NCBI GenBank assembly: GCA_004796425.1
Contig: QZLB01000236.1
Coordinates: 1 to 55,592, forward strand
Reading direction: 5' to 3'
From: Desulfobulbaceae bacterium
GTDB taxonomy: Bacteria; Desulfobacterota; Desulfobulbia; Desulfobulbales; Desulfocapsaceae
DNA: 55,592 nt
The notes below the pieces were generated by a model. It did no database searches and was not told where the DNA came from. It saw only the letters and a program-made list of their open reading frames with translations. Positions 1 through 55,592 of the stretch are shown piece after piece. Every line of letters begins with the position of its first letter. The stretch's first letter is position 1. Made by a program: the position numbers and the translations under genes.

Positions 1-1293
1 GAGTTTGACGTTCCACCGGTGCCCGGCAGATCCCGTTTCCACGATTTTGATATCGATCTTCGGGTAATGCGAGGTATCTATGAACAAAAATTTCAATATT
101 GTACCCCTATTCAGACAGAGGCACTTCCGAAGGCGCTGTCTGGTATGGATCTCATCGGTAGAGCCCAGACCGGGACCGGTAAAACGGCAGTCTTCCTGAT
201 ATCGCTGCTCTGCCGTATTCTGGCAGAGCCCCTCCCGCCAATACCGGGGCAGCCCCGCGCCTTAATTATCGTTCCGACCAGAGAGCTGGCCATACAGATC
301 GCCAAGGAAGGAAGAAAGCTTGGCGCGTTTACCCCTGTTTCAATTTTCTCGGTATATGGTGGTCAGGGTTACCAAAAGCAGGCAGAGGTGATTGGTACCA
401 AGCCGGTTGAGATTGTCGTTGCAACTCCCGGGAGATTGCTCGATTTTATGCGCCGGGATTTACTTACCCTGCAGCGGTGCCGCTGGTTGGTGATTGATGA
501 GGCAGACCGGATGCTCGATATGGGATTTATCCCGGATGTCAGGAAGATTATTGATCGATTGCCGGAGAAAAAAGAGCGCCAGACAATGCTATTTTCTGCG
601 ACGATTTCCGATGATGTCAGGCGCCTTTCCGGTCAATGGAGTGTTAATCCAATTCTGGTAGAGTCGGGTGAGGAACGTATTGATGTCGCACATATAGATC
701 AGTATGTGTATCTGGCAACCGGTTCGGAGAAATTCACCATTCTCTATAACCTGATTACCCAACGCAAAGCTGAACGAATCCTGGTGTTCGTCAATACCAA
801 AAGTGAGGCATCATCACTGGCTAAACGTCTGAACACCTACGGCTGCAATTGCAACTTACTGACCGGAGATGTCTCGCAACATAAAAGACTGGCCCGGCTG
901 GAGGCGTTTCGTTCCGGCAAAAATAGTATACTCGTAGCAACCGATGTCGCGGGCAGAGGTATTCATGTCAGTGGTATTAATTACGTGGTCAACTACACCC
1001 TGCCTTTTGAACCGGAGGATTACGTGCACCGAATTGGTCGAACCGGGAGGGCTGGTGAGCAGGGTGTTGCTATTAGTTTTGCCTGTGAAACCGGGGCCTT
1101 TTACCTGCCGGCGATTGAGGAATATCTGAACCGGCAGATTCCTTGTGTTCCCCCTGATGATCAATTGCTGATCCCCCTGCCGGCACCGCCTAAGGCTGCG
1201 CCGACGGGAAAACGACCGCAGCGTAGAAGAAGAAACAACAAGTCACGAAATCGGCGCCCCAGAGCGCGCTCGGAAGCTGATCACCACGCATGA
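1..1293 (+). CDS. DEAD-box ATP-dependent RNA helicase (5' end outside window)
   Basis: ATP-driven RNA helicase that remodels RNA duplexes in the cytoplasm (ribosome assembly, mRNA decay or cold adaptation). The helicase core is complete: Q-motif region (YCTPIQTEALP), motif I AQTGTGKT, PTRELAIQ, TPGRLLDFM, DEAD box VIDEADRM, SAT, VFVNTKS, ATDVAGRGIH and HRIGRTGRAG. The C-terminus is a very basic Arg/Lys tail, usual in RhlB/RhlE-type proteins and probably an RNA-binding extension. The frame is open to base 1. A GTG at 19 has no Shine-Dalgarno sequence, so the true start probably lies upstream and a few N-terminal residues are missing. The exact subfamily (RhlB, RhlE, CsdA) is not settled. Confidence 0.9.
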   Translation, partial: EFDVPPVPGRSRFHDFDIDLRVMRGIYEQKFQYCTPIQTEALPKALSGMDLIGRAQTGTGKTAVFLISLLCRILAEPLPPIPGQPRALIIVPTRELAIQIAKEGRKLGAFTPVSIFSVYGGQGYQKQAEVIGTKPVEIVVATPGRLLDFMRRDLLTLQRCRWLVIDEADRMLDMGFIPDVRKIIDRLPEKKERQTMLFSATISDDVRRLSGQWSVNPILVESGEERIDVAHIDQYVYLATGSEKFTILYNLITQRKAERILVFVNTKSEASSLAKRLNTYGCNCNLLTGDVSQHKRLARLEAFRSGKNSILVATDVAGRGIHVSGINYVVNYTLPFEPEDYVHRIGRTGRAGEQGVAISFACETGAFYLPAIEEYLNRQIPCVPPDDQLLIPLPAPPKAAPTGKRPQRRRRNNKSRNRRPRARSEADHHA

Positions 1294-1354
1294 GTAATTT
1301 TTCTGTATTATAGTAACAAAAAGTGGGATTGAACGATAGCCGGGGGATAGTTCA

Positions 1355-1840
1355 TTGCAATACGGTAAACAGCTTTTCAATAGATTAATTGCAGGCACTC
1401 TGTTCGGCGTACGAATCGGTATCATCGTCTTGGTCTGCATCTGTTCCAGCCCTTACTGTTTGGCAGCGCCGCCATTGCAGGCGGCCAAAGGTGAGGTGAT
1501 ATTTCAGACACTTTCACCAGCTCAGGCTTCCCAGCTGATGAAAAAACGAAAAGAGCTCATCGTGATCGATGTCAGGACCCCTCAGGAGCAGAAAAAATAT
1601 CATATCGCTGGCTCATACCTGGTCCCGCTGGCCGATCTGATTCGCGGTAAGCACAAACTCTCAAAGGATCAGGCGGTTCTCCTGTATTGTGCCGTTGGAG
1701 GTCGCAGCGCTCTGGCTGCAAATATTTTAAATAATCAAGGGTTTCAGGAGGTGTACAACCTCGCTGGGGGAATTGAGTCCTGGCTGAGTCGCGGCCTAGC
1801 AGTGGAGATTTCCCGAGAACCAGTTTCACCGCATCAATAA
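1355..1840 (+). CDS. Exported rhodanese-like domain protein
   Basis: Single-domain rhodanese (sulfurtransferase fold) of 161 residues. It starts at a TTG preceded by GGGGGA at about 1342. The N-terminus has a hydrophobic stretch (roughly residues 15-37) ending in CLAAPP, which looks like a signal peptide or membrane anchor, so the domain should act in the periplasm. The domain runs from about residue 50 to 150: VIDVRTPQEQ, then the active-site loop YCAVGGRS with the predicted persulfide cysteine, then LAGGIESWL. Such proteins carry sulfane sulfur. The physiological partner is not visible here; neighbours are a helicase and rpsA, with no obvious functional link. Confidence 0.82.
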   Translation: MQYGKQLFNRLIAGTLFGVRIGIIVLVCICSSPYCLAAPPLQAAKGEVIFQTLSPAQASQLMKKRKELIVIDVRTPQEQKKYHIAGSYLVPLADLIRGKHKLSKDQAVLLYCAVGGRSALAANILNNQGFQEVYNLAGGIESWLSRGLAVEISREPVSPHQ

Positions 1841-1934
1841 GGGTAATCATTGTCGAGCGTCATTGTTGGATTCTCAGTCCTGCCGATACGCGCGCTCAGC
1901 TGAGCTTCACCCCGATTTTTATGTGAATAAGATC

Positions 1935-1963
1935 TTGTTTCACTCCTTTTTTCATGGTATAAA
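1935..1963 (+). promoter_or_regulatory. Predicted σ70 promoter of rpsA
   Basis: TTGTTT (1935-1940), a 17-nt spacer and TATAAA (1958-1963) form a good σ70-type promoter. Transcription would start near 1970 and give a leader of about 120 nt before rpsA. Seen by eye only. Confidence 0.55.
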
Positions 1964-2057
1964 GCGTAATTCTATTGGCGAGGGTTGCTTTTCTGAAATG
2001 GAATGCGGCCCTTATTGTTTTTAGGCGCCTTAACTAAAGGCATAAGATTAATTGAAA

Positions 2058-2080
2058 TTGTATCTGAAGTATCGATACAA
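2058..2080 (+). promoter_or_regulatory. Leader hairpin just upstream of rpsA start
   Basis: Inverted repeat TTGTATC (2058-2064) / GATACAA (2074-2080) with a 9-nt loop, ending 12 nt before the ATG at 2093. It occupies the place where a Shine-Dalgarno sequence would be, and none is visible. Enterobacterial rpsA leaders also lack a canonical SD and use structured elements for S1 autocontrol, so a similar role is plausible here. Confidence 0.4.
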
Positions 2081-2092
2081 CGAGTTAAACCC

Positions 2093-3823
2093 ATGACAGA
2101 AGAACTTAACCAACAAAACCAGGCAGAAAATGACGGAGAGATGAGTTTTGCAGATCTCTTCGAGATGGAAGAAAACAACAAAGTTGTTGAGGTAGGAAAC
2201 GTCGCGAACGGCAATATCATTGGTGTTGAAGACGAATTTTTCCTTGTTGATGTTGGGGATAAAGCGGAAAGCTACATCCCAAAATCGGAATTTCGCCTCG
2301 ACGGAATAGAGAATATTCAGGTCGGCGATGTAGTCGAAGTGTTCGTTGAGCGTCGCAAAGACGAGGGCGGACTGCTTCTGTCTCGGGAAAAGGCTATCGC
2401 AATAAAAGTTTGGGAAGATATTGCAAAAATCCAGGAAGATGACGGAACGATCCAGGGTAAAATTGAAAGCCGTGTGAAAGGTGGTATGTCGGTTGATATC
2501 GGGGTGCCGGCCTTCCTGCCATATTCCCAGATTGATTTGAGACCGGTTAAAGATCTTGATGCGCTGATCGGTGAATCATATGAATTCAAGATTCTCAAGT
2601 TTAACCGGAAGCGTAATAACGTCGTTATCTCTCGCCGGGCAATTCTTGAGGAGGAAAGAAACAAACTCCGCGAGCAGATGCGTTCGAAACTCGAGGAAGG
2701 CCAGGTTATTATCGGTGCGATCACCAATATCACCGACTACGGTCTGTTCATCGATATGGGCGGGATGGACGGACTCTGCCATATCACAGATCTCAGCTGG
2801 GGACGTGTTTCGCATCCGGCGAAACTCTACAAGGTTGGCCAGGAGCTTGAAGTTAAAGTACTTAAATACGATAAAGACAACGATCGTGTATCCCTTGGTA
2901 TCAAGCAGCTCAGAGAAGATCCATGGGCAACGGTAACCGAGCGTTACCCACTGAACGAAAAAGCGGTTGGAACCGTCGTCTCAATTACCGATTATGGTGT
3001 GTTCGTTGAGCTTGAGGAAGGTGTTGAAGGTTTGATCCATGTCTCGGAAATGACCTGGTCCAAGAAGCCACGGCATCCATCCAAAATGGTTGCAGTTGGG
3101 GACGAGATCGAAGTTATGGTGCTCAACATCGAGCCTGAGACCAAGCGTATTTCTCTGGGTATGAAGCAGCTTCAGTCCAACCCGTGGGATCTGGTCACTG
3201 AGAGTTATCCAGTGGGCTCCATCATCGAAGGTAAGATCAAGAATATTACCGACTTTGGTGTATTCATTGGTATCGAAGATGGCATTGACGGACTTATTCA
3301 TGTGTCTGATCTTTCCTGGACTGAGCGAATCAAACATCCTTCCGAGAAATACTCCAAAGGAGAGACCATCCAGGCGGTTGTGTTGAAAATCGACAAAGAG
3401 AACGAGCGGTTCTCTCTTGGCGTCAAACAGCTCACTCCGGATCCATGGCAGGCTGCTTACAACAACTATCCTTCAGGTACGGTTGTTGAGGGTGAAATCA
3501 CCAATGTTACCGATTTTGGTGTTTTTGTGAAACTTGAAGAGGGTATTGAAGGACTGGTCCACGTCTCTGAAATCAGCAAGGACAAAGTCAAAACCCCGGT
3601 CGGCATGTATGAAGTCGGAAATATTCTCAAGGCAATCGTGATCAACGTATCGGCCAAAGATCGCAAAATCGGCCTGTCCGTAAAGACCCTTGAGGATGAA
3701 GGTGAAGCTGAGGCAGTTGAAAAGATCAAGAAGGCAGAGGCCGAGGTTGCCGAAGCAGCTCCTTCTACTTTTGGAGATCTTCTGAAAGCAGCAGCTGAAG
3801 GTGGGACACCGACCGAAGAATAA
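2093..3823 (+). CDS. rpsA: 30S ribosomal protein S1
   Basis: mRNA-binding ribosomal protein S1, 576 residues (E. coli S1 is 557). Six S1/OB repeats can be followed by their β-strand motifs: GNIIGVEDEFF, GKIESRVKGGM, GAITNITDYGLF, GTVVSITDYGVF, GKIKNITDFGVF and GEITNVTDFGVF. The last four are most alike, as expected for the RNA-binding half. An acidic, Ala-rich tail follows. I place the start at ATG 2093 (MTEELNQQNQ). An in-frame ATG 30 codons upstream at 2003 would add a non-conserved leader. A strong terminator follows, then ihfB, the same order as rpsA-ihfB in Proteobacteria. Confidence 0.96.
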   Translation: MTEELNQQNQAENDGEMSFADLFEMEENNKVVEVGNVANGNIIGVEDEFFLVDVGDKAESYIPKSEFRLDGIENIQVGDVVEVFVERRKDEGGLLLSREKAIAIKVWEDIAKIQEDDGTIQGKIESRVKGGMSVDIGVPAFLPYSQIDLRPVKDLDALIGESYEFKILKFNRKRNNVVISRRAILEEERNKLREQMRSKLEEGQVIIGAITNITDYGLFIDMGGMDGLCHITDLSWGRVSHPAKLYKVGQELEVKVLKYDKDNDRVSLGIKQLREDPWATVTERYPLNEKAVGTVVSITDYGVFVELEEGVEGLIHVSEMTWSKKPRHPSKMVAVGDEIEVMVLNIEPETKRISLGMKQLQSNPWDLVTESYPVGSIIEGKIKNITDFGVFIGIEDGIDGLIHVSDLSWTERIKHPSEKYSKGETIQAVVLKIDKENERFSLGVKQLTPDPWQAAYNNYPSGTVVEGEITNVTDFGVFVKLEEGIEGLVHVSEISKDKVKTPVGMYEVGNILKAIVINVSAKDRKIGLSVKTLEDEGEAEAVEKIKKAEAEVAEAAPSTFGDLLKAAAEGGTPTEE

Positions 3824-3850
3824 TTAATCGGCCGGACCCTTATATGCAGT

Positions 3851-3893
3851 AAAGGTTGTTTTACCAGCATGTCTGGTAAAACAACCTTTTTTT
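3851..3893 (+). terminator. Rho-independent terminator after rpsA
   Basis: A perfect 17-bp stem (3851-3867 with 3873-3889), a 5-nt loop CATGT, and a right arm running into seven T residues (3887-3893). It separates rpsA from ihfB, although some read-through is possible because the two genes are close and co-directional. Confidence 0.9.
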
Positions 3894-3939
3894 ATATCTT
3901 GTCAATGTCGAAATTGCAGTTTTTGAGGTTTGAACTTTC

Positions 3940-4230
3940 ATGAGCGTGTTAAAAAAGGAATTGGTCGATCGGATCAGCGAAGATCTGGATATTCAGAAGC
4001 AGGATGTTGCAGTCGCAGTTGATATTATTCTCGAGTCTATGGCAGAAGCCCTGTCAGATGGAAGGCGCGTAGAGTTACGCGGTTTCGGCAGTTTTTCCAC
4101 GAGAAACCGGAAGGCTCGACAAACAATGAACCCAAGAACCGGAATCATGATGGATATCGGGGAGCGTAAGACCATTCATTTCACCATGAGTAAGTCTTTG
4201 AAGGATTCCCTGATTACTGAAAAGGGGTAA
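3940..4230 (+). CDS. ihfB: Integration host factor-type HU/IHF DNA-bending protein
   Basis: Small (96 residues) nucleoid protein of the HU/IHF family that binds and bends DNA as a dimer. The signature around RGFGSFSTRNRKAR, the DNA-contacting arm (TMNPRTGIMM) and a short C-terminal helix are present. Position directly downstream of rpsA favours the IHF β subunit, as in Proteobacteria, but sequence alone does not exclude IHFα or HU. The C-terminal codons overlap the 3' end of the convergent YciO-type gene by 17 bp. An IHF would fit the σ54 promoter inside this window, since IHF often assists σ54 activation. Confidence 0.85.
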   Translation: MSVLKKELVDRISEDLDIQKQDVAVAVDIILESMAEALSDGRRVELRGFGSFSTRNRKARQTMNPRTGIMMDIGERKTIHFTMSKSLKDSLITEKG

Positions 4231-4825
4231 CATCCCCTTTGCCGATTCTCAGAATTTCCGGAGGATCGCCGGTTAGGTCAATAACGGATGATGGGTCGGG
4301 GTAAATCGGCCCACCGTCAATGATCAGATTGATTCGGTTGCCGATGAGCTCCTCAATCTCGTAAGCTTCAGCGGGTTTGGGATCACCGTTATCAACGGGA
4401 AGGCTGGTATTGATGATCGGGGTACCAAGACCTTCGAGCAGGTCCCTGCAGATCGTATTTTCGGGAACGCGGATACCGACGGTTTTCTGGCGGGTTGTCA
4501 TAACCTTTGGGACCAGCTTGGTACCTGGCAGTACAAAGGTATAGGGACCCGGCAGGTTTTTCTTTAACAAACGATATGCACTGTTTGATACATGGGCATA
4601 TTCGCTGATATTTTTCAGATCGTAACACATGAAAGAAAACGGTTTGTTTTTCGGTCTTCTTTTCAGTTGTTCGACCTGTTTAATGGCCTTGGTGTTGAAT
4701 ATATCGCAACCGATACCATAACCGGTTTCCGTCGGGTAACAGATTACCGCACCATGCCTGATTTGATCGACAACTTGTTTGACCAGCCGTGGTTGGGGGT
4801 TATCTGGATTGATATCAATAATCAT
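4214..4825 (-). CDS. YrdC/Sua5-family protein (YciO subgroup, threonylcarbamoyl-AMP synthase-like)
   Basis: 203-residue protein of the YrdC/Sua5/YciO family. Canonical members make threonylcarbamoyl-AMP from threonine, bicarbonate and ATP for the t6A modification of tRNA. Visible motifs: ICYPTETGYGIGCD near the N-terminus, KRRPKNKPFSFMCYDL (KRPKxKP-like ATP-binding segment), LPGPYTFVLPGT and GIRVPENTI. The spelling is closest to YciO, whose role in t6A is less certain than that of TsaC. I choose ATG 4825 (MIIDINPDNP); an upstream in-frame start at 4897 would add 24 residues of no family resemblance. Convergent with ihfB. Confidence 0.82.
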   Translation of the reverse strand: MIIDINPDNPQPRLVKQVVDQIRHGAVICYPTETGYGIGCDIFNTKAIKQVEQLKRRPKNKPFSFMCYDLKNISEYAHVSNSAYRLLKKNLPGPYTFVLPGTKLVPKVMTTRQKTVGIRVPENTICRDLLEGLGTPIINTSLPVDNGDPKPAEAYEIEELIGNRINLIIDGGPIYPDPSSVIDLTGDPPEILRIGKGDVTPFQ

Positions 4826-4940
4826 GGTCGTGACAGTCTTTAAATTGTCGCCTGGGTAAAACGGGGAGCGTCTTGGCAAAACCACAGGGACAAGCAAATA
4901 AAATGAGATTTTCCTGTGAGATGCTTTAGAATATTGAAGC

Positions 4941-4970
4941 TTGCTATTCTTTTGTCATACTCATTGTAAT
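4941..4970 (+). promoter_or_regulatory. Possible σ70 promoter of guaB-guaA
   Basis: TTGCTA (4941-4946), 18-nt spacer, TGTAAT (4965-4970). A moderate match, placed 41 nt before the guaB start codon. Confidence 0.35.
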
Positions 4971-5011
4971 CTCTGGCTATATTTGGGCCGATGCCCCAAA
5001 AGGAGCAACCT

Positions 5012-6475
5012 ATGATACCAGATAATATTGAAATAGCATTAACTTTTGATGATTTACTGCTGGTGCCGTCGCTATCTTCAGTGCTGCCGAATGAGGTGTC
5101 GTTGAAAACCAGACTCACCCAAAAGATCGATCTTAATACACCACTGATCAGTGCGGCGATGGACACGGTAACTGAATCCGCTGCGGCCATCACCATGGCT
5201 CGGGAAGGGGGGATCGGAATTATCCACAAAAACATGGGGCTCGAGCAGCAGGCGCTTGAAGTTGAGCGAGTGAAAAAATCTGAATCGGGGATGATCATTG
5301 ACCCGATCGTGGTTGGTCAATATCAGTCGGTTGCCGAGGTTCAGGATATCATGAGCCGGTATAAGATTTCAGGACTGCCGGTACTTCATGAGAATAAACT
5401 GGTGGGTATCGTAACCAACAGGGATCTGCGATTTGTTTCCGACAATAATCTCCGTGTGGCGGACGTCATGACCAGCAAGAATCTGGTAACCGCCAAAGTC
5501 GGTATTGACCTGGAGCATTCCAAGGCGCTGCTTCACGAACACCGAATTGAGAAACTGCTGGTTGTCGATGACGATGGCAACCTCAAGGGATTGATTACCA
5601 TTAAAGATCTCGAGAAGATCAAGAAGTATCCCCATGCGGCCAAAGATGAGTTTGGGCGCCTCTTTGTCGGAGCGGCCATCGGAGTTTCCGAGGATTTTAT
5701 TGAGCATACCCAGGAACTGGTAAATGCCGGCGTTGATGTGGTGGTTCTTGATTCCGCTCACGGTCATTCGGCCGGGGTGATCAACAGCGTTGCCAAGGTC
5801 AGGAAAGCATTTCCGGATCTGCAGATAATTGCCGGTAATATTGCCACCGGTGAAGCTGCGGAAGATCTGATCAACGCAGGAGCGAGTGCAGTCAAAGTAG
5901 GCGTGGGACCCGGCTCAATCTGTACTACTCGGATTGTGGCAGGAGTGGGCGTCCCGCAAATGACCGCTTTAAAAAACTGTGTGGAAGTTGCCAATAAATA
6001 TGACATTCCAGTTATTGCCGATGGTGGTATAAAACACTCGGGAGATCTGGCAAAAGCAATTGGTGCCGGTGCCTCTTCGATCATGATCGGCAGTCTTTTC
6101 GCCGGTACCGACGAAACGCCCGGGGAGACGTTTCTTTATCAGGGGCGAACCTATAAAGGGTATCGGGGTATGGGCTCAATCGGGGCGATGAACAAAGGGT
6201 CGTCCGATCGGTATTTCCAATCAGATATCAGTGCAACTTCTAAACTGGTACCGGAGGGTATTGAGGGAAAAGTCCCTTACCGCGGTCCTCTGGTCAGTGT
6301 GATTTATCAGCTGCTGGGAGGATTACGCTCCGGGATGGGGTATGTGGGAGCGGCGACCATTGAAGAACTGCAGCAGAAGGCCAAATTTGTCAAGATCTCA
6401 GCGGCAGGACTTCGTGAATCACACGTCCATGATGTAATTATCACCAAGGAAGCGCCCAATTACCGCATGGCCTGA
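5012..6475 (+). CDS. guaB: Inosine-5'-monophosphate dehydrogenase
   Basis: Oxidises IMP to XMP with NAD+, the committed step of guanine nucleotide synthesis. 487 residues, the usual length. The TIM barrel is interrupted by a CBS pair (about residues 92-205, e.g. [12 protein letters not shown] and [14 protein letters not shown]). The catalytic cysteine is C304 in GSICTTRIV, followed by the active-site flap around [10 protein letters not shown]. The start at ATG 5012 is supported by AGGAG 8 nt upstream; an in-frame ATG at 4991 is less likely. Followed after 57 nt by guaA, the usual pair. Confidence 0.97.
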
Positions 6476-6532
6476 TTAACAGAGACAAGGATATTAAATT
6501 GTAGATAACTATTAACAGGTTATTGAGGAATC

Positions 6533-8089
6533 ATGAACAGTCACGATGAGATGATCCTGATACTTGACTTTGGCTCTCAGACGACGCAACTGATAGCCCG
6601 GAGAATCAGAGAGCAGAAAGTATATTGTGAGATACACCCCTACACCATCTCCCTTGAGAAGATCAAGGAAATGGCTCCCGCGGGTATTGTTTTATCAGGC
6701 GGTCCCTGCTCGGTCTATGATGAGGATGCGCCGCATTCTGATCCAGAGTTGTTTTCACTCTCATTTCCCGTGCTGGGGATCTGCTATGGTGCGCAATTGA
6801 TGATCCTGCAACATGGCGGCAAAGTTGAGCGGGCCGAGAAGCGGGAATTTGGTAAGGCGGAGTTGCATATTAATTACACCGCAGGTTTGTTCGCCGGGCT
6901 CGAAGCGGGTACTGACGTTCACCATTATCAGGTGTGGATGAGTCATGGAGATCGGGTAGAGGTGGTGCCCGAGAATTTCGAAGCGACCGCAGTAAGTGAT
7001 CATTCTCCATATGCGGCGTTAAGGCATCGGGAAAAACCGCTGGTAGCCGTACAGTTCCACCCTGAAGTGGTGCATACCCTGATTGGCAACGATGTACTGA
7101 GAAATTTCATTTTCGGTATGTGCGGTTGTGCACCGGAATGGACCATGCATTCATTTATTGAATCAAGCGTCTCTGCAATTCGTGAAAAAGTTGGCGACCA
7201 GAAAGTCATCTGTGCCCTTTCCGGTGGGGTGGATTCATCGGTTACTGCGGCAATTGTCCATCGGGCAATCGGGGATCAGCTGACTTGTATTTATGTCAAT
7301 AATGGATTGATGAGAACCGGGGAATCACAATCGATCCTGCAGTTTTTTCGACAGAAATCAAAGCTCAATGTAATCGATGTTGATGCGACGGATTTCTTCC
7401 TTTCGGAACTGGATGGAGTTGTTGATCCTGAGGTAAAGAGAAAAAGAATCGGTCTGGGCTTTATTAAAATCTTTGAAGATGAGGCTGGCAAGCTTGGCGA
7501 GGTTAATTACCTTGCTCAGGGTACCTTGTATCCGGACGTTATCGAATCGGTCTCATTTCGCGGGGAGGCGCCGATTAAATCGCATCATAACGTGGGTGGA
7601 CTACCCGAAGTTATGAAACTTGATCTGATTGAACCATTGCGAGAGCTATTTAAAGATGAGGTACGGGAATTGGGGCTTGAACTCGGGTTACCCGAAGAGG
7701 CGATCTATCGCCAGCCCTTCCCCGGGCCCGGTCTTGGCATTAGAATTATGGGAGAGATAACCGGTGAAAGGCTCGATATCCTGCGCCAGGCCGATGTGAT
7801 TGTCCTGGATGAGATGAAGAAGAATGGCTGGTACCGTAAAGTGTGGCAATCCTTTGCCGTGCTGCTGCCGATTCAGACCGTTGGCGTGATGGGTGATGGC
7901 AGGACCTATGAAAATGTGATAGCGATCCGCTGTGTTGATTCAAGAGATGCGATGACTGCGGACTGGTCGAAGGTGCCATACGAAATCCTCGGGGTTATCT
8001 CAACCAGAATCATAAACGAGGTTCGCGGGGTAAACCGGGTGGTCTATGATATTTCATCAAAGCCTCCTGCAACCATCGAGTGGGAATAG
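6533..8089 (+). CDS. guaA: GMP synthase (glutamine-hydrolysing)
   Basis: Converts XMP to GMP using glutamine and ATP. 518 residues, with an N-terminal class I glutamine amidotransferase ([10 protein letters not shown] at the start, nucleophile C84 in GICYGAQ, VQFHPEV with the catalytic His-Glu), an ATP-pyrophosphatase domain (PP-loop [10 protein letters not shown] at about residue 229) and the C-terminal dimerisation domain ending KPPATIEWE, the typical GuaA terminus. GAGGA precedes the ATG. Downstream member of guaBA. Confidence 0.97.
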
Positions 8090-8104
8090 GTTGAGTCTGA
8101 AGGC

Positions 8105-8893
8105 ATGCTGAAAACAGGAATCTATGTAGATGCTGAAAATATCAGGCTCAGCGGCGGCTATGGAATGCGGTATGATATTCTCGTAGAGCTCGCGAATGCC
8201 GGCAATTCGGTACTGCTCAGAGCAAATTCCTATCTTGCCGAAGACCGTGAACGAACCAAGGACGACGATGATTACCGGCTGAAACTCTATCGTTACCATG
8301 ATATTCTCCGGCAGTGCGGGTTCAAGGTCATCAAGAAGTATGTGAAACACTTCATCGATGATGAAGGTATCTTGACGACCAAAGCCAATGCGGATATGGA
8401 TCTGGCGATCGATGCCTTGCTGCAGGCACGTAATCTGGACCGAATTATTCTACTCACCGGAGATGGTGATTTCATACGGCTGGTTATTGCCCTGCAGAAC
8501 ATGGGATGCAGGGTCGATGTGATCGGCTTTAACAATGTGAGCCATGATTTGAAAGAGGCGGCGGACAGCTATCTCTCGGGATTTCTGATTCCGGGACTTT
8601 TGCCACTACATTCTGAAAACGGTTCTCGTTTGCGTGGTATTCCAGTAAATTACAACCCTGACCGTGGGTTTGGCTTTCTGAAGTACTATCGTTTGAAGAA
8701 AGAAGGGCTGCTTCAGGAAACAGTTTTTTTCCACTGTTCGCAATCCAATGTCTCACATGATAATGTGTTTCTAGACTCGGCAAATATCTTTGAGTTCTCG
8801 ATTGCCACAAACCCGGAAAATGATAACAGAACGGAAGCACAAGAAATTTCATTGCTTGAAGAAAAATCAATGAATATTTTCAGATCATCATAA
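8105..8893 (+). CDS. NYN-domain (PIN-like) protein with C-terminal cold-shock-like segment
   Basis: 262 residues. The first ~165 form a NYN/LabA-DUF88 domain, a PIN-like fold related to RNases: acidic positions in YVDAEN, NADMDLAID and LTGDGDFIRL would bind the catalytic metal. The C-terminal ~70 residues (PVNYNPDRGFGFLKYY ... ETVFFHCSQ) resemble a cold-shock/OB RNA-binding domain, with the G-F-G-F and V-F-F-H pattern of CspA-like proteins. The combination suggests an RNA-processing nuclease, but no substrate can be named. It begins 15 nt after guaA and may be co-transcribed with it. Confidence 0.75.
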   Translation: MLKTGIYVDAENIRLSGGYGMRYDILVELANAGNSVLLRANSYLAEDRERTKDDDDYRLKLYRYHDILRQCGFKVIKKYVKHFIDDEGILTTKANADMDLAIDALLQARNLDRIILLTGDGDFIRLVIALQNMGCRVDVIGFNNVSHDLKEAADSYLSGFLIPGLLPLHSENGSRLRGIPVNYNPDRGFGFLKYYRLKKEGLLQETVFFHCSQSNVSHDNVFLDSANIFEFSIATNPENDNRTEAQEISLLEEKSMNIFRSS

Positions 8894-8917
8894 AACCATA
8901 CGATTTGGGAGGATTCT

Positions 8918-9733
8918 ATGTTCGAGCTCGACAGTAAAATGATAACCGATTTGGCGATTCTCTGGGGAAGTAGGATCGGTGCCGCACTGCTGGTACTCCT
9001 GGTTGGACGGTGGCTTTCAGGTATGATTGCCAAATTCGTCATCAAAATATTGGAAAAATACGAAGTAGACGTTACCCTGACCAAGTTTCTCTACAATATT
9101 ATTTACTACGCCTTGCTGGCCGCAGTTGTCGTTGCCGCTGCCGGACAACTGGGTATCAATACCACCTCATTTTTGACCATCATCGGTGCCGCCGGTCTTG
9201 CCGTTGGTCTTGCCTTGAAAGATTCGTTGTCAAACTTTGCCTCAGGGGTGATGCTGATTCTTTTTCGGCCGTTCAAGGTGGGTGATTTTGTTAACGCAGC
9301 AGGAGTGTCAGGAACCGTTGAAGAAATAACAGTTTTTAACACGGTATTTAAGACTCCAGATAACCAGCGGGTGATTATACCCAACGGCAAAATTTCCAAC
9401 GACACCATTACCAATGTCAACGCCAACCCGACCCGTCGAATCGATCTGGTCGTCGGGGTAGGGTATGATGATGACCTCAAGAAAACTCGTTCGGTACTTG
9501 AGGAGATCGTTGCTGCAGAGCCGCGGATCCTCAAGGAACCCGCGGTAACGATTGCGGTTTCAGAGCTTGCTGATTCTTCCGTGAACTTTGTCCTGCGGCC
9601 GTGGGTTAATACCGATGATTATTGGGCTACCCGGTTTGACCTGACGGAGAAGATCAAGCTGAGTCTTGATGAAGCAGGCATTTCCATCCCGTATCCTCAA
9701 TCAGATGTGCATCTGTACCAGGAGCAGAAATAG
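8918..9733 (+). CDS. Small-conductance mechanosensitive channel (MscS family)
   Basis: 271 residues, close to E. coli MscS (286). Three predicted inner-membrane helices (about residues 12-35, 57-80 and 85-112). TM3 carries the Gly/Ala-rich pore helix (GAAGLAVGLALKDSL), followed by FRPFKVGDFV, the β-domain with VIIPNGKISNDTITN, and the C-terminal vestibule domain. It protects cells against hypo-osmotic shock. A strong SD (GGGAGGA, 8908-8914) supports the start. No functional tie to its neighbours is evident. Confidence 0.93.
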   Translation: MFELDSKMITDLAILWGSRIGAALLVLLVGRWLSGMIAKFVIKILEKYEVDVTLTKFLYNIIYYALLAAVVVAAAGQLGINTTSFLTIIGAAGLAVGLALKDSLSNFASGVMLILFRPFKVGDFVNAAGVSGTVEEITVFNTVFKTPDNQRVIIPNGKISNDTITNVNANPTRRIDLVVGVGYDDDLKKTRSVLEEIVAAEPRILKEPAVTIAVSELADSSVNFVLRPWVNTDDYWATRFDLTEKIKLSLDEAGISIPYPQSDVHLYQEQK

Positions 9734-9794
9734 CACCGTCTGGCGGTTCAGTGAAGGCGGCCATGCAGAATAACCTTACTACAGGCAAAGAGTG

Positions 9795-10790
9795 ATGAGC
9801 CAATATATTGGTGTTGACATTGGCGGGACAAAAGTTGATGTGGCACTCTATGCACTGGACGATGATGCGTATCAACCGCTTGAACGGGAGCGGTTTCAGA
9901 GCAAAAGTGTTCAGGGGATTGAGGAGATCCTGCATGGTTTTATGCAGAAGTATCAGGTTGCCTGTGCAAAGGTTTCCATCGGTGTTGCCGGAGTTGTAAC
10001 CCCTGATCTGGGCAAAGTTACAAACCTGCCCTGGCAGGTAGAAGCTGCCCGTCTGAGTTCAATGGGTTTTGATTCAGTACTGCTGATCAATGATATGACT
10101 GCCGTCTGTGCCTCAATTCCACTGCTGACTTCAGATGATCTGCACGTCCTGCAGCAGGGCCAGTCAAATAATGGTGAGATAAAAGCCATTCTGGCACCGG
10201 GTACCGGATTGGGTGAGGGCTTCCTGATCCACAATGAAACCCTTTATTATCCCAAAGGTACTGAGGGGGGGCATACCGATTTTGCCCCAACAGACCAGGA
10301 GCAGCAGGAGCTGCTTAGTTGGCTGGCTGATCATAGTGAAGAAACGATCAGTTATGAAAATATTTGCGCCGGACCGGCCATCGCAACGCTCTTTGATTTC
10401 TATTGTCGGAGCGGTGTAGCCCCAGCTGAGAAGACGTTGTCCGCCATCGCACAAAGTAAAGATCGCACCCCGGCAATCGTGGAGGCGGCCCAATCAGGTA
10501 TGTGTGACGCCAGTACCAGAGCACTGGACCTTTTTCTTAGGGTTCTTGGCCGGGAAGCTGCCAACTTGGTGATGAAGATGTATGCCACCGGCGGGCTTTA
10601 TCTCGGTGGTGGGATTCTTCCCCGGCTGGTCGGAAATTGGAGCTTTGAGCCATTTCTCACAGCATTTCATCACCAAAGCACGATGCAGGCCCTGATGCAA
10701 GAAACGCCGGTGCGTATTATCACTCGCAAAGATGCTGCGCTGCTCGGGGCAGCCTGCTATGGCCGGAACCATTTTCTGCAACAACGATAG
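9795..10790 (+). CDS. glk: Glucokinase (Glk family)
   Basis: 331-residue hexokinase-fold kinase that phosphorylates glucose with ATP. The N-terminal phosphate loop GVDIGGTKVDVALY, the catalytic region LLINDMTAV, the ATP-site motif LAPGTGLGEGFLI and the Glk-specific TEGGHTDFAPTDQ (sugar-binding Glu-Gly-Gly-His) are all visible, and a second ATP motif YLGGGILPRL lies near the C-terminus. It lacks the CXCGXXGC zinc motif of ROK kinases, hence Glk rather than NagC/Mlc-type ROK. ATG 9795 is preferred over the adjacent GTG at 9792. The next gene starts 6 nt after the stop. Confidence 0.85.
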   Translation: MSQYIGVDIGGTKVDVALYALDDDAYQPLERERFQSKSVQGIEEILHGFMQKYQVACAKVSIGVAGVVTPDLGKVTNLPWQVEAARLSSMGFDSVLLINDMTAVCASIPLLTSDDLHVLQQGQSNNGEIKAILAPGTGLGEGFLIHNETLYYPKGTEGGHTDFAPTDQEQQELLSWLADHSEETISYENICAGPAIATLFDFYCRSGVAPAEKTLSAIAQSKDRTPAIVEAAQSGMCDASTRALDLFLRVLGREAANLVMKMYATGGLYLGGGILPRLVGNWSFEPFLTAFHHQSTMQALMQETPVRIITRKDAALLGAACYGRNHFLQQR

Positions 10791-10796
10791 ACGTGC

Positions 10797-11897
10797 ATGA
10801 TGGGCCAGGAGCATCTTGCACGCATCGTTATTCGATTTATCCCCGAGGCGGAAGTTCTCAGCATCGATATCTTAGGAAAGGGCAACATCAACGATACCTA
10901 TCTTGTCAACCTGAAGAACCACCGGCCACTGGTCCTGCAAAGGATAAATCCGGCAGTGTTTCCTGAACCTGAAGTAGTGGTTGACAATTCATTGAAGGTC
11001 ACCCGATTCATTGCTAATAACCGCCCTGAAAACCAAGCCGGGCTGCAGGAGATAATGATATATCCAGAGCGTAGTGGCAGAAGCTATCATCGGGATCAGC
11101 ATGGTCAGGTCTGGCGGTTAAGCAACTATATCGAAGACAGTGTGGATGGAGCATCAATCCATCCAGACACCAGGGCTTTTGAAGGGGGTCGGGCACTCGG
11201 TCTTTTTCATCAGCAGGTTTCCGGTATGGATTCATCCCAACTTGGGGTTCCCTTACCAGGGTTTCACCATCTTCCAGGTTACCGCGATGCATTTCTTGAA
11301 GCACTCTCAGCAACTGAAGCGTCTGAAGATTCGGCGCTCGCCTATTGTCTGGAACAGGCTCGGGTTAGGCAGGATGATGCCGAAATCCTGACTCGTGCCA
11401 GAGCAGAAAACCTTTTGCAGCCAGGTGTAATTCATGGCGACCCGAAACTTGACAATGTGCTGTTCGAAGGACGGAGTGGTAAAGCTCTGGCCGTGATCGA
11501 TCTTGATACCGTGTCCGAAGGATTGCGGCTCTATGATCTCGGTGATTGTTTACGTTCGTTTTGCAACCATGCAGGAGAGAAGCCGCCTGACGCTGAGATG
11601 GTGCATTTTGATGCGCCGACCTGCAAGCGGGTGCTCCAGGGATATCATGCATCAGGTACCCGGTTGGAAGATGCAGAAGTAGCACTGCTCTTTCAGTCGA
11701 TCCGACTTATGACGTATGAACTGGGACTGCGCTTTGTCACCGATTTCCTTGTTGGAAACCGATATTTCAAAGTAGACGGAGAGCGGGATAATCTGGATAA
11801 AGCACGGGTGCAATTTCAACTGCTCAGCTCAATCGAGTGTCAGCAGGAGGAGATTGAACGGATTATTGCGACACAATTTCGATCTTCAAAGGGCTAA
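10797..11897 (+). CDS. Aminoglycoside phosphotransferase-fold sugar kinase (NahK-like)
   Basis: 366-residue APH/choline-kinase-fold phosphotransferase. Catalytic loop VIHGDPKLDNVLF (HGDxxxxN) and the metal-binding AVIDLDTV are intact. The N-terminal segment GNINDTYLV and LQRINPAVFPEP matches the pattern of N-acetylhexosamine 1-kinase (NahK) and related phosphotransferases more than antibiotic kinases. It lies 6 nt downstream of glucokinase, so the pair may activate hexoses and amino-hexoses together. The stop codon overlaps that of the convergent PilZ-protein gene by 4 nt. Substrate is inferred, not shown. Confidence 0.72.
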   Translation: MMGQEHLARIVIRFIPEAEVLSIDILGKGNINDTYLVNLKNHRPLVLQRINPAVFPEPEVVVDNSLKVTRFIANNRPENQAGLQEIMIYPERSGRSYHRDQHGQVWRLSNYIEDSVDGASIHPDTRAFEGGRALGLFHQQVSGMDSSQLGVPLPGFHHLPGYRDAFLEALSATEASEDSALAYCLEQARVRQDDAEILTRARAENLLQPGVIHGDPKLDNVLFEGRSGKALAVIDLDTVSEGLRLYDLGDCLRSFCNHAGEKPPDAEMVHFDAPTCKRVLQGYHASGTRLEDAEVALLFQSIRLMTYELGLRFVTDFLVGNRYFKVDGERDNLDKARVQFQLLSSIECQQEEIERIIATQFRSSKG

Positions 11898-13279
11898 TTC
11901 TTCTGAAAGATGGATTTGTTTTCAACCGTGTAGAGATATTGTCTGATGGTTTCCTTGAGGTAGGTGCTGACTGCACTGAACTCGACTCCGATCAGTACTT
12001 CCTGGGAGCTTGTCCTGAGGTTGCGGACAATCGCTGAGATATGTTGCTCTTCCTCCAGTCCCGGCAGAATGCAATGAATGTCAATCTCTTGATTGATGAC
12101 GGCCTGAGGGAGCGTATCATTCCCCTTCGTCCGCACCAGGCATAACCCGCCACTGCTGCTCAAGTCGGTAAATGTTGCAAAATACCGTTCATCATCGTTG
12201 AGGTTCAAAGTACAGGGAATATGAATAGAGGTTCGCTTCGCCTTGCGCATTTCGTGGTAGTGGATGACCGAGGGGTACTCAAAAAAAAGCATATGATACG
12301 GTTGTTCCAGCGATCTGATGAGCTTTGATTTAAAGAGGCACAACCGACCCCGGTAGATGAATTTGATCAGGGCAATGGTATCCGCTGGTAGTGTGGTGTG
12401 GGTAACAATAAAATGGCTGGGTGTTGAGACAATGATACTGTTCTCGGGGATCAGCCCGATCAAATAGCTCTCGAGAGGGGCTTCAATGGTGTTGAATTCG
12501 ATTTTGATTTTCAGTCCGATATCAAGGGCCAGCCTCTGCCCGGTAATAGAGACCTTTTTCAAAGAATGCTGGGGTTTGACTATGGTCTGTTCCTGCTTCC
12601 GACGTTCTTCTCGTTCGTCCTTGAGTCGAAAGCCTTCCATGATCAGTGAGATAAGCGGCTTGGTTATGCTTTTTTCGCGCTGATTGTTATAGAACTTTAT
12701 TTCGATGATAACTTCGGGCCATGAAATAATTTCATAAATCGCCTGTTCACCATCAAGCTGCTCGGTCTTGGCATCCACTAGTACACCGTCGTGGATATAG
12801 ATAAATCCGATGTTGAGCCCACTGAATATTTGCAGGGTGCATGATTTTTCTTCATTTTCAAGCATCTGCAGAAAAGAGTGGATCGGAATATCCTTGACTG
12901 TTCCGGTTGAAGCCTGAGCGGCGTAGGTACTGACTTGTTCGTTAAATTGCTTGGAGGTTACCGGGTAGGTGAAGCACCCGACGGCCCCAATTTCTCTGGC
13001 CCGATCGCAGGATTTGCCGCCGGAAGTGGAGATCGCCAGGAGTGGAATGTACGGTAGGGTGGTGCTCAGCTCTTTAATAAATGCGCAATCTTCGGCGTCA
13101 TTTAAGGTTGTATTACAGATGATCAGATCAACCGTACCTTTTTCCAGGGTTGAATGGGCGCTTTCTTCATCCTGGGCCGAGATGATGGTATATTCTTCCT
13201 GACTTAACCGGCAGGTATCAATGAGGGACTCGAGTCGCTCAATGTTATCTTCTATAATCAACAGTGTTTTCATCGCCAT
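11894..13279 (-). CDS. Pseudo-receiver / DUF4388 / PilZ signalling protein
   Basis: 461 residues with three recognisable parts. Residues 1-120 form a CheY-like receiver (LLIIEDN, DLIICN, LLAIST), but the phospho-acceptor Asp is Asn (N56) and the conserved Lys is replaced (TYPVT), so it is probably not phosphorylated. Residues ~125-215 resemble a DUF4388/PATAN domain (LQIFSGLNIGFIYIHDGVLVDA). Residues ~250-340 look like the YcgR-N flagellar-brake domain, followed by a PilZ domain with RKAKRTSIH and DLSSSGG, a c-di-GMP binding signature. It probably couples c-di-GMP to motility or surface behaviour by protein contact. ATG 13279 or the second Met two codons later is the start; no strong SD is visible. 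Confidence 0.75.
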   Translation of the reverse strand: MAMKTLLIIEDNIERLESLIDTCRLSQEEYTIISAQDEESAHSTLEKGTVDLIICNTTLNDAEDCAFIKELSTTLPYIPLLAISTSGGKSCDRAREIGAVGCFTYPVTSKQFNEQVSTYAAQASTGTVKDIPIHSFLQMLENEEKSCTLQIFSGLNIGFIYIHDGVLVDAKTEQLDGEQAIYEIISWPEVIIEIKFYNNQREKSITKPLISLIMEGFRLKDEREERRKQEQTIVKPQHSLKKVSITGQRLALDIGLKIKIEFNTIEAPLESYLIGLIPENSIIVSTPSHFIVTHTTLPADTIALIKFIYRGRLCLFKSKLIRSLEQPYHMLFFEYPSVIHYHEMRKAKRTSIHIPCTLNLNDDERYFATFTDLSSSGGLCLVRTKGNDTLPQAVINQEIDIHCILPGLEEEQHISAIVRNLRTSSQEVLIGVEFSAVSTYLKETIRQYLYTVENKSIFQKN

Positions 13280-13403
13280 ATCTTTTGAGTCGATGGTGCG
13301 CTCTTAACGGGCAGTTGCAGGTCTCAAAAAGCCGATAGTATTGTACATTTATAAGTATGCAGGAAAATTTTACGGAAAGCAAAAAAAATCCAGAAACAGC
13401 TGA

Positions 13404-13425
13404 TTCTCTGCGCCTTCGCAGAGAA
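13404..13425. repeat. Perfect 9-bp inverted repeat in the PilZ-tgt intergenic gap
   Basis: TTCTCTGCG (13404-13412), CCTT loop, CGCAGAGAA (13417-13425), between divergent genes. No T-tract follows directly on either strand, although an A8 run (T8 on the minus strand) lies about 15 nt away. It could be a leader hairpin or operator; no other gene is supported in the 13280-13545 gap. Confidence 0.4.
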
Positions 13426-13542
13426 ACGGTTGCGTGTTTGGTAAAGATACAATATCTTGCGGACCTGGCTTCGGGTCACTGTATCACTGTTGTTATGATA
13501 GAGCGATCTGATATAAGTTTTCAAAAGGATCTGATTGAATAA

Positions 13543-14664
<1,122 letters not shown>

Positions 14665-14758
14665 TTAAAGTTTTCCAGATATGTTGGCAATTTGCAGTTG
14701 CGTGAATTATCATGCGTTCCTGCAACTGAACTACTTAAATATTTTGGAGGTTATAACC

Positions 14759-15169
14759 ATGATGAAAATAGCATACGCAGCCTCAGTGGTAGCAGCTATT
14801 AGTGCAACCGCAGGAACTGCTTTTGCGGAAGGAGCAGCAGGAGGAGGGCCGGGAGGCACCTTCGCCCAGTTCATTCCGCTGATTCTGATATTTGTCGTTT
14901 TTTATTTCCTGCTCATCAGGCCACAGCAGAAGCAGGCAAAACAGCACCAAGCGTATCTGAATGATTTGAAAAAAGGAAATAAGGTGATCACCAAGGGTGG
15001 CATTTATGGCGAGATCACCGGTATCACCGATAGTGTTCTGACCCTTGAGATCGCTGAGAATGTAAAAGTCAGGGTCACCCGTGACGCCATTGCCGGCCCC
15101 CAGGCCACTCCTGAAACTCAGAAGGATTCGGGTAAGCCGGCCAAAGATAAAAAGTTATCGGGTGGTTGA
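14759..15169 (+). CDS. yajC: Preprotein translocase accessory subunit YajC
   Basis: 136 residues. An N-terminal hydrophobic leader (residues 1-21, ending TAFAEG), a Gly-rich linker, one transmembrane helix (FIPLILIFVVFYFLLIRPQQKQ) with the family hallmark RPQQKQ, then the cytoplasmic domain (GNKVITKGGIYGEI). YajC associates with SecDF and SecYEG. GGAGG at about 14746-14750 supports ATG 14759; an upstream start at 14681 adds an unrelated segment. secD/secF do not follow; a terminator and then secretion genes of another type do. Confidence 0.94.
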   Translation: MMKIAYAASVVAAISATAGTAFAEGAAGGGPGGTFAQFIPLILIFVVFYFLLIRPQQKQAKQHQAYLNDLKKGNKVITKGGIYGEITGITDSVLTLEIAENVKVRVTRDAIAGPQATPETQKDSGKPAKDKKLSGG

Positions 15170-15223
15170 GGAATTAAAGGCTGTTAGGCATCTACGGTCG
15201 TAGATTTTTTATCTCGCGTGCAG

Positions 15224-15257
15224 GGCGGTTTTCCTTCGGGGAAGCCGCCTTTTTTTA
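15224..15257 (+). terminator. Rho-independent terminator after yajC
   Basis: GC-rich stem (GGCGG from 15224 with CCGCC to 15249, extended by G-U and A-U pairs) around a CCTTCGG-type loop, followed by a run of seven T residues (15250-15256). Confidence 0.88.
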
Positions 15258-15326
15258 TTTCTCGTCAGTGAAAAGGAAAGCGGTGTAAAAAAAGCAGTTC
15301 GCCAACTGGATTCACTTACTTTTTTG

Positions 15327-15361
15327 TGATACCCTTCCGATAAGGACGACAGAGGGTATCA
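15327..15361 (+). promoter_or_regulatory. Inverted repeat enclosing the ribosome binding site of the T1SS operon
   Basis: TGATACCCT (15327-15335) pairs perfectly with AGGGTATCA (15353-15361). The right arm contains the Shine-Dalgarno GAGGG and the A of the ATG at 15361, and two G-U pairs could extend over the start codon. In RNA this would block initiation; in DNA it could be an operator. A short competing stem, CCTT/AAGG (15333-15345), would exclude the long one. Confidence 0.45.
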
Positions 15362-17070
15362 TGTTTAAAATGCAGAATAAATTCATGAACGGTCGACCCA
15401 GGATGAAACTTCCGAGAAACAGTGTCCATCTCATCCTGGCAACTATTGTCATCAACATCCTTGGCCTTGCCATGCCATTGATGATGTTGCAGACCTATGA
15501 CCGGATTCTGCCCAATCATGGCATAGGTAGCCTGGTGCTGCTGCTTTCAGGTGTCGCCATCGCTGCAGTGCTGGAGGTCATCCTGCGACTGGCCCGCTCT
15601 TATCTGACGGGCTGGGCCGGTGCGGTTTTTGAACATGCAACCTCTTACCGTGCCCTTGAGCATATGCTCGATGCAGATATCCAGGCCTTTGAAGGCCAAG
15701 GATCAGGCGCCTATATTCAGAAAATGGCAGCAATTTCAAGGCTGCGCATGTTTTATTCCGGCCAGGCGCTGATGACCATCGTTGATCTGCCCTTTGTCCT
15801 GATCTTTCTGGCCCTGATCTTCTATATCGGTGGCAACCTGGTGTTTGTACCACTCACCCTGTTTATGATTTTCTGTCTGACGGCGTGGCTTGTCGGGGTG
15901 CGCCTGAAAAGCGAGGTGATTGAAGAGGATCGCAATGATAAAATACGATCTAACTTTCTCATCGAGACGCTTACCGGGATCCATTCAATTAAATCTCAAG
16001 GGCTTGAGCAGTTTTTTCTCAGGCGCTTTGCCCGTTTGGGCGATGCCATTTCTGCAGCGCATTTCCGAGTCGCACTTTCCAATAGCCTGGCCTCGAGTGC
16101 AGGGATGTTATTTGGTCAGATCATGACCATATCGGTGGTTACCTTTGGAGCGCTTAAGGTCATCAATGGGGATTTTGGCGCCGGTGGCCTTGCCGCCTGC
16201 CTGCTTCTTTCCGGCAGGATTATGCAGCCGGTTCAGCGTGCGTTGGGATTATGGACACGCTTTCAGAATTATTTTGTCGATCGCCAGGAACTCCAGGAGA
16301 TTTTTGCCCTGCCGGTTCCCACAGGTAAAACCTCCGATTCGATGTTGCAACCCAAAGGTATTATCCGCTGCACAGATCTGGCTTTTTCCTATCGGGCAAG
16401 TGACACCCCACTTTTCAAAGGACTCGATCTCTTTCTCGGTCCCGGCTCTTCGGTATCACTGGTGGGGCAGGAATCACGAGGCAAAACAACCTTTTTGCTC
16501 TTGCTGGCCGGCCTGATGGAAGCAGATGGGGGTAAGGTTACCATTGATGGGGCAGAACCAAGGGTGGTATCGCCGGAAGAACGGGCACAAAGGATCGGTT
16601 ATCTTCCTGAAAAAGGGGTGATCTTCAATGGTACCATTATGGATAATTTGACCTTTTTTGGTGCCATACCGGTTGACGATGCGATAACGGCGGCCCGCCA
16701 TCTCGGTATTGTTGATGGGGTTGCTTTGTTGCCCAACGGTTTCAAAACAACAATCACCGACTCGGTGACCGATCCGATCCCCCCGGGATTCAAGCAGAGG
16801 ATTGCGATTGCCCGTACCCTTGCCCGAAAACCAAAAGTGATTCTTTTTGACAATGCCGATCGCGGCCTTGATCGGCAGGGGTACAACCTGGTTTTCAAAG
16901 TACTTGGCAGATTAAAGGGCAAAGTTACCATGGTTTTTGTTTCGGATGATCGAAACATCCTGCGGCTTGCCGATCAGGAATATCATATCGTCGATGGGAA
17001 ACTGAAAGAACAGCCACCGATTGATTCAAAAGTATATTCGGTACTTCCCTTCAGGGAGTTAAAGGTATGA
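15361..17070 (+). CDS. Type I secretion ABC half-transporter 1, degenerate ATPase
   Basis: 569-residue exporter half: a transmembrane domain (about residues 20-300) followed by an ATP-binding domain. Walker A is intact (G369-T376, GQESRGKT). The LSGGQ-like signature is not recognisable (IPPGFKQR at 473-480), the Walker B catalytic Glu is Asn (D497-N498) and the switch His is Ser (S528). It therefore probably hydrolyses ATP poorly and pairs with the next gene product, whose start codon overlaps its stop (ATGA). Unlike that partner it has no C39-like N-terminal domain. It belongs to the PrtD/LapB-type T1SS permease-ATPase group. The whole operon is led by an unusual hairpin at 15327-15361. Confidence 0.83.
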   Translation: MFKMQNKFMNGRPRMKLPRNSVHLILATIVINILGLAMPLMMLQTYDRILPNHGIGSLVLLLSGVAIAAVLEVILRLARSYLTGWAGAVFEHATSYRALEHMLDADIQAFEGQGSGAYIQKMAAISRLRMFYSGQALMTIVDLPFVLIFLALIFYIGGNLVFVPLTLFMIFCLTAWLVGVRLKSEVIEEDRNDKIRSNFLIETLTGIHSIKSQGLEQFFLRRFARLGDAISAAHFRVALSNSLASSAGMLFGQIMTISVVTFGALKVINGDFGAGGLAACLLLSGRIMQPVQRALGLWTRFQNYFVDRQELQEIFALPVPTGKTSDSMLQPKGIIRCTDLAFSYRASDTPLFKGLDLFLGPGSSVSLVGQESRGKTTFLLLLAGLMEADGGKVTIDGAEPRVVSPEERAQRIGYLPEKGVIFNGTIMDNLTFFGAIPVDDAITAARHLGIVDGVALLPNGFKTTITDSVTDPIPPGFKQRIAIARTLARKPKVILFDNADRGLDRQGYNLVFKVLGRLKGKVTMVFVSDDRNILRLADQEYHIVDGKLKEQPPIDSKVYSVLPFRELKV

Positions 17071-19250
17071 ACCAAAGCATGACGGACATCGGCCTTGAAT
17101 TGCGCAACAAGATTGAGCCGTTTGGCTGGCTCAGTCGCACCGGTCCGCCATCTCCCTTTGCCGAATGTATTGCACCGCTCCTTACCGCCCTGAAATGGAA
17201 TGGGGAGATTCATCAATTATGTGAATCATTGCCACATTATCCGGATCAAATGGATCGGGTCGATATCATTAACGTTTTCTCAAATCTGCATTACTCGATC
17301 GGTCACGCCCGAATTAGTAAAGATTCATTTGATGAGAGGCTCTGTCCATGTCTTGTCGTTACTGACCAGGGGCAGGAGAACGAGCATCCCTATGTGCTGT
17401 TTAAATCGGGTCAGGATGAGATTTTGGCATACGATGGAGCAAGTGGATCACTGATTTCGTTCTCCATGATTTCAGCGCGTCGTATTGATATTTACTCCTT
17501 TGAACCGTTAACTGAAGAATCGCTGCATAAAAGCAAGATCAGTGATCAGGTTGATGAAAGTCCGCGACGCTGGTTCACTAAGCTGCTGTTGCGCTTTGGC
17601 CATGTTGGTAAACAGATCTTGTTGTCGAGCTTTCTGATTAACCTGCTCGCGCTTGTTTCTTCACTCTATGTAATGACCGTTTACGACAAAGTAATTGGCA
17701 GCCGGGCTCCCGACACCCTTGTTTACCTTGGGTTTGGGGCAATTCTTGCGATCTTGTTTGAAACAGTATTGCGTTATCTGCGGGCCAGAAGCCTTGCCTT
17801 TTTTGGTGTTCGGCTTGATGCGATAATTACTACGGCCATCTTTGAGCGGCTCCTGTTTCTACCTCCCCGCATTGTTGAAAACTCATCCACCTCGGTGCAA
17901 ATTGCTCGGTTGAAAGATTTTGATTCGGTACGAAATTTTTTTGCCGGCCCCCTTGGAATCAGTGCCCACGAATTGCCGTTTACCGTGATCTTCATCGTGG
18001 CTATCTGGATTGTTGGTGGGCCGCTTGCCAAAATTCCGCTTCTGTTGATCGTGGCTTACGGGCTGCTTGGCGCCCTGATGCTTCCGCGAATTCAAGCCTC
18101 CACAGAGGCCGGTGCAGCAGCGGGAGCTCAGCGACAGGCCCTGATGGTTGAAACCATGCGCAAAATGCGGGCCTTGAAAATTAACGGAGTTAAGAACTCC
18201 TGGTTGAGCCGTTTCAAAGAGTTATCAGGAGTCTCATCATATGCCTCATTCAACACGTCCCTGCAGACAGCTTTTGTCGAAAGTATCTCCTATGGACTAT
18301 CAGTTGCAGCCAGCGCCACGACTCTTACGTACGGTATTTTTCTGGTCTGGGATGGGGTGATTACAACGGGTGGTTTGATTGCCACCATGATGCTTATCTG
18401 GCGGGTGATTGGGCCGCTCCAGGCGACCTGCAATGCGTTGGTACGGATTCGCTACCTGGGGAGAAGTATCGTACAGGTCCATAACCTGATGAGCACGGAA
18501 CCCGAGCATAAGCCAACGATTTCTGAAGATTTTTTAACGCTTAAAGGCGATATAACGTTCTCTGGTGTTGGTCTTCGTTATTCAGCAGACCGGGCGGCTT
18601 TGTACAGCGGTATGAGTCTGGAGATCGAAAAAGGAGAAATTGTCGCGGTCAGTGGGAGCAGCGGGTCCGGAAAATCTTCTTTTCTCAAGCTGATCATGGG
18701 GCTCTATCCTCCGCAAATGGGGGCGATTAGAATCGATGGGGTCGATATCAGGCAACGTGACCCGGTTGGGTTGAGAAGAAATATCGCCTATGTACCGCAG
18801 ACACCTGAGCTCTTTCATGGCTCCATTGAACAGAATTTGCGAATGTGCCGTCCGGAGGCTTCACCTCAGTATCTGGAAGAAACGCTCGAGTTGGCTGGTG
18901 CCTTAACCGATGTAAAAAAATTGAAAGATGGCTTGGGAGCCTTCATCGGTGATTACCGCTCCGAGCAGCTTTCCTCAAATCTGACCTATCAGTTGACACT
19001 GGCGCGGGCCTATCTTCGTGATGCGTCAATCATGCTGGTCGATGAAATGCCGCCGTCTCTGTTAAGCCACACGACGGCTGAAAATTTTAGAGCATTTTGT
19101 GAGCAGTATCGGACCAATAAAACCATCGTGTTTGTGACAGACCGTGAGGCGGATATCTTGCGGGCTGACCGACTCGTCTATCTCACCGGCAGCGGTCAGG
19201 TGCTAACCGGTAAACCCGCTGAATTGATTGCAGCGCTCAAAGGTGAATGA
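17067..19250 (+). CDS. Type I secretion ABC half-transporter 2 with C39-like N-terminal domain
   Basis: 727 residues. Residues ~1-150 resemble the C39-peptidase-like domain of LapB/HlyB-type exporters, but no catalytic Cys/His pair is evident, so it likely docks cargo rather than cutting it. The membrane domain spans ~190-480. The ATPase has Walker A G530-S537 (GSSGSGKS) and a normal Walker B D659-E660, but the signature reads LSSNLTYQ (635-642) rather than LSGGQQ-like, and the switch His is Thr (T691). Overlaps both neighbours by ATGA, implying coupled translation in equal amounts and a heterodimer with half-transporter 1. Confidence 0.86.
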   Translation: MNQSMTDIGLELRNKIEPFGWLSRTGPPSPFAECIAPLLTALKWNGEIHQLCESLPHYPDQMDRVDIINVFSNLHYSIGHARISKDSFDERLCPCLVVTDQGQENEHPYVLFKSGQDEILAYDGASGSLISFSMISARRIDIYSFEPLTEESLHKSKISDQVDESPRRWFTKLLLRFGHVGKQILLSSFLINLLALVSSLYVMTVYDKVIGSRAPDTLVYLGFGAILAILFETVLRYLRARSLAFFGVRLDAIITTAIFERLLFLPPRIVENSSTSVQIARLKDFDSVRNFFAGPLGISAHELPFTVIFIVAIWIVGGPLAKIPLLLIVAYGLLGALMLPRIQASTEAGAAAGAQRQALMVETMRKMRALKINGVKNSWLSRFKELSGVSSYASFNTSLQTAFVESISYGLSVAASATTLTYGIFLVWDGVITTGGLIATMMLIWRVIGPLQATCNALVRIRYLGRSIVQVHNLMSTEPEHKPTISEDFLTLKGDITFSGVGLRYSADRAALYSGMSLEIEKGEIVAVSGSSGSGKSSFLKLIMGLYPPQMGAIRIDGVDIRQRDPVGLRRNIAYVPQTPELFHGSIEQNLRMCRPEASPQYLEETLELAGALTDVKKLKDGLGAFIGDYRSEQLSSNLTYQLTLARAYLRDASIMLVDEMPPSLLSHTTAENFRAFCEQYRTNKTIVFVTDREADILRADRLVYLTGSGQVLTGKPAELIAALKGE

Positions 19251-20575
19251 CCATGAAGACAATCAAACGGGCTGATATTAACAAGCAACTCCGCCTGCTG
19301 GGGCAATCAGCAGTGCTTGAAGAGGCGCAAACCCCCTATATGATCAGGTTTACCATGCTGGTAATCTGTCTGGCGGTTTTTGCATTTATCGGCTGGGTCT
19401 CGGTTTCCCGGATCAAGGAAGTGGCAAAAACGGTCGGCGAGATTGTGCCATCGGGCCATATACAGGTCGTACAGCATTTGGAAGGGGGCATTGTTGAATC
19501 CATCGCGGTGCGTGATGAGCAATATGTGAAAAAGGGTACGATACTCATACAAATCAGTGGTGAATCAATTCGGGCCGAATATGAGAGGGTGAGCGTCAGG
19601 CTGGAAAATCTTCGCGATAAGCGTGATCGGTTGCTGGCTTACATCGCCTCGACCAACGGCGGGGACGGGCAAAAAGAGATACCCGTCTCGGCAAGTCAGC
19701 AGCAGATATTGGAGGGGATGCTGCAATCTTACCAGACAGAGAACTCAATCATCCAGGAACAGATCGTCCAGAAGCAGCAACAGATCAGGCTTTTGGAACA
19801 GGAACGTTTAACCGAGCAGAAGAATCTTGAAATTGCCGAGGCTTCCTTTGCGACCCAGCAGAGCCTGTACCAGGAGCGGCTGGTACCAGAGCATGTGTAT
19901 CTTAACGCGCTTCAGGAAAAAAATGCCCGCAGTGGTAGAATTGCTGCGATTGATATCGAGAAGGAAAAAGCTGAAAAGGCCTTGCAGGAGTATCGTCTGA
20001 GGCTGCGGGCGATTGGCAGCAGCGCCCGGGAGGTTGCCCTTGAGCAGGTTGAGGCGATTGAAAGTGAAATCAAGGAAAACCGTACGGTCCTGGAACGACT
20101 GAGCAAGCAATCAGAGCGATTATCACTCCGGTCTCCGGTTGATGGTATCGTTAAGGGACTGGAAATACACACCATTGGAGGGGTTATTGGTGCCGGGCAA
20201 AAACTGATGGAAATTGTGCCGCTTGATAATGAACTGGTTGCAGAAGTTAAAATCAAACCGGTTGATGTTGGTCATATCAAAGTTGGTGATTCAGTAAATG
20301 TAAAAATTACTTCCTATGACTCTTCACGATATGGTTCAATAGAAGGAACGGTGCTGGGAATTTCTGCGACGACCTTCATTGAAAGTGGTGATACACCGTT
20401 TTATCGTGGCAGGATTAGATTAATGAAGAATTATGTGGGCGAGGATCGGAGCAAAAACCGAATCCTACCCGGCATGATCGTCAATGCAGACATAATAACC
20501 GGTGAGAAGTCGGTGCTTTCTTATCTCCTGAAACCTATTCATTTATCATTAAGATCAGCATTTGCTGAACGGTGA
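19247..20575 (+). CDS. HlyD-family periplasmic adaptor (membrane fusion protein)
   Basis: 442 residues. One N-terminal transmembrane helix (about 30-50), the lipoyl half-motif VVQHLEGGIVESI typical of HlyD/PrtE/LapC, a long coiled-coil hairpin (~105-290, Gln/Glu-rich), the second lipoyl half LRSPVDGIVKGLEI and a β-barrel ending near GMIVNADIITGEKSVL. It bridges the inner-membrane ABC pair to a TolC-type channel. The start ATG overlaps the stop of the preceding gene; the next gene starts within or just after its 3' end. Confidence 0.92.
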   Translation: MTMKTIKRADINKQLRLLGQSAVLEEAQTPYMIRFTMLVICLAVFAFIGWVSVSRIKEVAKTVGEIVPSGHIQVVQHLEGGIVESIAVRDEQYVKKGTILIQISGESIRAEYERVSVRLENLRDKRDRLLAYIASTNGGDGQKEIPVSASQQQILEGMLQSYQTENSIIQEQIVQKQQQIRLLEQERLTEQKNLEIAEASFATQQSLYQERLVPEHVYLNALQEKNARSGRIAAIDIEKEKAEKALQEYRLRLRAIGSSAREVALEQVEAIESEIKENRTVLERLSKQSERLSLRSPVDGIVKGLEIHTIGGVIGAGQKLMEIVPLDNELVAEVKIKPVDVGHIKVGDSVNVKITSYDSSRYGSIEGTVLGISATTFIESGDTPFYRGRIRLMKNYVGEDRSKNRILPGMIVNADIITGEKSVLSYLLKPIHLSLRSAFAER

Positions 20576-20583
20576 GGACTCGA

Positions 20584-21534
20584 ATGGCTGTCGCATCTTA
20601 CCCTGTAAAATCTAGTATTGGACTTCTTGCAGTAGACGATAATCCCACCTCGTTGAGGCTGCTCGAGTCGATGTTGACACGAAGCGGGCGATACCAGGTG
20701 AATACTGCTGTTGATGGTAAGAGTGCTCTGCAGTTTCTCTATGATAATCCCGAATCGGTCGATATTATCCTGCTGGATCGAATGATGCCTGAAATGGATG
20801 GCCTCGAGGTCTGCGAAGTCCTCAAAAGTGATCCTGAACTCAGAAAGATACCGGTGATCATGCAGACCTCTGCTGATAAGCCTGAAGAGATCAGTGAAGG
20901 GATTGAGGCCGGGGTCTTCTACTACCTGACCAAGCCGCTCAATGCTCAAACTTTGCTCTCCGTTGTCGAGGCGGCAGAACAGCAGGTTCGACAATACCGG
21001 CTGCTTCGTGATGAACTTCTGCAGCGCCGACATGGTTTTGGTCTGGTCCAGATTCTCAAGTGCAACTTGCAGACATTGGAAGAGGCGGAGAGCCTCTCAA
21101 GTTTTCTGGCAAATTTTTTCCCCGATCCGGATCAAGTCATCACTGGCATTTCAGAACTGATGATCAATGCAGTCGAACATGGCAATCTGGCAATCAGCTA
21201 TGAGGAGAAAAGCAAACTTGTCAGCGCTAACAAATGGCAGGATGAAGTAAAAACCCGTCTTGCTGATCCTCAGTTCGCCAACCGTGTCGCGTCGGTAGTC
21301 TTTGAGAAGCGCGAGGATGCCTACTATTTGCAAATCACCGATCAGGGAGATGGTTTTGATTGGAAACAGTTTCTAGAAGTTGATCCTTCACGAGCCACCC
21401 ACAACCATGGTCGTGGAATTGCCATGGCTAATATGCTCAGTTTTGACAAGCTGCTTTACAACGAGAAAGGAAACCAGGTAACCGCAGTGGTTTCAATAAG
21501 TAGTGACGAGCAAAAAGAAGATTTTTGGGGATAG
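20584..21534 (+). CDS. Response regulator fused to RsbW-like histidine-kinase-fold ATPase
   Basis: 316 residues. Residues ~10-125 are a complete receiver: VDDN, phospho-acceptor Asp in ILLDRMMPEMDG, Thr/Ser in MQTSAD and Lys in YLTKPL. A linker follows, then residues ~185-305 form a HATPase_c_2 domain like anti-sigma-factor kinases: N-box ELMINAVEHGN, G1 DQGDGFDW and G2 NHGRGIAMAN. Such proteins phosphorylate or bind STAS anti-anti-sigma partners; none is in this window. Location inside the T1SS operon suggests it controls secretion or expression of the cargo. I prefer ATG 20584 (GTGAGGA upstream) to the GTG at 20572. Confidence 0.82.
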   Translation: MAVASYPVKSSIGLLAVDDNPTSLRLLESMLTRSGRYQVNTAVDGKSALQFLYDNPESVDIILLDRMMPEMDGLEVCEVLKSDPELRKIPVIMQTSADKPEEISEGIEAGVFYYLTKPLNAQTLLSVVEAAEQQVRQYRLLRDELLQRRHGFGLVQILKCNLQTLEEAESLSSFLANFFPDPDQVITGISELMINAVEHGNLAISYEEKSKLVSANKWQDEVKTRLADPQFANRVASVVFEKREDAYYLQITDQGDGFDWKQFLEVDPSRATHNHGRGIAMANMLSFDKLLYNEKGNQVTAVVSISSDEQKEDFWG

Positions 21535-21548
21535 CAAAACACGTAATT

Positions 21549-21568
21549 GAGTTACGAATCTGTAACTC
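21549..21568. promoter_or_regulatory. Inverted repeat upstream of σ54 promoter (candidate activator site)
   Basis: GAGTTAC (21549-21555) N6 GTAACTC (21562-21568), centred about 115 bp before the predicted start from the σ54 promoter. This is the usual distance for an enhancer-binding protein. No T-run follows, so a terminator for the upstream operon is less likely. Confidence 0.45.
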
Positions 21569-21648
21569 GACTCACACACTTCTCCTTCTTATTATTACTA
21601 TCATCATATTTGTCCAGTAAATTCAAGTTTTTACGTTTTGTGTTTTTG

Positions 21649-21664
21649 TGGCATAAAATCTGCA
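21649..21664 (+). promoter_or_regulatory. σ54 (RpoN) promoter of the T1SS cargo gene
   Basis: TGGCATAAAATCTGCA matches the consensus TGGCACRNNNNTTGCW at the invariant GG (-24) and GC (-12) with correct 10-nt spacing, and at most flanking positions. It lies 83 nt before the next ATG. The start site would be near 21675. It implies activation by an ATP-dependent enhancer-binding protein not encoded here. Confidence 0.68.
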
Positions 21665-21746
21665 CAAAAAAGAAGTGTGCAGATAACTATTGAGGTATTA
21701 AGCTTTTTTTACCTTTAGAGGTGTTTTTCACCAGGGAGAGGAGCAA

Positions 21747-24626
21747 ATGGCAGAGAACCCCAAAAAAAACCAACGTGATGATTCCCAACAGCAGAGCAGT
21801 GGGCAGGATAGTGCTCAAGAGTGGTTCGAATATCAGGATGAGACCGAAAGCGACGAGTTGCGCAATGCCCGAGAATGGGAAACGGATCATCGTCTGGTTG
21901 ATGATAATACTGCACTTGGAAATATCCACCAGGGCTCTGATGAAACACAGGATCTAACAAAGAGCCAGGGTTCCCCATCGACTACTGTTTCTGAAATTGA
22001 AGGGGTCGTGCTGCCTGACAGTGAAAGCGCTCAGCCTCGAGCGGAAGTGAGCGGAGCTGAACCACTTGCAGAAGAGCAGCGGGCCAGCGAGGGTGATGTA
22101 GCAGCCGTTGGCCAGGAAGGTGAGCCCGATAAAAGCAGTGAAGCGGTGGGACCACAGTTGAGTGATCTTTCGCTGGACTTGCCCGATGATTTGGTTACCG
22201 CCAAACCATCAGAAGCAGATCCAGAGCAACCCTCCTCCGATAGAGCAGATAGCCAACCGCAAAGCGGAACAGGACACCGAGCAGCAACAGAATCATCATC
22301 CCAGCCGGAAGTGGCCGAAACCGTTGCTGCTGGCACACCAACAGAGTCACCTGCCACCACGGCTCCACGGATCACTCCTGACCCTGAGGAAGAAGCTGCT
22401 GCCCAACACACGCAGGACGTGAACGAAAAACCAACCGCTGAAGGTAAAGAAACGATAAAAAGTCTTGAGGATCAGGAGGTGGTTTTGACCACCGATACCT
22501 TTGGTTTCCAGGATCAGGATGGCGATCAGTTGTCTGCCGTCAGGTTGGTTGATCCGCTGGAAAACGGTGCGTTGTATTTACACGGAGTGGCTGTTGGGCC
22601 CGGACAAGCGATCTCTGCAGCGGATATCGAAGCTGGTAATTTGAGCTATCGACCGGATAATCATGGCAGTGGTGAAAATTTCGATACCGCAACCTTTCAA
22701 GTCAGTGATGGTAATCAGTGGTCGGATTCAACGGCGGAAATTTCCTTCGATGTGACACCGGTTGCCGATGCGCCTGAGCTTGACGTCAGTTTCGGTACGG
22801 CCCAGCGGGTTGATGTTCCCGGCACGGGCGAAATTGTTGATAAAACGATTACCACTCAAAACTATCAGCAGACTGACGGTGGCTTCAGGGTCCTCGGGCG
22901 TACCGTTGATGCGGAGGGGAATTTGTCCGAGGCCACACTTGAGAATGTCGGGACCGGCCAGAATGGTTTCGCACCACAGGGAACCAATGCGGGACCCGAT
23001 TATCAACTGGGGGTCAATCTTGAGCATCAGGTCAGTGAAGAACTGATCATTGAACTGGATCAGGCAACCGCTGAAGCCAGTGTGACAATCGGGCGTCTAT
23101 TTGCCAGTGAACACGGTAGTGAGGGGCATGAAGCCGGTTTCTACACCCTGAAAAATGGTGACGAAGTGGTCGGCCACGGCTCCTTTCACTCCACATCCGG
23201 CAATGAAATGCAGCTTGATTTATCAGGTGATAATGGGGTTTCATTTGACCAGATCGTCTTCACTGCCAAGACCACCTATGAAGATGGCTCGATTCGGGGC
23301 AATGATGCCAGCGATTATGTCGTTCGCGCTGTTTCGTGGAAAACCGAGGAGCAGATGGACCAGGTATGGGAGACATCGCTGAATATCGGTACAGAATTAG
23401 TCGATGGTGACCAGTCAGAGATTCTTGAGCCGGTCATTATCAGCGGTTTACCACCCGGGGCACAATTATCGGCCGGTACCATGATCAGTGGCGGTACCCC
23501 CGCAGAATTTCAGGCAACAAATTTGCAGATTGCCCACGAGAGCCCGGCCCGGATCGTTTTTGAAGGGGAAACTGCCGGTTATCGAAACAGCCTTGGGTAT
23601 TACAAGATTGATCCTGAGACCGGTAAGATCACCGATGTTGAAATGCTCTGGGAAAATGCATCACTTAAGGGCAGCGGCGGTGACCTGATCAAAGGCGAGA
23701 GTACACTCGATATAGATATTTCTGCCGGAGATCAGGTCGGGTTTTTTCTGGTGGCTGATGGCGCCAGGAAAAACAATTTCGACAATCTGGAAGAAGGACA
23801 TTTCGAGTTCCGAGAAAGTGATGGCTCAACGGCCTCGGCTACCAGTTCGGTGCCTGAACTGGTTTTTGTCGCCAAAGACGGGAGTGAATCGGTCATAAAA
23901 GGTAATATTTATCATACCGCGGAAAACGATGAGAACTTGTCCTTGAATCCGGATGGCATCAGGCACACCAGGGGTGATCTTGACCTGGATGATGGAAAGA
24001 TCACCATTGGTTTTGAGGATTTGAAAGGGGGGGGTGATCGTGATTTTGACGATTCCATTTTCACCGTCGAACTTGGTGCTGAAAATGTTGAACAACTGGC
24101 CTATGAGAATGGCGGATACAGTACCTGGGAGGTGGACCCGTCAGAGCTGGAAGGCCTCACCATGACAATTCCCGGAGAGTATCAGGACAGTTTTGATCTG
24201 TCTGTCACCTCGGCAGCTTCTGAAGTTGACGGCGGTACAGCCTCAACCGCAGTATCATTAACAGTCAATGTCACAGAAGATGGTGTTGCGGTTGAGGACG
24301 TGCAAACAGAGGTTATTGCTGATCCCATCGAGGTATCGGGGGTGTCGATGCAAACTGGTAGCAGTGGGGAGGATGATAGCTCAAATCTCAACCAGTTTGC
24401 GGCTACCGAAGAAAATGGTAATGGGCTCTCTGATTCGCTCAACTCTTTTTCAACCGCTTCATCATCAAGTGATGAAGATGTACCATCACTTGATGAGCAG
24501 GTGGCTGCTGCCGAGCAGGAAGAACAGGAAGCACAAGAGAATGGCCTGAATGAAGCAGAAGTGTTGATCGTTGAGGAGAACGGCGGTTCTAATGGTGAAC
24601 AGGAGGATGTTACCCCCGTGGTCTAA
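21747..24626 (+). CDS. Large acidic secreted protein, predicted T1SS cargo (cadherin-like and DUF4114-like domains)
   Basis: 959 residues, strongly acidic, no signal peptide or membrane segment. Residues 1-235 are low-complexity (Ser, Glu, Gln, Pro) and probably disordered. Residues ~238-340 match cadherin-like/VCBS-type repeats of T1SS adhesins (DQDGDQLSAVRLV ... ISAADIEAGNLSYRPD). A central region (~345-580) has no domain I can name. Residues ~600-780 resemble DUF4114, ending with the Ca-binding-type GDRDFDDSIF (763-772). The tail is Glu/Asp/Ser-rich and may hold the uncleaved secretion signal. No RTX nonapeptides are seen. A strong SD (GGAGAGGAG) precedes ATG 21747. Position between the ABC/HlyD genes and tolC marks it as the dedicated substrate. 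Function (adhesin, matrix or S-layer-like) is unknown. Confidence 0.78.
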   Translation: MAENPKKNQRDDSQQQSSGQDSAQEWFEYQDETESDELRNAREWETDHRLVDDNTALGNIHQGSDETQDLTKSQGSPSTTVSEIEGVVLPDSESAQPRAEVSGAEPLAEEQRASEGDVAAVGQEGEPDKSSEAVGPQLSDLSLDLPDDLVTAKPSEADPEQPSSDRADSQPQSGTGHRAATESSSQPEVAETVAAGTPTESPATTAPRITPDPEEEAAAQHTQDVNEKPTAEGKETIKSLEDQEVVLTTDTFGFQDQDGDQLSAVRLVDPLENGALYLHGVAVGPGQAISAADIEAGNLSYRPDNHGSGENFDTATFQVSDGNQWSDSTAEISFDVTPVADAPELDVSFGTAQRVDVPGTGEIVDKTITTQNYQQTDGGFRVLGRTVDAEGNLSEATLENVGTGQNGFAPQGTNAGPDYQLGVNLEHQVSEELIIELDQATAEASVTIGRLFASEHGSEGHEAGFYTLKNGDEVVGHGSFHSTSGNEMQLDLSGDNGVSFDQIVFTAKTTYEDGSIRGNDASDYVVRAVSWKTEEQMDQVWETSLNIGTELVDGDQSEILEPVIISGLPPGAQLSAGTMISGGTPAEFQATNLQIAHESPARIVFEGETAGYRNSLGYYKIDPETGKITDVEMLWENASLKGSGGDLIKGESTLDIDISAGDQVGFFLVADGARKNNFDNLEEGHFEFRESDGSTASATSSVPELVFVAKDGSESVIKGNIYHTAENDENLSLNPDGIRHTRGDLDLDDGKITIGFEDLKGGGDRDFDDSIFTVELGAENVEQLAYENGGYSTWEVDPSELEGLTMTIPGEYQDSFDLSVTSAASEVDGGTASTAVSLTVNVTEDGVAVEDVQTEVIADPIEVSGVSMQTGSSGEDDSSNLNQFAATEENGNGLSDSLNSFSTASSSSDEDVPSLDEQVAAAEQEEQEAQENGLNEAEVLIVEENGGSNGEQEDVTPVV

Positions 24627-24635
24627 CGGGGGTAA
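24610..24635 (+). promoter_or_regulatory. Hairpin spanning the cargo stop codon
   Basis: TTACCCCC (24610-24617) pairs with GGGGGTAA (24628-24635), with the TAA stop in the 10-nt loop. There is no T-tract, so it is more likely an mRNA 3'-end stabiliser or partial attenuator between abundant cargo and tolC than a full terminator. Confidence 0.4.
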
Positions 24636-24803
24636 GGTCTCCTGAGTAAATCAAGACGCACCATACCTGCTGCAGGTTGTTCACCGATCAGGTTGGAACA
24701 ATCTTTTGTCGTGACAAGTGGGGTTCAATCGCATACCATTGGGAGCATTGGTTTATGAAATAATCGGTTTCTTTTGATTAAACCCTTTGTTTCCCAGAAA
24801 TTT

Positions 24804-26360
24804 ATGACACCTTCTACGTTTCCTGTGGGCCATCTTGTTTCTCTTTCGCGATTATCCGTGAAGCTTTTTCCCCTCTATTGCATTCTGCTGATTCTTTTTT
24901 CAACCAGCCAGGTTTGGGGGAATCAGGCACAAGCGGATCCCGGGAAGTTATCTGTTACCGGGCAAAAGCCTTCTGAAATTGGAGAGCTCCTCTCTTATGT
25001 GGCGGTGTTGCCCGATGATTCAAAACACCGAGATGAAATTGAAGCACTTTATGACGAACTGTTTGAAGCAGTCCTGAAAAGTTCACCCCAGATTACCATC
25101 GCCCTGCATACAAAGAATCAGAAACTGGCTCAAAGACATACATCCTTTGCCGAAAGGTGGGCACCGCAGGTCGATTTTTCTCTCTCGAGAGAACATAAGT
25201 TCAATCATGACGAAGATGACAATAACTCATCCAGTAGCGCCAATGAATTTCAGGATGGCAGCGAAGTTACGGAGTGGTCGTTCAAGGCGGATTTTCCTCT
25301 TTACCGCAAGCGGACATCGGTAGCCCTTCAAACCGCAGAAGAGGAGCTCTCCGTTGCTGATCATACCTTTTTTGTAAGAGTCAACGAACTGGGTGCGCAG
25401 CTCCATAAACTGCTCGGTGATTATATGGTGGCGGTGTACCGGCTTTTAAATCTGCAAAATTCCGTGAAGCTTTCAGCCGAGTATGTGGGACGTATTGAGC
25501 GAGGGTATCAACTCAGGGATCAAACCCGGTTGGCCATGCTCCGGGCCCAGGCAAACTTGAAGGAACTCGAAGCTCGGATCGATATCGAGCGCCAGAGGCA
25601 GGATACAACATTGCGCGCGTTACTGGATTTTACCGGCCTGGATTCAGACGATGAATTTATCCATCGATTGAACTGGCTGCTGCGCGAGGAAGTGCAGGCC
25701 GCTGAAGTGATATCCGGTTTTGCCCAGGTTGACGAGACCCTGCGTGGAGCCGAGATATACCTGAGTCAGATGGACCAGGATCAGCTGCTGGCTTTTTATA
25801 AGGCCAATAGTTTTTTATATCGGCAGCTTGAGTTGGAAAAGGCACAGGCCATGGCACGATCTGAACGTTTTGTCCAGGGTGAGTATCCCGATCTGGCTAT
25901 TAAAGGAGATGTGGGACGAAAAGAGGATACCAGGTTTGAGGATTTTATCGCCGAAGGCAGCCTTGGCTTGTATCTCAATGTGCCGGTATTCAGCGGTGGT
26001 ACGTTGGCGCACAATATTCGCACGAAATCAGAAGCTCAGCAGGTTGCAGTGGAGCAGTTTTACGATCAGAACCGCAAGTTGTTTAACCAGATCATGAATC
26101 GGCGCAAAACCATCATAAGCTTAAGCGAGATTTACCAGAAACAGAAAATAAACCTCCTTCAACAGGCTGAGATTGTAGAGCTTTCAATCAAATCATACAC
26201 CATAAAGCAGACCTCCATGCAGGATCTGCTGACCAGCAAGAATCGATTGATCAACGCGAAGAATCAGTTGATAAAATCGACCATGGACATTTCCAGCCAG
26301 GTACAAATGTTCCTCTGGGAACTTGGTGTATTACCTTCAGGTACGATCGAGGCTGAGTAG
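24804..26360 (+). CDS. TolC-family outer-membrane efflux protein
   Basis: 518 residues from ATG 24804. The N-terminus has a signal peptide with a hydrophobic core (LFPLYCILLILFS) and likely cleavage after SQVWG. The rest is helical with the two internally similar OEP halves; each carries long amphipathic stretches and a β-strand signature (VDFSLSREHKF in the first half, LAIKGDVGR and LGLYLNVPVFSGGTL in the second). It should form the outer-membrane duct for the T1SS just upstream (LapE/PrtF-like). An alternative TTG start at 24774 would put ten residues before the signal peptide. No strong SD is visible for either start. Confidence 0.86.
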   Translation: MTPSTFPVGHLVSLSRLSVKLFPLYCILLILFSTSQVWGNQAQADPGKLSVTGQKPSEIGELLSYVAVLPDDSKHRDEIEALYDELFEAVLKSSPQITIALHTKNQKLAQRHTSFAERWAPQVDFSLSREHKFNHDEDDNNSSSSANEFQDGSEVTEWSFKADFPLYRKRTSVALQTAEEELSVADHTFFVRVNELGAQLHKLLGDYMVAVYRLLNLQNSVKLSAEYVGRIERGYQLRDQTRLAMLRAQANLKELEARIDIERQRQDTTLRALLDFTGLDSDDEFIHRLNWLLREEVQAAEVISGFAQVDETLRGAEIYLSQMDQDQLLAFYKANSFLYRQLELEKAQAMARSERFVQGEYPDLAIKGDVGRKEDTRFEDFIAEGSLGLYLNVPVFSGGTLAHNIRTKSEAQQVAVEQFYDQNRKLFNQIMNRRKTIISLSEIYQKQKINLLQQAEIVELSIKSYTIKQTSMQDLLTSKNRLINAKNQLIKSTMDISSQVQMFLWELGVLPSGTIEAE

Positions 26361-26379
26361 CGGGTTGTTTCTCAACCAC

Positions 26380-26694
26380 TCAAACTCCCAGCCACCGTCC
26401 TGTTGCAACAATAACAATGCCGACCAGCATCGATAAAAATACGTTTCCGGTTTTCAGGCTGCATACGGCTGTTGCCAGCGTTGCGACCCAACCGACCACA
26501 CCTTCGGCTATGGCGGCTGGAATGATCAATGAGAGCAGGATGGTACCCGGTAGGGCATCCATGAATCGCTTAAAGCGACCGGTTTTGGGCAACTGTCCGG
26601 CCAACAGCAGACCAGATATTCGCAAGGAATAGGTAACAAGGGCAGCGCAAAAAATTGTCAGCCAGACCCCAATATCGGTTTCAAGCGGATTCAT
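26380..26694 (-). CDS. azlD: AzlD-family branched-chain amino acid export subunit
   Basis: 104-residue membrane protein with about four helices, the usual AzlD/YgaH length. Visible: YSLRISGLLLAG near the N-terminus and the charged RFKRFMDALPGTILLSLIIPA motif. With AzlC it forms an exporter of branched-chain amino acids or analogues. I place the start at the ATG whose upstream sequence has AGAGGG; 12 codons further upstream are open but unlike the family. The start lies 14 nt inside the 3' end of azlC, so translation is probably coupled. Convergent with the tolC-type gene. Confidence 0.87.
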   Translation of the reverse strand: MNPLETDIGVWLTIFCAALVTYSLRISGLLLAGQLPKTGRFKRFMDALPGTILLSLIIPAAIAEGVVGWVATLATAVCSLKTGNVFLSMLVGIVIVATGRWLGV

Positions 26695-27406
26695 TGGGTT
26701 TTCCCTCTGAGTTCTTGATAAATGCGGCAATCAGGGCACCACTGATTCCACCGCAGACAATATACCATTTGCCTGGTAACATCGATTCGCTGATCAGTGC
26801 GACAATGGCGGCGACCAACCAGGGCAGGATATCCTTTTTCCCTTCCCAGAAACTGAATACCAGGGCGGTAAACACTGCAACAAAAGCGAAATCGAGCCCA
26901 TATTGCTCCGGGTTCTGGATAATCGCACCGAGTCTATGTCCGATCATGGTGCCCCCGCACCATGCGGTCTGCACGCATAAACCACCGCCGAGCAGGAACC
27001 AGGTCGAGGCTGTACCCTGGTGATAGCGGGCCATGGTGATTGCCCAGTTCTCATCGGCAACAAGATGCATGAACAAAAATTTGTGTCTGAGTGATTTACC
27101 CTGGAACAGGGGATTCAGTGAGGCACCGATCAGCATATAACGCATGTTGATCACCAGGACAGCCAGTGTGATCTCCAGGATCGGCAAGGGCGGCAGCCAC
27201 ATCTCAACCATCACGAATTGGGCGGAGCCGGCAAATACCGAAAGATTCATCACCAGAAGCTGGTACCAGGTTAGCCCTTTTTGAGCTGCCAGCAAGCCCA
27301 GCACCGAACCGTAGGCGGCAACACTGGCGGCAACCACCAGGTTGGCAATGAAGCCATGTCGAAGCTGCTGGTATCGATCTGTTGAGTGGAGTTGTTGATT
27401 TGTCAT
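26681..27406 (-). CDS. azlC: AzlC-family branched-chain amino acid permease
   Basis: 241-residue polytopic inner-membrane protein. Family landmarks: the N-terminal GFIANLVVAASVAAYGSVLGLLA, the NLSVFAGSAQFVMVEMW helix, INMRYMLIGASL, and HLVADENWAI. It forms the large subunit of the AzlCD/YgaZH exporter with the overlapping azlD. No regulator gene (AzlB/Lrp-like) is adjacent. The neighbouring uxuA is on the same strand 124 nt upstream and seems unrelated. Confidence 0.9.
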   Translation of the reverse strand: MTNQQLHSTDRYQQLRHGFIANLVVAASVAAYGSVLGLLAAQKGLTWYQLLVMNLSVFAGSAQFVMVEMWLPPLPILEITLAVLVINMRYMLIGASLNPLFQGKSLRHKFLFMHLVADENWAITMARYHQGTASTWFLLGGGLCVQTAWCGGTMIGHRLGAIIQNPEQYGLDFAFVAVFTALVFSFWEGKKDILPWLVAAIVALISESMLPGKWYIVCGGISGALIAAFIKNSEGKPNESA

Positions 27407-27530
27407 AACGGACCACTATAGACCAAATAAACGAGTCCGTCTTGTAAGATATTGCGCTCTTTGTCAACTGTGTTGCGGAGTTCTAAAACTGAGATATACT
27501 TAAGACGTTTTGTTGTGTTGGGTGCTCCTG

Positions 27531-28730
27531 TTATTTCTGAAAACTGCGTGCAATACCGAGTTGTAAACCTCTCAGTTCTGCTAATCCTTTGAGGCGACCA
27601 ATAGCGCTGTAGCCAGGGTTCTCTGGACGCTTTTTGTTCAGATCATCCAATATCGTATGGCCATGATCCGGTCTGAATGGAATTTGCCAATCTTTTCTGC
27701 CATCATCCTGCCGGCGCTTCATTTCAAGTAACAGCTCTCTTACGATTTCAAACATATCGATGGAACCACCAAGGTGACTGGCTTCGTAAAAGCTGCCATC
27801 AGGATTGCGTTGGGTGGAGCGTAAATGGGTACAATGGATTCTCGAGCCAAACTCACGTACCATGGCCGGGAGATCATTGCTGGCACGGGGGCTAAAAGAG
27901 CCGGTGCAGAGACAGATACCGTTCGAAGGACTTTCAACTGCTCCCAATAAACCCCTGACATCATCTGCCGTGGAAACAATACGTGGCAAGCCGAGAATCG
28001 GAAAAGGAGGGTCATCCGGGTGGACTGCCATTTTTACCCCGACTTCTTCTGCGATGGGTATTACTTCTTGAAGGAATCGATAATGATTTTGCTTCAAAGT
28101 ATTTGCATCAGTACCCTTATATTTTGCCAGCAATTCATGGATATCCTCAAGCTTCAAGCTCATCTTCTTACCGGGGAAAATGTCGATGATTGAATTGCAG
28201 AACTCCGCCCGCTGTTTATCGGACATGGAAGCATAGAACTCTTTCGCAGCTTCAAGTTGTGTAGTGGTGTAATCATTTTCCGAACCTGGTCTTTGCAGCA
28301 TATAAATTTCAAAGGCTGCAAATTGAACAGGATCGAAAAAGAGGCACTCTGATCCGTCTTTGAGTCGATAGGCGAGATCGGTTCTCACCCAGTCGAGTAC
28401 CGGCATAAAGTTATAAATTACGAGATCTATCCCTTCTGCTCCCAGGTTCTTCAGTGACTGCTTGTAGTTATTTATATAGTGCTTGAAGTTACCGTTTCTG
28501 GTTTTGATTTCTTCGTGGAGGGGCAGCGATTCTACGGCCACCCACTTGAGCCCCGCATCTTCGATGAGCCGTTTCCGAGCGCGGATTGACTCTTGTGGCC
28601 AGACCTCCCCGTACTCAAGTTCATGGAGCGATGTGTAAATTCCACTTGCACCAGCCTGGCGGATATCACTTAGAGAAACGCTGTCCTCCGGACCATACCA
28701 GCGCATACATTCTTGCATTGATAATGTCAT
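27531..28730 (-). CDS. uxuA: Mannonate dehydratase
   Basis: Dehydrates D-mannonate to 2-keto-3-deoxy-D-gluconate (KDG), a Fe2+/Mn2+-dependent TIM-barrel enzyme. 399 residues (E. coli UxuA 394). Landmarks: MRWYGPEDSVSLSDIRQAGASG at the N-terminus, VAVESLPLHEEIKTRNGN, MAVHPDDPPFPILGLPRIV, LCTGSFSPRASND and PFRPDHGHTILDDL, including the His/Asp/Cys metal ligands. It is the second gene of a two-gene minus-strand unit with the mannonate oxidoreductase, transcribed divergently from hexR. Confidence 0.96.
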   Translation of the reverse strand: MTLSMQECMRWYGPEDSVSLSDIRQAGASGIYTSLHELEYGEVWPQESIRARKRLIEDAGLKWVAVESLPLHEEIKTRNGNFKHYINNYKQSLKNLGAEGIDLVIYNFMPVLDWVRTDLAYRLKDGSECLFFDPVQFAAFEIYMLQRPGSENDYTTTQLEAAKEFYASMSDKQRAEFCNSIIDIFPGKKMSLKLEDIHELLAKYKGTDANTLKQNHYRFLQEVIPIAEEVGVKMAVHPDDPPFPILGLPRIVSTADDVRGLLGAVESPSNGICLCTGSFSPRASNDLPAMVREFGSRIHCTHLRSTQRNPDGSFYEASHLGGSIDMFEIVRELLLEMKRRQDDGRKDWQIPFRPDHGHTILDDLNKKRPENPGYSAIGRLKGLAELRGLQLGIARSFQK

Positions 28731-28801
28731 ACTGTCTACTTCTGCCTCTGTTTTGCTACCGTGGTGGTTGCTTGCTTCAGAATCCTCAGCGCAATAGGTC
28801 G

Positions 28802-29617
28802 TTAAATATTATGAACAAGGTAGCCACCGTCGACTGGAATGGAAACACCCGTTACAAAGCCGGAGGCTTTCTCACTTGCAAGAAAAAGCGTAGCCCCTGC
28901 CAATTCCGCGACATCACCAAAGCGACCATACGGTGTGTGGGCAATCACAGCTTTGCCGCGTTCAGTGTATTCGCCCGTTTCCTGATCTACAAGGAGCGCT
29001 TTGTTTTGTTTGCCGAGGAAGAAGCCCGGGGCAATCGCATTAACGCGAATTCCGTGGCTGGCAAATTCATTTGCTGAAGCCATGGTAAGATTCAGGGTCG
29101 CTGACTTTGCTGCATCATACGCCCAAACCCCTGAAAGCGGGTTGTAGGAAGCCATTGAGGTAATATTGATAATAGAGCCCTGAAGGTTGTTCTCAATCCA
29201 ATAGGAGCAGAGGATCTTGGTCGGGACCATGAGACCTGCAACAAGATTCATATGGAGTACCTTCTGGAAGGTTTCCATATCGGTCTCAATAAAGGAGGAT
29301 TTACCTATGTTGCCGCCGACTCCATTGATAAGCAATTCTACACTGCCAAATTGTTGAGCCGCTGCCGCAAGTCCGTTTTTAACCTGCGCCTCATCGCCGG
29401 CATCAATTCTGTCTCCTCGGACCCGCTCACCAGCGTTGTTGATTGACAAAAGATGATCGAGCGCGCTGTCGATTGATTCCTGGGATCGACTCCAGACGAC
29501 GATATTGGCCCCAGCCTGCAAAAGTGCTTCTGACATGACTAGCCCGATTGCGCCAGCGCCACCTGAAATTATGGCTGTTTTTCCTTCAAGACTGAACATT
29601 GTTTCAAGATAGCTCAT
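28802..29617 (-). CDS. uxuB: SDR-family D-mannonate oxidoreductase (fructuronate reductase)
   Basis: 271-residue short-chain dehydrogenase: cofactor motif SGGAGAIG (TGxxxGIG-like) near residue 18, NGVGGN, and the catalytic Ser-Tyr-Lys with YDAAKSA; C-terminal PVDGGYLVHNI. Adjacent to uxuA, it is best read as reducing D-fructuronate to D-mannonate. This matches the SDR-type UxuB of Bacillus (YjmF) rather than the long-chain UxuB of E. coli. AGGTGA precedes the ATG at 29617. The promoter region carries a HexR-like operator at 29698-29710. Confidence 0.86.
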   Translation of the reverse strand: MSYLETMFSLEGKTAIISGGAGAIGLVMSEALLQAGANIVVWSRSQESIDSALDHLLSINNAGERVRGDRIDAGDEAQVKNGLAAAAQQFGSVELLINGVGGNIGKSSFIETDMETFQKVLHMNLVAGLMVPTKILCSYWIENNLQGSIINITSMASYNPLSGVWAYDAAKSATLNLTMASANEFASHGIRVNAIAPGFFLGKQNKALLVDQETGEYTERGKAVIAHTPYGRFGDVAELAGATLFLASEKASGFVTGVSIPVDGGYLVHNI

Positions 29618-29697
29618 AGGTATCACCTGTTGAATATGGATTTGTAATCATGGCCTCAGGGGTATCTTTGATAATGAATGACACGCAACGAAGCCGC

Positions 29698-29710
29698 GTA
29701 GTATAACTAC
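29698..29710. promoter_or_regulatory. HexR-like operator 1 (uxuB-uxuA side)
   Basis: GTAGTATAACTAC: arms GTAGT/ACTAC around an ATA centre, followed by AA. It fits the published HexR-type pattern TGTARTWWWAYTACA except for the first T. It lies 80 nt before the uxuB ATG and overlaps TATACT, a possible minus-strand -10 box. Confidence 0.6.
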
Positions 29711-29852
29711 AAGGTATTGGTTTTTAGCCGAAAAATCGTTAATTTCTGGTTGCCTTTCTCGCTGTGGCGACAATAGTATTACCAAAGAAAGAAAAAATAT
29801 CTACCTGAAGTTGTATTGAAATTCGCAAAATAGTCCACCAGCCAGACGTTTT

Positions 29853-29865
29853 GTAGTAAAACAAC
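29853..29865. promoter_or_regulatory. HexR-like operator 2 (one mismatch)
   Basis: GTAGTAAAACAAC, preceded by TT: same arms with one mismatch in the right half. It lies just upstream of the hexR -35 box. A still weaker copy (ATAGTATTACCAA) is at 29772-29784. Confidence 0.4.
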
Positions 29866-29873
29866 AAAACAGA

Positions 29874-29902
29874 TTGACACAGCCCGGCATTAGTAGTATT
29901 AC
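29874..29902 (+). promoter_or_regulatory. σ70 promoter of the hexR-kdgK uronate operon
   Basis: Perfect TTGACA (29874-29879), 17-nt spacer, TATTAC (29897-29902). The -10 box lies inside operator 3, so a bound repressor would block RNA polymerase. Confidence 0.65.
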
Positions 29903-29905
29903 TAC
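29893..29905. promoter_or_regulatory. HexR-like operator 3 overlapping the -10 box
   Basis: GTAGTATTACTAC: 6-bp arms GTAGTA/TACTAC around one base. It differs from operator 1 at a single position and ends 21 nt before the hexR ATG. Confidence 0.62.
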
Positions 29906-29926
29906 GCAAAATTTTAGGAATTGGAT

Positions 29927-30784
29927 ATGAAAGAAGATCTGCTGAAAAAAATTACTGGTCTCATAAATGAGTTGAATCCATCCGAGGCAAAAGTTGCCAA
30001 GTATGTGCTTGCATCCCCAGATGAGGTTGTCCATCAGAGTATTGCGGCCGTTGCCCAGGCCTCAGGTGTGAGTGAGCCAACCGTGATGCGATTTTGTCGT
30101 TCGCTTGGTTGTAAGGGGTATCAGGATCTTAAGCTTGGTCTTGCGGTGTCTCTTGCGGGCGATACTCCCTATGTGCATACGTCTATTAACCAGGAAGACA
30201 GCACCGCGCAAATGGCTGAGAAGGTGTGCCACTATTCTTCAAACTCGCTTCGTATTCTTTATGAATCATTGGATATGGAAAGAGTGGCAAGGGCTATCAC
30301 AACATTGAACAATGCCTCAAGAATTGAGATTTTCGGTTCCGGGGCCTCTGGTATTGTAGCACTTGACGCACAGCATAAATTATTCAGAACCAAAGTACCT
30401 ACCGTTGCCTATCGTGACAGCCATCTGCAGATGATGTCCGCCGCCAGTCTTGATGAGAAATGTGTCGCGCTGGCAATTTCCTACACGGGCCAGTCATACA
30501 ATATTATAAATGCGGCCAAAATGGCTGCCGAGCAAGGCGCATCTGTCATCGGGATCACTGACAAGGATTCACCACTTGCGGCCTGCTGCGATATTGTCAT
30601 TAACAACCCCAATATTGAGGATACAACGCTTTTTGCACCGATGGTGTCGCGTATTTGTCAGTTGGTGATCGTTGATATCCTTACCACCGGTATCGCGATG
30701 GAGAAAGGTACAGAAGCATGGGAGCACTTAAAGAAAATAAAGCAGAGTGTCGGCTCCCTTCGACCACCCAAGAACATTACCTAG
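29927..30784 (+). CDS. hexR: HexR-type RpiR-family transcriptional regulator
   Basis: 285 residues: N-terminal RpiR helix-turn-helix (1-77) and a SIS sugar-phosphate isomerase-like sensor domain (~125-255). The segment IAAVAQASGVSEPTVMRFCRS and the following GDTPYV are very close to E. coli HexR, and the C-terminus LKKIKQSVGSLR also follows that pattern. HexR proteins are KDPG-responsive repressors or activators of Entner-Doudoroff genes. Here KDPG is made by the next gene (kdgK) and consumed by eda, so induction by pathway product fits. ATG 29927 has AGGAA 6 nt upstream. kdgK begins only 3 nt after its stop, and HexR-like operators flank its promoter, which implies autoregulation. Confidence 0.78.
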   Translation: MKEDLLKKITGLINELNPSEAKVAKYVLASPDEVVHQSIAAVAQASGVSEPTVMRFCRSLGCKGYQDLKLGLAVSLAGDTPYVHTSINQEDSTAQMAEKVCHYSSNSLRILYESLDMERVARAITTLNNASRIEIFGSGASGIVALDAQHKLFRTKVPTVAYRDSHLQMMSAASLDEKCVALAISYTGQSYNIINAAKMAAEQGASVIGITDKDSPLAACCDIVINNPNIEDTTLFAPMVSRICQLVIVDILTTGIAMEKGTEAWEHLKKIKQSVGSLRPPKNIT

Positions 30785-30787
30785 ATC

Positions 30788-31765
30788 ATGATATCTGCAA
30801 ATTCGGAATCACATAGCCTGTCAATCGCTCTCGTGGGCGAATGTATGATTGAATTGCAGGAAGTTGAGCCGGGCAGGATTCAGCAGACATTTGGTGGTGA
30901 TACGCTCAATACGGCGATCTACATGGCCCGTCTGAGGGAGATCTTCCCTGCTCGAATTGATTATGTCACCGCCTTGGGGTGTGATGGATTCAGTGCCCAG
31001 ATGATTAAATTCTGGGAAGCGGAAGGGGTTGGAAGTGACCTGGTTCAGCGCCAGGAAGGAGCGTTGCCTGGACTGTATTATATCCAGCTCGATGGAAATG
31101 GAGAAAGACGCTTCAGTTACTGGCGTGGTGAAGCGGCAGTGAAAAAGTGCTTTGAGTATAGTGGTGGGCAGAAAATACTCGATCAATTGGCACAGTATGA
31201 TGGCGTGTATCTCAGTGGGATCAGCGTTGCCGTTCTGACTCCAACCAGCAGAACACTGCTTTTTGATCGATTGGTGCAACTCGTTCGTTCAGGTACAAAG
31301 CTTTTCCTTGATTATAACTACCGCCCCCACCTGTGGACTGCTGAGATTTCAATCGCAGAGACTTACCAGAATCTCTTATCGATTTGTGACACCGTTTTCG
31401 TCGGACTGGATGAGCTGATGGAAATTCATGGCATATCATCGGAAGCTGCCGGCCATGAGTACCTTGCACGTCAAGGTGTGAGAGAGTCGGTAATTCGGAG
31501 TGGAGCAGATCCTTGTTCAATTTGTCTCGCAGGTGACGCAATTATCGTTAACGCAGAGAGAGATGTCAACGTGGTGGATACAACTGCCGCCGGCGATTCG
31601 TTTAGCGGAGCGTATCTTCTGGCAAGAAATTCAGGGTGCTCAATTGAAACAGCAGCTCGAATTGCCCATACCATGGCAGCATATGTTATTGGCTTTAAAG
31701 GAGCAGTTGCACCGTTGGATAAAATGCCAGATTTTGCTGCCTTGGTGCACGATGCAAAAGGTTGA
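30788..31765 (+). CDS. kdgK: 2-dehydro-3-deoxygluconokinase
   Basis: PfkB/ribokinase-fold kinase (325 residues) that phosphorylates KDG to KDPG with ATP. Visible: N-terminal VGECMIELQ, sugar-site FGGDTLNTAIYMARL (the KdgK spelling), LPGLYYIQLDGNGERRFSYWRG, and the catalytic anion-hole motif DTTAAGDSFSGAYL with the base Asp. It lies between hexR and the dehydrogenase genes at the head of the catabolic operon. The product is the HexR effector and the Eda substrate. Confidence 0.93.
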   Translation: MISANSESHSLSIALVGECMIELQEVEPGRIQQTFGGDTLNTAIYMARLREIFPARIDYVTALGCDGFSAQMIKFWEAEGVGSDLVQRQEGALPGLYYIQLDGNGERRFSYWRGEAAVKKCFEYSGGQKILDQLAQYDGVYLSGISVAVLTPTSRTLLFDRLVQLVRSGTKLFLDYNYRPHLWTAEISIAETYQNLLSICDTVFVGLDELMEIHGISSEAAGHEYLARQGVRESVIRSGADPCSICLAGDAIIVNAERDVNVVDTTAAGDSFSGAYLLARNSGCSIETAARIAHTMAAYVIGFKGAVAPLDKMPDFAALVHDAKG

Positions 31766-31810
31766 ACGGTTGTTGGTTTATAAAGCAAGAGGTTGAGGAG
31801 CATAAATAAA

Positions 31811-32827
31811 ATGACTGATATTCTCGTAAATCACAACGAGTTGAAGGGGTTAGTTGTTGAGAGATTGACTGAGGCAGGGCTTAACACAGACCATGCAACG
31901 ATTGTTGCAGATGTGCTGGTCCATGCAGATCTCAGAGGTGTTCGGTCTCACGGTGTTATCAGAACAGAACATTATGTGACCCGTCTCAAAGCAGGGAGTT
32001 TGAATTCAGATCCTGAGTTCACGGTGAAACAGGTCAAATCAGGAGCAATGATCCTCAATGCAGATGCAGGAATGGGTCACGTAGCCTGTTGTGTTGCGAT
32101 GGATAAGGCTGTGGAGATGGCAAAAGAGACAGGGATCGCCATGGTCGGGGTCGAAAACGGCAGCCATTGCGGCGCGCTCTCATATTTTGTTCTTCGTGCG
32201 GTTGCGTCTGATATGATCGGGTTGGCAATAACTCATACCGATAAATGTGTCGCACCGTTTGGTGGTGCGCAACCGTTCTTTGGCACCAATCCCATCGCTT
32301 TTGGTTTTCCTGCAGAGAAACATGATCCCGTTATATTGGATATGGCGACGAGTAATACTGCGTTCGGCAATATCCTCCATGCCAAGGAGCAGGGAAAATC
32401 GATCCCTAATGACTGGGGAATTGATGGAAATGGTTCACCAACAACCAACCCGGATGAGGTTGAAGCAATGATCCCTTTTGGTGGGTACAAAGGGTATGGC
32501 TTGGCGCTGGTGATAGATGTTTTAAGCGGTGTGCTGATGGGAGCAAAATACGGACCTCATATTACCGCGATGTATGGAGATTATGATAAGCCGCGGGAGC
32601 TCGCCAGTCTGATGATCGCGATCGATCCTGGCACGTTTATCTCTGGCGCTCAGTTCAAAAAGACAATGGATGCAATGATTGATGACCTGCATGCTCAGCC
32701 AACCGCTCCTGGCCATGAAAAGGTCATGGTGCCAGGTGAACCTCAGGTCAATCTGGAAAGAACGAACCGAAAAAATGGAGTTCCGGTGGTTGACACCATT
32801 TACGACTGGCTGCGAACGGGAAAATAA
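31811..32827 (+). CDS. Ldh2-family NAD(P)-dependent oxidoreductase (AllD/YjmC-like)
   Basis: 338 residues of the malate/L-lactate/ureidoglycolate dehydrogenase family, which has its own non-Rossmann fold. Motifs: ADLRGVRSHGVIRTEHYV with the catalytic His, ENGSHCGALSYFV, FGGAQPFFGTNPIAF, and FGGYKGYGLALVIDVLSGVL. The sequence reads most like ureidoglycolate dehydrogenase AllD, but the context is uronate catabolism. The Bacillus exu locus carries a homologous gene (yjmC) next to a Zn-alcohol dehydrogenase gene (yjmD), as here. It presumably interconverts a 2-keto and 2-hydroxy sugar acid. GAGGAG 10 nt before ATG 31811 supports the start. Confidence 0.8.
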   Translation: MTDILVNHNELKGLVVERLTEAGLNTDHATIVADVLVHADLRGVRSHGVIRTEHYVTRLKAGSLNSDPEFTVKQVKSGAMILNADAGMGHVACCVAMDKAVEMAKETGIAMVGVENGSHCGALSYFVLRAVASDMIGLAITHTDKCVAPFGGAQPFFGTNPIAFGFPAEKHDPVILDMATSNTAFGNILHAKEQGKSIPNDWGIDGNGSPTTNPDEVEAMIPFGGYKGYGLALVIDVLSGVLMGAKYGPHITAMYGDYDKPRELASLMIAIDPGTFISGAQFKKTMDAMIDDLHAQPTAPGHEKVMVPGEPQVNLERTNRKNGVPVVDTIYDWLRTGK

Positions 32828-32870
32828 AAGAGGAGATCTGTCCGCCTCAATTAAACGATTAGATAACACG

Positions 32871-33890
32871 ATGAAAGTTGTTGAAATATCAGATACCAGG
32901 AAAATTACGATAATCGAGAAGGTAGAACCGCAGATTGTAAATCCCGATGATGTGATCATTCGAGTTGCTGCGGTTTCCATTTGCGGGACTGATGTTCATA
33001 CGTTTACCAACACCCATCCCTTTGTCAAACCTCCCGTTGTTGTCGGCCATGAATGCAGCGGCGTGGTAACTGCAATCGGTAGTAAGGTTAAATCAGTGAA
33101 GATTGGTGACAGGGTTGCAGTTGATCCGGTTTTAGGATGCGGTACCTGTACACCTTGTACAATAGGCAGACCCAATGCCTGTGCTGAAGTTAAGTGTCGC
33201 GGGGTGCATGTTGAAGGGGCAATGCAAGAGTTTTTTAAAATCCGGGAACAGGATGTTTATGTACTCCCCGATTCGCTGAGTGATACCGTGTTGGGCGCTG
33301 CGATTGAACCGTTCGCCATTGGCGCTCAGGCCGTCTGGAGAGGTGGCGTAAGGTCAGGACAAAACATGGTTATTTTTGGGGCCGGACCCATCGGTCTTAC
33401 CACCATGCTGATGGCAAAAGTCAGAGGCGCCGAATGTATCCTGGTGGATCTGAAAGACGACCGTCTGGATAATGCCATACGCTTAGGCGCCGCGGCTGCC
33501 ATTCGAGCAGATGCGGATGATCTCAAGGAGCAGGTGAGGGGAGTGACCGGGGATCAGGGAGTGTTGGTAACCTGTGATGCTGTTGGGAATCCAGATATTG
33601 TTGATCGATGTGTGGAGCTTGTCGATCCAACGGGGACGGTGATTTTACTCGGTATGGATGGAAGTCAGAATAATGTTACAGAACTCGATATTTTCAGAAA
33701 GGAACTGACCGTGGTGGGGAGCCGAATGAATTCCGGCATGTTCCCGACAGTTCTCGATCTCGTGGGACAGGACCAGTTACCTCTCTCTGAAATCCTGACC
33801 CACCGTTTTTCCTGTGAGCGTGCGGATCACGCATTTGATATGGCCATTGAGCAGCCAGATGGCTTTATAAAAGCGGTCATAACCTTTTAG
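32871..33890 (+). CDS. Zinc-dependent alcohol dehydrogenase (RspB/LgoD/YjmD-like)
   Basis: 339-residue medium-chain dehydrogenase. The catalytic zinc site (SICGTDVHTF, GHECSG), four structural-zinc cysteines (CGTCTPCTIGRPNAC) and NAD site FGAGPIGLTTMLMAK are intact. ELTVVGSRMNSGMFP near the C-terminus follows RspB and the L-galactonate/L-gulonate 5-dehydrogenases, which yield D-tagaturonate or D-fructuronate. Both would enter this pathway directly. The start is ATG 32871; 64 further in-frame codons upstream overlap the previous gene and have no family resemblance. AGGAGA lies rather far upstream. Confidence 0.8.
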   Translation: MKVVEISDTRKITIIEKVEPQIVNPDDVIIRVAAVSICGTDVHTFTNTHPFVKPPVVVGHECSGVVTAIGSKVKSVKIGDRVAVDPVLGCGTCTPCTIGRPNACAEVKCRGVHVEGAMQEFFKIREQDVYVLPDSLSDTVLGAAIEPFAIGAQAVWRGGVRSGQNMVIFGAGPIGLTTMLMAKVRGAECILVDLKDDRLDNAIRLGAAAAIRADADDLKEQVRGVTGDQGVLVTCDAVGNPDIVDRCVELVDPTGTVILLGMDGSQNNVTELDIFRKELTVVGSRMNSGMFPTVLDLVGQDQLPLSEILTHRFSCERADHAFDMAIEQPDGFIKAVITF

Positions 33891-33992
33891 CATCAGCTCC
33901 CGGTTAAGCGAAAGGAGTGTGCAAACCGATCATGTCTGGTGATATCGATACCGGTAATCACGGATGATGTGACCCGAATAGAGGATAAAATA

Positions 33993-34829
33993 ATGCAGAT
34001 ACGACAGCCAATTCACCCTGACCATGCAATGGTGTTAGACACAGAGGAGTTGCGGGCAGAGTTTCTTGTTGAACGCGTCTTTGTCAAAGACCAGATAAGC
34101 CTGACCTATAGTCATGTCGACCGGATAATTGTCGGTGGAGTCTATCCTGTTACATCAAGCCTCTTATTTGATGAGCAACTTGGCGGAAAGGTGGGCGGGG
34201 CGTATCTGCTCGAGAGAAGAGAGCTCGGCCTTATAAATCTGGGTGGCAGTGGACGGATAACAGCCGATGGAAAAACCTTTGAGCTTGATACGTACCATGG
34301 TCTCTACCTCGGGAAAGGGACTCAAAATGTCACCTTTGAGTCGGCCGATAGCATGAAGCCGGCAATGTTCTATCTGGCATGTACGCCAGCCCATAAAGTT
34401 TACCCATCCAGAACAATCCTGCCAAATCAAACGATTACAGAGAATCTGGGGGCGCCTGAAACATGCAATTGTAGAACCATTAATAAATATTTCCATCCCG
34501 AAGTGTTACCAACCTGTCAACTGAGTCTCGGATTAACCAGGATCGCAACGGGAAGTAACTGGAATACGATGCCAACTCATACTCATGAGCGGAGGATGGA
34601 GGTCTATTTCTACACTGAGATGAGTGATGAATCGGTGGTCTTCCACTTTATGGGGGAACCATCTGAAACACGTCATATTGTCGCGCGGAACCATCAGGCT
34701 GTTATCTCACCAAGCTGGTCGATACATTCAGGCGTGGGGACCGGGGCATATGCCTTTATCTGGGCGATGGCAGGAGAGAACCAACAATTTGATGATATGG
34801 ATTTTGTCGATATGAAGGATTTGAAATGA
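33993..34829 (+). CDS. kduI: 5-dehydro-4-deoxy-D-glucuronate isomerase
   Basis: Cupin-fold isomerase converting 5-keto-4-deoxyuronate (DKI), released from unsaturated uronates, into 3-deoxy-D-glycero-2,5-hexodiulosonate (DKII). 278 residues, exactly the E. coli length. Landmarks: MQIRQPIHPDHA start, FFVKDQISLTYSHVDR-like region, ERRELGLINLGGSG, MPTHTHERRMEVYFY with zinc-binding His/Glu, and the closing FDDMDFVDMKDLK. AGAGGA precedes ATG 33993. The next gene (eda) overlaps it by 4 nt. Confidence 0.95.
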   Translation: MQIRQPIHPDHAMVLDTEELRAEFLVERVFVKDQISLTYSHVDRIIVGGVYPVTSSLLFDEQLGGKVGGAYLLERRELGLINLGGSGRITADGKTFELDTYHGLYLGKGTQNVTFESADSMKPAMFYLACTPAHKVYPSRTILPNQTITENLGAPETCNCRTINKYFHPEVLPTCQLSLGLTRIATGSNWNTMPTHTHERRMEVYFYTEMSDESVVFHFMGEPSETRHIVARNHQAVISPSWSIHSGVGTGAYAFIWAMAGENQQFDDMDFVDMKDLK

Positions 34830-35476
34830 ATGTAAGAAACCCTCGAGATATAGAAGCAATGCTGGAACGTTTGAAACTTGTGCCAGTGGTGAGCCTTCCT
34901 TCGGTACAAGCTGGTCTGGAATTGGCTGAGATTCTTATCGATCACAATTTACCAGTGATTGAAGTGACTTTTAGAACGCCATATGCTGCCGATGCCATAT
35001 CTGCAATGAAAGAAAAATTCAACGAGTTGTTGATTCTTGCGGGAACCGTACTGGCCAAAGATCAGGTTGATATCGCCTCTGATGCTGGGGCGGAATGTAT
35101 TGTTATTCCAGGCTTTCATGCAGGGCTGGTAGATTATTGTCAAGCAAAAAACCTCATGGTTTGCCCTGGTACGGTAACACCGAGCGAGGTCTTGCAATGC
35201 TATCATATGGGATTGAAAACCGTGAAGTTCTTTCCAGCAGAAGTTTCCGGTGGTGCCGCGATGCTCAAGGCGATGGCGGCTGTCTTTACTGATATGAAAT
35301 TTATGCCCACGGGGGGCATAAACCTTAACAACCTTCGCGAATACTTGAGTCTTGATTCAGTATTCTGTTGCGGCGGAAGCTGGCTCGCTCCTGAAGATAT
35401 GTTGCAACAGGAAAAGTGGGATGCGATAGCGCAGCGTATTGGTCTTGCGACGAAGCAAATTGACCAACAGTTATAG
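34826..35476 (+). CDS. eda: KDPG/4-hydroxy-2-oxoglutarate aldolase
   Basis: 216-residue class I aldolase that splits KDPG into pyruvate and glyceraldehyde-3-phosphate. Key residues seen: VIEVTFRTPYA (active-site Glu), GTVLAKDQ, CPGTVTPSEV, the Schiff-base lysine in LKTVKFFPAE, and FMPTGGINLNNL for phosphate binding. The ATG overlaps the kduI stop (ATGA), so the two are translationally coupled. It completes the lower uronate route started by kdgK. Confidence 0.94.
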   Translation: MNVRNPRDIEAMLERLKLVPVVSLPSVQAGLELAEILIDHNLPVIEVTFRTPYAADAISAMKEKFNELLILAGTVLAKDQVDIASDAGAECIVIPGFHAGLVDYCQAKNLMVCPGTVTPSEVLQCYHMGLKTVKFFPAEVSGGAAMLKAMAAVFTDMKFMPTGGINLNNLREYLSLDSVFCCGGSWLAPEDMLQQEKWDAIAQRIGLATKQIDQQL

Positions 35477-35513
35477 CTGAAATGACTGGTTAACCATTTG
35501 ATATGAGAATGAT

Positions 35514-36281
35514 ATGAAACAACTTAATCTTTCGGGAAAAACGGCACTGGTAACAGGTGGAAACCTGGGGATTGGACGAGCAATTGTCCTCTCTCTGGCC
35601 CAGTGCGGTGCAGATGTGGCTTTTACATACTATTCCCACAAATCAGAGGGTGAGGAGACTGCCCGGGAAGTGTTGGCTCTGGGCAGGAAAGCACCACTCT
35701 TTCACCTTGATGCAACAGATGGTGCCCAGGTAAAAAAGGTTGCAAATCAGGCCGCCTCAGCACTCGGCGGACAAATTGATATTCTGATCAACAATGCCGG
35801 CCATCTTGTCGGGCGATCGACAATTGCTGAAATGAGTGACGAGCATTGGTTTAAAACCATAAATGTAAACCTGACATCTACCTTCTATGTGACCAGGGCT
35901 GTTCTCCCATTTATGAGTGGTGGTTGGGGGCGGATTGTCAACATGTCTTCTCTCGCAGCGCATAATGGCGGTGGACCAGGGGCTGTTGCCTATGCGGCGT
36001 CTAAGGCTGCAGTCATCACCTTTACCAGAGGGTTCAGTAAGGAGGTGGCCGGGCAGGGGATAACCGTCAATGCAGTGGCACCCGGTTTGATCCTCGAAAC
36101 ACCATTCCATGAAACATTCAACACCGATGAGGGAATACGTGGTGCGATTAACGCAACCCCGCTTAACCGAGGGGGGACACCCGAGGATGTTGCCAACACG
36201 GTGCTCTATTTTGCAAGCGATTTAGGTTCATTTATTACCGGCGAAACTGCTGAAATAAATGGCGGGTTACATTTCGCCTAA
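35514..36281 (+). CDS. SDR oxidoreductase, probable KduD-type DKII reductase
   Basis: 255-residue short-chain dehydrogenase: TGGNLGIGRA cofactor motif, NNAGHLVG, catalytic Ser (NMSSLAA), YAASKAA with the Tyr-Lys pair, and a FabG-like C-terminus (GETAEINGGLHFA). Placement after kduI-eda suggests the step DKII to KDG done by KduD in enterobacteria, which is also an SDR. Sequence alone cannot separate this from other 3-oxoacyl-reductase-like SDRs, so the role rests on context. It ends 209 nt before dctP. Confidence 0.72.
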   Translation: MKQLNLSGKTALVTGGNLGIGRAIVLSLAQCGADVAFTYYSHKSEGEETAREVLALGRKAPLFHLDATDGAQVKKVANQAASALGGQIDILINNAGHLVGRSTIAEMSDEHWFKTINVNLTSTFYVTRAVLPFMSGGWGRIVNMSSLAAHNGGGPGAVAYAASKAAVITFTRGFSKEVAGQGITVNAVAPGLILETPFHETFNTDEGIRGAINATPLNRGGTPEDVANTVLYFASDLGSFITGETAEINGGLHFA

Positions 36282-36490
36282 TGACTGAATTCATTGGGTT
36301 AGAAACTATTATGGTTTTCCCTGACGGGCTGAAATGAAAATGAAAACAAGAAGAACTAAAACAAAGAGGAGGGAGAAGAAAACGAAAGGAGGAGAATTTT
36401 GAGTTGCAGGGGATGTTGTTTACCACAGATGATGGTGGCAATCCCGTAAAAACGCATGTTCCACAATGCTTAAAATGAAGGAGAAAAACA
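36282..36490 (+). other. Purine-rich gap before dctP with a possible leader peptide
   Basis: 209 nt without a recognised gene. A strong AAGGAGGAG (36386-36394) precedes a TTG that opens a 16-codon frame (36399-36449) encoding a Cys-containing peptide. A tiny very basic frame (36334-36402) lies just before it. Neither is supported beyond the ribosome binding site. No clear promoter is seen. Confidence 0.3.
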
Positions 36491-37477
36491 ATGAACTATC
36501 TTAGAAAATTAGTACTATCAGCTGCGACTGTAGCACTTGCTGTTGGCCTTTCTGTTTCCGCTCAGGCAAAAGAATGGAAAGGATGGAATATCCACGTTGC
36601 TGGATATCCAAATACCGTAGCAATGGACAAATTTGCTGAGTTGCTCAAGGAAAAATCCGGCGGTAAAATGACCTTGAAAATGTACCACTCAGGTACTTTG
36701 GGAAGTCAGCCCGATGCAATTGAGCAGGTTCGTCTTGGTGGTCTTGAGATTGCAAATTTCAACATGGGCCCCATTGGACCAATTGTCCCTGAAGCAAATG
36801 TTGTTTCTCTGCCATTCATATTTAAGAATACCGACCATATGTGGCGTGTGCTTGATGGCAAAGCAGGAGAGATGATGGCTGCCGGTCTTGAGAAAAAAGG
36901 TCTGGTTCCTTTGGCCTGGTATGATGCTGGTGCTCGTTCTTTTTATAACTCCAAAAAACCGATTAATGCCCCTGCAGATGTTAAGGGAATGAAAGTAAGG
37001 GTCATGAGTAATGATCTGTACTCGGGTATGATTAAGGCACTGGACGGCAATCCATCCCCTATGGCTTTTTCAGAGGTATACCAGTCTCTAAAGACTGGTG
37101 TTGTTGATGGTGCGGAAAATAACTGGCCGTCTTATGAATCCACCGGGCACTTTGAAGTGGCAAAATATTATTCCAATTCCCAGCATCTTATTATTCCAGA
37201 GATCGTTTGTATTAACGCTGATGTATACAATAAGCTGAGTGCAGCCGATCAAAAGATTCTCAAAGAAGCTGCCGAGGAATCTGCTGTCCTCCAACGTAAA
37301 CTTTGGAAAGAGCGTGAAAAGGCGAGCGAGAAAAAGGTTATCGCTGGTGGTGTTGTTTTTAACGAAATTCCTGATAAGAGCGCATTCCAGGCTGCCATGA
37401 AGCCGGTGTATGACAAGTATCTGGCGGATAACCCAGACCTCAAACCTTTAGTTAAGTTGATCCAAGAGACAGAATAA
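36491..37477 (+). CDS. dctP: TRAP transporter solute-binding protein (DctP family)
   Basis: 328 residues. The signal peptide (residues 1-27, cleavage after SAQA) directs it to the periplasm. Mature-protein features: LAEKSGGKMTLKMYHSG-like region, the ligand-gripping Arg in MKVRVMSND, and VYQSLKTGVVDGAENNW, all DctP hallmarks. It delivers a sugar acid, here probably a uronate or aldonate, to the DctQM pair that follows. AAGGAG precedes the ATG. A strong hairpin between it and dctQ may keep its mRNA more abundant. Confidence 0.93.
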   Translation: MNYLRKLVLSAATVALAVGLSVSAQAKEWKGWNIHVAGYPNTVAMDKFAELLKEKSGGKMTLKMYHSGTLGSQPDAIEQVRLGGLEIANFNMGPIGPIVPEANVVSLPFIFKNTDHMWRVLDGKAGEMMAAGLEKKGLVPLAWYDAGARSFYNSKKPINAPADVKGMKVRVMSNDLYSGMIKALDGNPSPMAFSEVYQSLKTGVVDGAENNWPSYESTGHFEVAKYYSNSQHLIIPEIVCINADVYNKLSAADQKILKEAAEESAVLQRKLWKEREKASEKKVIAGGVVFNEIPDKSAFQAAMKPVYDKYLADNPDLKPLVKLIQETE

Positions 37478-37499
37478 TCTCGTCGTGATCTGATCGATG

Positions 37500-37535
37500 G
37501 CCCCGGTATTGTAGATGAATTAACAATATCGGGGC
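37500..37535 (+). promoter_or_regulatory. Intercistronic hairpin between dctP and dctQ
   Basis: GCCCCGGTATTGT (37500-37512) pairs with ACAATATCGGGGC (37523-37535), 13 bp with one G-U pair. No T-tract follows, so it probably stabilises the upstream dctP message or partly terminates rather than ending the operon. Confidence 0.6.
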
Positions 37536-37587
37536 TCAGCTAAAACATTAAGAGGGATGAACCTTAGGTATTCATTGTCTTGTACCC

Positions 37588-38106
37588 ATGACTGAAGCAA
37601 AATCAGAACACAAACGGTCAATTTTTGACAAGTTTCTTGATTGTATAAGTTACGTCAACTCGGTAATCACTGGCATTGCCCTGGTATTTCTAACCGTGAG
37701 TTTTGGCTGGCTTGTATTTGGGCGATATGTGCTCAACAATACCCCAACCTGGGTTGAACAGGTAGCATTGCTGCTGGTTGTTTATATCGCTTTTCTTGGC
37801 GCTTCAACAGGAGTTCACCGCAAAACTCATCTTGGTGTCTCTGTGTTTCGTGAATTGAGCCCTCGACCGGTTCAACGTTTATTTGAATTGATGACTTATC
37901 TCATCATGGCAGGGTTTTCACTGGTAATGGCATATTATGGTTACAAGTTAACCCTGTTTAAATGGGATGCCTTGATCCCGCTGATTAATGTAACTGAGGG
38001 GTTACGCTCTCTGCCAATCATGCTGAGCGGGATTTTCATTTTTCTATTTTCAATTGGGCATCTCATTCACTTTTTCACCGATGCAAATCAAAATGATCAA
38101 GACTAA
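37588..38106 (+). CDS. dctQ: TRAP transporter small permease subunit
   Basis: 172-residue membrane protein with four predicted helices. The family pattern is visible in FGRYVLNNTPTWVEQVALLLVVYIAFLGAS, followed by the conserved HRKTHLGVS. It forms the inner-membrane complex with DctM. Start ATG 37588 has only a weak SD. The stop lies 18 nt before dctM. Confidence 0.92.
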   Translation: MTEAKSEHKRSIFDKFLDCISYVNSVITGIALVFLTVSFGWLVFGRYVLNNTPTWVEQVALLLVVYIAFLGASTGVHRKTHLGVSVFRELSPRPVQRLFELMTYLIMAGFSLVMAYYGYKLTLFKWDALIPLINVTEGLRSLPIMLSGIFIFLFSIGHLIHFFTDANQNDQD

Positions 38107-38124
38107 AGGGGAGTTTGACGCGTA

Positions 38125-39405
38125 ATGGGTTTGTTGATTTTATTAGGAATTTTCGCGATTTGTGTCGTAATTGGTATGCCGGTTGCGTTTGCGCTGGGTG
38201 TGGCGGCAATCTCAGCTTTCTTCTACGAGGGATTGCCGTTGATGGTTGCGTTTCAAAGAATTATCTCTGGTATCTCCATTTATGCCCTCCTGGCGATCCC
38301 ATTTTTTATTTTCGCAGGAGAGCTGATGTTCCACGGTGGGATCGCTGTAAGACTGGTTCGTTTTGCCTCTTCAGCTGTCGGCGCCATGAGGGGGGGGCTT
38401 GGTGTAGTGAATGTCTTTTCATCAATGCTTTTTGGAGGAATCTCAGGATCCGCAATTGCTGACATTTCAGCATTGGGATCAATTCTCATCCCGGTCATGA
38501 AGGAAAAGGGGTATGACGATGATTATGCGGTAAATGTGACCGTTACCTCTTCACTTGCTGGAATCATCATTCCACCGAGTCACAATATGATCCTTTATGC
38601 GGTCGCGGCAGGAGGTGGAATTTCGATATCAAAACTCTTTTTAGCCGGATTTTTCCCTGGAGTTTTGATGTGTGTTTGCCTGGCAGCTGTGGCATATCTT
38701 GTTGCGGTTAAGCGTGGGTACTCATCTGAAGTTTTTCCCGGTTTTACCACCCTTTTTTACCACTTCCTGCTGGCCCTGCCTGGATTGATGACAGCGGTTA
38801 TAATTGTCGGTGGGGTGCTGAGTGGTATTTTCACCGTCACCGAATCTGGTGCGTTTGGAACGCTCTACGCTTTTGTCGTTACGGTGTTCGTTTATCGAGC
38901 GCTTACCTGGGAAAATTTCAAAATTGCCGTCGTCAATTCAGTGCGAACAACGGCGATGGTTATGATTCTTATCGCTTGCGCCGGAGCATTTGCCTATATG
39001 CTCACCTTTTTTCAGGTGCCAACGAAAATGGCTTCTTTTTTGATGGGGATTTCTGAAAATCCGATCGCAATTATCCTGATGATCAACCTGATGTTGTTGC
39101 TCCTGGGCATGATTATGGATATGGCTGCTCTGATTTTGATTTGTACCCCGATATTTCTCCCCATCGCGCTCTCAATTGGTATCGATGTTTACCAGTTTGG
39201 GATGATACTGCTGATCAATCTTGGTCTTGGTCTGTGCACGCCACCTGTTGGTTCTTGTCTCTTTGTTGGCTGTGCAGTTGGCGGGGTAAAAATAGAGGAT
39301 GCGGTTAAAACCATTTGGCCATTTTATCTTGCGATCCTCATTGCTTTGATGCTGGTCTGTTTCATACCTCAAATTTCACTGGTGCTGCCCAACTTGCTGG
39401 GCTAG
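38125..39405 (+). CDS. dctM: TRAP transporter large permease subunit
   Basis: 426 residues, about 12 hydrophobic segments. Landmarks of DctM: GMPVAFALGV, LAIPFFIFAGELM, GISGSAIADISALGSILIPVMK, IPPSHNMILYA and the late LGLCTPPVGSCLFVGC. It is the ion-coupled (Na+) translocation subunit. AAGGGGAG lies 11 nt before the ATG. A different-frame open stretch over the same DNA is a shadow. Confidence 0.94.
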   Translation: MGLLILLGIFAICVVIGMPVAFALGVAAISAFFYEGLPLMVAFQRIISGISIYALLAIPFFIFAGELMFHGGIAVRLVRFASSAVGAMRGGLGVVNVFSSMLFGGISGSAIADISALGSILIPVMKEKGYDDDYAVNVTVTSSLAGIIIPPSHNMILYAVAAGGGISISKLFLAGFFPGVLMCVCLAAVAYLVAVKRGYSSEVFPGFTTLFYHFLLALPGLMTAVIIVGGVLSGIFTVTESGAFGTLYAFVVTVFVYRALTWENFKIAVVNSVRTTAMVMILIACAGAFAYMLTFFQVPTKMASFLMGISENPIAIILMINLMLLLLGMIMDMAALILICTPIFLPIALSIGIDVYQFGMILLINLGLGLCTPPVGSCLFVGCAVGGVKIEDAVKTIWPFYLAILIALMLVCFIPQISLVLPNLLG

Positions 39406-39439
39406 TTTTCCTGGGTACATTCGGTAGGGAGGAGAGATC

Positions 39440-40693
39440 ATGGTTCTAGGGGCAGGAAATCTCACTAGTGGCTTATCTGAAACTGATATCAGGTCTGTTA
39501 TGGAATCAGGCCTGGTGCCGGAGCTTTATGAAAACAAAAAGGTATTGGTACTCACGCCTGATACTACAAGAACCTGCCCACTTCCTCTGATGATCTCGAT
39601 TCTGCAAGAGTTGATTGGTGATGGTGCCGAGCGGCTGGATTTTATGGTTGCCCTGGGCACGCATCAACCGCTCAGTGAAGAACGGATTCTTGAATTGTAT
39701 GGTATAACTGAGGAGCAGCGAGAGCAACTTTACGCCGACACTATATTTCACAATCATCGGTGGGACCTGGAGTCAACTTTTAAACGCATTGGTTATTTGA
39801 GCGAAAAAGATACGACTGAAGTATCGGGTGGTCGCTTAAAGGAAAAAGTACCGGTTGATATTAACAAAGCGATATTCGATTATGATCAACTTCTGATACT
39901 CGGCCCTGTTTTTCCCCACGAAGTTGTCGGATACTCCGGGGGGGCAAAATATCTGTTTCCCGGGATTTCCGGCGGGGAGTTTCTCCATTTTTTCCATTGG
40001 CTCGGTGCAGTTGTAACCTGTCCGGGGACCATTGGTATCAAACATACTCCCGTTCGAGAAGTGATCAACAAAGCCATGAAGCTGGTCGATGTTCCTGTTT
40101 TTTGCATGTCCATGGTCGTAAAATCAAAATCGGAGCTTTTCGGGTTTTATCTCGGTGATTATATAGAATCATGGGAGGCAGCAGCCGATCTGTCTGAAAA
40201 AATTCATGTAATATACAAAGATAAGCAATTTCAGACTGTTCTTGGTGTCTGCCCTGAGATGTATTATGAATTATGGACGGGTGGCAAGGTCATGTATAAG
40301 CTTGAACAGGTTGTGGCCCCTGGAGGAAAACTGATCATCTATGCGCCTCATATCACCGAAGTTTCCCGGACCTGGGGAAATTATATGGATAAAATCGGCT
40401 ATCACATCGTCGATTATTTTCTCACACAACCCGATAAGTTTACTGATATACCCCGAGGCGTTCTAGCTCACTCTACCCATGTTCGAGGGATCGGTGAAAT
40501 GAAGGATGGTAGAGAGAAGCCACGTATTGAGGTGGTTCTCGCCTCTTCGCTCAGCGAAGAAGAGTGTCAGAAGATCAATCTCGGGTATATGGATTACCGC
40601 TCGATCAATCTTGATGACTACAAAAACAGGGAAGATGAAGGGGTACTCTTCGTCGACCATGCAGGGGAAACGCTGCATTTGGTGAAACTATAA
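39440..40693 (+). CDS. LarA-family nickel-dependent 2-hydroxyacid racemase/epimerase homologue
   Basis: 417 residues, the LarA length. The residues known to matter in lactate racemase are present with correct spacing: H75 in ALGTHQPLS, then H160, K170 and H186 (10 and 16 residues apart, as H174, K184, H200 in Lactobacillus LarA), within GPVFPHEVVGYSGGAK. K170 would hold the nickel-pincer nucleotide. No cofactor genes (larB, larC, larE) are in the window. The LarA superfamily includes a D-gluconate 2-epimerase. Flanked by TRAP and uxaC genes, with gntK and gnd downstream and uxuA nearby, gluconate/mannonate epimerisation is the favoured guess. Lactate or another aldonate cannot be excluded. 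Confidence 0.8.
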   Translation: MVLGAGNLTSGLSETDIRSVMESGLVPELYENKKVLVLTPDTTRTCPLPLMISILQELIGDGAERLDFMVALGTHQPLSEERILELYGITEEQREQLYADTIFHNHRWDLESTFKRIGYLSEKDTTEVSGGRLKEKVPVDINKAIFDYDQLLILGPVFPHEVVGYSGGAKYLFPGISGGEFLHFFHWLGAVVTCPGTIGIKHTPVREVINKAMKLVDVPVFCMSMVVKSKSELFGFYLGDYIESWEAAADLSEKIHVIYKDKQFQTVLGVCPEMYYELWTGGKVMYKLEQVVAPGGKLIIYAPHITEVSRTWGNYMDKIGYHIVDYFLTQPDKFTDIPRGVLAHSTHVRGIGEMKDGREKPRIEVVLASSLSEEECQKINLGYMDYRSINLDDYKNREDEGVLFVDHAGETLHLVKL

Positions 40694-40714
40694 TTTTACA
40701 GTCGGGGCGCAGGA

Positions 40715-42130
40715 ATGAAATCATTTCTCTCAGACGATTTCCTCTTACAAACGGATACAGCGCGGCTACTCTATCATGATTATGCCAAAGATCAGCCAAT
40801 ATTTGATTACCATTGTCATCTGCCTGTTGAGCAAATCAGTGGAGATATAAATTTTGCCAATTTAACCAGGATCTGGCTCTTTGGTGATCACTATAAGTGG
40901 AGGGCAATGCGGGCAGCCGGCATTGAAGAGGAACGCATAACCGGGGCGGCATCAGACAAGGATAAGTTTCTCGCCTGGGCCCATACGGTTCCAAAGACAC
41001 TGAGAAATCCACTTTACCACTGGACGCACCTGGAGTTGAAGAACCCGTTTGGCATTGAGGGTATGGTATTAAATCCGGAGACGGCTGAGTCAATCTATAA
41101 TCGATGCAACGAAATGCTTGGTACACCGTCATTTAGCACCTGTGGCTTACTCAAACAGATGAACGTAAAAGTAGTATGCACCACCGATGACCCAATCGAT
41201 ACCCTTGAGCATCATCAACGCATCGCCAATGGAACATTCTGCCAACCACTCGTCTTGCCGACGTTTCGACCGGACAAGGCAATGGCAATAGACAACCCTG
41301 CTGAATATAACGACTACCTTGAACGATTAGAAGAGTCCTCAGATACTTCAATCTCCTCATATGAGGATCTCATTTCAGCAATCAAAGTTCGCCATGACTA
41401 TTTCCACGCAAATGGCTGCAGGCTTTCAGATCATGGCCTCGATCACCCATACTTCAAGGAATTTACCAATGGTGAGGTTGAAGTGATCTTCTCAAAAGTT
41501 CGAAGCGGTGAGATTATTTCAGAAGAAGGGAGAGCCAAATTCAAGACTTCAATAATGCTGGATTTTGCGCGAATGGATGCTGAAAAAAATTGGACCCAGC
41601 AGTTTCATTTTGGAGCCTTGCGCAACACAAATGAAGCTGCTTTGAAAAAGCTTGGTCCCGATACCGGGTACGATTCTATTGGAGATTTTGAAATCGGTCG
41701 CCCACTGGCTCATTTTCTGAACGTTCTTTCAGCAGAGAACAAACTCGCCAAAACAATCGTCTATAATCTTAATCCACGGGATAATGAGCTCTTGGCCACC
41801 ATGATGGGTAACTTTCAGGATGGATCGATTGCCGGTAAAATGCAGTTTGGTTCCGGTTGGTGGTTTAACGACCAAAAGGACGGGATGGAGCGGCAGATTA
41901 ATGCACTCTCAAATATGGGTTTGCTCAGTTGCTTTGTTGGTATGCTTACGGATTCCCGAAGTTTTCTCTCTTATCCACGGCATGAATATTTTCGTCGTAT
42001 TCTCTGCAACCTCTTCGGCAATGACGTTGAAAATGGTGAGTTACCAAACGACCTTGAACTCATTGGCAGGATGGTAACAGATATCTCCTACACCAATGCC
42101 AAAAACTACTTCGGTATTGCAGTTGATTAG
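40715..42130 (+). CDS. uxaC: Glucuronate/galacturonate isomerase
   Basis: Isomerises D-glucuronate to D-fructuronate and D-galacturonate to D-tagaturonate. 471 residues (E. coli 470). Amidohydrolase-like fold with the N-terminal HxH in FDYHCHLPVEQI, VVCTTDDPIDTLEHH, QFHFGALRNTN, and the closing FVGMLTDSRSFLSYPRHEYFRR ... NAKNYFGI. Entry step for both hexuronates. It starts 22 nt after the LarA-like gene and ends 12 nt before gntK. Confidence 0.96.
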   Translation: MKSFLSDDFLLQTDTARLLYHDYAKDQPIFDYHCHLPVEQISGDINFANLTRIWLFGDHYKWRAMRAAGIEEERITGAASDKDKFLAWAHTVPKTLRNPLYHWTHLELKNPFGIEGMVLNPETAESIYNRCNEMLGTPSFSTCGLLKQMNVKVVCTTDDPIDTLEHHQRIANGTFCQPLVLPTFRPDKAMAIDNPAEYNDYLERLEESSDTSISSYEDLISAIKVRHDYFHANGCRLSDHGLDHPYFKEFTNGEVEVIFSKVRSGEIISEEGRAKFKTSIMLDFARMDAEKNWTQQFHFGALRNTNEAALKKLGPDTGYDSIGDFEIGRPLAHFLNVLSAENKLAKTIVYNLNPRDNELLATMMGNFQDGSIAGKMQFGSGWWFNDQKDGMERQINALSNMGLLSCFVGMLTDSRSFLSYPRHEYFRRILCNLFGNDVENGELPNDLELIGRMVTDISYTNAKNYFGIAVD

Positions 42131-42142
42131 GGTAGCTGAATT

Positions 42143-42631
42143 ATGGTGATTGTTTTAATGGGGCCAATGGGCTGTGGCAAGACGACAATCGGATCGGAAC
42201 TGGCCCGGATTACAGGATGGAGTTTTTACGATGCCGATGATTACCATCCTGAGATTAACAGAAAGAAGATGGCAGAGGGAATTCCTCTGGATGATAATGA
42301 TAGATATCCATGGCTTGCGGAGTTGAGAGTGATCATCGATGATCATCAAGAACGTCACGAAAATATGATTCTGGCCTGCTCCGCCTTAAAACAAGTTTAC
42401 AGAAACCAACTCGGAATTGATCAGGTCTCGATCTTTTTGGTGTACCTCAGAGGTTCCTTTGAATTACTCAAGCAGCGTGTACAATCACGATCTCACGATT
42501 TCATGGCAAAAGATCTATTGAAAAGCCAGTTGGAAACATTGGAAGAGCCTGAAACCGGTTTAGTCGTTGAAATTTCAGCACCCCCCCAGCAAATTTGCGA
42601 GACGATAATAAATACATTCAAAGACAGGTAG
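42143..42631 (+). CDS. gntK: Gluconokinase
   Basis: 162-residue P-loop kinase that makes 6-phosphogluconate. Walker A GPMGCGKTTIG at the N-terminus, the GntK signature FYDADDYHPEINRKKMAEGIPLDD, the RYPWL segment and LACSALKQVYR are all present. With gnd immediately downstream it forms an oxidative pentose-phosphate branch. Its substrate gluconate would come from outside or from mannonate through the proposed LarA-type epimerase. Confidence 0.94.
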   Translation: MVIVLMGPMGCGKTTIGSELARITGWSFYDADDYHPEINRKKMAEGIPLDDNDRYPWLAELRVIIDDHQERHENMILACSALKQVYRNQLGIDQVSIFLVYLRGSFELLKQRVQSRSHDFMAKDLLKSQLETLEEPETGLVVEISAPPQQICETIINTFKDR

Positions 42632-42668
42632 GAACTTCTATCCAGCGCAGTTAACGAGGGAAAGAGTC

Positions 42669-44123
42669 ATGGGAAAGAATTCTGATATTGGTATCGCCGG
42701 TCTGGCGGTCATGGGTGAAAACCTTGTGCTGAATTTGGAGGGCAAAGGGTTCAGTGTTTCGGTTTACAATCGGACCGGTTCGGTTATCGATAATTTTATC
42801 GCAGGTCGGGCAAAAGGTAAGAATATCAGCGGCTATCACGCAATTGAAGAATTTGTCGGATCATTGCAAAGACCTCGCAAGGTAATGATGATGCTCAAGG
42901 CAGGAAGCGTGGTCGATGACTTTATCGATAAAGTATTACCGTTCATGGAGACGGGAGATATTCTCATTGATGGTGGAAACTCTCATTTCCATGACACAGA
43001 GCGGCGTGTTTCTGAGCTTGAGAAACAGGGGATTTTGTATATAGGAACAGGGGTCTCAGGTGGTGAAGCGGGAGCACTTCATGGTCCATCTATTATGCCA
43101 GGAGGATCAAGAGCGGCCTGGCCTGAGCTTGAGCCGCTCTTCGTGCCTATTTCAGCAAAGGTTGCAGATGGCACACACTGCTGCTCCTGGATGGGAAGGG
43201 GTGGAGCGGGTCATTTTGTAAAAATGGTCCATAATGGTATCGAGTATGGTGATATGCAGCTTATCTGTGAGTCTTATCACATCATGAAAGATGTTCTCAA
43301 TATGACTGCAGGCGAGATGCATACCCTCTTTGGCCGCTGGAATACGGGGCAGTTGAGTAGTTACCTGATTGAAATAACCTCAGATATTTTATCTTACACC
43401 GACGAGCGTGGAGAGCCGCTTATCGATGTCATTCTTGATGCGGCGGGACAAAAGGGAACAGGGAAGTGGACCGTCATAGGCGCCTTGGATGGTGGTGTTC
43501 CGCTGTCACTGATCAGCGAGTCTGTTTTTGCCAGGTGTTTGTCGGCTCAAAAAGAGGCTCGATTAAAAGCGGCTGAAAAGCTTACAGGGCCAACCGAGCC
43601 ATTTACTGGTGATAAACAGCAGTTGATTGCGGATCTGGAAAATGCCCTCTACCTGGCAAAAGTTATTTCCTACACCCAGGGCTTTAATTTAATGAAGCAG
43701 GCCTCAGCTGAATATGGCTGGGATCTTGATTTTGGTGAGATCGCAAGAATATGGCGTGGTGGATGTATTATCCGTTCGGTTTTCCTCGACCGAATATCGG
43801 AAGCGTACCAGGCTGATCCAGAGCTGGAAAATCTGCTCCTTGCCCCTTACTTCAAAGATCATGTTGCCCACTATCAGCAAAGTTTGAGATCGGTGATAAC
43901 AGCTGCCATAGCCCATGGAATCCCCGTACCCTGCCATAGCAGTGCGCTCAACTATTATGATGGATACCGATCACAGCGGTTACCAGCCAATTTGCTGCAG
44001 GCTCAGCGGGACTATTTTGGTGCTCACACGTATGAGCGGGTAGATCGATCTCGAGGAGAGTTCTTTCATACAAATTGGACCGGTGAGGGTGGAGAAACAA
44101 CCTCAACCGCGTATACACGATAA
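42669..44123 (+). CDS. gnd: 6-phosphogluconate dehydrogenase (decarboxylating)
   Basis: Oxidises 6-phosphogluconate to ribulose-5-phosphate and CO2. 484 residues, the long homodimeric form. Nucleotide-binding GLAVMGENLVLNLEGKGF, with VYNRT after β2 pointing to NADP+; IDGGNSHFHDTERR; GVSGGEAGALHGPSIMPGG; catalytic Lys/Asn in GAGHFVKMVHNGIEYGDMQ; and C-terminal RVDRSRGEFFHTNW. AGGGAAAGAG precedes the ATG. Its partner gntK is 37 nt upstream. Confidence 0.96.
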   Translation: MGKNSDIGIAGLAVMGENLVLNLEGKGFSVSVYNRTGSVIDNFIAGRAKGKNISGYHAIEEFVGSLQRPRKVMMMLKAGSVVDDFIDKVLPFMETGDILIDGGNSHFHDTERRVSELEKQGILYIGTGVSGGEAGALHGPSIMPGGSRAAWPELEPLFVPISAKVADGTHCCSWMGRGGAGHFVKMVHNGIEYGDMQLICESYHIMKDVLNMTAGEMHTLFGRWNTGQLSSYLIEITSDILSYTDERGEPLIDVILDAAGQKGTGKWTVIGALDGGVPLSLISESVFARCLSAQKEARLKAAEKLTGPTEPFTGDKQQLIADLENALYLAKVISYTQGFNLMKQASAEYGWDLDFGEIARIWRGGCIIRSVFLDRISEAYQADPELENLLLAPYFKDHVAHYQQSLRSVITAAIAHGIPVPCHSSALNYYDGYRSQRLPANLLQAQRDYFGAHTYERVDRSRGEFFHTNWTGEGGETTSTAYTR

Positions 44124-44143
44124 GATAATTTCAGGAAGCGAAG

Positions 44144-45391
44144 ATGGAAATTCAAAAATACTCGATTGGCACCGGAGATCGTTTTGGTCTTCAGGGAAAG
44201 GCACAACTTGAGGCGATAAAGAAGGCTGCCCAGCATGGTGTAGATTTAACGATTGTCTGGAACAAATCCCATCGGGAGCATACTATTGTTGGTACAGGTC
44301 AGCAGGAGGTTCGTGAGGAGGCAGATAGCGCTGTCAAGGAACTGAACTGGTCGCGCCAATACCTTGTTGATGCCGATCATATCGGTATGGACAATGTGGA
44401 ATCTTTCCTGAAGAGCAGCGATTTTTTCACCATAGATGTTGCCGATTTCATCGGAAAACGAGCGGATGATCAGAGTCTGGAGCGCTTTATTGATCACTAT
44501 TCCTCATATATTGGTGAATTGTCGATTCAGGGTATGGAGCAGCCAACCATTGTTGATGCTGAGTTGTTGTCAGCGATCGCTGAGAAATATCTTCTTGCTA
44601 CCATTGAGGCGGGCAAAATTTATCATCACATAGCCCAGCAAAAAGGTGATGGAGCATTTGTCACCGAAGTATCGATGGATGAAACAATCGAACCCCAGAC
44701 GCCGGTGGAGTTGTTCTTTATTCTTGCAGCACTTGCAGATGCTAAAATTCCGGTTCAAACGATTGCTCCGAAATTCTCGGGCCGTTTTAACAAAGGTGTT
44801 GATTATATAGGAAATGTTGAGCAGTTCAGTCAGGAATTTGAGGAGGACTTATTGGTAATCAACCATGCAGTCAATCTGTTTAATCTTCCTCAAAATTTAA
44901 AGCTCAGTGTGCACTCTGGCAGTGATAAATTCTCCATCTACCCGCACATAAACCGTCTTATTCAGAAATATGGTGCCGGAATCCATATTAAGACCGCTGG
45001 GACGACCTGGCTGGAGGAGTTAATCGGGTTGGCAGAGGCGGGTGGAGATGGACTTGATTTGGCAAAACGCATCTATCAAGCCGCATATGAGCGCTATGAT
45101 GAACTCTGCTCGCCATATCAGTCTGTTATTGATATAGACAGGCAGGCGCTTCCTGAACCTTCAGAGGTCCAGGGGTGGACAAGTCAACAGTATGTGTCGG
45201 CATTGCGGCACGATTTATCCTGCCCTGACTATGATGTTAATCTTCGCCAGCTTCTGCATGTAGGTTATAAAGTGGCAGCAGAAATGGGGGATGAGTACCT
45301 CAATGCTTTAAAGAAGCATGAGCGCATCGTTGCCAGGAATGTTTCAGAAAATCTGTTTAAAAGACATATAAATCCGCTTTTTTTGTCATAA
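44144..45391 (+). CDS. uxaE: Tagaturonate epimerase (UxaE family)
   Basis: 415 residues. GTGDRFGLQGKAQLEAI at the N-terminus and KFSGRFNKGVDYIGNVEQF in the middle match the UxaE family, known from Thermotoga as the enzyme that interconverts D-tagaturonate and D-fructuronate. This step lets galacturonate use the mannonate branch, and the window indeed has no altronate oxidoreductase or altronate dehydratase gene. Several His/Asp/Glu clusters (DADHIGMDN, LSVHSGSDKFSIYPH) are probable metal ligands. Assigned on motif memory and context. Confidence 0.78.
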   Translation: MEIQKYSIGTGDRFGLQGKAQLEAIKKAAQHGVDLTIVWNKSHREHTIVGTGQQEVREEADSAVKELNWSRQYLVDADHIGMDNVESFLKSSDFFTIDVADFIGKRADDQSLERFIDHYSSYIGELSIQGMEQPTIVDAELLSAIAEKYLLATIEAGKIYHHIAQQKGDGAFVTEVSMDETIEPQTPVELFFILAALADAKIPVQTIAPKFSGRFNKGVDYIGNVEQFSQEFEEDLLVINHAVNLFNLPQNLKLSVHSGSDKFSIYPHINRLIQKYGAGIHIKTAGTTWLEELIGLAEAGGDGLDLAKRIYQAAYERYDELCSPYQSVIDIDRQALPEPSEVQGWTSQQYVSALRHDLSCPDYDVNLRQLLHVGYKVAAEMGDEYLNALKKHERIVARNVSENLFKRHINPLFLS

Positions 45392-45421
45392 TAACAATTT
45401 TTTATATTGGAGGTTCATGTC

Positions 45422-46321
45422 ATGTCAGAACAAGTTAAACCAACTATCGGATTTATCGGATTAGGGTTGATGGGCTCAGCAATGGTCAGCCGGTTACAGG
45501 ATCTTGGTTATCCGCTTGTGGTAATGGCACACAGAAACAGAAAACCGATTGAAGTTGCAGTTGAAAGAGGTGCAAAGGAAGTATCTTCACCCAAAGAAGT
45601 GGCTGCCGCCAGCGAAATTGTCATGTTATGCGTGGACACCACCAATGCGGTAGAAGCGGTAATGAAAGGCGAGAACGGTGTCCTGGAAGGGTTGCAAAAG
45701 GGTTCTATGGTGATTGATTTTGGTACTTCAATCCCGAGTTCTACTCGCGAGCTTGCCGAACAATGTAAGTCGAAAGGCGGTTCAATGATGGATGCTCCTC
45801 TGGGAAGGACTCCAGCTCAAGCGATAGACGGACTCCTCAATATCATGTCAGCTGGTGATACGGAAGATTTCAACCGGATGAAACCGGTGTTTGGCGATCT
45901 TGGGGAAAATGTATTTCATGTTGGTCCCGTAGGGGCAGGACACACGTTGAAGCTTATCAATAACTTCTTTGCGATGACCACGGCGTGCGCGATGTCTGAG
46001 GCTTTTGCGATGGCAGACCTTGCCGGTCTGAAACGAGAAACGCTCTATGAAGTAATGTCTTCGGGTCCCTTGAACTCAGGGATGATGGAAATGATTAAGT
46101 TTGGGGCCGTGGACAAGGAGCCGGAGAAAATGGCATTCTCCATTGCAAATGCCTTGAAGGATGTGGGCTATTATTCGAAGATGAGTGATGATTTCCAGGT
46201 GCCGAGTCTCGTCTCACCTGCGGTAAAAAGCGCCTTGAGTCTGGCCAATAGTAGTGGATATGGTGAGCGGATGGTGCCTGAAATGGTCGATTTTGTTGCC
46301 GGCGTCTTCTCTAAGAAATGA
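45422..46321 (+). CDS. β-hydroxyacid dehydrogenase (3-HIBDH/GarR/YihU superfamily)
   Basis: 299 residues. Rossmann motif GFIGLGLMGSAMVSRL, catalytic Lys K177 in GAGHTLKLINNF. The substrate-binding motif, normally DAPVSGG in 3-hydroxyisobutyrate and tartronate semialdehyde reductases, here reads DAPLGRTP (G128-R129-T130). That resembles the GRT form of YihU, the sulfolactaldehyde reductase of sulfoquinovose degradation. The substrate could thus be a small aldehyde with an anionic group. GGAGG (45409-45413) supports ATG 45422. Confidence 0.82.
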   Translation: MSEQVKPTIGFIGLGLMGSAMVSRLQDLGYPLVVMAHRNRKPIEVAVERGAKEVSSPKEVAAASEIVMLCVDTTNAVEAVMKGENGVLEGLQKGSMVIDFGTSIPSSTRELAEQCKSKGGSMMDAPLGRTPAQAIDGLLNIMSAGDTEDFNRMKPVFGDLGENVFHVGPVGAGHTLKLINNFFAMTTACAMSEAFAMADLAGLKRETLYEVMSSGPLNSGMMEMIKFGAVDKEPEKMAFSIANALKDVGYYSKMSDDFQVPSLVSPAVKSALSLANSSGYGERMVPEMVDFVAGVFSKK

Positions 46322-46356
46322 GATTACGATACACCAGAGCAAAATATGCTGAAGAT

Positions 46357-46402
46357 ATCGGTGATGTAATCCAGGGGCTCAGTTGATCTGGGCATCACCG
46401 AT
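46357..46402 (+). promoter_or_regulatory. Long intercistronic hairpin before the MFS gene
   Basis: ATCGGTGATG (46357-46366) pairs perfectly with CATCACCGAT (46393-46402). A second inner stem CCAG/CTGG narrows the loop. No T-run follows. It may set expression of the last two genes of the operon. Confidence 0.5.
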
Positions 46403-46437
46403 TTCAACAATTTGGGTGAACGACCTGGTCGACCATT

Positions 46438-47682
46438 GTGCAAGAATATCAAAAGAAAAGAGCGACCATTGTCACTGCCTGTTTCTTAATTCAGGCGGTG
46501 GGGGTGGGTACGTATGTTTCCTTCGGTGTACTTTTCAATCCACTGATTGAAGAATTTAACTGGTCTCGCGGGGCAATTTCTGGTGCTTCATCTCTGGCAC
46601 TTTTTCTCAGCGGTTTGCTCGCGGTTCTGATCGGTCGACTCAATGACATATACGGCCCCAAAAAACTCATGGGTATCGCGGCTCTGTTTTTTGGCATGGG
46701 ATTGATGCTGATGTCTCAGGTGGATGAGCTTTGGCAGCTCTATCTCTTTTATGGGATTGTTTTTGGTATCGGTCTGAGTGGTGTTGATATCATCGCACTG
46801 ACCACAACCGCACGATGGTTTAGCCGCTCACGAGGAATCATGACGGGTATCGTGAAAGTTGGGACTGGTGCGGGGCAGTTTATCATTCCTTTTCTGACCG
46901 GTATGCTCATCGCTGCTTTTGGGTGGCGGGTGACGAATGTGGTTCTTGGTTTGGCTGGCTTGATAATCCTCTCTCTTCTGGCAAAACTCTTGCGAAAAGA
47001 GCCAGAAGATGGGGGCGTACGTGAAGCAGATACCGTTCCACAAAAATCTCGGAGAGATAGTCAAGAGCCGGAGTTGACTGGTCTTGGCAGTCTCTTATTT
47101 AAGGATGCGATTCGCAGTACCTCGCTGTGGATAATCTGTGGTGTTAATCTGTTGCTGGTTTTTACCTTGATGATCATACTGGTCCACCTGGTCCCCCATG
47201 CGAACGATCTTGGTCATTCATCGCTCCAGTCAGCAGGGCTGCTCTCAACCATCGGTGCAGTAAGCATGCTGGGGCGATTCGTTTCGGGCATCACCATTGA
47301 TAAAACCGGTTCAAGATTTGTCATGGTGGTCTGCTATTTTGTACTTATATCCGCATTACTTTGGCTGCAGATTGCCCAGGATCTGTGGGCCCTCTATCTC
47401 TTTGCAGCAGTGTATGGAGTGGCACATGGCGGCTTTTTCACCGCAATATCCCCCATTGTAGCGGAAACATTCGGTACCGCATCCCATGGAGCAATCTTTG
47501 GGGTTGTCATCTTCTCAGGTACCACCGGGGGGGCACTGGGACCCATTGTTGCAGGACTGATGTTCGACACTTTGGGCAGATATACCGAGATATTCTGGAT
47601 AATCGTTGCACTCAGTGTTATTGGCCTTTTCCTGATAACACTGCTGCAACCAATCAACAAAGCGAATCGTGCGGTTTGTTAA
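46438..47682 (+). CDS. Major facilitator superfamily transporter (OFA/monocarboxylate-type)
   Basis: 414 residues, 12 predicted helices with a charged central loop (about residues 190-220). The N-terminal half has FGVLFNPLIEEFNWSRGAISGASS and the loop 2-3 motif GRLNDIYGPKKLM, typical of oxalate:formate antiporter-like carriers. It is the second transporter of the locus after the TRAP system and may carry a uronate, aldonate or an excreted acid. The proposed start is a GTG with no clear SD, so the first residues are uncertain. Confidence 0.85.
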   Translation: MQEYQKKRATIVTACFLIQAVGVGTYVSFGVLFNPLIEEFNWSRGAISGASSLALFLSGLLAVLIGRLNDIYGPKKLMGIAALFFGMGLMLMSQVDELWQLYLFYGIVFGIGLSGVDIIALTTTARWFSRSRGIMTGIVKVGTGAGQFIIPFLTGMLIAAFGWRVTNVVLGLAGLIILSLLAKLLRKEPEDGGVREADTVPQKSRRDSQEPELTGLGSLLFKDAIRSTSLWIICGVNLLLVFTLMIILVHLVPHANDLGHSSLQSAGLLSTIGAVSMLGRFVSGITIDKTGSRFVMVVCYFVLISALLWLQIAQDLWALYLFAAVYGVAHGGFFTAISPIVAETFGTASHGAIFGVVIFSGTTGGALGPIVAGLMFDTLGRYTEIFWIIVALSVIGLFLITLLQPINKANRAVC

Positions 47683-47730
47683 CCTCGCTTTTTGTTTATC
47701 TGATAAATTGAATTCAAGAGGGTAATCGGA

Positions 47731-48066
47731 ATGGGAACACTGAAAGAAAAAGATGTGACAAAAGAGAGTATTGGCGAAAAAAGGGCTCGCTATTTAACGC
47801 ATACCGATAATTTGATGATGGTGGTGATCGATTTTGGGGATGGACCAACAAGCGAGCCGGATCCGCCACACAGCCATCCTCACGAACAGGTTTCTTATGT
47901 GGCTGCAGGTGAAGTAATCTTCTTTCTGGACGGTGAGCCAACACAACTTGGCCCGGGAGACATGTTTACCGTACCTCCGGATGTTCCGCATTCGGTGCAA
48001 CTGCTCACCAGTCATGTTCGCTTGGTTGATACCTTTACTCCACTGCGTGAAGATTTTATCGGTTAG
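47731..48066 (+). CDS. kdgF: KdgF-like cupin (unsaturated uronate linearisation)
   Basis: 111-residue single cupin. Metal ligands appear in DPPHSHPHEQVSYV and later in VPPDVPHSV, with GEVIFFLDGE and the C-terminal DTFTPLREDF that is typical of KdgF. KdgF speeds opening of 4,5-unsaturated galacturonate/mannuronate from pectin or alginate lyases into the linear keturonic acid used by KduI. No lyase gene is in the window, so oligomers must be cut elsewhere. Last gene of the operon, followed by a terminator. Confidence 0.8.
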   Translation: MGTLKEKDVTKESIGEKRARYLTHTDNLMMVVIDFGDGPTSEPDPPHSHPHEQVSYVAAGEVIFFLDGEPTQLGPGDMFTVPPDVPHSVQLLTSHVRLVDTFTPLREDFIG

Positions 48067-48094
48067 CTGAGGCGTTTCTGAAAGATAAGAAAAT

Positions 48095-48125
48095 AAAGGT
48101 GTTGTCTCCGGTGACGCACCTTTTT
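48095..48125 (+). terminator. Terminator after the uronate operon
   Basis: AAAGGTG (48095-48101) pairs with CACCTTT (48117-48123), extended by TGTC/GACG pairs around a TCCGGT loop and followed by T residues. It lies between kdgF and the convergent araC-type gene. Confidence 0.7.
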
Positions 48126-48168
48126 CAGCTGCGAGGATTTGGGCACAGAGAGTCGCCGAGAGAGCGAT

Positions 48169-48993
48169 TTATCCACTTGAGGGGCTGATCGCGTTCTTGA
48201 ATTTACCGGGGGTCAGACCGAAGGCGGCTTTGAAATGTTTGCTGAAGTGACTCTGATCAAAAAAGCCTGCATCGATGGCGGCATCTGCCAGGGGACTTCC
48301 CTGTTCAATAGCAGCCCGAGCTAGGTGTAGTCGTCTATTCAAAAGGTAACCATGCGGGGAAAGTCCGGTCTGCTTTTTGAATAATCGCAGGAAATGATAG
48401 GGCGAGAGTCCCACCGCTGTTGCAATATCATCGAGTGAGATCGTCTCCGTCGCCATATCGTTGATAAAGTCGCACCCTCTGCTGATTGCCGGATGGGAAT
48501 AATGGGGAAGCGAATCTGGGGTTTGGTTGGTATGGGTTGTCATCAGGTAATCGAGCATCTCGTGAAACCGCTCTTGAATGACAATCTCTTCAGGATGGCT
48601 AGACCGTAGACTGACAAAAAGTTTCTGCACAAGCCGAGATGCCTGCAGATCTTCATTGAGCGGTGAATTGAAGCGGACTTGTACTGAGGAACTGACAAAT
48701 GGTGAAAGGAGTTCCGGCGGGATGAAGATGGTCGAGTATCGATATCCATTGCTCAACGCGCTGCGACCATCATGGACATCGCCGGGATTTACCGTAAAAA
48801 GGGAATGTGTCGGAACCGCAAAATCCGTACCCTGGCAATTAAACCGTTGTACTCCGTCCTCTATCAGGCCGATGGCGTAGTCCTCGTGATAGTGGGCGGT
48901 GAAAGAGAAGGTGCGATACTGGGCCTGCATGGTTATGACCCCATCAAGTGGTTTGACCTTCCACATACGGCTCTGCTCTTTTATAACAGCCAT
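48169..48993 (-). CDS. AraC-family transcriptional regulator
   Basis: 274 residues: an N-terminal cupin-like AraC sensor (TAHYHEDYAIGLIEDG, FTVNPGDVHDG) and two C-terminal helix-turn-helix motifs (ISLDDIATAVGLSPYHFLRLFKKQTG and LADAAIDAGFFDQSHFSKHFKAAFG). Members with this layout often control amino-acid exporters or sugar genes. It is third in a minus-strand unit after a small unknown gene and a YigZ gene, only 3 nt from the latter, so it may not serve the uronate operon despite being next to it. Confidence 0.9.
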   Translation of the reverse strand: MAVIKEQSRMWKVKPLDGVITMQAQYRTFSFTAHYHEDYAIGLIEDGVQRFNCQGTDFAVPTHSLFTVNPGDVHDGRSALSNGYRYSTIFIPPELLSPFVSSSVQVRFNSPLNEDLQASRLVQKLFVSLRSSHPEEIVIQERFHEMLDYLMTTHTNQTPDSLPHYSHPAISRGCDFINDMATETISLDDIATAVGLSPYHFLRLFKKQTGLSPHGYLLNRRLHLARAAIEQGSPLADAAIDAGFFDQSHFSKHFKAAFGLTPGKFKNAISPSSG

Positions 48994-48996
48994 GTC

Positions 48997-49602
48997 TTAT
49001 TTCGTTTGGATGAGGATTTGCCCCTTGCTGATCTGCTTCAATTGGTAAAGCAGATCCTGCTCCTTCCGTTTGGGAATGGAAACTTCGAATACTATATCAG
49101 TAGCAAATGAGCGGACGTCGATCGTGCAGTGATGCGTTTCCAGGTATTGTTCAATTGCTTTACAATATGGATAGGGGAAGGTCAGAAAGGTCTGACTCAT
49201 CTGCTCAATAGATTTTAATTGGACAGACGATAGCGTCTCCTTCAGCGTACTGGTATAAGCTCGCATAAGTCCTCCGGTGCCAAGCTTTATTCCGCCAAAA
49301 TACCTGGTGACGGTGCCAACCGTCTCACCAATCCCACTCCCTTCCAATAGTGCGAGCATCGGTCTTCCGGCTGTACCCTTTGGTTCGCCATCATCGCTCA
49401 TCCCTTTTGCGGTGGTGTCAGGTGGTCCCGCAATATATGCCCAACAGGTATGGCTTGCCCGCGGGTGCTCCTGTCTTATATTCATGATGATCGCTTCTGC
49501 CCTGGTGATATCGGAAGCTCTATGAATGGAAGCAATAAATCGGCTTCCCTTAACAATCATTTCACCACAGGCCTCTGCAGCGGGGACCTGGTAGTAATCC
49601 AT
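48997..49602 (-). CDS. YigZ/IMPACT-family protein
   Basis: 201 residues. The IMPACT N-terminal domain signature is clear: VKGSRFIASIHRA, HPRASHTCWAYI, and SDDGEPKGTAGRPMLALLEGSGI, then VTRYFGGIKLGTGGLMRAY. A ferredoxin-like C-terminal domain (DUF1949) follows. Function in bacteria is not established; eukaryotic IMPACT interferes with Gcn1-Gcn2 signalling. The ATG at 49602 (MDYYQV) is chosen; an in-frame extension of 50 codons upstream overlaps the neighbouring gene and lacks homology. Confidence 0.88.
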   Translation of the reverse strand: MDYYQVPAAEACGEMIVKGSRFIASIHRASDITRAEAIIMNIRQEHPRASHTCWAYIAGPPDTTAKGMSDDGEPKGTAGRPMLALLEGSGIGETVGTVTRYFGGIKLGTGGLMRAYTSTLKETLSSVQLKSIEQMSQTFLTFPYPYCKAIEQYLETHHCTIDVRSFATDIVFEVSIPKRKEQDLLYQLKQISKGQILIQTK

Positions 49603-49609
49603 ATGATTT

Positions 49610-49915
49610 TTACATGGAGTTGAGGAACTGCTGTTTCTGGATGGCCTCGATGGCAAAGAGTGTTCGGGCTTCAGCATCCATCGTTTTGCCTTTTTCCTTG
49701 CACCAGGCGACAAAAATATCCTTGTCGAGGGTGACTTTAGCGACAAGATCACCCGAATTTTCTACTTTTTTGACCATTTCCTCGGCCATTTTCAACCAGG
49801 CCTCGTAGGTTGGCGGCAGCAGATGAGTGTCAGCACAAAGTTCTTTTATCTCATCATATTGGTTTTCCGGGTACCAGACCATCACCTGAAGCTCTTGTTC
49901 TTGATTCTCTGACAT
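49610..49915 (-). CDS. Small uncharacterised protein
   Basis: 101 residues, acidic, no signal peptide or membrane helix, mostly helical by composition. I do not recognise the family. Features: MVWYPENQYDEIKELC, a single Cys-Lys motif (VAWCKEKGKT), and ANNOTATION-neutral charged ends. A good SD (GGAGTAA, minus strand) lies just upstream of the ATG. It is the first gene of a probable operon with yigZ-like and araC-like genes (7 and 3 nt gaps). Confidence 0.7.
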   Translation of the reverse strand: MSENQEQELQVMVWYPENQYDEIKELCADTHLLPPTYEAWLKMAEEMVKKVENSGDLVAKVTLDKDIFVAWCKEKGKTMDAEARTLFAIEAIQKQQFLNSM

Positions 49916-50248
49916 TGCATTACTCCTTTATTTTTCGGGACACCATACTCACAATCGTTCCTTGATGAAACAATTTATATCTGATCGAAGATATTTGAAA
50001 CTCCAGATCGTTAATTTTATCTGGAAATCTACTCAGCGAGGTCCACCGATCTTTCCATTTCCCCTATCCCTGGGGGATGATTTCTGAAAATCCTTGAATT
50101 GGTCCAGGAAAGGGACTAGGTTTTTGATTAATCACCTTACGTAAAAGAGGCGGCCAGTTGATATCTTCTTATTGTCCAAAGTCGACAGAGGTAACGTCTA
50201 GTCTGCCTGTTTGGTAGTGCACCTTTCGATAGATAGATCACGGGAACT
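49916..50248. other. Divergent intergenic region
   Basis: 333 nt between the small minus-strand gene and the SpoIIE-type phosphatase gene. It holds a short GC hairpin (CCCC at 50061 with GGGG near 50072) and several AT-rich stretches that could be promoters, but no convincing -35/-10 pair, RNA gene or operator. Confidence 0.5.
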
Positions 50249-52378
50249 ATGTTTGGTTACCACATTAAACTGCGCTGGAAATATTTCACGATATTATTCA
50301 TCGCCAGTCTGCTGCCGATGCTCCTTGTGGCAGTGGTGAGTGACCGTGGATCCTATAGACTGGGCAAGGCAATATCAGACAAAACCATGCAGGAGCTCTC
50401 TGAGACTGTAAACAGGGAAATCGTTACGGTAACTCAGAACTATGCCACGATCGTACAACGGGAAAAAGCCTCCGTCGAATTTGCCCTGGGGATCATTACC
50501 CGAGAAGCAGAGCTGGCACTTGCGAGTCCACCACCTGAACCGAGAAAAGTTTACTTCGCAGAAGATTTCGACGATCCTGCCACCGCACCCGTAGACATCA
50601 TGGAATCACCGATACATGAAATGTATGGTGATGATGGCTCCATTCAGATGAAAAAAGTAAGTTTTATGGAGCCAAATTTTGTTCTTGCACCCGGTGTTGA
50701 TCATCACACCGTTCAAGCTCAAATCGATCAATTGTCGAGCCTGACGCCTACCTTCAGAATGATTCTTAACCAATTCGGTGAAGAAATATACTGGCTGTAT
50801 GTCGGCCTTGAGCAAGGAGTCCATGCGGCCTACCCGGGACATGGCGGATACCCTGATAAGTGGGACCACCGCGATCGGCCATGGTACCAGTGGGCGAAAA
50901 GTAGAGGAAATGTCCACTGGGGACCGCCAATCGTGGACGCAACTACAAAACGACTCATTCTTACCGCCTCTTCGGCAATTTTTGATCGTGAAGGTGTGCT
51001 GGCGGGCGTTGCCGGGATCGATTTGATGATCCCCACGATACTTTTGCAAAAAGAAGTGCGATCGTCCTTATCGAACTCGGTGCAATCATTTCTGGTCGGC
51101 AGGGAGAGTATGCCGGGGGGGCAAACGATCGGCTGGATTCTTTCTCAGACGAGGGACAATACCGGTTTTGGCACCAGAGAGGAAAAGCTACAGGCATTAA
51201 AAATCCTGCCTCAGGAGGAAAACGACTTTGCTCCCCTCTGGCCGCATCTTGCCCCGGGCAGTTCAGGTTCGGTGGAAATGGTATTTCGGGGCGTTGACTC
51301 ACTCTGTTCTTTTGCTCCGATCTCTGAGGAAATGTATTTTGTACTGATCGCACCCAAAAGCCTTGTTACGAGGTTGCCTGAGGAGGTTGGTGCAAGTTTT
51401 GAGCAATTTGCCCGTGGCCAGGACGTGATCTTTCTGGTTGCCATGGGGGTGGTGCTGCTGCTAGCAGCAATTATCGCTTTTCTTGTTTCCCGCTCCAATA
51501 CTAAAAATGTCATCTCGATGGTCGGTGGTTTTAAAAAGCTCGAGCAGGGAGACTTTTCGGTTCGTTTGGCAATCCGCTACGATGATGAGCGGGATATGGT
51601 GATACACACCTTTAATCAGATCGTCCCGAAGCTTGAAGATCAATTACGCATGAGCAAAGAGCTTGCTTTTGCAAAAGAAGTCCAGCAGTCCCTTCTGCCC
51701 CATAAGAATCCGCAGCTCACCGGTTATGAGATTGCAGGGCAGTCGATCTATTGTGAAGAGACCGGCGGTGATTACTACGATTTCATTCCCATTGACCAGG
51801 GCCGCCTGGCCATCGTGGTGGGCGATGTTTCAGGTCATGGCGTTTCCTCGGCACTGCTTATGGCCACTGTCCGGGCGCAGCTTATGCAGCGGGTCCTGCT
51901 GGACGGTTCATCAGCCAAAAAACTTGATGACGTCAATAAGCAGTTGTGCCGAGATACCGAGGAAAACGGCAATTTCATGACCATGTTTTACGCAGAAATA
52001 GACTCTGATCAAAAAGAGATGGTTTGGGTGAGAGCCGGTCATGACCCACCAATTCTCTATGATCCGCGGCTTGATCAATTTCGGGAACTCAAAGGAGAGG
52101 GGTTGGCACTCGGGGTGTTTGCCGAGTATGAATACGAGCAGTATTGTGACACGCTTTCACCAGGAGAGATCATCTGTATTCCCACCGACGGTATTTGGGA
52201 AATCACCAACCCGGCGGGAGAGATGTTTGGCAAAGACAGGCTGAAGGCGATCATTCGTGAGAATAGCCAGGTAACAGTCGATGAACTGCTGTCAACAATA
52301 ATAACCCAGGTAAAATCTTTCTGTGCAGCAGATAAGCCAGATGATGATATTACACTCGTTGTTATCAGGGTCCTTTAG
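50249..52378 (+). CDS. Membrane sensor serine phosphatase (dCache-HAMP-SpoIIE/PP2C)
   Basis: 709 residues. TM1 (about 12-30), a large periplasmic Cache-type sensor (~35-385, with WYQWAKSRGNVHWGPPIVDATTK and GVAGIDLMI), TM2 (~393-417), HAMP (~418-470), then a PP2C/SpoIIE catalytic domain beginning after AKEVQQSLLP: EETGGDYYDF and VGDVSGHGVSSALLMATVRA hold metal-binding Asp residues, and PDDDITLVVIRV ends the fold. Such proteins dephosphorylate STAS anti-sigma antagonists in response to an external small molecule. No STAS or RsbW gene is adjacent, but an RsbW-like kinase lies in the T1SS operon. Confidence 0.9.
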   Translation: MFGYHIKLRWKYFTILFIASLLPMLLVAVVSDRGSYRLGKAISDKTMQELSETVNREIVTVTQNYATIVQREKASVEFALGIITREAELALASPPPEPRKVYFAEDFDDPATAPVDIMESPIHEMYGDDGSIQMKKVSFMEPNFVLAPGVDHHTVQAQIDQLSSLTPTFRMILNQFGEEIYWLYVGLEQGVHAAYPGHGGYPDKWDHRDRPWYQWAKSRGNVHWGPPIVDATTKRLILTASSAIFDREGVLAGVAGIDLMIPTILLQKEVRSSLSNSVQSFLVGRESMPGGQTIGWILSQTRDNTGFGTREEKLQALKILPQEENDFAPLWPHLAPGSSGSVEMVFRGVDSLCSFAPISEEMYFVLIAPKSLVTRLPEEVGASFEQFARGQDVIFLVAMGVVLLLAAIIAFLVSRSNTKNVISMVGGFKKLEQGDFSVRLAIRYDDERDMVIHTFNQIVPKLEDQLRMSKELAFAKEVQQSLLPHKNPQLTGYEIAGQSIYCEETGGDYYDFIPIDQGRLAIVVGDVSGHGVSSALLMATVRAQLMQRVLLDGSSAKKLDDVNKQLCRDTEENGNFMTMFYAEIDSDQKEMVWVRAGHDPPILYDPRLDQFRELKGEGLALGVFAEYEYEQYCDTLSPGEIICIPTDGIWEITNPAGEMFGKDRLKAIIRENSQVTVDELLSTIITQVKSFCAADKPDDDITLVVIRVL

Positions 52379-52448
52379 CGAACCGCTTTCGATAGAAACC
52401 CACGGCTCTTCGGCAATGTAACTGTTTTTACTCCCGTTCTTCCTTACA

Positions 52449-52462
52449 GGACTGTGCAGTCC
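52449..52462. repeat. 14-bp palindrome in the phosphatase-ABM gap
   Basis: GGACTGTGCAGTCC: arms GGACTG/CAGTCC around TG. No T-tract follows. It may be an operator or a weak terminator in the 254-nt gap. Confidence 0.35.
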
Positions 52463-52632
52463 GAAAATGTTATATCATTTTGCTTTCCACCCCCTGGATG
52501 TGAGATAATAATAGATGAAAGCACGATCAGATAAATGAGTTTTTTCCCTCTTGGTTTCGTGAGAGAACCGTAAGCTGGTGGACGCGATCACCGGTCGGTT
52601 TGAAGAGGTACAAATAATCAAAGGAGGAGACC

Positions 52633-52923
52633 ATGGCCGTTAAAGTTCTGATTAAGCGAAAATTCAAAGCAGGCACCAACAAAGATGCTTCCGCAATGCT
52701 GATCAAATCAAGAGGCATCGCTATCACCATGGAAGGGTACATTTCCTCTGAGACTCTGTCTCACCATGAAGATCCTGACACCATTCTCGTGCTTTCTATG
52801 TGGCAGACCAAGGAGGATTGGGAAAATTATAAAAAAAGTGCCGAGCGTAAGGAGAACGAGCGGCATTACGCAAGAATCATGGATGGTGTTACTGATTACG
52901 AGGTTTATAAGATTGGCATATAA
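52633..52923 (+). CDS. ABM-domain (antibiotic biosynthesis monooxygenase-like) small protein
   Basis: 96-residue ferredoxin-like fold protein of the ABM/dimeric α-β barrel family: VLIKRKFKAGTNKDASAML, LSMWQTKEDWENYKKS (the family's conserved Trp region). Members range from quinol monooxygenases to heme-degrading enzymes, and many have no known activity. An excellent SD (AAAGGAGGAGA) precedes the ATG, suggesting high expression. It is a stand-alone gene. Confidence 0.8.
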   Translation: MAVKVLIKRKFKAGTNKDASAMLIKSRGIAITMEGYISSETLSHHEDPDTILVLSMWQTKEDWENYKKSAERKENERHYARIMDGVTDYEVYKIGI

Positions 52924-53079
52924 TTCCTGACGCTCTGTTCGAAGAGCGGGTCATGGTTTGCTCTTCTCTGAGCAAAGCGAATCAGGATCGACAATAGACC
53001 TAACTGCAAAGTGGACTTTTCGAGTTCGCGATAAAGAGCGGTATGAGTGCGCCGCGTCAGGGGTATGATCACTCAAACG

Positions 53080-55592
53080 CTATTGCTTTGCTTGATCCAA
53101 AACCGTTCGTATGATTGTGGCAATAGCTTTTTGTGTGGTCGGCTTCATGACCAGGGCTGAAATGCCAAGTTTCTTTGCTTTTTCCTCGTCGATAAAAGAA
53201 CTGTGCCCAGTACATATGATAATCGGAAGATCCGGGTGCGTTTTTCGAACCTCCTTTGCCAGTTCAGCCCCGGATAGTTGAGGCATCGTCATATCAGTAA
53301 TGAGAAGGTCTACCTTTTGCGTGTTCTTTTTCATCAGCGCCAGCACTTCGGCTGGGTTTGAACTTATATGGACCTGGTAGCCGAGTCTTTCAATCATTTT
53401 TCTATTGATCGCACATATCTGCTCCTCATCATCGACAAAAACAATTGTTTCACTACCAGTCGGGGTACGCTGTTTGCTTTCACGTTGATTCAGTGATGTT
53501 GTCTGCTGAATCGGCAACAGTATTTCAAAGGTGCTGCCCGTTCCAACAGAACTCTCGACATTAATTGATCCTTTATGGCCAATAACGATGCCAAGCACAA
53601 CCGCCAACCCCATTCCCGTCCCTTTCCCGACTGCTTTTGTGGTAAAGTATGGGTCAAAAATCCGCTCTCTTACGTCAGGCTCAATCCCATTGCCCGTATC
53701 GCTGATAGATAATTTTAAATAATCACCGGCTGGGAGTTCTATGAAGTTAACGACCTCACCGTCTTTTAAGGTAACAGACTTTGCAGAAATGGTGAGGGTG
53801 CCACCAGTTTCCTCCATCTCTTGAGCTGCATTGGCACAAAGATTGAGTACTACCTGGTTAATTTGCACGTGGTCTGCGAGAATCGGGATAGTTTCGCTGG
53901 GCAGATTGTTTCTGATCTCAATGGATGTGGGAATGGTTGATCTGACTAATCGAAGTGAATCGGCAATGGTTTGAACACTGTCGATTAATTGGAAATCCTG
54001 ATCTGTCTTACGACTATACTCGAGTAGTTGTTTCACGATACCTGCCGCTCTTGTACTGGCGGTCTCAATTTCCCTGATATGTCCCACCGCTGAACTATCC
54101 TGAGAAATTTCATCAAGCGCGAGCTCGGTATTGCCCAATATGATACTCAGGATATTGTTGAAATCATGAGCAACACCACCGGCAATGGTGCCGATGGTTT
54201 CCATTTTCTGTGACTGCCGCAGCTTGCTCTCAAGCTCTCTCTTCTCTCTTTCCGAGACTCTCAGGTCTGTATAGTCAACAAAGGTTGCGATCGTATTCTC
54301 TTCAAACGTTGCCTTTTGTATGGATACTTCTCTTTGACTGCCATCCTTACAAGTGATGAGAACATCCATATGTCCACAATTTGATGAACCATCGATGGAC
54401 TCTTTTCCTGTCTCCTGCCATTTATCAATAATGATATTTCGGTATGAACTGTCAGGAAAAATGAATGACCACAACGTTGTAAAATCAGGGGCATCACCTC
54501 GACTATAACCAAAAAGTTCGGTGAATTTATTGTTGATCGCGACAATCTTCTCATTTGAGCTATCAGAAACGATCATTGAAATAGGTGAATTTTCAATTGC
54601 GACTCGAAACAGTTTCTCGCTCTTTATTGCAGCTTGCTCTGCTTTTTTTCGCTCCCTGATGAGACCGTCAAATTCCTCTTTGATTAAATGTATCGATTGA
54701 TACACATCATAAAACGGATGGTCATCCGAGATATCAAAGGATTTGTCAAATCCTTCGACATCCCAGTTTAAATTGCCAATTGCACCGAGCAGTTTGCCAA
54801 TATCATGCTCATCGATCTCACGGGTTTTACTGGTTATTGTAATCGGTTGGGTTTCGGAGATACGAATCTGATCTTCATGAATCAGTTGGAGGGCATGAGT
54901 CATATTTTGGGCAATTTTAATTTGGAAGGGCATCAGGGGGCGGGCAATTTTAAAAGCCGTCCTGGTAAAGGTATTTGCGTTATAGGTGACATACATCCGA
55001 AAGGGAAATTTCCGGTGCCAGTCAATTAAGGACTGCATGAACTGAAACCGGGCAGCCCGACTGCTGCTTTTGAGCTTCTCACCATTAACAATGATGTACT
55101 CCAAGATTGCATCCTGGGGTAACATGGATTGACACTGGTAGCGCATCTGGTTTATCAGGGGCACATGTTCAACCTCTAACATGCCAATGGTTGTTGAATG
55201 TAAAATTTTAGAATCTATGACAACGGCGTAATTGGAAAAATCTGTTTTTTCAATGTTCCATGCAGGATCATGATGCAAATCTACTGGTAAAAATGAGCTT
55301 GATTGAATGTCCACGCAATCCTTGATCCTGACACCGGCAACTTCTGGATCAAGATTTGGGAGTTTGCATAACTCAACAGATTTTTTGATGGCCTCCCGGT
55401 AGTTCTTGGCAATGTGAATACTCTTGGTTTTGGAGGCAAATCTATTGCCAATTCGTACTGCCAGATACATCGGTGCACTCAAATTGCAAAAAACCATTGA
55501 TTTGAGATGGCGGTCCTCATTAACGTCGCGCGTGAAATATTTGCGGGCGTCATTACTTGAACCGGTGACATACTCATAATCCTGGATCTGGA
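53080..55592 (-). CDS. Hybrid sensor histidine kinase (5' end outside window)
   Basis: Minus-strand gene whose frame stays open to the window edge; an internal ATG at 55497 would give 805 residues but is probably not the start. Order: an N-terminal region of at least ~280 residues without a recognised domain (its last part resembles a DUF3365/HAMP-linker-like sensor only loosely), a PAS domain (IENSPISMIVSDSS ... FTELFGYSRG), HisKA with H-box GGVAHDFNNIL, HATPase (NLCANAAQEM, SDTGNGIEP, GKGTGMGLAVV), and a receiver (FVDDEEQI, LLITDMTMPQLSG, ALVMKP). It autophosphorylates and passes phosphate to its own receiver. No partner response regulator is adjacent. Confidence 0.88.
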   Translation of the reverse strand, partial: QIQDYEYVTGSSNDARKYFTRDVNEDRHLKSMVFCNLSAPMYLAVRIGNRFASKTKSIHIAKNYREAIKKSVELCKLPNLDPEVAGVRIKDCVDIQSSSFLPVDLHHDPAWNIEKTDFSNYAVVIDSKILHSTTIGMLEVEHVPLINQMRYQCQSMLPQDAILEYIIVNGEKLKSSSRAARFQFMQSLIDWHRKFPFRMYVTYNANTFTRTAFKIARPLMPFQIKIAQNMTHALQLIHEDQIRISETQPITITSKTREIDEHDIGKLLGAIGNLNWDVEGFDKSFDISDDHPFYDVYQSIHLIKEEFDGLIRERKKAEQAAIKSEKLFRVAIENSPISMIVSDSSNEKIVAINNKFTELFGYSRGDAPDFTTLWSFIFPDSSYRNIIIDKWQETGKESIDGSSNCGHMDVLITCKDGSQREVSIQKATFEENTIATFVDYTDLRVSEREKRELESKLRQSQKMETIGTIAGGVAHDFNNILSIILGNTELALDEISQDSSAVGHIREIETASTRAAGIVKQLLEYSRKTDQDFQLIDSVQTIADSLRLVRSTIPTSIEIRNNLPSETIPILADHVQINQVVLNLCANAAQEMEETGGTLTISAKSVTLKDGEVVNFIELPAGDYLKLSISDTGNGIEPDVRERIFDPYFTTKAVGKGTGMGLAVVLGIVIGHKGSINVESSVGTGSTFEILLPIQQTTSLNQRESKQRTPTGSETIVFVDDEEQICAINRKMIERLGYQVHISSNPAEVLALMKKNTQKVDLLITDMTMPQLSGAELAKEVRKTHPDLPIIICTGHSSFIDEEKAKKLGISALVMKPTTQKAIATIIRTVLDQAKQ

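What the first reader, a model, noticed from the sequence alone, without database searches (positions are those of the whole stretch)
15361..19250. T1SS exporter built from two half-ABC proteins, both with non-canonical ATPase motifs
Most T1SS use one homodimeric ABC protein. Here two overlapping genes encode unequal halves. Half 1 lacks the C39-like domain, the signature, the Walker B Glu (Asn498) and the switch His (Ser528). Half 2 keeps the Walker B Glu (E660) but has LSSNL at the signature position and Thr691 at the switch. In a heterodimer neither nucleotide site would be textbook. This may be a distinct T1SS subtype with slow, regulated or adaptor-assisted ATP use.
Basis: partly seen in the sequence, partly recalled or inferred. 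Interest (0 to 1): 0.72.

Follow-up and report, generated by a model that had tools for sequence, protein, structure and literature searches.

The report
Paired secretion pump with half-broken motors
A bacterial protein-export pump appears to be built from two unequal partner proteins whose ATP-burning parts have decayed in complementary ways, so that together they keep at most one, non-standard, motor site; similar pairs occur in several bacterial phyla, and in one genus the two are fused into a single protein.

Summary
Half 1 (15361-17070) and half 2 (17067-19250) are intact, overlapping ABC half-exporters of a type I secretion operon (HlyD, response regulator-HATPase, cadherin-like protein, TolC-like). 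The switch histidine is replaced by Asp529 and Asp692, not Ser528/Thr691; half 1 also lost the Q-loop Gln and Walker A glycines. I compared 25 pairs from Desulfobulbales, Bdellovibrionota, Alpha- and Gammaproteobacteria. None has an LSGGQ-like signature (half 1: 0 of 25; half 2: 0 of 24 readable), against 39 of 41 comparison exporters. The halves form two clades (SH-aLRT 98, 99) and diverge in step (r = 0.986, 19 loci); in Azospirillum they are fused. Conservation is complementary: half 1 keeps a non-canonical signature (IPPGLKQR-like) and D-loop but not Walker A; half 2 keeps Walker A but not signature or D-loop. This fits one selected composite ATP site in an obligate heterodimer. A few relatives lack the catalytic Glu, or the Walker A Lys, in both halves. 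Best reading: an asymmetric heterodimeric T1SS subtype with one non-canonical ATP site. Two-ABC T1SSs (MARTX RtxB/RtxE) and degenerate heterodimers (TmrAB, Pdr5) are known; I found no description of this combination. ATP use is untested.

The parts
15361..17070 (+). Half 1: CLD-less ABC half-exporter (569 aa), degenerate NBD
   Evidence: orthologues
16465..16491 (+). Half 1 Walker A, degenerate (GQESRGKTT, residues 369-377)
16609..16611 (+). Half 1 Q-loop position, Glu417 instead of Gln
16777..16791 (+). Half 1 signature position, IPPGF (residues 473-477); [IVL]PPG[LF]KQR in 17 of 19 core half 1 proteins
16852..16854 (+). Half 1 Walker B catalytic-Glu position, Asn498
16945..16947 (+). Half 1 switch position, Asp529 instead of His
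17067..19250 (+). Half 2: ABC half-exporter with N-terminal C39-like region (727 aa)
17154..17591 (+). Half 2 N-terminal C39-like region (residues about 30-175), approximate limits
   Evidence: TIGR03375 match from profile position 2; alpha/beta region before the first long helix; no Pfam C39 match
18654..18680 (+). Half 2 Walker A, canonical (GSSGSGKSS, K536)
18798..18800 (+). Half 2 Q-loop Gln578, canonical
18969..18983 (+). Half 2 signature position, LSSNL (degenerate and variable)
19041..19046 (+). Half 2 Walker B D659-E660, canonical
19140..19142 (+). Half 2 switch position, Asp692 instead of His
19247..20575 (+). HlyD-type periplasmic adaptor (442 aa), overlaps half 2 by 4 bp
   Evidence: TIGR01843, 342.5 bits, above cut-off 208.65
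20572..21534 (+). Response regulator receiver + HATPase_c_2 protein (320 aa), overlaps adaptor by 4 bp; conserved in the operon of this branch
21747..24626 (+). Presumed secreted substrate: acidic 959-aa protein, Cadherin_3 + DUF4114, no strict GGxGxD repeat match
24774..26360 (+). TolC-like outer-membrane factor (528 aa)
   Evidence: TIGR01844 below cut-off; OEP above cut-off
15222..15251 (+). Terminator-like hairpin upstream of half 1; suggests a transcription unit separate from the gene before it
   Evidence: consensus match only

Best explanation
The two genes encode the two obligate halves of one heterodimeric type I secretion exporter. Half 2, the only half with a C39-like region, supplies Walker A, Q-loop and Walker B Glu of the single nucleotide site still under selection; half 1 supplies that site's signature (IPPGFKQR here, mostly IPPGLKQR in relatives, instead of LSGGQ) and D-loop in trans. 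The other composite site (half 1 Walker A + half 2 signature) is abandoned and probably at most binds nucleotide structurally. With HlyD and the TolC-like protein the exporter moves the acidic cadherin-like protein encoded next to it to the surface. The altered signature and missing switch His probably make turnover at the remaining site slow or conditional; the response regulator-HATPase may gate expression or activity. Shown here: orthology, linkage, fusion in a distant relative, complementary conservation, purifying selection in close relatives. Inferred: complex formation in this species, substrate identity, ATPase behaviour, role of the regulator.
For: Adjacent in 19 of 19 core loci and adjacent or fused in the 6 plasmid loci read. 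Natural fusion half 1-half 2 in Azospirillum lipoferum and A. ramasamyi. Half 1 and half 2 clades at SH-aLRT 100/100, 98/99 with Azospirillum, Palleronia and Phaeobacter added (motif columns removed in both), 95/98 on transmembrane domains with Vibrio fortis too; quick trees without bootstrap. Distances correlate r = 0.986 over 171 locus pairs. NBD entropy over the core loci: half 1 signature more conserved than 99% of same-length NBD windows and Walker B/D-loop than 96%, but 57% of windows are as conserved as its Walker A; half 2 Walker A in the top 9%, while 66-73% of windows are as conserved as its Q-loop, signature and Walker B/D-loop stretches. Half 2 keeps K in 19 of 19 and D-E in 15 of 17 readable core loci. 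dN/dS about 0.07 (L044/L047) and 0.10-0.13 (two Phaeobacter species; 0.15-0.18 for the NBDs alone). Half 2 model resembles PCAT1 and HlyB.
Against: No biochemistry. The IPPG-type signature and the His-to-Asp change could make even the kept site inactive. Two core-branch relatives, L066 and L068, have lost the half 2 catalytic Glu (Asn, Gln), and half 2's Q-loop and Walker B/D-loop stretches are not conserved as stretches. The half 1 structure model is poor (pLDDT 60) and no heterodimer was modelled. The correlation of distances is not corrected for species history. The fused proteins lie in a distant branch (about 34% identity of half 1), and long branches make the placing of the plasmid proteins uncertain. 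The window's own genes were not in the dN/dS comparison. One locus, L053, has only a half 1 fragment and no half 2.
Confidence: 0.72

Rival explanations
1. Ordinary asymmetric heterodimer of the TmrAB/TM287-288/Pdr5 kind: one degenerate site, one working consensus-like site with normal fast turnover; the odd signature and missing switch His are tolerated and cosmetic.
For: Half 2 keeps K, Q, D, E in the window and in 15 of 17 readable core loci; Azospirillum half 2 also keeps His. The split of motifs between subunits follows the published logic of degenerate sites (PMC7756269, passages, section 7).
Against: In the review text seen, the degenerate site is one of two and the other is the canonical one; here neither half has an LSGGQ-like signature in any of the 25 pairs. 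The adjacent ABC pair L004/L006 of this same genome does keep LSGGQ in one subunit and D-E plus His in the other.
Confidence: 0.16
2. The window's own pair has given up productive ATP hydrolysis: it works as a nucleotide-binding or nucleotide-free gate, with energy from another source or from substrate folding outside.
For: Relatives: in L066, L068 and Vibrio fortis neither half has the catalytic Glu (N/N, N/Q, R/N), and in two Phaeobacter species neither has the Walker A Lys; the Phaeobacter genes are nonetheless under purifying selection (not measured for the other three).
Against: In the window and most core relatives half 2 keeps Walker A, Q and D-E. No alternative energy source is known here.
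Confidence: 0.07
3. Two separate homodimeric exporters encoded side by side, each with its own cargo or step.
For: Most T1SS ABC proteins are taken to be homodimers (general knowledge).
Against: Fusion, one adaptor gene per pair, co-divergence, and complementary loss of motif conservation that leaves neither homodimer a complete maintained site.
Confidence: 0.03
4. Decaying genes of a degenerating operon.
For: Locus L053 shows such a wreck.
Against: Open frames in the other loci read, contig ends aside; low dN/dS in the close pairs tested, NBDs included; the same substitutions recur across species.
Confidence: 0.02

Closest known systems
LssB/LapB-type T1SS ABC exporter (NCBIfam TIGR03375)
   Same: Best-scoring NCBIfam family for both halves (354.9 and 427.6 bits), same domain order in half 2, HlyD and TolC-like partners
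   Different: Both halves far below the 693.1-bit cut-off; two unequal subunits; no LSGGQ; half 1 without C39-like region
MARTX exporter RtxB/RtxE (four-component T1SS of Vibrio)
   Same: Two ABC proteins, both reported to appear necessary, with one HlyD-like adaptor (PMC3034196 passages); suggested to form a heterodimer (PMC4316617 passages)
   Different: There the adaptor gene lies between the two ABC genes, and PMC4316617 places them in the Group 2 transporter clade; cargo is an RTX toxin. Motif state of RtxB/RtxE not examined here
Exporters with one degenerate site (TmrAB, TM287/288; Pdr5 as full-length case)
   Same: Motifs split between two NBDs so that one composite site is degenerate; Pdr5 site 1 also has Walker B E to N (PMC7756269 passages)
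   Different: There the second site is the canonical one; they are not known as T1SS protein exporters with this operon (recalled, except that PMC8277102 passages, call TmrAB-based export a T1SS)
NHLP bacteriocin exporter pair (TIGR03796/TIGR03797)
   Same: Two ABC genes at one locus, one with a C39 peptidase motif (Legionella example in PMC6959600 passages)
   Different: Weak match only (half 1 188.8/172.7 bits, half 2 168.8/167.9, cut-offs 853.3/709.4)
PrtD/AprD-type T1SS exporter (TIGR01842)
   Same: Half 1 shares the CLD-less architecture
   Different: Half 1 scores 240.5 against cut-off 510.15; the PrtD-type protein L025 (627.5 bits) keeps LSGGQ, D-E and His

Membership tests
Type I secretion ABC exporter (broad) | ABC_membrane + ABC_tran in each half | tested here: met
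Type I secretion ABC exporter (broad) | Operon with HlyD-type adaptor and TolC-like factor | tested here: met
   HlyD above cut-off, TolC-like by Pfam OEP (TIGR01844 below its cut-off)
Type I secretion ABC exporter (broad) | Secretes the neighbouring protein across both membranes | not testable with these tools
   needs experiment
LssB/LapB family TIGR03375 | Score above curated cut-off 693.1 | tested here: not met
   354.9 and 427.6 bits
HlyB family TIGR01846 | Score above curated cut-off 725.55 | tested here: not met
   257.9 and 287.3 bits
PrtD family TIGR01842 | Score above curated cut-off 510.15 | tested here: not met
   240.5 and 235.1 bits
Heterodimeric ABC exporter with one degenerate site | One composite site with degenerate motifs split over both NBDs | tested here: met
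Heterodimeric ABC exporter with one degenerate site | Other composite site keeps consensus Walker A, Q, E, H and trans LSGGQ | tested here: not met
   Walker A, Q and E are kept, but the half 1 signature is IPPGF and the half 2 switch is D692
Heterodimeric ABC exporter with one degenerate site | Physical heterodimer | tested here: inconclusive
   fusion in Azospirillum and co-divergence; no direct test
MARTX RtxB/RtxE system | Gene order ABC-HlyD-ABC and MARTX cargo | tested here: not met
   order is ABC-ABC-HlyD; the neighbouring protein matches only Cadherin_3 and DUF4114
MARTX RtxB/RtxE system | Common ancestry of the ABC pair | not tested
   no RtxB/RtxE sequence was fetched

The most novel reading that the evidence does not exclude
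A phylum-crossing T1SS lineage in which the exporter pair has been freed step by step from textbook ATP hydrolysis: from pairs with one near-complete site (Azospirillum) through pairs with one non-canonical site (this window) to pairs with no catalytic Glu (two Bdellovibrionota loci, Vibrio fortis) or no Walker A Lys (Phaeobacter, where purifying selection was measured) in either half, so that in some members large surface proteins are exported with ATP binding alone or with another energy source. This is a claim about the lineage, not about the window's own pair.
Probability: 0.2. Interest if true: 0.88.

Novelty: new variant of a known kind. Interest (0 to 1): 0.64.

Why it matters
Asymmetric ABC motors are known, but T1SS exporters are usually treated as symmetric homodimers with two working sites. 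A natural series of paired exporters, from one near-complete site to apparently none, lets one ask how much ATP hydrolysis protein secretion needs. The two-gene and fused versions make the stoichiometry controllable in laboratory strains.

Tried and rejected
My own first tally made the same off-by-one for the H column and was redone. Pseudogene reading: rejected on dN/dS for the pairs tested. L022/L024 as half 1 relatives: they lack LSGGQ and His but keep D-E, no second T1SS-type ABC exporter was seen in the stretches read, and they fall outside the half 1 clade. Half 1 structure model: too poor to use. Promoter scan: not above shuffles (13 found, shuffle mean 11.6). Own-genome search for the regulator: the other matches cover only query residues within 4-176, that is the receiver part, so no second RR-HATPase is evident. 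P. tunicata BapP tandem ABC genes (PMC12153261 passages): come with a LolD-like ATPase, not this. Literature for a heterodimeric or doubly degenerate T1SS: search listings, and passages of six papers, gave only the MARTX, NHLP and general cases above; the library holds open-licence papers only. Boardman & Satchell 2004 and Lee 2008 are not held and are cited only through papers that quote them.

Rows left out: of 16 loci, L050 (same record as L039), L053 (half 1 fragment, no half 2) and L055 (33 residues at a contig end) were not in the 19-locus core set. Half 2 is cut by the contig end in L041 and L045; these two were dropped from the half 2 entropy count (17 loci). Plasmid loci were not a random draw: of 1,158 matching records 25 were listed, and I read six stretches (H1, H4, H7, H10, H22, H30), mostly picked because the annotation hinted at a pair; listed records annotated as single T1SS permease/ATPase (such as H5, H21, H23) were not read. 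Two other Azospirillum, nine other Phaeobacter and five other Vibrio records were seen only as tblastn rows. The 41 comparison exporters are those that matched half 1 or half 2 profiles among loci already fetched, mostly Desulfobulbales relatives; five or six of them are MsbA-type rather than T1SS proteins.
Full report
What is there. In the window, 15361-17070 and 17067-19250 encode two ABC half-exporters (569 and 727 aa) that overlap by 4 bp; half 2 overlaps an HlyD-type adaptor (19247-20575) by 4 bp, and that overlaps a response regulator-HATPase gene (20572-21534) by 4 bp. A 959-aa acidic protein with Cadherin_3 and DUF4114 matches (21747-24626) and a TolC-like factor (24774-26360) follow. 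Both ABC proteins match ABC_membrane and ABC_tran and score best, among NCBIfam families, with the T1SS family LssB, TIGR03375, at 354.9 and 427.6 bits against a cut-off of 693.1. Half 1 matches that model only from position 152, so it has no C39-like region; half 2 matches from position 2.

Motifs. Half 1: Walker A GQESRGKTT, Q-loop E417, signature position IPPGF, Walker B D497-N498, switch D529. Half 2: Walker A GSSGSGKSS, Q578, signature LSSNL, Walker B D659-E660, D-loop lost, switch D692.

The pair is conserved. The nearest orthologues of half 1 found in the held genomes are in G022 (67%) and G124 (59%); G124 has the contig length and place of Desulfogranum mediterraneum DSM 13871. A genome-contig scan gave 16 loci, 15 with titles of Desulfocapsa, Desulfobulbaceae, Desulfobulbus, Desulfogranum, Desulfobacterales or Deltaproteobacteria and 1 Bdellovibrionota at 40%. 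In the order, 15 of 257 genomes carry half 1 at 1,000 bits or more; the other 6 of the 21 genomes with a match have it in 713-755-residue frames at 307-318 bits. In the phylum sample 2 of 395 genomes, own included, have it (one search scored three candidates per genome). In the sample of L052's phylum 2 of 290 genomes have it, in three places. I assembled 19 core loci: the window, G022 (L038), G124 (L039), 13 of the 16 scan loci, L066 and L068 from the Bdellovibrionota search, and G826 (L089). All 19 have half 1 followed by half 2. The adaptor follows in the 16 loci that reach it (14 whole, L049 and L066 cut by the contig end), and the RR-HATPase in the 14 that reach it. HATPase N and G boxes are kept in these 14 (the last box is cut by the contig end in L048), although the receiver Asp is lost in L052. 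L053 is the exception to linkage: a half 1 fragment (residues 5-114), the adaptor's last 72 residues and the regulator remain, with half 2 gone.

Beyond this branch. A protein search of plasmids found more distant relatives. In Azospirillum lipoferum and A. ramasamyi one gene of 1,378 or 1,375 codons contains half 1 then half 2, with an HlyD adaptor next. Palleronia, two Phaeobacter species and Vibrio fortis have separate adjacent genes followed by an HlyD adaptor. No RR-HATPase is found in these six stretches. With the catalytic motif columns removed, half 1 proteins (Azospirillum, Palleronia and Phaeobacter included) form one clade at SH-aLRT 98 and half 2 proteins another at 99; with transmembrane domains only and Vibrio fortis added, 95 and 98. 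These are quick trees without bootstrap, and long branches make the exact places of the plasmid proteins uncertain. The fused gene is the strongest evidence that the two halves work as one heterodimer.

Motif counts over 25 pairs. Half 1: Walker A Lys in 15 of 25; Q-loop Gln in 1 of 25; catalytic Glu in 5 of 25 (Asn in 19, Arg in 1); switch His in 0 of 25; LSGGQ-like signature in 0 of 25. Half 2: Walker A Lys in 23 of 25; Gln in 19 of 25; catalytic Glu in 20 of 23 readable; His in 4 of 23 readable; signature in 0 of 24 readable. Comparison set of 41 ABC exporters from loci already fetched: Lys 41, Gln 41, Walker B Asp 41, Glu 40, His 38, signature 39. The two without the signature, L022 and L024, are CLD-less proteins with no T1SS-type partner seen nearby.

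Complementary conservation. Over the core loci (19 for half 1, 17 for half 2), half 1's signature is more conserved than 99% of same-length NBD windows and its Walker B/D-loop than 96%, but 57% of windows are as conserved as its Walker A. The signature reads [IVL]PPG[LF]KQR in 17 of 19. Half 2 is roughly the mirror image: Walker A in the top 9%, while 66%, 72% and 73% of windows are as conserved as its Q-loop, signature and Walker B/D-loop stretches, although D659 and E660 themselves are kept in 15 of 17. In 15 LssB and 9 HlyB-type comparison proteins both Walker A (top 3% and 14%) and signature (top 3% and 2%) are well conserved. From the established geometry of ABC dimers (one site = Walker A/B of one NBD plus signature of the other; PMC7756269 passages), the conserved elements fall together in one composite site, half 2 Walker A/B with half 1 signature and D-loop, and the drifting ones in the other. 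That half 1's D-loop belongs to the kept site is from general knowledge of these dimers. This pattern is what an obligate heterodimer with a single selected site predicts; two homodimers would not predict it.

Limits of ATP use. The kept site has no LSGGQ and usually no switch His, so I expect slow or conditional turnover, but nothing here measures it. Against any simple one-working-site rule, L066 and L068 have no catalytic Glu in either half (N/N and N/Q), V. fortis neither (R/N), and in Phaeobacter the Walker A Lys is missing in both halves. Phaeobacter halves are nonetheless under purifying selection between two species (dN 0.041, dS 0.408 for half 1; 0.047, 0.361 for half 2; NBDs 0.042/0.284 and 0.045/0.252), and so are Desulfobulbaceae halves (L044/L047: 0.024/0.334 and 0.027/0.381). 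More distant pairs had saturated dS, and selection was not measured for L066, L068, V. fortis or the window. These lineages are the basis of the bold reading that hydrolysis by the pair can be dispensed with.

Substrates. The proteins encoded after the regulator in five further loci (stop-to-stop frames: G022 2,386 aa, G826 1,901, D. mediterraneum 1,514, L068 1,430, L052 1,755 and cut by the contig end) are acidic with 0 or 1 strict GGxGxD match each, and the four of them run against Pfam are cadherin/Ig-like (L089, L050, L068, L052; L089 also has one RTX match). Several Desulfobulbales ones share an N-terminal stretch like WF...LKAKxWxT...DD...GNxHxG and an acidic C-terminus, by eye. That they are the cargo is inferred from gene order.

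Comparison with the known. A T1SS with two ABC proteins is known: RtxB and RtxE of MARTX systems, both of which appear necessary (PMC3034196 passages), suggested to form a heterodimer (PMC4316617 passages). Their gene order differs, and PMC4316617 puts them in the Group 2 clade; I did not fetch or test their motifs. Heterodimers with one degenerate site are common, and the review reports Pdr5 site 1 with K to C, E to N, H to Y and LNVEQ (PMC7756269 passages; section 7), but there the other site is the canonical one. I found no paper describing a paired T1SS exporter in which neither site is canonical (searches; open-licence library only). I therefore call it a new variant of a known kind.

Models. 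AlphaFold of half 2 (17 sequences) gave pLDDT 79.7, and its best PDB matches are PCAT1 and HlyB. Half 1 gave pLDDT 60 and was not used for a fold search; by sequence profile its best solved relative is HlyB.

Noticed in passing
L022 1195-2868; L024 1435-3105: CLD-less T1SS-type ABC proteins with LPLGIRRR/LPTGIRKR at the signature and no switch His, next to an HlyD adaptor, with no T1SS-type partner ABC seen nearby: another non-canonical T1SS motor.
   Followed up: partly
L104 2920-6704 (Vibrio fortis plasmid): Paired T1SS ABC proteins in which half 1 has E-R and half 2 D-N at Walker B, so no catalytic Glu in either.
   Followed up: partly
L102 6001-9791 and L103 6001-9791 (Phaeobacter plasmids): Paired T1SS ABC proteins with the Walker A Lys missing in both halves, yet under purifying selection.
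   Followed up: yes
window 20572-21534: Receiver + HATPase_c_2 protein conserved in the operon; HATPase boxes kept in 14 loci while the receiver Asp is lost in L052, suggesting the ATPase part matters more.
   Followed up: partly
window 21747-24626 and substrates in L038, L042, L047, L051, L054, L089, L050: Presumed substrates share a similar N-terminal stretch and, where complete, an acidic C-terminus with few or no RTX repeats: possible T1SS signal or retention module. Seen by eye.
   Followed up: partly
L053 1443-2788: Operon wreck: half 1 cut after about 114 residues, half 2 and most of the adaptor gone, a foreign ORF in between (looks like a transposase remnant; not tested).
   Followed up: partly
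window 50249-52378: SpoIIE-type phosphatase with a PDC sensor region, a possible but unlinked partner class for a HATPase_c_2 protein.
   Followed up: no
L092 1529-4324: By eye, the window's upstream neighbours (tgt-like gene and an opposite-strand regulator like window 11894-13279) also precede half 1 in this relative.
   Followed up: no
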